28,950 nt of DNA from IMG/VR virus record IMGVR_UViG_3300029267_001812, positions 1-28,950 of that record. One strand, given 5' to 3'. Shown piece by piece: positions 1 through 28,950 of the stretch. This DNA is from a virus. Under the pieces are notes generated by a model. That model saw only the letters and a list, made by a program, of their open reading frames with translations. It did not search any database and was not told where the DNA came from. A program made the position numbers and the translations under genes. Every line of letters begins with the position of its first letter. Positions within the stretch are counted from its first letter, which is position 1.

Positions 1-123
1 GAAGGCGTCAGCGAGAACATTCGTCGCGAGAAGGCGGCGGGTAAATCTCAGAAGCAAGCTGTATCGATAGCAATGTCTGTTAAGCGAGAGGCCGAGAAGA
101 AATCAAGGAAGAAGAAGCGGTAG
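1..123 (+). CDS. Partial 3' end of a small phage protein (KQAxxIA motif)
   Basis: The frame starting at base 1 is open to a TAG at 121-123, so about 40 C-terminal residues of a rightward gene are present and the start lies outside the window. The visible part contains GVSENIRRE, then AGKSQKQAVSIAMS, then a Lys/Arg-rich tail ending RKKKR. The pattern 'S.NI...aGk..KQA.aIA.S' recurs in small basic proteins of phages and prophages of unknown function, and I recognise it only as that family. The tail is strongly basic, suggesting nucleic-acid contact (inference). The gene converges on the leftward scaffold gene, and their stop codons lie in one terminator loop. On a circular map it would be the continuation of the rightward late operon. 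Confidence 0.6.
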   Translation, partial: EGVSENIRREKAAGKSQKQAVSIAMSVKREAEKKSRKKKR

Positions 124-138
124 TAATCACCGCTTCTT
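112..138. terminator. Bidirectional terminator with both stop codons in the loop
   Basis: The arms AAGAAGCGG (112-120) and CCGCTTCTT (130-138) are a perfect 9-bp inverted repeat with a 9-nt loop. The loop carries the TAG of the left-edge rightward gene (121-123) and the TGA of the leftward scaffold gene (127-129). Rightward transcripts run into CTTCTTTTC after the stem. Leftward transcripts have a pyrimidine-rich CTTCTTCTT run. The arms also encode the last residues of both proteins. Position, symmetry and tails fit an intrinsic terminator serving both strands. Confidence 0.75.
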
Positions 139-921
139 TTCTGCCATCATTTCGCGCTGTTTAGCATCTCTCCAGCGTTGAAGCATGGCGTTTTCTTCAG
201 CCTTATTCTCAACGCGCTTGCCAGATAGAACCTCTTTGCGATAAGCTAAACGCTCTTGCTCAACTTCGCTGGATTTCTCAAACCTTTGAACCGCTGCACC
301 GCCTGTCGTGCTTGGTACCGCATCCTTGGCCGGCATCATTAATCGCAATGAATTAAGCGCTTTAAAGTCATCAACCGATTGAACCATGTTGCGCAGTGTC
401 TGCTTGGTAAAAGACTGATTTAACCAGTCGTTTACAGACTTCACCGTCATTGCATCGTTCTCAGTTAATTCCTTGACGGTCTTGGCTTCCAGGTCTTTAG
501 CCGCAGCATCGAGTGCTTCGTTATAAGCCTTGGTTAAATCGGTGAGGCCTTTCTGTGATAAGCCCATCTCTTGAAGCTTGGGGGCCATGGCTCCAATCAG
601 CGGGTCATCTTTGGCAAGCCCTGCATCTTCAAAGTTATAGCCATCTTTCGGCGCACCCCAGCTGCTTCCCATCTTCTTTTGCAAGTGATAGTAAGCTTCG
701 GCTTGTGCGTCAACAGATTTGTATTTGTCTTTTAGAAACCAGTCCGGTTGCTCAGGTTGCTCAGGCTCGCTGGTCGCTGGCTGCTCAGGCTCATCGCTGA
801 ACAGTGTTTGAGATTCTTCTGTAGCTGAACCCCCCGAAGAACTTCCTTGCTCCTCGGGGATGGCTGCAACTTCAGTATCCGACACGCTCTCACCCGTGTC
901 AACTCCTGACTCTTCGCTCAT
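127..921 (-). CDS. Capsid assembly (scaffolding) protein
   Basis: A 264-residue protein. The first ~55 residues are Ser/Glu/Pro-rich and acidic, ending in two PEQPEQP-like repeats. Next comes WFLKDKYKSVDAQAEAYYHL (about residues 61-80), the hallmark opening of podoviral scaffolds, followed by the KMGS..GAPKDGY segment. The rest is charged and helical, ending in a basic tail (EKKR). By analogy with T7 gp9 and relatives it would nucleate procapsid assembly with the coat protein and then leave. The start codon overlaps the upstream gene's stop in an ATGA (918-921), indicating translational coupling. It is the last gene of the leftward operon in the window. Oddly, the coat gene is not adjacent but on the other strand at 16.2 kb. 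Family is recognised from motif and context. Confidence 0.85.
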   Translation of the reverse strand: MSEESGVDTGESVSDTEVAAIPEEQGSSSGGSATEESQTLFSDEPEQPATSEPEQPEQPDWFLKDKYKSVDAQAEAYYHLQKKMGSSWGAPKDGYNFEDAGLAKDDPLIGAMAPKLQEMGLSQKGLTDLTKAYNEALDAAAKDLEAKTVKELTENDAMTVKSVNDWLNQSFTKQTLRNMVQSVDDFKALNSLRLMMPAKDAVPSTTGGAAVQRFEKSSEVEQERLAYRKEVLSGKRVENKAEENAMLQRWRDAKQREMMAEKKR

Positions 922-1163
922 GAATTATCCTTTGGCTTAGCCTTAACAACGTTCACGCCGTGCCTAAAGGCGCGTATCAAATCATTGCGGCCTTCATTAA
1001 AAAAGCCCCAATGTTCCGCTTGTTCTTTTCCAGGAATAATCACGGGCGCATAAAAGAACTGTCGCTCTAAAGCCTCCAAAAACTCTTTGCCCTTTGGATT
1101 AGCTTCAAACAATTCATAGCAATATTGGTGAAATTCTGTTGGTTCCGGTGCTTTCGATGTCAT
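918..1163 (-). CDS. Bbp19-like small phage protein
   Basis: 81 residues between portal and scaffold. It carries the pattern GKEFLEALERQF, then Gly/Pro-containing IIPGKEQ, then FNEGRNDLIRAF. This matches the usual layout of Bbp19-like proteins (Bordetella phage BPP-1), which often sit beside portal genes: a 'G..fL..L...F' helix followed by an 'eG.R.....i' helix. The exact function is unknown; a minor head role is inferred from position. Both ends overlap neighbours by 4 bp (ATGA at 1160-1163 and 918-921), so expression is probably coupled to portal and scaffold. Confidence 0.65.
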   Translation of the reverse strand: MTSKAPEPTEFHQYCYELFEANPKGKEFLEALERQFFYAPVIIPGKEQAEHWGFFNEGRNDLIRAFRHGVNVVKAKPKDNS

Positions 1164-2758
1164 TGCTGGACTCCCTCCTCTACCGCTTCGGCAATTCCCT
1201 GTGCCGTCTCTTGCATCTCTTCTGCGCTCTTGATGTTTTGTAAATCAATGCCCTCGTTCTGCGCCAAAGCCTGGGCCGTTTCAATGGTCTTGAGTGTAGC
1301 GGACGCGATCTCAGGCCCAACCATCGACGCATACGAGTTGTACCATGACAACATATTTTGCGTGTTGAGTCTACCCCGGGAAATCATCAGCGGTGTTTTA
1401 TATCTCAAACCAATAACTTCGCCGTCAAGACTGAGCAACTTGTCTTTAAAAGTGCTGTCTAAATCACCGAAAGTCTCGGGCAGAACTTTGTTAATTAAAA
1501 ACATGATGCGCTTAACAAGCGGGTCAAAGAACTCTCGCTGCAATCGTGGAGCCATCGCTGCAAAGCTTTCGTTAGATTCTTGAAAGCGAATGTTAGCCTC
1601 AGTTGCTGTCATGTCCGGCGACGTGATAGGGCCAAGCGGTGCGGTGTACAAGATGTCATTGATTTGCTGGCGCATATCTGCCACCAACAATTGGCCGAAT
1701 TGAATATTCCCGGCTTGGGGAAATGCTGAAATTGGCCAATTACCCATAATCATTTGAACCGGAATAATTGAACCCGGCTTTGCTTGAAACGTGTCTTGAT
1801 TGTATGCGCTGTCGCTCGCTGCCATATACATGGGGTTAGCTTGGAAAGCCGCGGCTGTTAACTCATCACCGATAGCCTCGTTAGTTGTTGCAGCGGTTGG
1901 CACAGCTTCAAGCGATGGGCCTCTTCCCCTGGATTCTCCAGCAAGTTTGCGGAATCTAAAGATAACCCAAGGCCACGATGCACTTTCAATTTCATAAAGT
2001 ATTTCACCCTTGCTTGTCATCACAACATACTTGTAGCGAGATTTTGGCGATGCGTCGTAGTCAACGTAGCTGCACTCATAGATGTCACACTTCTCGCAAC
2101 TCTCTTTATTTTCCGGCTTCTTTGCCCCCGGCCAGACCTGCTGAATTTGCTCAACTTTCATCTGCATCCAGTCGCGAAACACAGCACTAAAGCCATCCTT
2201 TGCATCAGCTTCAATCATAACTTGTGACACCGGAGCTGTTTCAAACTGCAGCGGATTAGACCGGTCGCCCTCGTTTACCGCGAGAAAACCAGTAGATATT
2301 GATGCATCACTGATTGCCTCTTCAACCGCAACATAGAAATTAGAGGACTCAATTATTTTGAAAAAGCGGTTGGTTATCTTTTGAGTCTCGCGTAACGCTG
2401 CTTGATACAGCTCGCTTGACTCATCGCCAAACATATCGCCGGGCACAAACTCTACCCAATGCTGGCCTTGCGGAACCATGCCAACCATCATCTTATTAAC
2501 AAATCTTCTATGCGCAACGGGCAATGTTAAATCATAAACGTCACCATCTCGCTGCTGGCCGGGTGCAACAGCACCGGCTCTCCCGTGATTAACCCACGGG
2601 TTGTAATTCGGAATGATATAATGATAAGCGTTTTCCAAAAGAGAGCGCCACATATCCATGTCTGACTTAGCATCATTGCGCCGCTTGAGCAATTGCTTAA
2701 CGTCAACCTTCCTGGATTTCTCAATGTTTTTGCTTGCCTTTGTTAAGACATCACTCAT
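1160..2758 (-). CDS. Portal (head-to-tail connector) protein
   Basis: A 532-residue protein with the head-tail connector signature of T7-like portals. The N-terminal helix (about residues 18-45) leads into NAYHYIIPNYNPWV. It is followed by DLTLPVAHRRFVNKMMVGMV and PQGQHWVEFVPGD, which correspond to the conserved 'a...laa.l...l.p....Wf.l' block. The central region has WPWVIFRFRKLAGESRGRGP, a typical '..R.y..geiyGrGp' portal motif, and the C-terminal part has the TATEANIRFQE helix. Twelve copies would form the DNA channel at one capsid vertex and dock terminase and tail. Length matches T7 gp8 (536). It overlaps the genes on both sides by ATGA. It shares an operon with recombination genes rather than with the coat protein. 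Confidence 0.9.
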   Translation of the reverse strand: MSDVLTKASKNIEKSRKVDVKQLLKRRNDAKSDMDMWRSLLENAYHYIIPNYNPWVNHGRAGAVAPGQQRDGDVYDLTLPVAHRRFVNKMMVGMVPQGQHWVEFVPGDMFGDESSELYQAALRETQKITNRFFKIIESSNFYVAVEEAISDASISTGFLAVNEGDRSNPLQFETAPVSQVMIEADAKDGFSAVFRDWMQMKVEQIQQVWPGAKKPENKESCEKCDIYECSYVDYDASPKSRYKYVVMTSKGEILYEIESASWPWVIFRFRKLAGESRGRGPSLEAVPTAATTNEAIGDELTAAAFQANPMYMAASDSAYNQDTFQAKPGSIIPVQMIMGNWPISAFPQAGNIQFGQLLVADMRQQINDILYTAPLGPITSPDMTATEANIRFQESNESFAAMAPRLQREFFDPLVKRIMFLINKVLPETFGDLDSTFKDKLLSLDGEVIGLRYKTPLMISRGRLNTQNMLSWYNSYASMVGPEIASATLKTIETAQALAQNEGIDLQNIKSAEEMQETAQGIAEAVEEGVQQ

Positions 2759-2979
2759 AGACCTGTGCCTCCCTGGCCACCCAATTGATTTGCTGCGAGT
2801 TCAAAGAAGCCGCCTCCGCGCGAGCGCAATGCTCTTTGTAAGATTGTGTTGCTTCGCGCCCCCTCTTGAGATGCTCTATCCCTAAGCATTTGCGTTGTGC
2901 GTCTCAGTTCTTGTGCTTGAATTTCTGCTCGCTCTGCTGCGGCTCTTGCTTCTCTGCGTGCTTGACGTCCTGTATCCAT
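2755..2979 (-). CDS. Small helical head-region protein, unknown function
   Basis: I use the ATG at 2979 (MDTGRQARREAR), giving 74 residues, because GGAG lies 10 nt upstream. The longer in-frame start at 3060 has no comparable site and would double the overlap with the preceding gene. The protein is mostly one Ala/Arg/Glu/Gln-rich amphipathic helix (about residues 5-50), then a GGGFFELAANQLGGQGGTGL tail with a Gly-rich end. Small helical proteins at this place, just before the portal, are common in podoviruses. I do not recognise a named family. Its stop overlaps the portal start in an ATGA, and its start lies within the end of the 172-residue gene. Confidence 0.6.
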   Translation of the reverse strand: MDTGRQARREARAAAERAEIQAQELRRTTQMLRDRASQEGARSNTILQRALRSRGGGFFELAANQLGGQGGTGL

Positions 2980-3422
2980 AGCTGTGTAATCTCCATACCT
3001 TGATGCGTATCTGAAATTAACTTGATGTAAAGTTGCCACGGTGTCCAGACGAATGGCCACGACACTCCGAGCATGTACTTAACTAAGCTAACACATGAAA
3101 GTATAGACGGCCTCAGGATTGTTGGTTCATTGTGCGGCGTGAGCATTATCTTTAGTATTGTGTCACCGGGTTTGTTGATGAGATATTGATTCATTAAGTC
3201 TGCTTCCCAGCGCACCGGGAGTATGTCTATCATGAGATCGAAGCGGTTGGGGTCGATGCAAGTCCAGCCCAGTGGTTGTTTTTCTATTGCAAAGACATGT
3301 TTGAAGCCTGGTGTAAACCATGCGCTTCCAGTGAACTCTGCGCTGTCCTGAAAGATTAAATAGATTTCTCGTTTAAAGTCCGGGGCTTCAAATCGACTGT
3401 GATGATTGTGAGCGTTTCGCAT
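2904..3422 (-). CDS. Head-region protein with His...Cys motif, possible permuted papain-like fold
   Basis: 172 residues. The core is FTPGFKHVFAI (His42), GWTCIDPNRFDLMIDIL (about 52-68), and later SILSCVSLVKYMLGV (Cys110) with FVWTPWQLYIKL (124-135). This 'G..H.fa.......DP....i..l......tCv..vK..LG.....TP..Ly..L' arrangement is familiar to me from proteins near podovirus portals. The order His then Cys, with Cys opening a helix, is that of circularly permuted papain-like (YiiX/LRAT-type) folds. That fold assignment is inference. The C-terminal ~20 residues are Gln/Lys/His-rich and poorly conserved-looking. The start (ATG at 3422) lies within the preceding 65-residue gene and has only a weak GGAT upstream. 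Confidence 0.65.
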   Translation of the reverse strand: MRNAHNHHSRFEAPDFKREIYLIFQDSAEFTGSAWFTPGFKHVFAIEKQPLGWTCIDPNRFDLMIDILPVRWEADLMNQYLINKPGDTILKIMLTPHNEPTILRPSILSCVSLVKYMLGVSWPFVWTPWQLYIKLISDTHQGMEITQLWIQDVKHAEKQEPQQSEQKFKHKN

Positions 3423-3553
3423 GACACATCCGCTGTTTCTGTAATAATATAATCATCGTCCTTGATGATTAACTTGGTTCCTTGCGCGGGACGAACTCTA
3501 CTGTAAAGCTCGTCCACTCTTTTAGCTAGTTTTTTCAGCGAATTTGATTGCAT
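3356..3553 (-). CDS. Small hypothetical phage protein (65 aa)
   Basis: A 65-residue protein beginning with a short helix (LKKLAKRVDELYSRV), followed by a probable beta-rich part (TKLIIKDDDYIITETADVSC). No family recognised. A GGA five bases before the ATG is a weak Shine-Dalgarno. The gene overlaps both neighbours: its start lies inside the end of the 53-residue zinc-ribbon gene and its 3' end overlaps the 172-residue gene by about 67 bp. The long overlap makes it less certain than its neighbours, but the tiling of start and stop codons supports a real coupled gene. Confidence 0.5.
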   Translation of the reverse strand: MQSNSLKKLAKRVDELYSRVRPAQGTKLIIKDDDYIITETADVSCETLTIITVDLKPRTLNEKSI

Positions 3554-3683
3554 CTAAATCCAATTCCTTGAGGCACTTCCTGCACCTCATCTTCACTGCT
3601 TGCTTAATACCGCCTGCAACGCGCCATTCTGTAATAACATATTCATGATCACACTGCTCTGGTTTCTTTTTTGATTCTGCCAT
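3522..3683 (-). CDS. Small zinc-ribbon-like protein (53 aa)
   Basis: Reading leftward from ATG at 3683 to TAA at 3522-3524 gives 53 residues. It contains CDHEYVITEW near the start and MRCRKCLKEL later. Cys11, His13, Cys34 and Cys37 make a C-x-H ... C-x2-C pattern typical of small phage zinc ribbons. GGAAG lies 7 nt before the ATG. The start overlaps the end of recT and the end overlaps the next gene, as elsewhere in this operon. A nucleic-acid or protein-binding role is likely, but the partner is unknown. Confidence 0.65.
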   Translation of the reverse strand: MAESKKKPEQCDHEYVITEWRVAGGIKQAVKMRCRKCLKELDLDAIKFAEKTS

Positions 3684-4437
3684 TGAGTTCTTCCATCATC
3701 CTTTGCCCTTGCGTTGATTCTACTGTCGTTTCGAGTTCTGCGTCAATGTAATCGTCGACAGTGTGTACCCCTGCCTCCATATACTCTTCAGCTGACGCAG
3801 CGTTACGCGCAGTCGAACCCAAAGGCAGGTACTTAACCATTCTTTTCAACACTGTCTTACGAGCCATGGCTTGCCAGTCGGTTACCCAGGGTCCTTTCTT
3901 AGTTCCCCTGATTTTTTCAATGCTTTCTGTGGACATGCGTTCGATCTCTTTGTTACCGTTCGGCAACACGATGATTGCGTACGCGCCGATGGCCGGCTTG
4001 TGCGTGAAAAACCCTGCTTCATGCTTGACTTTTCGTTCGCTACCCAAATCTATATAGAATGTCTCGCCCTCGTGCACGACTTGTGAACACACAGAGGTGT
4101 CCGGGAACTCACGATAAATGAGTTCCAGGTATCCTAGATAGCCGACACAGGGTGTTGCCTCACCTTTGAACGGAAGCAGATAGAATTTCTTTTCATCCGG
4201 GTCGGGCGACAGGCCTAACTTCGCTGCAAAAATCAGAGACTTTGCTATTGACTCTGGCTTGCAGCTCATAAGACTTTGCTTGCCAGACCGATCTTTTTTA
4301 ATCATTGACACGCAGCCGGCAAAGAATTGCTCTCTACTCAACGGGCAATCTTTTGGATACACATAATCAATGCGGCCGCGGACACGTTGCAAATAGTCTG
4401 AAATATCTTGATACTTGTTAACAATCGCGTTAGACAT
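3649..4437 (-). CDS. recT: RecT-family single-strand annealing recombinase
   Basis: 262 residues from the ATG at 4437, chosen because GGAG stands five bases upstream; an in-frame ATG at 4452 lacks this. RecT hallmarks are visible. There is an N-terminal LSREQFFAGCVSMIKKD segment, then SIAKSLIFAAKLGLSPDP and the EKKFYLLPFKGEATPCVGY block matching 'G...ayliPyk.e.....GY.G.ielayR'. The HEGETFYIDLGSERKVKH block and GPWVTDWQAMARKTVLKRM ('W...w..Ma.Kt..r.l.k.lp') follow. It would anneal complementary strands exposed by the adjacent exonuclease. Its start overlaps the exonuclease stop by 8 bp, so the pair is co-translated. It is followed by zinc-ribbon and head genes in one operon. Confidence 0.92.
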   Translation of the reverse strand: MSNAIVNKYQDISDYLQRVRGRIDYVYPKDCPLSREQFFAGCVSMIKKDRSGKQSLMSCKPESIAKSLIFAAKLGLSPDPDEKKFYLLPFKGEATPCVGYLGYLELIYREFPDTSVCSQVVHEGETFYIDLGSERKVKHEAGFFTHKPAIGAYAIIVLPNGNKEIERMSTESIEKIRGTKKGPWVTDWQAMARKTVLKRMVKYLPLGSTARNAASAEEYMEAGVHTVDDYIDAELETTVESTQGQRMMEELNGRIKKETRAV

Positions 4438-5353
4438 ACTCACTCCAATCAATCTTACGGGGGGTGAACTTGATATACTCTGAGGTTTTCAAATACTTTT
4501 TGTGTTCACCGGGGTTATCTTCTTTGAATTTCTTTGCATCAAAACGCTCTGTCTTTACACGAGACACTGATGCCAAGGTACGTTCATTGCCATCCGTCAC
4601 GCTGCTGGCTGTACCAAAACCCAAGATTAAATCTGCTTTGATTGAGTCTGCTTCTTGTTTCAATTCCCTGATTTTTTCTTCGAGTTCGTTGAGTCGCATG
4701 AGCTTTTGAACCTCGTCTTCAGCGGCTTCTCGACTGACTTCTCGTTCCAGCCGGGATTCGAGCTGTAAGATATCTGATACCTGTAGTGGCTCGGGAGCCA
4801 CGTCTGCCAAGACGTTTTCTCTCCAGAATTTTTCTTCAAGCTGCATGAGTGCATCGATGAAGCCCTGGTCTCTCTCAACGATATAGATTCTGAAGTCGCT
4901 CCCGCGGATGAGCACCACAACATATGCTCGATTAGCGTCGGTGACAGCGAGGTAATGTTGGACCTGGCAGTAGTATGTTGGCGGGATTTCGTTTGTTCCT
5001 TCTCCCCAACCTTTGTCGCTTGCTGTGGTTTTAACTTCGACAATTGCGTTTTCGCTGACCACGCGTCCGTCAATATTCGCAGCAGCGTGCGGGTATTTTT
5101 CACATCGAATAAGTCCCTCATCTCTTTTAACCTCACAATCCATTTCATCTTCAAACCACTTTATCAACGCCTCTTCTAATTTGTTTCCAGCTTTAACTGC
5201 GGGCTTGTCAGATATATCCGGCGGTGTCCATCGTCCAGTTTTCTCAGCCCAGAGCTCCACTGGCGTCTTGTAGTTGCTGTATCCGGCAACAACACCCGCG
5301 TCACTTCCGCAGACATAGTCGAGCCTCTCGCTCAATTGTTCTTGTGTTAACAC
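4430..5353 (-). CDS. YqaJ/lambda-exonuclease-type recombination nuclease
   Basis: I start this at GTG 5353 (307 residues), because GAGGAG lies just upstream with about 7 nt spacing; upstream in-frame ATGs at 5368 and 5404 have no such site and the 5404 one lies in the promoter. The PD-(D/E)XK core is clear: VKAGNKLEEALIKWFEDE (the 'G...E' helix), HAAANIDGRV (Asp95), NAIVEVKTT (Glu106, Lys108) and YCQVQHYLAVT (Gln-containing helix). The C-terminal third has a charged coiled-coil-like stretch and the FDAKKFKEDNPGEHKKYL tail seen in YqaJ proteins. It degrades one strand of dsDNA to supply RecT. It is the first gene of the leftward operon and overlaps recT. Confidence 0.9.
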   Translation of the reverse strand: MLTQEQLSERLDYVCGSDAGVVAGYSNYKTPVELWAEKTGRWTPPDISDKPAVKAGNKLEEALIKWFEDEMDCEVKRDEGLIRCEKYPHAAANIDGRVVSENAIVEVKTTASDKGWGEGTNEIPPTYYCQVQHYLAVTDANRAYVVVLIRGSDFRIYIVERDQGFIDALMQLEEKFWRENVLADVAPEPLQVSDILQLESRLEREVSREAAEDEVQKLMRLNELEEKIRELKQEADSIKADLILGFGTASSVTDGNERTLASVSRVKTERFDAKKFKEDNPGEHKKYLKTSEYIKFTPRKIDWSEYV

Positions 5354-5378
5354 GCTAGTACTCCTCATCAAATTGTGG

Positions 5379-5411
5379 TTGCATATTATCACGCAATATT
5401 GCATAATGCAA
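5379..5411. promoter_or_regulatory. Overlapping divergent promoters with 13-bp palindromic operator
   Basis: Rightward: TTGCAT (5379-5384), 17 bp, CATAAT (5402-5407), serving the ribbon-helix-helix gene. Leftward: TTGCAT (complement of 5406-5411), 17 bp, TAATAT (complement of 5383-5388), serving the exonuclease operon. The palindrome TTGCATAATGCAA (5399-5411) covers the rightward -10 and the leftward -35. A second half-site TTGCAT lies 20 bp away, about two helical turns. The same 13-mer, inverted, lies at 12081-12093. An autoregulatory operator for the adjacent ribbon-helix-helix protein is the natural inference. Confidence 0.65.
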
Positions 5412-5435
5412 GCACAATTGAAACGGAGAGAGAAA

Positions 5436-5618
5436 ATGGCATCACAAAATGAAGTTCTTTATTTAAGGGTTCCGTCCAAAGTTAAAAAAGATTTTGAAAA
5501 AAAATGCTTAAAGCTTGGGTGCTCGCAAGCGTTTATTGTGAGGCGCATGATAGAGGAATGGCTGGCGGGTGACTTGCATAAGTCCGGGGGGTGTGATACT
5601 TTCGTGCTCAATAAATAA
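5436..5618 (+). CDS. Ribbon-helix-helix DNA-binding protein (probable repressor)
   Basis: 60 residues from ATG 5436, which follows an ACGGAGAG Shine-Dalgarno; longer in-frame starts run through the promoter region and are rejected. Residues NEVLYLRVPSKVKKDFEKK form a beta strand then helix, and GCSQAFIVRRMIEEWL the second helix, the Arc/MetJ-type ribbon-helix-helix layout. Such dimers bind tandem palindromes. It is the first rightward gene, directly beside the 5379-5411 palindrome and divergent from the exonuclease operon, so it probably represses both promoters and possibly the 12081-12113 promoter (inference). It is followed after 26 bp by a second protein of the same general fold. Confidence 0.75.
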   Translation: MASQNEVLYLRVPSKVKKDFEKKCLKLGCSQAFIVRRMIEEWLAGDLHKSGGCDTFVLNK

Positions 5619-5644
5619 AGTTTACTTATTAACTAGGAAAGATT

Positions 5645-5824
5645 ATGTCAAGAAAAGAAGTTGAACTCACCAAATATGGTCGCCCAAAACTTGAGCGCGG
5701 TCATTTCTTTTTAAGCCAAGATGAAAAGATTAGGCTTATAGAGCTAGCCGAACAAGAAAACATGTCACTCTCAATGCTAACGCGCTTAGCTGTGCGCAAC
5801 GCATTGCGCGAAGGTGCTGTATGA
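5645..5824 (+). CDS. Second ribbon-helix-helix-like small protein
   Basis: ATG 5645 to TGA 5822-5824 gives 59 residues. After a basic N-terminus (KYGRPKLERG) comes HFFLSQDEKIRLIELAEQEN and MSLSMLTRLAVRNALRE, a strand-helix-helix pattern like the Arc family ('..lS.eE...l..lA...g.s.S...R.av...l'). AGGAAAG lies 6-8 nt upstream. Its stop overlaps the start of the next gene in ATGA. The pairing of two such genes may give two repressors with different operators, or an antitoxin-like partner; no toxin is evident beside it. Confidence 0.65.
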   Translation: MSRKEVELTKYGRPKLERGHFFLSQDEKIRLIELAEQENMSLSMLTRLAVRNALREGAV

Positions 5825-5940
5825 TCTCGGCGTTACAACAGATACTGCTTGAGCTTGAAGCTCTCAAGAAACAAAGCGATGCGCATGCACGGATAATTAG
5901 GCAGTTGGTTCAGCAGCTGCCAAGGCAGGAAGCAGCTTGA
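5821..5940 (+). CDS. Small helical protein (39 aa), unknown
   Basis: ATG 5821 overlaps the stop of the previous gene (ATGA), and the frame ends at TGA 5938-5940. The 39-residue product is a single heptad-like helix (SALQQILLELEALKKQSDAH...IIRQLVQQL) with Leu/Ile at regular spacing, suggesting a small coiled coil. No independent Shine-Dalgarno is needed if coupled. The function is unknown; its neighbours suggest a partner of the ribbon-helix-helix proteins. Confidence 0.5.
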   Translation: MISALQQILLELEALKKQSDAHARIIRQLVQQLPRQEAA

Positions 5941-5969
5941 AAAAAAGCAGTTGATCGCAGACAATAAAA

Positions 5970-6015
5970 AACCCCAACAGACGGTCTGATGGGGTTCACA
6001 ACATAACAAGAGGAA
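5970..6015 (+). repeat. Hairpin + Shine-Dalgarno cassette, copy 1
   Basis: The stem AACCCCA (5970-5976) / TGGGGTT (5990-5996) encloses an inner CAGA/TCTG pairing. It is followed by 11 nt and then AAGAGGAA (6008-6015), eight bases before ATG 6023. Copy 2 (6127-6172) repeats stem length, 13-nt interior, 11-nt gap and AAGAGGAA. Read leftward, the hairpin is followed by TTTTTT and could act as an intrinsic terminator for antisense or leftward transcripts. Read rightward there is no T-tract, so a 5' RNA-stabilising or initiation role is more likely. Confidence 0.7.
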
Positions 6016-6022
6016 ATATACT

Positions 6023-6079
6023 ATGTCTAAGCACTTAGTTCAAGCATTCGCGGGTGGCTGGTTATATTATCGTAAATAG
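6023..6079 (+). CDS. Micro-ORF (18 aa) with strong ribosome site
   Basis: ATG 6023 to TAG 6077-6079 encodes MSKHLVQAFAGGWLYYRK. The AAGAGGAA ribosome site eight bases upstream is well placed, and the preceding hairpin cassette is shared with the large gene at 6182. The peptide is aromatic and basic at its end. It may be a leader peptide controlling the downstream gene or a functional micropeptide; sequence alone cannot decide. It could also be the remnant of a duplicated gene start. Confidence 0.4.
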   Translation: MSKHLVQAFAGGWLYYRK

Positions 6080-6126
6080 TCGTGTAACTGATATTGAAAT
6101 AATTTTTGTCAACGTTAGAATAAGAA

Positions 6127-6172
6127 AACCCCGCACTACCACGTAACGGGGTTATCAACGAATCAAGAGGAA
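6127..6172 (+). repeat. Hairpin + Shine-Dalgarno cassette, copy 2
   Basis: The stem AACCCCG (6127-6133) / CGGGGTT (6147-6153) has a 13-nt loop, an 11-nt gap, then AAGAGGAA (6165-6172) and ATG 6182. The offset from copy 1 is 157 bp. The closing pair changes from A:T in copy 1 to G:C here, which is compensatory, while the loop sequence differs completely. Leftward, the hairpin is followed by TTTTC. Confidence 0.7.
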
Positions 6173-6181
6173 TACTACCAC

Positions 6182-7522
6182 ATGCAAAACATCTGTCAAT
6201 ACCAACAAACATCTTTTGTTAGCCAATCAACCTTACTAAACGGAGCACAGCCCATGGAAGCGGCCACCTCGGTGCAAGCAGCACGCCCAACAATATATAC
6301 AAAACCCGGCTCAAAGTGGCGTAAAGGTGATTCGGGCTATCTTCTGGATTGGGCTGACGCAATGTACGCCGAACTGGTTCCGAACCCAAAGCCGCCCGGA
6401 CGCGGTGTTAAGCCAATGATTAGAATGATCAATGCAACTGAGCGGGCTGTACTTAGGGTGATGATATATCGCCGCAATAGGTTAACAGGCCGAGTTCTTT
6501 TGCCGCAGTCGCAAATATGTGCACTCTTAGTTAAACACTATAATATTGATATATCAGAACGCCAACTTAGAACTGTTATCAAATCATTAACTGACAAACT
6601 TCCCAAATATTTTACTCGCGGTGCGCAGCAAGTACAGAGCACTCAATACGGAGTAAAGAGCACAGTCATATACACGCTTGAGTTGGAGCGAATAAATGAG
6701 TCACTTGGATTGCACCCATTCCATGGAATGCAGGTAAACCGGGACTCTAGCTTTACTGCGACTGTAGCGGAACAAAGTTCCGGTAAACAATATGAATATA
6801 TTATTAATAAAAATCATTCTATACATTCTAGAGAGACCGAAAGTAGAATGACTGAGAATGATTTTGAAAAACAGGGGGCAAATGTCGCAAGCACTGAGCC
6901 GCCTGTGGAACACAAACCCGAACCGCAAGACCAGGGGCAACGGCCGACCAGGGTGCAGTCAGCTGCGGGGCGTGGGGCATACGAAGATTTAGGCTTATGC
7001 GAGGTTGAAGGCTTCAGCAGTAAGCTAACTGAAGACCAGTCGAATCTTTGGGCCAAGATGGAACACCAGCGATGGGGGATCTATCCCGGGGTATTCGTGA
7101 AGATGCTCAAGACCCACGGAATCAACAAAGCGCTGGAGGCATATGCCAGGGTTCATGACTCAGCTGGTGTTCAAAATCCCGGGGCATACTGGAAAGCAAT
7201 CATGGACGGCAGGATTAGACTGGATTCTGGGAAATCTGAGGCCCGTGATGAGACTTTAGCAGAAAACGAGGCCAGTGATTGCGGTCGGGTTGAGAAAGCG
7301 CCCCCAGAGCGCTCAGAATCTGTTCCAGGGGTGGAGGAAACCATGGCAATGCTTTACGGTGATCAATACGTAGCACCAGCCCCGAATGGTCATTTAAGCC
7401 CGATTTGCAGTCAGTCGCTTGAAAAATATGGGGTGCCGCTGGGTCATGGGGGGATTGCGTACCTTGAGCGCAAGCCGGGTGCTACTCCGGAAGAGGCTTA
7501 CAGAATATTCCAAAGCGATTAA
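6182..7522 (+). CDS. Replication-initiator-like protein with winged-helix N-terminus
   Basis: 446 residues. The N-terminal domain (about 75-140) looks winged-helix: NATERAVLRVMIYRRNR, LLPQSQICALLVKHYNIDIS, ERQLRTVIKSLTDKL. The middle (about 205-290) is polar and probably disordered. A C-terminal helical block includes YPGVFVKMLKTHG and a QNPGAYW motif near residue 331, recalling the 'V.NPgayl...l' ending of DnaD/phage O-type replication proteins. I infer binding to the phage origin and helicase loading, but no ATPase is visible. The start at 6182 follows the cassette-2 ribosome site at a long spacing. ATG 6254, with GGAG 8 nt upstream, is a serious alternative and would remove 24 low-complexity residues. 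Confidence 0.6.
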   Translation: MQNICQYQQTSFVSQSTLLNGAQPMEAATSVQAARPTIYTKPGSKWRKGDSGYLLDWADAMYAELVPNPKPPGRGVKPMIRMINATERAVLRVMIYRRNRLTGRVLLPQSQICALLVKHYNIDISERQLRTVIKSLTDKLPKYFTRGAQQVQSTQYGVKSTVIYTLELERINESLGLHPFHGMQVNRDSSFTATVAEQSSGKQYEYIINKNHSIHSRETESRMTENDFEKQGANVASTEPPVEHKPEPQDQGQRPTRVQSAAGRGAYEDLGLCEVEGFSSKLTEDQSNLWAKMEHQRWGIYPGVFVKMLKTHGINKALEAYARVHDSAGVQNPGAYWKAIMDGRIRLDSGKSEARDETLAENEASDCGRVEKAPPERSESVPGVEETMAMLYGDQYVAPAPNGHLSPICSQSLEKYGVPLGHGGIAYLERKPGATPEEAYRIFQSD

Positions 7523-7542
7523 ATAAAAAACAGAGGTTAACG

Positions 7543-7770
7543 ATGAAAACAAAGCAATTAGATTCAATATTTGGCGACGATATCAAGTCAGTAAAAGATT
7601 TAAAAGCGTTTTTGAAAAAGAAAAAAAAGTTTCAGCCACCGGCTGACAAGCTAGAAGTTATTCAGCGGTTTAAAGAAGAAACAGAGGATGCTCGGGAGGT
7701 TGGGCGCGTGCCCGGATATAGGGCAACGGAGGCGTTTTTGAAGCACGTTCCAGATCCGTTCAAAAGGTAA
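7543..7770 (+). CDS. Small basic hypothetical protein (75 aa)
   Basis: 75 residues, preceded by AGAGG six bases before the ATG. It is charged and helical: KSVKDLKAFLKKKKKFQPP, then KLEVIQRFKEETEDAREVG and a Pro-containing C-terminus (HVPDPFKR). I recognise no family. It lies 20 bp after the Rep-like gene and before another small gene, so it is probably in the same early operon. The run of lysines at about residues 25-29 suggests nucleic-acid binding but is not diagnostic. Confidence 0.55.
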   Translation: MKTKQLDSIFGDDIKSVKDLKAFLKKKKKFQPPADKLEVIQRFKEETEDAREVGRVPGYRATEAFLKHVPDPFKR

Positions 7771-7837
7771 CCATTGCTAATTGAGAAAACAAACCATACT
7801 TAAAGCGTATACGTGCGACGCACACTTAGACCCAAAG

Positions 7838-7845
7838 AGGAGGTG
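7838..7845 (+). promoter_or_regulatory. Near-perfect Shine-Dalgarno AGGAGGTG
   Basis: AGGAGG is followed by six bases and GTG at 7850. It matches the 16S rRNA 3' end across eight bases. It decides the start of the following gene in favour of GTG 7850 over an upstream TTG at 7781. It is among the strongest ribosome sites in the window. Confidence 0.75.
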
Positions 7846-7849
7846 TAAG

Positions 7850-8041
7850 GTGACTTACTCAAAAGGCGCCACGCCGACGATAGAAGAAACGAACAGGATG
7901 TTGGAAAACATCCGCCACCCTGAAAACTTTGTGCCACCCCCGCCACAAACCAAGGTTGTTAGGACAAAAGAAACTATTGCAGCAGCCAAAGAGTGTTTTA
8001 ATTTGTGCCGTCAGTTGCTTAACAAAGATATAAAAAAGTAA
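7850..8041 (+). CDS. Small hypothetical protein (63 aa), GTG start
   Basis: From GTG 7850 the product is 63 residues: MTYSKGATPTIEETNRMLEN, a Pro-rich linker (FVPPPPQTKVV), then a helix KETIAAAKECFNLCRQLLN. The start is chosen for the consensus ribosome site six bases upstream. The strength of that site predicts abundant product. I recognise no family. Two cysteines spaced C-x3-C in the last helix could bind a metal or each other, but there is no clear second pair. It is the last gene before the 355-bp gap, with a weak terminator about 230 bp downstream. Confidence 0.55.
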   Translation: MTYSKGATPTIEETNRMLENIRHPENFVPPPPQTKVVRTKETIAAAKECFNLCRQLLNKDIKK

Positions 8042-8396
8042 GCTGTTGATAGCTACAGACACATGGCAGCCTCTGGGGAGGGGTTGCCGCGTGCCTTTCA
8101 AATCTTTTTCTTTTTTTGTTTCATCTCGCTAAATAACATGTTACTCTTGCCCTGGATTGAGGGTTTTACCTAAATTTATTCTTGTTAAGATTTTTTGTTT
8201 TACTGGTGATCCCAGGGGAATTGCAGAGACCTTAATCTTCCTGTAAAACACACCGGTTTTGATTGTTAAGTTTGCTGATTTGTTCAGCTTTTTTAACGCC
8301 CGGAGATAGCGCTATTATTTACCCCGGAAAAATCTTGATATTTAATTCCCTAAATTTTTCTTAGGCGGTTTAGATTTTGCATAGTAAGGAGAAATG
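8042..8396. other. 355-bp intergenic region before the P63C gene
   Basis: I see no convincing gene here. Visible elements are a 7-bp stem GGCAGCC/GGTTGCC (8065-8088) with one G:T pair and only a distant T-rich tail, a short stem with T-tract (listed separately), a palindrome TAGCGCTA (8307-8314) overlapping a TATTAT that could be a -10 box (8313-8318), and AT-rich sequence before GGAG (8388-8391), the ribosome site of the next gene. A promoter for the P63C-SSB segment is expected here but cannot be placed firmly. Confidence 0.5.
8274..8294 (+). terminator. Probable intrinsic terminator of the first early operon
   Basis: GCTGA (8274-8278), a five-base loop, TCAGC (8284-8288), then six T residues. 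Outer bases GTTAA and TTAAC on either side extend the pairing. The stem is short, so read-through is likely. It separates the Rep-like operon from the P63C/SSB genes. Confidence 0.5.
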
Positions 8397-9302
8397 ATGA
8401 GTAATAGAAATGAAGTGTTAGAAGCAACACATTACGGTTCATTAAAAATCGGCGCGGTTGAAATCCCATGTTTTGTTTTGGATGACGGGCGACGTGTTTT
8501 AAATCAATCTGGTATGTTTAAAGCGTTAGATGTATCAAGCGCGATATCCCTGGAAGGTTTTCTCGCTCGTCCGGTCATTAAAGATCATGTCACAAGCACG
8601 CTGGTTGCGCTCATTGAAAATCAAACCCGGTTTACGGTAAGAAATAGGCGGGGCGCTCAGGGCTGGGTTTATGATGCAGATCTTTTAATAGAAATTTGCA
8701 CAATTATTTTGGACGCAGAAAGCTCAGTGGGCGATAGAGAGGGTCATCTCATAAGGACGCAGCTAAAAAAATACGCTGAAAGGGCTAGGTTTCTTTTAAG
8801 AATATTCGGCAAGACGGGGATAACTGCTTTAATAGATGAGGCAACAGGGTATGAAAGCGCAAGACATGAAGCGCTTCAAACTATTTTAAATCGTTTTGTA
8901 AAAAAAGAATTCTCAACATGGATAAAAAGATTTCCTGATGAATTCTTCAGGGAAATGTTCAGGCTGAATGGCTGGGAATGGCGGGACTCTCCGCAAAGGC
9001 CGATGCGAGCAAGCCAATACATAGTTGAAGTTGTGTATAATAGACTGGCACCGGGGCTGGTAAAAGAACTCAGAAAGAAAAACCCCAAAGATTCCAAGGG
9101 TAATAGAAAGCGTGCGCATCATCAGTGGCTTTCCGATCAGGTTGGTGGTCCCGAGCTTGCTTCGCACGTTCGCGCGGTCATTGGTTTGATGCGCTCTAGT
9201 AAAACGTGGGGTGGATTCATGCGGCTATTAAATAGAAGCTTCCCGGTTCAAGGAGATCAAATGGATCTTTTGCTTGAAGACGGGGAAGAGGAACTCGTTT
9301 AG
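8397..9302 (+). CDS. P63C-domain phage protein
   Basis: 301 residues from ATG 8397, which has GGAG five bases upstream; ATG 8394 directly before it is too close to that site. The P63C domain signature is clear in the second half: GKTGITALIDEATGYES (about 139-155) followed by FSTWIKRFPDEFFREMFRLNGW-type sequence, shown here by WIKRFPDEFF near residue 175. The N-terminal half has FVLDDGRRVLNQSGMFKAL, resembling the Kil/antirepressor-like N-termini often joined to P63C. These proteins are found in phages and prophages, and their biochemical role is not established; DNA binding or regulation is assumed. It begins the second half of the rightward early block, 78 bp before ssb. Confidence 0.85.
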   Translation: MSNRNEVLEATHYGSLKIGAVEIPCFVLDDGRRVLNQSGMFKALDVSSAISLEGFLARPVIKDHVTSTLVALIENQTRFTVRNRRGAQGWVYDADLLIEICTIILDAESSVGDREGHLIRTQLKKYAERARFLLRIFGKTGITALIDEATGYESARHEALQTILNRFVKKEFSTWIKRFPDEFFREMFRLNGWEWRDSPQRPMRASQYIVEVVYNRLAPGLVKELRKKNPKDSKGNRKRAHHQWLSDQVGGPELASHVRAVIGLMRSSKTWGGFMRLLNRSFPVQGDQMDLLLEDGEEELV

Positions 9303-9380
9303 TGCCACCGCAATCGGTTGACTAACAACGGCCGCCGGTTTTATCGTTGAGCTTCGAACAAGGAAATGGATGAAGTTCAA

Positions 9381-9848
9381 ATGAATAAACATATATTACG
9401 AGGCTATTTGGGAAAAGACCCGGAAAGCAGAGACTTAGATTTTGGTAAAGTTGTAAACTGTTCTATCGCAACAAGCAAGCGATGGAAAGACAAAACCACT
9501 GGAGAACCCAGGGAAAAAACCGAATGGCACAACTTGGAATTCTATGGCGGCGTTGCAATTGCAGCAGAAAAGATTTTAAAAAAAGGCTCAAACGTTTTAG
9601 TCTGTGGCGAGTCCCAAACAAAAGAATACACTGACAAAGACGGTATCACTCGCAAGATTGTCAGCGTGAACGTCAAAGAAATGGAATTGATGGACAAGAA
9701 AGAAGCTGAAGACAGAGCACCCGTTATTGCGCAAGGACAGCCGCAACAACAGCAGCATCAACACTATCAACAGCAGGGATTCCAAGGCCCAGGGAACTAT
9801 CGGCAGGCCCCGGTCGGCGCAAGCTTTGAAGATGAGGTTCCATTCTGA
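9381..9848 (+). CDS. ssb: Single-stranded DNA-binding protein
   Basis: 155 residues from ATG 9381, where MNKHILRGYLGKDPESR aligns with the usual SSB opening; an in-frame ATG at 9366 would add five residues and has AAGGA too close. The OB fold is visible: KVVNCSIATSKRWKDKTTGE, TEWHNLEFYGG, AEKILKKGSNVLVCGESQT, YTDKDGITRKIVSVNVKEM. A Gln-rich linker (about 120-140) leads to the acidic tip FEDEVPF, the protein-interaction tail of bacterial-type SSBs. It protects replication and recombination intermediates and would work with the exonuclease and RecT. Its stop overlaps the next start as TGATG. Confidence 0.95.
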   Translation: MNKHILRGYLGKDPESRDLDFGKVVNCSIATSKRWKDKTTGEPREKTEWHNLEFYGGVAIAAEKILKKGSNVLVCGESQTKEYTDKDGITRKIVSVNVKEMELMDKKEAEDRAPVIAQGQPQQQQHQHYQQQGFQGPGNYRQAPVGASFEDEVPF

Positions 9849-10039
9849 TGTGTTATTTAAACAAACGAGAAACGATTGAGCGCATACTGTTTGATTATAT
9901 CCACACTCAAAAAAGCTTGAACGAAATCTGCTTTAGCTATCGAGTTTCAACTGCAACAATCTATAAGTATTTAGATAAGTTTGCGGATGGTGCAAGGCGA
10001 ATGTCGTTTAGACCTCCGCCCCAGTGGTGCGTTAGCTAG
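9848..10039 (+). CDS. Small helix-turn-helix protein
   Basis: 63 residues starting at an ATG that shares bases with the ssb stop (TGATG), so it is probably coupled. KRETIERILFDYIHTQKSLN is followed by EICFSYRVSTATIYKYLDKF, a homeodomain-like helix-turn-helix of the resolvase/transposase-HTH type. It has no catalytic domain. It may be a small transcription regulator. Its stop TAG (10037-10039) lies just inside the end of the opposing gene; the two convergent genes overlap by 8 bp. Confidence 0.6.
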   Translation: MCYLNKRETIERILFDYIHTQKSLNEICFSYRVSTATIYKYLDKFADGARRMSFRPPPQWCVS

Positions 10040-10640
10040 AACGCAGGACCCGGTCGGCAAGGGTATTCCCAACCGCCGGGTCGCTTGTTGCGCCATAGCG
10101 CGTATTTTCATCTATCGTGTGCGTCACTGCGCCGAACGTTCCTGTGTCTCTCTTTTCATTTCTTGTCTTCTTGCAGTACTCATACAAATGCGGGGGCGGT
10201 TCGTTTCTTGCAGCGTATTGAGCTTGAAGATGTCTTGTTAGTTCTGAGTTGCCAACTTCACGCGGCCTGATTGCACCCAACTCCGGGTCACGCTCATCAG
10301 CTGAAACTTCACTGTGGTTATCAATATGAAACTGCGGTGTGTTGGGGTGGTCGCGATGTCTTGGGGCGTTGCGAGCTGAAATAGGGAGACTTGGTGGTAT
10401 TTGCTCGGAATCTGGCTGACTTGAATCTGATGGGGGTGGGCTTGGCACAAAGCGTTTGCACCACTTGTTGACTGCTATCTTTATCAGCTCGCCCCCGATT
10501 ATCACTGCGACTGCACACTCCCCGCCGATTGCATAGTGCACATACTCTGGCTTAAAATGCGCAACCAGTGGGCCAACCGCGATAGCGCTGACTGTTGTTA
10601 GAGAAACTGCTGAATAGAATAATACTTTGGACTTGTTCAT
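10032..10640 (-). CDS. Two-helix membrane protein with Pro-rich disordered tail
   Basis: 202 residues. Two hydrophobic segments are visible, VLFYSAVSLTTVSAIAVGPL (about 6-25) and about 34-57 (AIGGECAVAVIIGGELIKIA), then a basic KWCKRF and a long hydrophilic Pro/Ser/Arg-rich tail without obvious domains. An inner-membrane anchor with a large cytoplasmic tail fits the positive-inside rule around residue 60. Function is unknown. Its location in an accessory block beside other membrane genes fits superinfection exclusion or a lysis-accessory role, but nothing proves it. Its own promoter with an inverted repeat lies just upstream. No family recognised. Confidence 0.6.
   Translation of the reverse strand: MNKSKVLFYSAVSLTTVSAIAVGPLVAHFKPEYVHYAIGGECAVAVIIGGELIKIAVNKWCKRFVPSPPPSDSSQPDSEQIPPSLPISARNAPRHRDHPNTPQFHIDNHSEVSADERDPELGAIRPREVGNSELTRHLQAQYAARNEPPPHLYEYCKKTRNEKRDTGTFGAVTHTIDENTRYGATSDPAVGNTLADRVLRSS
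10047..10082. repeat. Strong imperfect hairpin at the convergent gene end
   Basis: GACCCGG (10047-10053) pairs with CCGGGTC (10076-10082). Inside are CGG/CCG and GGG/CCC (10061-10063/10068-10070) around a TATT loop. It lies within the last codons of the leftward 202-residue gene, just beyond the stop of the rightward HTH gene. Neither side has a T-tract, so it is not a classical terminator, but it could block transcription or protect the 3' end of the rightward mRNA. Confidence 0.55.
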
Positions 10641-10647
10641 TGTCTAC

Positions 10648-10702
10648 ACTCTCAACGTAATTCTAATATTGAGAGTATAGATTGTGTCGACATATTAATC
10701 AG
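10648..10702 (-). promoter_or_regulatory. Leftward promoter with ACTCTCAA inverted-repeat operator
   Basis: The -35 CTGATT (complement of 10697-10702), 17 bp and -10 TATACT (complement of 10674-10679) read toward the 202-residue gene. The perfect inverted repeat ACTCTCAA (10648-10655) / TTGAGAGT (10669-10676), with 13 bp between arms, overlaps the -10 and the start region. The centre-to-centre arm distance is 21 bp, two helical turns, as for a dimeric regulator. Confidence 0.5.
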
Positions 10703-10886
10703 ACGTGCCGATGTTTTTGAGTTTTTTCGACAAGTGATAGATGCGTTCATGTAGAGCTTTGATAGACTCTTGAGACATTTTGTTTTCAGTTTCAAGTTCT
10801 GATATTCGCTTTGAATGCGCACACAAATAGTATGCGCAAAACAAAAGCGGAACAAAAACTATTGAAAGTATTATCGCTTCAAGCAA
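10695..10886 (-). CDS. Small single-pass membrane protein with coiled-coil tail
   Basis: 63 residues from a TTG start at 10886, supported by AGGA seven bases upstream. EAIILSIVFVPLLFCAYYLC (about residues 3-22) is a membrane segment. A hydrophilic helix follows: SKRISELETENKMSQESIKA, LHERIYHLSKKL. The layout resembles an inner-membrane spanin (Rz-like: N-terminal anchor, helical coiled coil), but it is shorter than usual and no lipoprotein partner is apparent. It overlaps the end of the 77-residue gene by 16 bp, so it is translated from the same leftward message. Confidence 0.5.
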   Translation of the reverse strand: MLEAIILSIVFVPLLFCAYYLCAHSKRISELETENKMSQESIKALHERIYHLSKKLKNIGTSD

Positions 10887-11104
10887 TTTTTAATCCTTTG
10901 GGCATCTTGATACATGCCAACCGCTGTGCCTGTTACACCACCTGCTAGTGCGCCCCCGAGCGTTCCAGCTGGGCCACCTTTTGCGCCAGCTATTGCGCCG
11001 GTGATTGCACCTATTCCCACTGAGCTTGGGATAGATGTGTTTTGTTTGATGTCTTGAGCGCACGCGCGTGCTTTATCTATTTGCGCTTGTTGTTGTTCTG
11101 GCAT
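10871..11104 (-). CDS. Glycine-zipper protein (77 aa)
   Basis: 77 residues with GGAG eight bases before ATG 11104. After a polar start (QAQIDKARACAQDIKQN) come two glycine-rich hydrophobic stretches, GIGAITGAIAGAKGGPAG and TLGGALAGGVTGTAVGMY, that form a typical glycine zipper hairpin able to insert into or bind membranes. The C-terminus is basic (QRIKNCLKR). Glycine-zipper proteins occur among phage internal virion, holin-like and toxin-like proteins; which applies is not decidable here. There is no signal peptide. It sits between a 44-residue and a 63-residue gene, with tight spacing. Confidence 0.6.
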   Translation of the reverse strand: MPEQQQAQIDKARACAQDIKQNTSIPSSVGIGAITGAIAGAKGGPAGTLGGALAGGVTGTAVGMYQDAQRIKNCLKR

Positions 11105-11105
11105 A

Positions 11106-11240
11106 TCAATTCTCCAATCTTTTCTTGTTGCTCAGCAGCATACATATCTTGCGCCAGATTCGCAAGCACCAGCTATCCTTGACCGGCTCGCCTGCACCCC
11201 AAACAAGGGCGTGCTCATTCATTTCGTCGTCGCTTAACAT
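11106..11240 (-). CDS. Small hypothetical protein (44 aa)
   Basis: ATG 11240 to TGA 11106-11108 gives 44 residues: an acidic start (MLSDDEMNEH), then WGAGEPVKDSWCLRIWRKIC and a basic tail. AGGA is well placed before the ATG. Only one base separates its stop from the next ATG (11104), and the Shine-Dalgarno of that gene lies in its last codons, supporting a real coupled gene. Trp/Cys-rich amphipathic character suggests membrane association or a binding peptide. No family recognised. Confidence 0.5.
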   Translation of the reverse strand: MLSDDEMNEHALVWGAGEPVKDSWCLRIWRKICMLLSNKKRLEN

Positions 11241-11258
11241 ATTTTTCCTCGTTTGTCC

Positions 11259-11296
11259 ATGAAGATAAATTTCATTTTTTTGAAAAGTATCTTCAT
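11259..11296. repeat. Perfect 9-bp inverted repeat between two accessory genes
   Basis: ATGAAGATA (11259-11267) and TATCTTCAT (11288-11296) are perfect arms; inside, TTCA (11271-11274) and TGAA (11281-11284) pair again. It covers the stop of the acidic 159-residue gene. Without a T-tract on the leftward strand it is more likely an mRNA processing or stabilising stem than a terminator. Confidence 0.5.
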
Positions 11297-11772
11297 GTCA
11301 TTCTCTCTTCAATGTGCTTGTTAATTTCATCGAGCGTTATATCGTTGATTAGCTTAGATAAAAACTCGTGACATTTGGCTAAAAACTTTAGCTCAATCTC
11401 TTTAAGCTTTTCAATTTGACTTTCGCATAAGTCGGTGTCGTTCTGCATCCTTTCAAGGTGCAGCTTTTCAAGAACCTCTCCGGCTATATCTTCTTCTTCA
11501 CAAGTTAGCGCGTTGCCAACGCTCGAATAGTCTTCATTTTCATTCATGTAGTCATAAATAATTTTGATGACGTCGCTTTCATCATAGTAATTAGCGAAAG
11601 AGTAAACAGCATCTTCAATAGCACTTAATTCGTCAGCGCCGTACGCGCCACAATGCGATGACCACTTAACGTACTCGCCAAATTCAAGATAGTCTTTACT
11701 AAAGTACGCTCCGCTGTCGTCGATTGCATCAACTTTCAATTTGTCTAGCTCTTGTTGTGTTAATTTATTCAT
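11293..11772 (-). CDS. Highly acidic protein (159 aa), unknown
   Basis: I start at ATG 11772 because AGGTG lies six bases upstream; a GTG three codons earlier overlaps that site. The 159-residue product is rich in Asp and Glu (about a quarter of residues) with far fewer Lys/Arg, so strongly negative. It is mainly helical, with clusters such as YDYMNENEDY and CEEEDIAGEV and a Leu/Glu-rich C-terminal coil. It has four or five cysteines without a metal pattern. No family recognised. It shares an operon and regulated promoter with the acidic 95-residue gene, overlapping it by 8 bp. DNA-mimic or anti-defence activity is a hypothesis only. Confidence 0.6.
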   Translation of the reverse strand: MNKLTQQELDKLKVDAIDDSGAYFSKDYLEFGEYVKWSSHCGAYGADELSAIEDAVYSFANYYDESDVIKIIYDYMNENEDYSSVGNALTCEEEDIAGEVLEKLHLERMQNDTDLCESQIEKLKEIELKFLAKCHEFLSKLINDITLDEINKHIEERMT

Positions 11773-12049
11773 TGTTATCACCTGCGCTGCTCAGTGTTTT
11801 CTCAACTTCTTCTTCAGCTAAATTGTACAGTCTTTGCACAGCTAAATGTTGCGCTTCTCTCACAGCTTCGTAGCCTTCAAACTCATCTTGATCGTAGTCG
11901 TCGAGTACATCATTAGAGCTGAAAAAGATGTCTTCAATATAAAAGCGAATATCTCGCAATGCAGTTTGCGCTTGATAAGTAACTGAAGCTTTAAATAATT
12001 CTTCAATTGTCTTTACATCGCTAATCAATCGTTGTGTTTCTTTATTCAT
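11765..12049 (-). CDS. Acidic protein (about 95 aa), unknown
   Basis: The start is ATG 12049, or 12055 two codons earlier; the GCGAG site is eight bases from the former and only two from the latter. The protein is helical and acidic, with SSNDVLDDYDQDEFEGYEAV in the middle and LAEEEVEKTL near the end. It is the first gene of the leftward accessory operon and lies about 25 nt downstream of a consensus promoter with a palindromic operator. No family recognised. The size, charge and promoter resemble small phage proteins made early against host functions, but no specific target is suggested. Confidence 0.6.
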   Translation of the reverse strand: MNKETQRLISDVKTIEELFKASVTYQAQTALRDIRFYIEDIFFSSNDVLDDYDQDEFEGYEAVREAQHLAVQRLYNLAEEEVEKTLSSAGDNNE

Positions 12050-12080
12050 GTTCATATCTCGCTGTTCTCGTTAAGTGTGA

Positions 12081-12113
12081 TTGCATTATGCAATACAAAA
12101 ACGTCGCTGTCAA
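12081..12113 (-). promoter_or_regulatory. Consensus leftward promoter with 13-bp operator
   Basis: Reading leftward: TTGACA (complement of 12108-12113), exactly 17 bp, CATAAT (complement of 12085-12090), so a full -35 consensus and 5/6 of -10. The palindrome TTGCATTATGCAA (12081-12093) covers the -10. It is the exact reverse complement of the palindrome at 5399-5411, where it also covers a CATAAT -10. Strong promoter plus shared operator implies repression by the same factor, probably the ribbon-helix-helix protein at 5436. Confidence 0.75.
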
Positions 12114-12139
12114 CACTCTCACGAAACTTTTTTTTGGTG

Positions 12140-12145
12140 TATAAT
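12140..12145 (+). promoter_or_regulatory. -10 box placing the terS transcript start at its ATG
   Basis: TATAAT at 12140-12145 ends six bases before ATG 12152, so the expected first transcribed base is the A of the start codon. No Shine-Dalgarno precedes the ATG. The -35 region (around 12117-12122) is poor, though a T-tract lies between. This suggests a leaderless mRNA. Confidence 0.5.
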
Positions 12146-12151
12146 CACAGA

Positions 12152-12652
12152 ATGGCAAATAAAACTGAGATTAGAAAAGAACTTTTTGAGAAAGCTAAGG
12201 CTTCTGCTGAAGCTGGCGAAGAAGTTGTCATACAAAAGAAAAAAACTAAGACAGCTTTCAAAAAAGGTGGAAGCCCCGGCCCCGGTAGGCCAAAGGGTTT
12301 GACTGGTATCTACAAAGCTCGTGAGATACTCAATGAAGAGATGCCACACCTTATTAAGCATGCGATCAATATGGCGTACGACGGCGATGCAGGCGTCATG
12401 CGAGAGTTAATCAAAATCGGCATTCCGAAACTCAACGCTGCTGTTAATATCAGCGTCGATGCGAAACATGTTGATCAACAAGTCGCAGCTTTGTTCGAAG
12501 ATTTGAAGCACGGTGCTATCTCTGTGCACGAAGCACTTGAAGCAACAAAGACATTGAAGACTATCAATGAAATTAAAGAAGCACGCGAGACTCATCAAGA
12601 ATTGCTTGAGAAAATCAGCAAGATTGAAGAAGCAGTCGAAGCAGAAAGTTAA
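12152..12652 (+). CDS. Probable terminase small subunit
   Basis: 166 residues from ATG 12152; the longer frame upstream runs through two promoters and is rejected. A basic segment with KKGGSPGPGRPKG (about 37-49) is the 'GRPKG' entry common in phage small terminases. It is followed by helices YKAREILNEEMPHLIKHAIN and GDAGVMRELIKIGIPKL, typical of that family, and a C-terminal coiled coil (INEIKEARETHQELLEKISK). It would recognise the packaging site and load TerL. Position supports it: it converges with terL, the two stop codons interleaving in GTTAAC (12648-12653). Odd features are its separate rightward transcription and apparently leaderless start. Confidence 0.7.
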   Translation: MANKTEIRKELFEKAKASAEAGEEVVIQKKKTKTAFKKGGSPGPGRPKGLTGIYKAREILNEEMPHLIKHAINMAYDGDAGVMRELIKIGIPKLNAAVNISVDAKHVDQQVAALFEDLKHGAISVHEALEATKTLKTINEIKEARETHQELLEKISKIEEAVEAES

Positions 12653-14010
12653 CGTCGCACTCTCTCGTAGTCTTTTTGAATGAGCATATCTTTATTAATA
12701 AGTGAATGCTGCCAACCAACAAGCCCGTATTGAAATGCTGCGCTTGGATGACTTGACCAATCGTGCACTTCATCTGCAACAAATGACTTACTATTCTCAT
12801 CCCATTTTGATCGCGCAACTCTTAATGCTTCAATACCTAAGCTGCATCCTGCGAGCGAAAACTCACAATGCTTTAACATTAAACGTGCAACTTGAACCCG
12901 TTCAATAATTTTCATGCGCGGCACAACAATTATATTTCTCAATCCGTTCTGCATAAACTGAACTTTCCTGGTTTTCCCAGGGCCGTAGTCAATCTGCTCG
13001 ATGTCGTGCGGCATGAAGTGTGCGCCGTATTTTCTAAAGTTATATCTCTTTTGAATGTCTTGCAGTAATGTAATATAAAAGTCTGTTGATTTGTAATTGT
13101 GATTCACGTTTAAAAAATAATGAAAGCGAATGTTGTGACCTTGACCCGTTGCCTGAAAAAACCAGATTGAATTGGTGTCTCTGCTTCCCAAGTCCCAGCT
13201 TGTATACACTTCAAGCTCTGGGTCAACATAGATGTCTTGCTTTAATCTTCCTGAGTTTTCCAGCGCATTCATCTCTTCAGAAAAGAACGTTCCCTTGATT
13301 GCGACTTCTTCATCACAATAATACTCTTGCTTTATCTTATCTTCATCCATTCCGCTGTCGCGTTCAGCTTGAATGTCTGCGTCATCAAATATCCTGGAAC
13401 CATCAAGCTTTACTGTATCTTCTACCGTAAGCTTTCGACATGACCAGCTTTCATTTAATTTGTTTTGTTGAAATAAACGATAAGCATGTCCTTTACCAAA
13501 TGCGGTGTACACGAACATCGCAATGCCTTTTGATAATAAAAGAATGGGTCGCAGATAATCCCAAACTTCCGGGCTTGTTCTTTGAAATTCAGATATAAAA
13601 ATGCCTTTCAAGTTCGAACCGAGATGCGATGTGAGTATGCTATCAGCACCAGTTACATGAAGAATGCTGCCGTTCGTAAAATAGATTTTGCATGAATTAT
13701 TCAGCACTTTTTTAACGAGGCACTTCGGAATCATGTCAAGCCATCTTTTGCCGTTCAAGTCTTTGCCTTCCCAGATGACCGACCTGGCTTGCTCTTTCTT
13801 GGGCAGCGTATAAATATAATTGCCGGGGTGAATGTTTGCATACAACACAGCGGTGAAAAACATACAGTAATCTTTGCCGCCGCGACGATGCCAACATTGC
13901 ATAAAGAACCGCTTTTCTGATAGAAAAACATCGCGCATTAATTGCAACTGATGCAGGTAGGGAGTGAAGACTTCACTGAAAAAGTCAATAGTTTTGATTT
14001 CTTGGTTCAT
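12649..14010 (-). CDS. Terminase large subunit
   Basis: 453 residues. The ATPase domain has CWHRRGGKDYC (about 39-49; Walker A of the HRRxGKD type), GIFISEFQRTSP (about 136-147; Walker B with catalytic Glu) and VYTAFGKGHAY (about 168-177; coupling motif). The nuclease domain opens with YTSWDLGSRDTNSIWFFQ (Asp273), continues with HFMPHDIEQIDYG, and ends with VHDWSSHPSAAFQYG, the usual 'D.SH.adAfrY' closure. It powers DNA translocation into the prohead and cuts the concatemer. It is the last gene of the leftward 15862-12649 operon and overlaps the VRR-NUC gene by 26 bp. The portal it docks on is encoded 10 kb away. Confidence 0.93.
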   Translation of the reverse strand: MNQEIKTIDFFSEVFTPYLHQLQLMRDVFLSEKRFFMQCWHRRGGKDYCMFFTAVLYANIHPGNYIYTLPKKEQARSVIWEGKDLNGKRWLDMIPKCLVKKVLNNSCKIYFTNGSILHVTGADSILTSHLGSNLKGIFISEFQRTSPEVWDYLRPILLLSKGIAMFVYTAFGKGHAYRLFQQNKLNESWSCRKLTVEDTVKLDGSRIFDDADIQAERDSGMDEDKIKQEYYCDEEVAIKGTFFSEEMNALENSGRLKQDIYVDPELEVYTSWDLGSRDTNSIWFFQATGQGHNIRFHYFLNVNHNYKSTDFYITLLQDIQKRYNFRKYGAHFMPHDIEQIDYGPGKTRKVQFMQNGLRNIIVVPRMKIIERVQVARLMLKHCEFSLAGCSLGIEALRVARSKWDENSKSFVADEVHDWSSHPSAAFQYGLVGWQHSLINKDMLIQKDYERVRR

Positions 14011-14407
14011 TGTTTAAGTACGCATAAAAATGTTCGAGTGCTTCAATCGTGCTGCGTGGCACACAAGTATAGAGACCGAGATTGTGATGATGACGCAAGA
14101 ACGCTTCTTGTTCTTTTGTCAGCACCCCCCGCGGACTTTTGAATTCAAGCAGCATTGATGGATATATCTCGGTCGGATAGAGAATAATCAAATCAGATGC
14201 GCCTTTCAAAAGCCCTAGTTTTTTCAGATAAGCTAACATCGAAAAGCTTCGAGCGCCTTCATTTGGCACGCTTAACATTGACTTTGCAATGTCTGGGTGA
14301 CCTTCTTTGATTAGCGCAACAAACTCTGATTGAATCTGCGCTTCTTTGCCGAAGACAAGTCTACTCGTTCTCGGCTTCTTCTTTCTTCCATTCACTAAAG
14401 TCAACAT
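13985..14407 (-). CDS. VRR-NUC domain nuclease
   Basis: 140 residues from ATG 14407 (AAGGA upstream; a TTG one codon earlier is less likely). The VRR-NUC signature is complete: QIQSEFVALIKEGHP, SVPNEGARS ('h..NEg.R'), YLKKLGLLKGASDLIIL (Asp72), MLLEFKSPRGVLTKEQEAFL (Glu88, Lys90, Gln100). This PD-(D/E)XK subfamily includes phage enzymes that act on branched or looped DNA. Just before terL it may resolve replication branches before packaging, as phage resolvases do; that role is inferred. It overlaps genes on both sides, so is translated with them. Confidence 0.88.
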   Translation of the reverse strand: MLTLVNGRKKKPRTSRLVFGKEAQIQSEFVALIKEGHPDIAKSMLSVPNEGARSFSMLAYLKKLGLLKGASDLIILYPTEIYPSMLLEFKSPRGVLTKEQEAFLRHHHNLGLYTCVPRSTIEALEHFYAYLNNEPRNQNY

Positions 14408-14549
14408 CAATTCCTTCTGATGCTAAGACTGCTTCAATCATTTGCTCGGCCGGGCTGTCAATCTTCTTTGATGTAAAGCTGATGACGACTCCCGAGATAA
14501 TGCAAATTGCAATTAGAATGACTGCGCTGAAATCGAATAACTGTTTCAT
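14361..14549 (-). CDS. Small single-pass membrane protein, holin-region
   Basis: 62 residues with GGAG six bases before ATG. FSAVILIAICIISGVVISFT (about 7-26) is a membrane helix. The remainder is acidic, with PAEQMIEAVLASEGIDVDFS, resembling the 'PvEe.ae.vi...G.dvDls' tail of small phage membrane proteins found near lysis or packaging genes. It lies directly after the lysin gene, so holin or lysis regulator is a fair guess, though single-helix proteins of this tail type are usually unassigned. It overlaps the VRR-NUC gene by 47 bp. Confidence 0.6.
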   Translation of the reverse strand: MKQLFDFSAVILIAICIISGVVISFTSKKIDSPAEQMIEAVLASEGIDVDFSEWKKEEAENE

Positions 14550-14594
14550 GTCTCTCTCCGAGATGTGTTTATTCGAGCGTAGTTCTCTTCACTG

Positions 14595-15080
14595 TTAATT
14601 GCCAGCTGGGGGAGTGAACTTGCGAGCTTCTTTGAGCGCATACAAGAACACTTCTTTTGAATCAACATGCGGATTACAGTTATAGATTGTCTTGTAATAG
14701 TGATACATATCAATGTTCTGATACTTGTCTGGCAATGGTTGCGGGGACATCCAATACTTGAGCCGGGCAAATATTGTCGATAGTTTCAGGTCGGTCACTA
14801 AGTGCAGTGACGAGCAGGGAATATCAACGTTGTCGATAGCTCGAAGTACTCGCGCCTTGATGTTCTCTCGCGTATCAAGATAACGTTTAACATCAAGATA
14901 AGTCGCCGGTTCTATTTGAAAGATGCCAAGCGCGGGGCCGTTGAGCTGTTTGAGATGCGTGAGGCGGGACTCTGTGTAAGCAGTCGCGTACATCAAGTAC
15001 ACAGCTTCAATGCTGAACATCTTCATGTCATTCAGCGTCGGCTTGAGAACGTAATCTATAAAGTGTTGAGGGTGAATCAT
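14595..15080 (-). CDS. Transglycosylase-like lysin
   Basis: 161 residues. The lysozyme-like core is visible: YATAYTESRL (Glu37, the likely catalytic acid), then GPALGIFQIEPATYLDVKRY (about 48-67), matching the 'G..lGlfQi.p.T' segment of SLT-type transglycosylases. Cys and aromatic clusters (KYQNIDMYHYYKTIYNCNPH) follow. It would cut the glycan strand of peptidoglycan, either as endolysin or as virion-associated lysin; as there is no signal peptide it needs a holin. AAGGA lies seven bases upstream. It follows the four-arm repeat array and precedes the small membrane gene. Confidence 0.75.
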   Translation of the reverse strand: MIHPQHFIDYVLKPTLNDMKMFSIEAVYLMYATAYTESRLTHLKQLNGPALGIFQIEPATYLDVKRYLDTRENIKARVLRAIDNVDIPCSSLHLVTDLKLSTIFARLKYWMSPQPLPDKYQNIDMYHYYKTIYNCNPHVDSKEVFLYALKEARKFTPPAGN

Positions 15081-15110
15081 ATTGCAGTCCTTTGCTTGGT
15101 TGTTCTTGCT

Positions 15111-15154
15111 TAACCGAATTCGGTTAAATTTAACCGAATAAAATCTATTCGGTT
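15111..15154. repeat. Four-arm AACCGAAT inverted-repeat array
   Basis: TAACCGAATTCGGTTA (15111-15126) is a perfect 16-bp palindrome. It is followed by AACCGAATA (15132-15140) and TATTCGGTT (15146-15154), a 9-bp repeat with 5-nt loop. All four arms share AACCGAAT, so RNA from this region could fold in alternative pairings, or DNA could bind two dimers with centres 24-25 bp apart. It lies between the 31-residue gene (whose stop is at its edge) and the lysin, 31 bp upstream of the lysin start. Confidence 0.75.
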
Positions 15155-15240
15155 GTTTTCTGCTGCGTGATTAAACTTAACGCCAGTCCAGGTTTTTCAT
15201 CTGAATCCATTTCATTGTAATTAAATTGCTCTGCGCTCAT
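15145..15240 (-). CDS. Very small protein (31 aa), coupled
   Basis: ATG 15240 overlaps the preceding stop in ATGA, and GGAG directly abuts the ATG. It reads MSAEQFNYNEMDSDEKPG followed by LALSLITQQKTTE and stops at TAG 15145-15147, inside the repeat array. The product is acidic at the start and has no recognised motif. Coupling is the main support; it could be merely an open frame. Confidence 0.35.
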   Translation of the reverse strand: MSAEQFNYNEMDSDEKPGLALSLITQQKTTE

Positions 15241-15698
15241 CTCCGTAGCACTCCTTCCAGCTTAATTTTGCAACTTCTGTTACGCTCTTCAGCGGACTGC
15301 TCTGACTTGAGCCTGTTTATTTCTGACTGCAAAAACCACGGGTTTTGCTCTTCAATGCTGTTAAGTTCTTCTCGCAGTTGCGCACTAACCCTCCAGCCGC
15401 CACGCGCACCGGGAATAGAGTTGGGGTTTACCTCAAGCAAGCCCTCCTCTTTAAGCCGGCTTCTTTGCACTTTCAAGTTGTGCTTTGACAGCAACGGAAA
15501 GTGATACCTGATAACAGATGCGCCATCTTTGATGTAGTTTTTCTTTTCAACATGCATCCAGTAGAACAATACAATCGCCTTGTTCATGTCAGTTAATTCA
15601 TGAAAAGACCGCAATCGCTTTTTCTGTTGTCCTGCTTCAATGTGTTGGGAAATTTCTTCTCTCACAATTTGCCTAATTATGCTTTCTAGTTCGCTCAT
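15237..15698 (-). CDS. Helical, possible winged-helix regulator
   Basis: 153 residues. The N-terminus (ELESIIRQIVREEISQHIEA) is a coiled-coil-like helix. The middle has KAIVLFYWMHVEKKNYIKDG, then LSKHNLKVQRSRLKEEGLLE and GARGGWRVSAQLREEL, where a helix followed by a Gly-rich wing resembles a winged-helix domain. The C-terminus is a charged helix. A role in late-gene control is possible given its place at the head of the lysis/packaging operon, but the family is not recognised. Both start and stop overlap neighbours in ATGA. Confidence 0.5.
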   Translation of the reverse strand: MSELESIIRQIVREEISQHIEAGQQKKRLRSFHELTDMNKAIVLFYWMHVEKKNYIKDGASVIRYHFPLLSKHNLKVQRSRLKEEGLLEVNPNSIPGARGGWRVSAQLREELNSIEEQNPWFLQSEINRLKSEQSAEERNRSCKIKLEGVLRR

Positions 15699-15862
15699 TT
15701 GTCTCTCTCTTCAATAATTTCAACTCTCTTGTGATGTTCACTAACTCGCATCAAGCTCGGCTCAACAATAAAGTGAAACGCCGCTTTCACAAACAAAAAC
15801 GTCAACAGAACTCCAAGTATCAATGCTAGAACTCTTTCCAACTTTTCTTGTCCTGTCTCCAT
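15695..15862 (-). CDS. Small membrane protein (55 aa), first gene of packaging/lysis operon
   Basis: ATG 15862 to TGA 15695-15697 gives 55 residues. GGGCGGAA precedes the start. The segment VLALILGVLLTFLFVKAAFH (about 11-30) is a membrane helix, followed by a charged helix (VSEHHKRVEIIEERDK). An N-terminal short stretch and long hydrophilic tail fit a single-pass protein. It overlaps the next gene in ATGA. Small membrane proteins at this place may be holin or antiholin candidates; there are two in this operon. Confidence 0.6.
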   Translation of the reverse strand: METGQEKLERVLALILGVLLTFLFVKAAFHFIVEPSLMRVSEHHKRVEIIEERDK

Positions 15863-16236
15863 TTCCGCCCTCTTTTCTAAGTCAGTGTTCCCAAGTTCAA
15901 ATAATGGCTGTTATATGAACTTCATAGTTGGTTATCATTCATCTTCTAACCGCGCTATTTCAGTCAACAGACTTGGAACTTTCATCACAAAAAAAGTACA
16001 CAAGATTGCATAAGTTGACTGTTCAACATCCAAGCCGCACACAATATCAAGCAGCAGATACAAGCCGACTGCTTCTAATAAAAATGTGGGTGGCGCGGGC
16101 AAAAGTTTCATTGTCGACTATACTTACATGGACAGCCGGACCCACTCAACTAACTTCCGATACCCATGCCGGAAAGCTCATGTGGTCACTCCTAGTCAGC
16201 GTTAAAAGGATTAACAGAGACACAGGAGGGATTACC
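15863..16236. other. 374-bp divergent leader before the capsid gene
   Basis: This separates the leftward 55-residue gene from the major capsid gene, so it must hold promoters for both. No clear -35/-10 pair stands out for the capsid; TATACT occurs near 16120 with a poor -35. Stems: GTTGA/TCAAC (16013-16026), GTGGGT/ACCCAC with adjacent GGC/GCC (16086-16094 with 16135-16145), and TTCCG/CGGAA (16155-16174). An open frame runs through much of it in phase with the capsid gene and another carries one in-frame stop at 16011-16013, but neither has a ribosome site. I treat it as a structured 5' leader. Confidence 0.5.
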
Positions 16237-17076
16237 ATGTCTCAAGATTTAGACCAAATTCTCATCGAGCAATTCTTAAGTGAAGCTCACATCGAATTCC
16301 AATCAAAAGGCTTTTTGTTAGAGCAAGCTGTTCGCATGAAGACAGGAACAAAAGGAACCAGCGTTCACTTTCCTGTTTTTGGCAACGGAATTGCTAACCA
16401 AAAAGCACCACAGGATACCGTCACACCTTTGAACATTTCATCTAGAGATGTCTCAGTGACATTGGAAGATTGGTATGCAGCTGAATATGTAGACCGCTCT
16501 TTCAAAAACAAAATCGCTGTTAATGCAACAAGCGAATACTCACAAATTTGTGCGATGGCTTTGGCTCGTCGTTCAGATCAAATGGTCATCGACGCTGCAA
16601 CAGCTGTGACTTATGCAGCCTCCCCAACATCAGCTCAGGGCACAGACATCGTGGCTGGCGGTACCGGGTTCACCTGGGACAAGTTCCGAGCAATGGTTAA
16701 AGCCCACAGAGCTAGAGCAGCCGGTGGCGACATCTATTGTGTGATGGATGCCGAAGCTGAAGAAGATTTGATTAACGAACAAGAGTTAACAAGCTCTGAC
16801 TTTGTCAATCAAAAAGCCATTGCAGGCGACGGCTTAAACGGTATGACGATTATGGGCGTTCACTTCATTGTGTTGCCTGATATGCCAGAAGGTGGGTTGC
16901 CAAGCGGTGTTGCGTACAGCTGGAACAAAATGGCAATGGGTATGGCAATGTCTGAAAAACTTGGCGGCGACATCAGCTGGGAAAACAAACACGCATCCTA
17001 TCTAGTGAACATGTGGTTAGAAGCTAACGCTGTCAACATCGACCCACTCGGCTCTGTTCGCGTCAACTTTGTTTAA
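16237..17076 (+). CDS. Major capsid protein
   Basis: 279 residues from ATG 16237, which has AGGAGGG six bases upstream; the in-frame extension upstream is rejected for lack of a site. The sequence fits podoviral coat proteins: a start rich in helix (DLDQILIEQFLSEAHIEFQS), VTLEDWYAAEYVDRS (E-loop/P-domain type), then ARRSDQMVIDAATAVTYAAS. The C-terminus VAYSWNKMAMGMAMSEKLGG leads into a segment ending VNIDPLGSVRVNF, the usual '...A.....idp.G.v.v' closure. Presumed HK97 fold, main shell of the head. It starts the late operon and is followed 14 bp later by a small capsid-associated gene and a terminator. The scaffold gene is on the opposite strand 15 kb away. Confidence 0.88.
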   Translation: MSQDLDQILIEQFLSEAHIEFQSKGFLLEQAVRMKTGTKGTSVHFPVFGNGIANQKAPQDTVTPLNISSRDVSVTLEDWYAAEYVDRSFKNKIAVNATSEYSQICAMALARRSDQMVIDAATAVTYAASPTSAQGTDIVAGGTGFTWDKFRAMVKAHRARAAGGDIYCVMDAEAEEDLINEQELTSSDFVNQKAIAGDGLNGMTIMGVHFIVLPDMPEGGLPSGVAYSWNKMAMGMAMSEKLGGDISWENKHASYLVNMWLEANAVNIDPLGSVRVNFV

Positions 17077-17090
17077 GGGAGTAAACAATT

Positions 17091-17363
17091 ATGGCTTTTG
17101 ATATTAAATACATGCAGAAAGTAAGTGCAGGCGAAGCAAGCGATGGCTTGAACGTTTGGTCTTACAATGGAACTGCGACTGGTTCTAACGAAGCTCAAGC
17201 AACCATTGCTGGCTCTGGATATCTCAATAACTTCCAGTCTAGTGTTGCAAGCGCAACTGGCCCCTTGAAAGTGGGTGACAGTATTTTCTTAAATGGAAAT
17301 GACACCAACGCTCATGTTGCCGTGACTGCTGTAACACCTAACGTGACAGTTGCCGCATTCTAA
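17091..17363 (+). CDS. Small capsid-associated (decoration-like) protein
   Basis: 90 residues, Ser/Thr/Ala/Gly-rich and probably all beta: DGLNVWSYNGTATGSNEAQA, then GSGYLNNFQSS, VGDSIFLNGND, AHVAVTAVTPNVTVA. GGGAG lies nine bases before the ATG. Small beta proteins directly after the coat gene are common in podoviruses and decorate or stabilise the shell, or form head fibres; I infer this from position and composition. The two genes are expressed above the downstream tail genes because a terminator follows. Confidence 0.65.
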   Translation: MAFDIKYMQKVSAGEASDGLNVWSYNGTATGSNEAQATIAGSGYLNNFQSSVASATGPLKVGDSIFLNGNDTNAHVAVTAVTPNVTVAAF

Positions 17364-17388
17364 TAAAGCGTAAACTTCCTCAACCCTT

Positions 17389-17410
17389 GGGGGCATCACC
17401 GCCCCCTTTT
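17389..17410 (+). terminator. Intrinsic terminator after the capsid genes
   Basis: GGGGGC (17389-17394), loop ATCACC, GCCCCC (17401-17406), then TTTT. The perfect 6-bp G:C stem with T-tract is a clear intrinsic terminator, placed between the capsid pair and tail genes, 15 bp before the next ATG. With a short T-run it should allow some read-through, making coat mRNA far more abundant than tail mRNA. Confidence 0.8.
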
Positions 17411-17424
17411 CTTAGGGAGAAACG

Positions 17425-18042
17425 ATGCCAATCACTATCGCATCAGCTCAAACTGACATTGAAATAATCAATCAAGCTATCATGTTGTGCGGGCGAACGA
17501 GCATTGTTTCTGTCCAAACCAATGATAAATTCTCAACAGATGCTGCAGCGTTCTACGGTTCGCTGGTTCAATCAGAGCTTTCATCTAATCGATGGCGCTT
17601 TGCATTAAAGTACGCAGACATGGGAACACTTACAACGCTGACCCCAGAGTTTGAGGGTTGGCAATTCTACTGGGATTTACCAGGAGATTTGTTGATGCTG
17701 CATCGCATTGACCCTTGGGTAAATTACACTGTGTTCGGCGAGCGTGTTCTAACAACAACCAACGAAGGTCTTACTGCCATATACTCTCAATCCGTTCCGG
17801 TTTCAAAATGGCCAGAAGCTTTCAAGATGTATATCATCTATGCGTTGGCAGACATGCTTGCCATCTCTGTTACAACATCTAACCAGCTGCTTGGAAGAAT
17901 TAGGGATGGGCTGCAAACCTGGCAAGCTCGAGCACTGTTTGCCGATGGGCAGAACTCACCAAACCGCACACTACGCAGCAGCCCTTGGGTGAACGCAAGA
18001 TTCAAATGGGGTAACGGCAACAGAAACTATTGGAGTAGATAG
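17425..18042 (+). CDS. Tail tubular protein A (T7 gp11-like)
   Basis: 205 residues, near the T7 gp11 length (196). Signature parts: EIINQAIMLCGRTSIVSV at the start ('..N..L..iG...I.s'), VQSELSSNRWRFALKYADM, then the WQFYWDLPGDLLMLHRID block ('...y.lP.D.l.i..v') and WPEAFKMYIIYALADMLAIS. It forms the ring joining portal and tail nozzle. AGGGAGA precedes the ATG. Its stop TAG shares a base with the GTG start of the next gene, so the two are coupled. Confidence 0.9.
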   Translation: MPITIASAQTDIEIINQAIMLCGRTSIVSVQTNDKFSTDAAAFYGSLVQSELSSNRWRFALKYADMGTLTTLTPEFEGWQFYWDLPGDLLMLHRIDPWVNYTVFGERVLTTTNEGLTAIYSQSVPVSKWPEAFKMYIIYALADMLAISVTTSNQLLGRIRDGLQTWQARALFADGQNSPNRTLRSSPWVNARFKWGNGNRNYWSR

Positions 18043-20489
18043 TGGCGTATCAATCAACATCGAATGTCTTTAATCGGGGCGAATTAGACCCGAGCCTTTA
18101 TGCCAGAATCGATCTGCCAATCTACAACAAAGGTTGCCGCAAGCTCAGGAACATGATGCCGCTTTGGACGGGTGCCGCGCGAGTTGCACCGGGGACAAAG
18201 TACGTTGATGTTATCGTTGACCGCACCAATTCTAATGCGCCTATCACAGATTACACGCAAGTCATCGGCGCAGACTTTCAATACGATGCTGACAATGACT
18301 TGGTTTACACAGTAATTTTCAGACCGGACACCACAAGCACCGTTGCAATAGATAGTTATGACACTACCACACTGCTTGCATCTACACCGGCAGCTATGTA
18401 CACTGTTGCTAATGTGAAGGATTTGCATTTCGTGCCTGGGCAGCACAGGTTGTTAGTACTCCTCGGTTCTGTCCAGCCGCAGCAAGTTCAACGCGGGGCA
18501 ACCCCGGCGACGTGGACCATTGGCAATTTTGCTATCTCCGTGAAGCCGACCTATGATTTCACTGTCGTTGGGGGAACCCAATACCGCGTTGCAGGCTTCA
18601 CTTTTACGCCCGCAGCTACAACCGGAACCGGTATCAATCTTACCGCCTCGGGTGCAATCTTTACCAATAATCATGTTGGCGGATTGTTCCAAGGCAATGG
18701 TGGCACCATGCGTATCACCAGTATCACCTCGACCACCGTGGCTGTCGGCACCATTACAGCAGCCTTCGCCTCAACCGCAGCAATCGCGGGAACCAGTTCA
18801 ATCTTAACAGAAGTTATGTGGACATCGGGCGGCGGCGTTCCAGCAGGGGCAGACAGGGGGTGGCCAGAGCGTGGAAGATATTATACAAATCGTTTGGTAT
18901 TGGGTCGCAGTCCAGCCATTCCTAACTTTCTTGCCTTTTCAGTTGCAGGCGTCTTTGATAACTTTGATGACGAAACCGCAGATGCAACATCTGGATTCAA
19001 CGTGGGATTTAATGGAACCGGCGCATCGAATATCCAGACCATACTTTCTCATGACTCGTTCGTCGTCCTAACAAGCAACCAAGTCTTTGCGCAATCACCG
19101 CTTGTTGAAAATGCTATTAGCCCTGGCAATTTTTATGCACCACCAAACTGTCAGTCTCCCGCTTCTGAAACAGAAGCTGTCGTCATCGACAACAGAATAT
19201 TCCACGCATCGCTCAACAAAACACAGATAATGCACATTGGTTATGAAACGCAATCAGCAAAATACGTGGCACAACCAGCAACTTTGTTAAGCTCTCATTT
19301 GGTTGAATCTATCAGCAGCAATGGAACCTGGGAACCCAACAACGTTCAAGCGAGATTATATCTGGCAACTCAAGACAACGGTTCAATGTTAATGCTAAAC
19401 ACATTAATGGAAGAAGCGGTAATGGGTTGGTCACTTCGCACAACGCCTGGAAAATTCAGGCAAGTTATTGCTGACTCTTGCCAAGCCTCCAGCATTGTGG
19501 AACGTCAAGTTTCCAATTTGGCATCGGGTGGGACGGACGCATTAGATTATTTATGGATTTCTGACAGCACGTTTGCGGCATTTGATTTGTTAGACCAAGG
19601 CGCTGCAACGAATGCAATCTTTACTGAAAATAACAACTACTTGGTTGTTGCTCATCCTATGCCTTGGCGCAAGATGACCTTTACACTGGGGACAGTATCA
19701 AGCGCAAACTTGGCATTAACATTTGAATATTTAAATGCTAATGGCCAATGGGAAACCTTCACCCCCACTGATGCAACTACCGGTATGACAGTTAATGGCG
19801 CAATTAGCTGGACATTTGCAGATGTTGCCGGCTGGGTTCCAAAAGATTTGAATCTATCAGGGACTCAGTACGACCAATTGTTTTGGCTTAGAATTCAAAG
19901 AACAGAAGCAACCGTTGTTACAACGCCTGAGTTTACCAGCGTTATTAGCGACTTGGAAACCAGGCTCTATCTAGAGAGGTTTGACTTTGAAACGTACACT
20001 GATGCCACATCTAACACATCATCAAATGCAACGGGCGCTGTCACAGGCCTTACCCATTTGGCGGGCCACCAGGTATACGCCATTGCAAATGGTGTCACCA
20101 CCGGACCGTTCTTTGTTGATGAGACTGGGGCGACGAACGTTGGGAAAGAATACAGCAGTGTAGATATTGGAATCTTTGTTAAGCCCATCTTACAGCCAAT
20201 GCCGGTTTATACACCAACGCAGGAAGGTGATAATCTTTATCAAGAGAAATACATTCGTGATGTTTATTTAGACTATGTTGACTCACTGTACATGACGGTT
20301 GATGACCAGCCAGTTCCCCTGGTAAATGCAGGGGCTTATACCTTAGGACAAACTGTGCCGCCACAAACCGGTGTGCACATCTTCCATACCCGGCCTACTT
20401 GGGACCCCAGAGAAACCGTGACCGTTAGTCAGGCATTACCTGGACCCATGACAGTAATTGGTATTGGATACCACGTGGAGATAACATAA
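18042..20489 (+). CDS. Tail tubular protein B (T7 gp12-like)
   Basis: 815 residues (T7 gp12 is 794). The start is GTG 18042, overlapping the previous TAG (TAGTG), with GGAG seven bases upstream. The opening VFNRGELDPSLYARIDLPIY, then RNMMPLWTGAARVAPGTKYV, is the hallmark of the family ('Fn.GElsP.l..R.dl..Y..g...l.N..p...G...R.pGt.yv'). The rest is beta-rich, with GDRGWPERGRYYTNRLVLG-like text visible as RGWPERGRYYTNRLV and IDNRIFHASLNKTQIMHIGY. It forms the nozzle and anchors fibres. Its stop overlaps the next start as TAATG. Confidence 0.9.
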   Translation: MAYQSTSNVFNRGELDPSLYARIDLPIYNKGCRKLRNMMPLWTGAARVAPGTKYVDVIVDRTNSNAPITDYTQVIGADFQYDADNDLVYTVIFRPDTTSTVAIDSYDTTTLLASTPAAMYTVANVKDLHFVPGQHRLLVLLGSVQPQQVQRGATPATWTIGNFAISVKPTYDFTVVGGTQYRVAGFTFTPAATTGTGINLTASGAIFTNNHVGGLFQGNGGTMRITSITSTTVAVGTITAAFASTAAIAGTSSILTEVMWTSGGGVPAGADRGWPERGRYYTNRLVLGRSPAIPNFLAFSVAGVFDNFDDETADATSGFNVGFNGTGASNIQTILSHDSFVVLTSNQVFAQSPLVENAISPGNFYAPPNCQSPASETEAVVIDNRIFHASLNKTQIMHIGYETQSAKYVAQPATLLSSHLVESISSNGTWEPNNVQARLYLATQDNGSMLMLNTLMEEAVMGWSLRTTPGKFRQVIADSCQASSIVERQVSNLASGGTDALDYLWISDSTFAAFDLLDQGAATNAIFTENNNYLVVAHPMPWRKMTFTLGTVSSANLALTFEYLNANGQWETFTPTDATTGMTVNGAISWTFADVAGWVPKDLNLSGTQYDQLFWLRIQRTEATVVTTPEFTSVISDLETRLYLERFDFETYTDATSNTSSNATGAVTGLTHLAGHQVYAIANGVTTGPFFVDETGATNVGKEYSSVDIGIFVKPILQPMPVYTPTQEGDNLYQEKYIRDVYLDYVDSLYMTVDDQPVPLVNAGAYTLGQTVPPQTGVHIFHTRPTWDPRETVTVSQALPGPMTVIGIGYHVEIT

Positions 20490-21013
20490 TGGGTGCAACA
20501 GGTGGCGCAGCATTTAACGTACTATCAACAGCAGCTGGCACAGTTCTGGGAGGTCCAGCAGGTGCAGCCATTGGTTCAACGATTGGCGCAATAGGCCAAG
20601 GCGTTTTTGAGCGTAAAGAGCAGCGGGGTTTGGCGCAGGCTGAGCAGCAGATGCTCGACACTCAAGTCATGATGAATCAGGCGCAACGAGAGATTGTAGG
20701 CGCTGAACAGCAAGCAGCACAAGCTGTGGCCTTTCGAAAAGCCATCGCCCAGCAAGCAGCAAGGGCCTCCATTCGTGGCGGTGGTGGCAGTCTTGTTCGG
20801 CAGTTTGGCGCAGAAAGTCTCAGTAATTTCCAGCAATCTCAAGAAGCTTTGCAGCGTGGCGTTAGGCTGGGTGAACTGGAAAGCAGAATGCAGTTTGCTC
20901 AGAATCGATTGGTAGCTTTTGGGCAGAAGCGGAAGGCGGACACAGGCTTCCTGGATACTGCGCTAAAGGGCATCAATTTCAGTAAGTTAACAGGGGGCTT
21001 TGATGGCAAATGA
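20489..21013 (+). CDS. Internal virion protein A (gp14-like)
   Basis: 174 residues in the gp14 position, close to the T7 length (196). The N-terminus is a Gly/Ala-rich hydrophobic zipper (STAAGTVLGGPAGAAIGSTI), suited to membrane insertion. It is followed by Gln/Ala-rich helices (AQAEQQMLDTQVMMNQAQRE, AAQAVAFRKAIAQQAARASI), then a GGGG break and more helix. Such proteins leave the head with the DNA and form the outer-membrane part of the ejection conduit. Overlaps its neighbours: TAATG at its start, 11 bp at its end. Confidence 0.75.
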   Translation: MGATGGAAFNVLSTAAGTVLGGPAGAAIGSTIGAIGQGVFERKEQRGLAQAEQQMLDTQVMMNQAQREIVGAEQQAAQAVAFRKAIAQQAARASIRGGGGSLVRQFGAESLSNFQQSQEALQRGVRLGELESRMQFAQNRLVAFGQKRKADTGFLDTALKGINFSKLTGGFDGK

Positions 21014-23153
21014 ATTAGATGTCATTGGATTTAACGTAACGACCCCCACCACCACCTTTGGCGGCCCAGGCTCCACAAGAGGTATTAACCAATTAAGAGA
21101 GTCTTCCACCCAGCTCAGCCAACTCCTTAGCGAAAAGATTCAAGCGTTTCAAGTTGACCAAGCAATCAAGCAAGGTCAAGAAGATGCCATGTCAGGCAAG
21201 CAACCCAAGACATTGGCCCCTTCTGGACTTAACGCCGTCACCAATGCTTATAACCAATCGGTTATTAAGCGCACCGGCGAGATGTTTGAGCAGGATTATA
21301 CAGCTGCCAAAGAAGGTTTAGACGAAGCACTGGCCACTGGAAACACTGAAGGCGTCAAACAATATGGCCAAGCCTTAGACAATATGATTGACTGGTATGG
21401 CGAGCGTCATCCAGATATTCGAATGGCAGCCAGAGGCCTTAAGAAACAATTGGCAGAGGATGTCCTGGTCGGCAAATATGTTGGCGCTTATGCTCAGCTT
21501 GGGTCAGATACCTCAGCAGCCAACACTTATCTGGCTGAATTTGTCAGCAACCCTCCCGCTGATTTAACCGTGGCCCAGCAACAGAAAGCTGCCAAGAAGA
21601 TGTGGGATGTCAGAAATACTCAGTCTCATTTGCAGTCTCAAGCTCAAGCAGAACAGCTGGCTTTATACAAAAACAGCATGGTCCAAGGTGTTTACCCGTC
21701 TACCAATGAAATTAATAATGACCCCGTCTTGTCTGACCTTCAAAAGATTGAGCTGGATACCCAAGCAAGAAAACTTGAGGCTGAAGCTTTGGCTCTTCAG
21801 GCAAAGATTGTGGATGCTCAAAAACAAATCTTTGTTGGCAATAGTGCGGGCGTTGACTCTAATACCATCAACAAAATGTACAATATGGCCAACAGTGCGC
21901 AGCAGGCAAAGACAGATGTTCCACCTAGTATGGTTGAGATTGCTGCAAACATGTTGGGCCAAACCAAGTATCCCGTCAGTGGGGTAGAGTGGCTGCCTGT
22001 GGATAGAAACATTAAAGCGTTTGATTCCATTTTGTCCACCAATATTGCAAGCGGAGACCCATCCAGGCAAGCTGAGGCAATGCGTGCAATCATGTATCTT
22101 GACGAACAAGATGCATCACATATGTACCACTTGTCCGGCAAGGAGCAACAGTTTGCATCAGTTGCCAAAGAAATCTTAAAGCCCAGTGACCTGCCCTACG
22201 AAGAGGCATTGAAGGGTGTGCACAAATCTGTGTATGAAGCAGATGAACTGGAGGCTAGACGTCGGCGCGACAGGTATGACAAAGTTATTAGTGGAACCAT
22301 AGACAAGAAATTCAAAGAGGCATTTGGCGAAAGGGTTGACCGCAAAGGGGCCTACCCAGAGAATGACCTTGCCCGTGAATATTTTCGTAAGACATACGAG
22401 ATGAATTATATAGGCACTGGTAGCGAGCTTGGCGCTTTGGACGCCACCACCAAACAAATGCAAGGCTGGGGTGAGTCTGAGTATTTCCGAAATGGTGCGA
22501 TAGGATTTGCCCCACCTGAAAAAGCTTTCCAGCAATTTAATTTGTTCCCCGCAATGTTTCGTAATCAGTTAACCTTTGCAGTTCAAGGGCTTATTGATTC
22601 TAATGCTGAAGCTCGAAAGAATGGATTTCTTTTCCCTGAAATAACATGGGATGTTGAGCCGTCAAGCGCGTTCAAGCGTGGCGCATACAGTGAAAAGAAC
22701 CTTGTTAAGAATTCATTTATCTCAGGCGTTCCAAGGATTAAGGTTGATGATCATCAGACAGAGGTTCATCTTGTTTCTGGCCCTGACATATTTATTGAGG
22801 GTGCCTCTTCCCCAACCTGGCAAATGTTCTATGTTACCCGATACGGGGAGGAGCTGCCCCTTGGATCGCTTACACTTGACCCCAAAAAAGGCTCATTTAC
22901 CGCTAGGCCCGTTGAAGATTTCGCGCCTTCGTATGCCATGGGTCTTGAGGTCGACGCGCTCGATGAAGCGGAAAGAGCTGCTCTTAAAGCCCAAGAAAAA
23001 GTAACCTCTAAGCTTTCTCGTCAAACTTCATTTGAAACCATGGAGCGTTTGCTGAGTTCGGCAGGTGAAGTCGAGACTGCTGAAGAGCGTCAAGAGTTGA
23101 ACATAGATATAATGGAAGAGATCTTGGAAGAAGAGAGACGAAACAATGAGTGA
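21003..23153 (+). CDS. Internal virion protein B (gp15-like)
   Basis: 716 residues from ATG 21003, which has AGGGGG six bases upstream; a TTG just before is not preferred. It is largely helical and Gln/Ala/Lys-rich, with a typical opening (RGINQLRESSTQLSQLLSEK) and DQAIKQGQEDAMSGK ('..G..da..g'), and ends in an acidic helix. Length and order agree with T7 gp15 (747), which forms the periplasmic tunnel with gp16. There is no enzymatic motif. Identity rests mainly on position. It overlaps the next gene by 8 bp. Confidence 0.75.
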   Translation: MANELDVIGFNVTTPTTTFGGPGSTRGINQLRESSTQLSQLLSEKIQAFQVDQAIKQGQEDAMSGKQPKTLAPSGLNAVTNAYNQSVIKRTGEMFEQDYTAAKEGLDEALATGNTEGVKQYGQALDNMIDWYGERHPDIRMAARGLKKQLAEDVLVGKYVGAYAQLGSDTSAANTYLAEFVSNPPADLTVAQQQKAAKKMWDVRNTQSHLQSQAQAEQLALYKNSMVQGVYPSTNEINNDPVLSDLQKIELDTQARKLEAEALALQAKIVDAQKQIFVGNSAGVDSNTINKMYNMANSAQQAKTDVPPSMVEIAANMLGQTKYPVSGVEWLPVDRNIKAFDSILSTNIASGDPSRQAEAMRAIMYLDEQDASHMYHLSGKEQQFASVAKEILKPSDLPYEEALKGVHKSVYEADELEARRRRDRYDKVISGTIDKKFKEAFGERVDRKGAYPENDLAREYFRKTYEMNYIGTGSELGALDATTKQMQGWGESEYFRNGAIGFAPPEKAFQQFNLFPAMFRNQLTFAVQGLIDSNAEARKNGFLFPEITWDVEPSSAFKRGAYSEKNLVKNSFISGVPRIKVDDHQTEVHLVSGPDIFIEGASSPTWQMFYVTRYGEELPLGSLTLDPKKGSFTARPVEDFAPSYAMGLEVDALDEAERAALKAQEKVTSKLSRQTSFETMERLLSSAGEVETAEERQELNIDIMEEILEEERRNNE

Positions 23154-26100
23154 CCTTCTTGGCGAAGACATTGAGCAAGACCCACGCTCTTTGAGAGGAA
23201 AAGCTGGCAGCATCCCAGAGCCAAGACGTAGACCATCTAACTTGATGTTTGAGCCTGAAGATATGAAAGGCAGTCTCTTTGGCGCAACCTTTAGGCGATA
23301 TAACACTGTTGGTAATTTGCTTGGCATGTTTGAGGACTCGCCGTTTCAGCCAGATATTATTGCCGAGCCGGGCTTTAATCCTTTAAAAGTTGTGCCAGAA
23401 CATAATCTTGAATACAGTTCGATGTACGTGAATGCAAGAAGCCAGGCACAAGTTGACGCGGTCACAAGCCGGATTGATGATTTGCGCAGAGACCAAATAT
23501 TGATAGACCAACACCCCTGGAAGTCATTTGGTGCTGGAGTTATTACAGGAATTCCGGACCCCGTGAATTGGCTGCCTGGGGGCGCACTGTTCAAAAATTA
23601 TCAAAGAGCGTCCAAGACTGCAAGAGCAGCTGCCGGGGCTGCTGTGGCTGGCATGGGTTCCGCTTTGATGGCTGAGGTTGTTGCTCATCAAACTGAGCAG
23701 TTAACCAACACCGAAGAATCATTGCATAATATTGTTGCTGCTGGGATCTTGGGGGGCGCACTAGGTGGCGGAGTTTCATCTGTCTCAAGGAGACTCAAAT
23801 ACGGCAGGCTAACCAAAGAGCGTAACGCCAAGTACTCTGCAATTGAAAATGCTAGAGAGGATATTGTAGATGTCCTGTCTGGCAAGCAGCCACCACTGAA
23901 CGAGCTGGGCGTTCTGCCTGAGGCTGAGTTAAGCAGGATTGAGAGTCCTTTGCTTAAGAAGATTGTCAGCTTTAACCCGCTTAACCGATTGGTTAACTCT
24001 GAGTTTGAGACGGCGAGAAGAGTGGCCCCCTTTATCTTTGATAACAACTATCGGCCACCAGCTGGAGAGATTGCCAAAGAGGTCCCCCAGTCTATTGAGT
24101 TTGCAATCAGGTCTACAATGAAAAAGGGTGCCTTTGCCATCACGCAAGCACAGGACGCATACTTTGAAATGGCTGGAGTTTCCAGAGGGATAGGCGAAAG
24201 AGCTCGAGCCAAGTTTGCCGGGGTTGAGATGACCTTAGGGCAGTTCAGTGAGGCAGCATCTGATGTTATAACCACTCAGGTCCCACACCGTGTAGAGCAA
24301 GTCAACAAAGCAGCCAAGATTTTAGAGCAGCATATCTATGAGCCATTCAGGCAGCGCTTAGTTAAAGCTGGCATCTTGGATGAGAATTCAACCGTTCAAA
24401 ACGCAATGGCTTATTTCCCTATCATCTACAACAAACAAAAAATAATAGAGTCAGGCCCTAGGGGGGAACCATTTCAGCGACTCAAGAACCATTACACCAA
24501 CATCGCTCAGCAGATTAAAGCGTTCAAAGATAGTGCTTTCTATAAAGAGAACCGAGCTGCCAAGAAAGAAGCAAGCCAGGCCCTCACCATTGCAAAGAAA
24601 CAGTTGAAGGCTACGACGGCTGAGATGAACCGGGCCAGGGCAGGCCTCAGAAAGCGCACTGGAATCCCTTCATCACTCACCAGCGTTAAAGTTAACTCGG
24701 ACATTTCAAAACTCGAGAAGCAAATCACATCTTCAAAGAAATTGATTTCAAGAAACGAATCCTTGATAAGCAAAGCCAAAGAGTCTTTATCAAGAGAGCT
24801 GACAAAGATAGAAACTGATTCAAAGCTCAATGTTAAGTCGCTTCAGAAAGAAGAGCTTCGCCTTCAAGAAAAAATTAAACTCTTGCAGAAGTCTAATCAG
24901 GTTTTAGAGCAGAGACACAAGCAGCTCAAGACACCGAAAGCCAGACAGAACCTAGAGCTTAAAGCTCGCAAAACCTTGTCTGAGATAGAAGAATTGAAAG
25001 GTTCTGTTTCGAAAATCTCTAACCAGATCAAGAACACAAAAAGTGAATCTATTAGACGGTCGCGCCAGCTAAGCCGTGAAGCCAAGAACCAAATTAGTTT
25101 ATTTGAGAAGCAGGCGAGTGACACCAAGAAGTCCATCAAAGTTGATGAGGCGGAGGTTAGGACGCACCGCGAAAGATTGAATCATATTGAAGCGCGAGAG
25201 AATGTTGCAGCACTAGAGGGAAAGCGCAAATCAATATTGGAAAATGTTGAAAACTCCAGGAAGATTGTAGACCAGCTTGAGTCCACCTTAGAGGAAGCCA
25301 CCCACCCAGACTGGATAAACCCCAACACTGACAAGATGCACCATCTTCCAAATCAAGAGATGATCGACTCCTATGTTGATAGCATTCTGGATGCCGTCAA
25401 AGGATCTACAAACGGCATCACCGAAGCAGACACTAGGCGGTCACTTCAAGCATTGTCAGGCAAAGGCTTAAGCCGAAGAACTGTCAGCATAGATCAAATG
25501 GCCATGAAGGATTACCACCTCAGAGATGTTTTCAAAGTTAGCGAGATACATGTTAAAACAATGGCACCCATTCTTGAGCTAACAGAAGCAGCTCAACGCC
25601 AAGGCTTTAAAACATTTGCCGACATGGAGAACGCTATCTACTCTGGGCTGGAAAAAGAGTTCAAGCAGATGGCTCAAGGCAAGACGGGGAAAGCAGCTGA
25701 CAAGATTAACAAATCCTACAACTCGGTTAAGTCAGACATTAAAGCGTCGTTTGATTTGCTAAAAGGCGTCTACAGCTCAAATAACAGCACCTTGAATCCA
25801 AGCGCAGCCAACTTTGTGAGAAGCCTGAAACTGTGGAATGCCATTAGAATGTTGGGCGGGGTTGTTCTTTCAAGCATCTCAGATATCGGGAACATAGTGT
25901 TCTCTGGCAATGGGCTTGGCAGAACAGTCTACCATGGGTTTGGGAAGTCGTTTTCCCACGCCAGAAATATGGCTAAGCGTGACCTGAAGGCCGTCCATTA
26001 TGCTTGCGAGACACAACTTGGAACACTGTCGAGAATGTTTTTAGAGTCTGAAGGGTTAAGCACGCAGCAGGGGATATTCTCTAAAACGCTTAGCGCAGTC

Positions 26101-27030
26101 TCAGACAGTTACGGGAACTTCTCTCTCATTAATTACTGGAATGACTGGATGCAAACTATGATGGGGCACACAACCATCTCTGTTTACCTGGATGCCATTC
26201 ACGCAGGCGAGAAGATTAAAGCAAAGGACGCAAGACGTTTAGCCTCTTTCGGTCTCTCCAAAGAAGACATCAACATTATTCGAGAAAAGACCCAGGGCAA
26301 TGTAGACACAACTGGTGCCAGATATGCAGACTGGACCAACTGGAAAGTTAATACCCCCGAAGAAGCCAGAGCACTTAAGAGATTCCAAAATGCAATTGGC
26401 TCAGAGATAGATAACGCTATCATTATGCCGAGCAGAGGCGACAAACCATTACATGCCAATGACCCGTTAATCTCTTTGGTCTACCAATTCAAAGCATATG
26501 CAATGTCCATGACAAACAAAGTGCTTATTAATGCAGGGCAAAGGAAAGGAGAAGCAGAGGTCTACACCGGGATACTTAGCATGGTTGCTCTCGGCGGGCT
26601 AAGCTATGTCGCATCCACACTTGCAGCGGGACGAGAAGTTCCCGATGACCCAGCCGAATTCATTGAGAACGCCATAGACCGAAGCGGTGTGTTAGGCGTT
26701 GTCATGGAAGCGTGGAACATTGGCAAGAAAGTTGGGATTATTCCAGGGGCAACCTCAAGCAGATACAACTCAAGGGATGTGATGGGCGCGCTCTTTGGCC
26801 CATCAGTTGGAACCATTAGCGAGCTTGCAGGTATTACATCAAGACTTTCCGGACTCACTGGAAATGAACTAGGATTAGGTGAGAAAGAACCAGCAAACTT
26901 TTCAACGCAAGACGTAGAAGCACTTATCAAATTGCTGCCCTACCAGAACCTCTTCTATATTAGAAAGGTATTAAGGCATTTGCTAAGCGAAGGTGCCGTC
27001 TCACTTGGCGCAGAAGACAGAAGACAATAG
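23146..27030 (+). CDS. Large internal virion protein (gp16-like) with long coiled coil
   Basis: 1294 residues (T7 gp16 is 1318). It has no visible N-terminal transglycosylase motif, unlike T7. Hydrophobic Gly/Ala segments lie near residues 160-215 (AAAGAAVAGMGSALMAEVV; VAAGILGGALGGGVSS), about 900-925 and about 1140-1165. Residues about 465-715 form a long Lys/Glu/Leu/Ser-rich coiled coil (e.g. KLEKQITSSKKLISRNESLI). The C-terminus has LLPYQNLFYIRKVLRHL, a common ending of large ejection proteins. It would form the inner-membrane part of the ejection channel. Peptidoglycan cutting may be left to the lysin at 14595-15080. The next gene starts 13 bp later. Confidence 0.82.
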   Translation: MSDLLGEDIEQDPRSLRGKAGSIPEPRRRPSNLMFEPEDMKGSLFGATFRRYNTVGNLLGMFEDSPFQPDIIAEPGFNPLKVVPEHNLEYSSMYVNARSQAQVDAVTSRIDDLRRDQILIDQHPWKSFGAGVITGIPDPVNWLPGGALFKNYQRASKTARAAAGAAVAGMGSALMAEVVAHQTEQLTNTEESLHNIVAAGILGGALGGGVSSVSRRLKYGRLTKERNAKYSAIENAREDIVDVLSGKQPPLNELGVLPEAELSRIESPLLKKIVSFNPLNRLVNSEFETARRVAPFIFDNNYRPPAGEIAKEVPQSIEFAIRSTMKKGAFAITQAQDAYFEMAGVSRGIGERARAKFAGVEMTLGQFSEAASDVITTQVPHRVEQVNKAAKILEQHIYEPFRQRLVKAGILDENSTVQNAMAYFPIIYNKQKIIESGPRGEPFQRLKNHYTNIAQQIKAFKDSAFYKENRAAKKEASQALTIAKKQLKATTAEMNRARAGLRKRTGIPSSLTSVKVNSDISKLEKQITSSKKLISRNESLISKAKESLSRELTKIETDSKLNVKSLQKEELRLQEKIKLLQKSNQVLEQRHKQLKTPKARQNLELKARKTLSEIEELKGSVSKISNQIKNTKSESIRRSRQLSREAKNQISLFEKQASDTKKSIKVDEAEVRTHRERLNHIEARENVAALEGKRKSILENVENSRKIVDQLESTLEEATHPDWINPNTDKMHHLPNQEMIDSYVDSILDAVKGSTNGITEADTRRSLQALSGKGLSRRTVSIDQMAMKDYHLRDVFKVSEIHVKTMAPILELTEAAQRQGFKTFADMENAIYSGLEKEFKQMAQGKTGKAADKINKSYNSVKSDIKASFDLLKGVYSSNNSTLNPSAANFVRSLKLWNAIRMLGGVVLSSISDIGNIVFSGNGLGRTVYHGFGKSFSHARNMAKRDLKAVHYACETQLGTLSRMFLESEGLSTQQGIFSKTLSAVSDSYGNFSLINYWNDWMQTMMGHTTISVYLDAIHAGEKIKAKDARRLASFGLSKEDINIIREKTQGNVDTTGARYADWTNWKVNTPEEARALKRFQNAIGSEIDNAIIMPSRGDKPLHANDPLISLVYQFKAYAMSMTNKVLINAGQRKGEAEVYTGILSMVALGGLSYVASTLAAGREVPDDPAEFIENAIDRSGVLGVVMEAWNIGKKVGIIPGATSSRYNSRDVMGALFGPSVGTISELAGITSRLSGLTGNELGLGEKEPANFSTQDVEALIKLLPYQNLFYIRKVLRHLLSEGAVSLGAEDRRQ

Positions 27031-27042
27031 GGAAATTACTTC

Positions 27043-28950
27043 ATGGCAAGCATTCAAATCAACGACGTTGACCAACGCGTACAATACACCGCGACGGCGG
27101 GGCAGACTATATTCCCTGTGCCGTTTGTCTTTCTAGCAGATGTGGACATTGTCGTGTACCACACAGTGTTTAGTACCGGCATCACTACCAAGCTAGTGCT
27201 CACAACCAACTACACCCTCACCGGGGCAGGCACAGCGTCAGGTGGCACAATGACCCTGGTTGTCGGTGCTGCTGTTAACGATGTCATCACCATCCTGGGT
27301 GAGACAGCAATTGATAGAACCACCATCTATTCGCCAGTTATATCAGCATTAACCGGAGATGATTTAAACACTGATGCGAACAGGGAAATTATCATTTCCA
27401 AACAACTTGAGACAACGCAGGACTTATTGCAATTGCAATACGCACCTTATGCTGAAGTCTCCCAGAGTGTTAGCGTCACAACTGACCGCTGGCTACCAAG
27501 ACTGCAGGCTGAGCAAACATGGCAAATGAATGTTGCCGGGACTGAGATTATTGCCGTTGCTGCACCACCGGTTTCAATTGGTTTAAACGCACCGATTACA
27601 ACGGACAACATATTGCTAAAAACTGATTTACCGGCCGGCACAAACATCTTGCAAGAGACAGGTATTTCAGTTACTGACACCAACGACATCAGCGGTGTTG
27701 GGAATCTCACAGCGCAAAACATTACCTTAACAACAAACGCCATTAATGTAACCGGGCCTTTGGCTATTACCCCAACGGGCACACTTACTTTAAACTCTGG
27801 CAGCACCATTAACCTTGTGCCAACCACCACGCTTCAAATCAACAGCGCAAACTTTGCGTCAGAAAGCGGGGGCACAGTTACCCTGACAAATACAGCATTT
27901 GACGCAAACGGAACCGGTAACTCTTTGGCCAATGTTCAGGTTGCAGACTTTGCTAATGCAACAGCGGGTGAACTGATCAGCTGGACAGCAGGGGGTGTGC
28001 CAACCACGATTGCACCTGGAACCGCAACGCATGTTTTAACAAGCAATGGTGCTGGCTCTCTTCCGACCTATCAGGCGATACCAGCCGGAGGTATTAATGA
28101 ATTCAAAAACTCTGTGGTCGCAGCGAGTACCGTAGCTTACACCGCCAGCTACAACAATGGAACGCTGGGTGTTGGGGCAACACTGACAAACACTGCGGCT
28201 TTTGCAGCATTCTCGATTGACGGTTACACACCAACCGGGGGTGACAGGGTTTTAATTAAAGACCAAGCAGCGGCGGCTCAAAACGGAATCTATACCGTGA
28301 CAATCGTGGGTGACGGCGTGACGGCTTGGGTCTTAACACGCGCAACAGACTTTGATGAAACCTTAGAAATGACAGCAGGTTCACTGGTCCCCGTTGAAAA
28401 CAATGGAACAGACAATCCCCTAACGTCCTGGATGCTAGACGGCACTGTGACAACAGTTGGTACAACGGCTGTTGATTTCACGCAGTTTACATACAATTAT
28501 ACTTTTCCCCAGTTAATTGCAGGCGACCCAGGAACAGAGGGGACCGGGATTAATATCGCTGGAACAACTTATGACTCAGCGTTAAAAGTTTCTGACCTGG
28601 GCGGGACAAACCAAGCACAGTTTATCCTGCATCGCCATAGCACAACGCTACCCCCGCTGCTCGTCGGTTCAAGAAGCAACTCAAACGACGAAACGCACGC
28701 AATTGTCACAGACGGTCAAGAACTATTAACCCTGGCAGGCGTTGGCTGGGATGGCACAAACTATGAAATCGGTGCGCGCATAGGCTTCGAAGTCGACGGC
28801 ACTCCCGGGGTCAACGATATGCCCAGCAGAATTGTGTTTGAAGTTTCCCCGGACGGGTCGGCAACACCAGCTGAGGCTATGAGGATATCACAGGACAGAA
28901 CAACGCTTGTCTCTGGAACGCTTGATATAGACCATACTGCAACAATCAGC
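27043..28950 (+). CDS. Tail fibre protein, T7 gp17-like N-terminus (partial, runs off window)
   Basis: The frame from ATG 27043 is open for 636 codons to the window end, so the 3' end is missing. Residues 1-110 resemble the virion-attachment domain of T7 fibres: INDVDQRVQYTATAGQTIFP, then PFVFLADVDIVVYH and VNDVITILGETAIDRTTIYS ('.Y.gd..t..F.v.F..l....i.v ... l.i.R.t'). The middle is Thr/Asn/Val-rich beta repeat (about 200-340). At about 400-445 there is GDRVLIKDQAAAAQNGIYTV and WVLTRATDFDE, a module widespread in phage fibres. The last part is collar or shaft-like. It binds the host receptor. The ribosome site GGGAAA is weak. Confidence 0.88.
   Translation, partial: MASIQINDVDQRVQYTATAGQTIFPVPFVFLADVDIVVYHTVFSTGITTKLVLTTNYTLTGAGTASGGTMTLVVGAAVNDVITILGETAIDRTTIYSPVISALTGDDLNTDANREIIISKQLETTQDLLQLQYAPYAEVSQSVSVTTDRWLPRLQAEQTWQMNVAGTEIIAVAAPPVSIGLNAPITTDNILLKTDLPAGTNILQETGISVTDTNDISGVGNLTAQNITLTTNAINVTGPLAITPTGTLTLNSGSTINLVPTTTLQINSANFASESGGTVTLTNTAFDANGTGNSLANVQVADFANATAGELISWTAGGVPTTIAPGTATHVLTSNGAGSLPTYQAIPAGGINEFKNSVVAASTVAYTASYNNGTLGVGATLTNTAAFAAFSIDGYTPTGGDRVLIKDQAAAAQNGIYTVTIVGDGVTAWVLTRATDFDETLEMTAGSLVPVENNGTDNPLTSWMLDGTVTTVGTTAVDFTQFTYNYTFPQLIAGDPGTEGTGINIAGTTYDSALKVSDLGGTNQAQFILHRHSTTLPPLLVGSRSNSNDETHAIVTDGQELLTLAGVGWDGTNYEIGARIGFEVDGTPGVNDMPSRIVFEVSPDGSATPAEAMRISQDRTTLVSGTLDIDHTATIS

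Follow-up and report, generated by a model that had tools for sequence, protein, structure and literature searches.

In the rolling-circle plasmid pMV158, the gene order copG-rnaII-repB places an antisense RNA between the gene for a ribbon-helix-helix (RHH) repressor and rep. RNAII is 48 nt long, with a 17-nt tail, an 8-bp stem carrying a 1-nt bulge, a 6-nt loop and a U-rich end, and it pairs with the mRNA directly upstream of the repB initiation signals and inhibits translation (PMC4485353). In the pMV158 sequence, the RNAII -35 box lies within the start of repB and the -10 box ends 10 nt before the repB ATG. In phage lambda, OOP RNA covers the end of cII in antisense orientation (PMC3985674, PMC7067206), and pO has been reported to affect replication by interference, with the OOP RNA itself seemingly dispensable for that role (PMC3985674). 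Plasmid R1, with the order copB-copA-tap-repA, combines a repressor, an antisense RNA against a short-peptide ORF leader, and rep (PMC5717011). In cluster K mycobacteriophages, the SAS/ESAS elements combine a repeated Shine-Dalgarno-like sequence ahead of small genes with inverted repeats immediately 5' of it (PMC3203893).

The DNA analysed here, referred to as the window, spans the 28,950 bases of a virus record and encodes a podovirus-type connector (PF12236), RecT, a YqaJ exonuclease, an SSB and a capsid protein. Judged by connector and terminase, the closest isolates are distant, at less than 35% identity, and include phages of Pelagibacter, Methylophilales, Vibrio, Alteromonas and Stenotrophomonas, among others. 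Two 46-nt units with near-identical hairpins, each containing AAGAGGAA, lie at 5970-6015 and 6127-6172 in the window, offset by 157 bp. Each consists of a 7-bp stem with a 13-nt interior, an 11-nt gap and AAGAGGAA, followed by a start codon, and the tandem geometry is exactly that described in a first-pass annotation of this DNA. The features of the region are given below, with rightward as + and leftward as -; ranks of promoter-like sites are among the 57,838 positions scored on both strands, and P values are from flank shuffling.

5379..5411, divergent: overlapping promoter-like sites, leftward for the exonuclease operon and rightward for the RHH operon
5436..5618, +: 60-aa RHH protein, CopG-family RHH_1 (PF01402, E=0.0014, narrowly missing the curated cut-off)
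5645..5824, +: 59-aa second RHH-like protein with similarity to plasmid copy-control ORF56 (NCBIfam ORF56, E=6.5e-4, under the cut-off; PDB ORF56, E=0.05)
5821..5940, +: 39-aa ORF overlapping the stop of the 59-aa gene (ATGA)
5937..5965, +: unit 1 rightward promoter-like site, TTGAAA, 17 nt, GACAAT (rank 66; P 0.005)
5970..6015: unit 1, AACCCCA 5970-5976, 13 nt, TGGGGTT 5990-5996, 11 nt, AAGAGGAA 6008-6015, ahead of ATG 6023
5970..5996, -: unit 1 hairpin, 7-bp stem and 13-nt interior, then leftward TTTTTTATT
5962..6007, -: predicted antisense RNA 1, about 46 nt, with 5' G6007, 11-nt tail GUUAUGUUGUG, terminator hairpin 5996-5970 and U-rich end (fold -16.3 kcal/mol)
5995-6022, +: rightward promoter-like site (rank 4)
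6008..6015, +: micro-ORF Shine-Dalgarno-like AAGAGGAA, complementary to the stretch between the minus-strand -10 box and the RNA 1 start
6015..6043, -: RNA 1 promoter-like site, TTGAAC 6043-6038, 17 nt, TATATT 6020-6015 (rank 9; P 0.013)
6023..6079, +: putative 18-aa micro-ORF MSKHLVQAFAGGWLYYRK, 18 codons
6094..6121, +: unit 2 rightward promoter-like site, TTGAAA, 16 nt, TAGAAT (rank 3), from which transcription is predicted to start close to the left end of hairpin 2
6127..6172: unit 2, AACCCCG 6127-6133, 13 nt, CGGGGTT 6147-6153, 11 nt, AAGAGGAA 6165-6172, ahead of ATG 6182
6127..6153, -: unit 2 hairpin, then leftward TTTTCTTATT
6119..6164, -: predicted antisense RNA 2, about 46 nt, with 5' G6164, 11-nt tail GAUUCGUUGAU, terminator hairpin 6153-6127 and U-rich end (fold -16.3 kcal/mol)
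6165..6172, +: Shine-Dalgarno-like AAGAGGAA of the 446-aa ORF
6172..6199, -: RNA 2 promoter-like site, TTGACA 6199-6194, 16 nt, TAGTAT 6177-6172 (rank 5; P 0.004)
6182..7522, +: 446-aa ORF, called Rep-like in the first-pass annotation and presumed from its position to be a replication initiator

The pattern CCCC-N11-19-GGGG-N8-18-AGGA matches three times in the window against 0.03 expected from shuffles, and AAGAGGAA occurs three times against 1.2 expected. The repeat reaches farther upstream than had been described, to TTGAAA at 5937 and 6094; between 5937-6024 and 6094-6181, 50 of 88 positions are identical, the best 88-nt self-match in the window at offsets of 100-400 bp, with a runner-up of 45/88. 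By element, identity between the units is complete in AAGAGGA (7/7) and TTGAAA (6/6), 6/7 in each stem arm and 6/11 in the gap, while the interior, at 4/13, is at the background level. This distribution supports the earlier proposal that the stem structure was kept as the interior changed. The reported A:T to G:C change of the stem-closing pair is also present and agrees with upkeep of a terminator stem, but the selection that had been read from it does not follow, since one changed base pair in two paralogous copies cannot by itself show selection and is not proof of such upkeep.

Terminators were scored on both strands of the window by combining stem energy and T-tail, which yielded 128 candidates. 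Among these, the unit 1 hairpin ranks first (score 23.5) and the unit 2 hairpin third (5.6), both on the minus strand, and the only other positive score in the window is at +17389 (19.7). The latter belongs to a strong rightward intrinsic terminator at 17389-17406 (GGGGGC...GCCCCC, TTTTCTTA), located directly downstream of the capsid gene and the small ORF that follows it. Neither unit hairpin scores as a terminator on the plus strand in the same scan; the sequences 3' of the hairpins there are CACAAC (unit 1) and ATCAAC (unit 2), and a rightward terminator or attenuator was rejected because the plus strand has no T-tract. The first-pass annotation had remarked in passing that the leftward T-tracts might stop antisense transcription, and the minus-strand terminator ranks bear this out: that aside on the leftward reading is the key point.

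Promoter-like sites were scored with a sigma-70 weight matrix set up from the base frequencies generally known for E. coli promoters. The absolute scores are therefore approximate, and the argument rests on ranks within the window; promoter and terminator scores are both consensus-based. Each hairpin has a minus-strand promoter-like site about 20 nt upstream, the -10 boxes of the two sites are in register at 157 bp, and an extended -10 TG was flagged by the promoter scan at the RNA 2 site. The stretch 5937-6199 holds four of the window's top nine promoter-like sites. Four sites there score at least 10.2, against a mean of 0.15 in shuffles, none of 5000 of which reached four. When a strict unit is defined as a promoter scoring at least 10 followed within 120 nt by a terminator scoring at least 5, the window contains exactly two, and these are units 1 and 2. 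Shuffled windows average 0.015 of them, with no more than 1 in any of 200, and a scan of other phage DNA totalling 1.08 Mb gave six, three of them being one conserved site. With relaxed thresholds, both positive controls were recovered, pMV158 RNAII with promoter and terminator scores of 10.9/28.8 and lambda OOP with 9.2/29.6; at 5.6, the unit 2 terminator is far weaker than the value of about 29 for either control. The rightward site at 5995-6022 was rejected as a promoter for the micro-ORF, because its start would fall within the micro-ORF and could not use the micro-ORF Shine-Dalgarno sequence.

Taken with the leftward terminators, the in-register minus-strand promoters predict one leftward RNA of about 46 nt from each unit. 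For both RNAs, the start was taken as the purine lying 8 nt beyond the -10 box (G6007, G6164), and the ends are inferred rather than mapped. Both predicted RNAs are complementary to the sense leader as far as the base preceding AAGAGGAA, which thus doubles as Shine-Dalgarno sequence and as the complement of the stretch from -10 box to start. As the RNAs start beside AAGAGGAA, the 11-nt gap of the earlier description is the antisense tail. Folding of the predicted RNA 2 hairpin leaves a 1-nt bulge and a 6-nt loop. In cofolding, the net gain is -53 and -59 kcal/mol for the cognate pairs and -6 and -1 for the crossed pairs. This preference means that the diverged interiors fit insulation of two antisense pairs, although two copies are not proof, and by the folding model each RNA should pair specifically with its own mRNA.

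We lean towards the prediction that two short minus-strand antisense RNAs act on both leaders, and the units are a probable tandem RNAII-like antisense module. Units 1 and 2 would then be minimal antisense-RNA genes in tandem with sigma-70-type promoters, the -10 box of each sitting between the Shine-Dalgarno sequence and the start codon of the rightward ORF. Transcription would begin just left of the Shine-Dalgarno sequence, pass through the 11-nt tail and the 27-nt hairpin, and stop at the T-tract; the resulting duplex with the leader would hinder ribosome loading and present a substrate to RNase III. In the manner of pMV158 RNAII, unit 1 would repress translation of the 18-aa ORF, which is present behind it as had been described, and unit 2 that of the 446-aa presumed replication gene, in the setting of an operon that opens with two RHH repressor-like genes. 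On this proposal, the hairpins would be kept because they terminate the antisense RNAs, and the interiors would differ because each RNA acts on its own leader. A search with Rfam covariance models for antisense and plasmid ctRNA families gave nothing at the gathering score, and weak sub-threshold minus-strand sRNA matches were not used. A type I toxin-antitoxin role for unit 1 was disfavoured, as the 18-aa peptide has no clear membrane helix by manual hydropathy inspection.

The hairpins might instead serve only as leftward terminators, stopping stray or incoming antisense transcription before the early regulators, with the minus-strand promoter-like sites being chance or minor; in a close variant, convergent transcription would interfere without RNA pairing, as proposed for lambda pO. 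The terminator scores of both hairpins suit either form, and the seeming dispensability of OOP RNA in lambda (PMC3985674) is a precedent for interference. However, two guards 157 bp apart within a rightward operon are hard to justify, and minus-strand promoters in register about 20 nt upstream of the hairpins form pairs that are scarce in shuffled windows (0.015 per window), and we regard this explanation as unlikely. The operon's RHH repressor could also bind the dyads as DNA operators, with RNA folding incidental. Two RHH-like genes do lie upstream and unit 1 is a nearly perfect 27-bp dyad, but unit 2 has lost the inner half of this dyad, and the exact palindrome TTGCATWATGCAA, found at both divergent promoter regions, is a better candidate, leaving operators at the units highly improbable.

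A main role as sense-leader cassettes, the emphasis of the first-pass annotation, would give each unit its own rightward promoter at TTGAAA and a 5'-end hairpin that stabilises the mRNA or sets ribosome access. The TTGAAA boxes are in register, that of the 5937..5965 site with that of unit 2, and both rightward sites score, the one at 6094-6121 among the best in the window; the rightward hairpins fold, and AAGAGGAA is among the best-kept elements. Of the hairpin and Shine-Dalgarno cassette proposed for the rightward mRNA, the kept structure stands, but such a cassette predicts neither the one-sided A-tract (the leftward T-tract) nor the in-register minus-strand promoters, and the hairpin leaves the Shine-Dalgarno sequence uncovered. 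As the main role of the units it appears quite unlikely, and a translational hairpin in the rightward direction is probably not central. Since a hairpin in the sense leader is the necessary mirror of an antisense hairpin, it may hold in addition to the antisense RNAs.

The antisense-RNA reading can be set against pMV158 element by element. As sequence features, both loci direct a promoter and an intrinsic terminator against the rep operon from between repressor and rep, in the order RHH repressor (here a candidate), antisense RNA (here predicted), rep (here presumed). The pMV158 placement of the minus-strand -35 box within the start of rep, and of a -10 box ending 10 nt before the ATG, matches unit 2. 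A short 5' tail and a terminator hairpin are shared with RNAII, as are the 1-nt bulge and 6-nt loop in predicted RNA 2, and the RNAII target directly upstream of the initiation signals has its counterpart in the start of predicted RNA 2 at G6164 beside AAGAGGAA. The loci differ in that there are two tandem units here, with a tail of 11 nt rather than 17 nt, a canonical Shine-Dalgarno sequence rather than the atypical signals of pMV158, and a podovirus rather than a rolling-circle plasmid as the carrier; the candidate CopG counterpart here consists of RHH matches below curated cut-offs (the PF01402 and ORF56 matches given above). The 446-aa ORF has no recognisable RepB relative in Pfam, NCBIfam, PHROG or PDB. 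The label Rep-like went unsupported, as searches of Pfam, PHROGs, NCBIfam, PDB and tblastn returned zero family, structure or tblastn matches, and an AlphaFold model made without an alignment (pLDDT 40) was not used. Its position, after the RHH genes and before the P63C and SSB genes, suggests that the protein may act in replication.

Lambda OOP is alike as a set of sequence features, being a short leftward RNA with a promoter at the start of a replication gene and an intrinsic terminator, facing an early rightward operon. Lambda pO/OOP shows that a unit of this kind can sit at the replication gene of a phage, and it cautions that what counts may be interference between polymerases rather than the RNA (PMC3985674). 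Unlike the two predicted RNAs, which cover the leader beside the Shine-Dalgarno sequence, OOP is longer and single, and was modelled at about 80 nt with two hairpins. Neither predicted RNA overlaps the 3' end of the preceding gene in antisense as OOP does: RNA 2 (6164-6119) lies entirely between the micro-ORF stop (6079) and rep, and RNA 1 (6007-5962) lies beyond the stop of the 39-aa ORF (5940). Plasmid R1 shares the succession of a repressor gene, an antisense RNA on a micro-ORF leader and then rep. While RepA synthesis in R1 is coupled to Tap, the 102 nt from the micro-ORF stop at 6079 to the ATG at 6182, together with hairpin 2, are too far for direct coupling here. The cluster K elements differ in that ESAS arms, which are imperfect 17-bp repeats, have a conserved sequence and recur at many genes; the window has just two units, unrelated to them in sequence, with a T-tract on one strand and minus-strand promoters.

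The larger picture would be a podovirus with plasmid-style dual copy control, by RHH repressors and an RNAII-like RNA, in which the antisense module has been duplicated into mutually insulated copies serving a micro-ORF leader and a replication gene; we put this forward tentatively, and it is doubtful in its full form. Dual copy control would suggest that this phage sets its own copy number, perhaps extrachromosomally. If true, antisense control of a replication gene in the style of pMV158 would extend to a podovirus lineage, and the two units would be a natural pair of insulated, paralogous antisense regulators whose stems were kept and whose recognition parts differ. It would also supply a cheap search rule for viral genomes without transcriptomes, namely a terminator pointing away from a Shine-Dalgarno sequence combined with a promoter over the start codon, a rule that recovered RNAII and OOP as controls.

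Relatives were sought in viral contigs with Rep, a Rep fragment, the exonuclease, the P63C protein, the portal and a second DNA pattern as queries, and in genome contigs with Rep and the portal. Only two contigs were recovered, L029 (99.9%) and L036, the latter from a lineage at 80% DNA identity. Across 10.6 kb, the only differences between L029 and the window are a 9-nt insertion and a single substitution, at 409 and 1874, neither of them in the unit region, and L036 ends inside the exonuclease, before the unit region; a diverged relative with the unit region was not found in the viral or genome contigs by these queries. A scan of viral contigs for AACCCC-N-GGGGTT-N-AAGAGGAA matched 32 contigs, which were rejected as relatives: all but the near-identical L029 are unrelated, and the inspected matches are mainly terminators 3' of leftward genes.

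Several further elements were observed. The 13-bp exact palindrome TTGCATWATGCAA occurs in the window at 5399-5411 and 12081-12093 only, both divergent intergenic positions where it overlaps promoter-like -10 boxes, and the second copy coincides with the top-scoring promoter-like site of the window (12113-12085); it is probably a common operator of the phage repressor. The connector and its neighbours are encoded leftward and the capsid and tail genes rightward (127-5404 and 15961-27030, respectively), and these opposite directions mean that the structural module is split and inverted relative to Vibrio podovirus relatives. A perfect self-complementary stretch of 22 bp, at 15118-15139, lies between the terminase block, which runs leftward, and the rightward capsid block. 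In three contigs of unrelated phages (L038 at 5136-5009, L046 and L048 at 5115-4988, all on the minus strand), the consensus promoter TTGACA-17-TATAAT is followed by a terminator-like hairpin with TTTTTT. This element is antisense to the first codons of a YqaJ exonuclease, and is a possible antisense RNA conserved across the three contigs.
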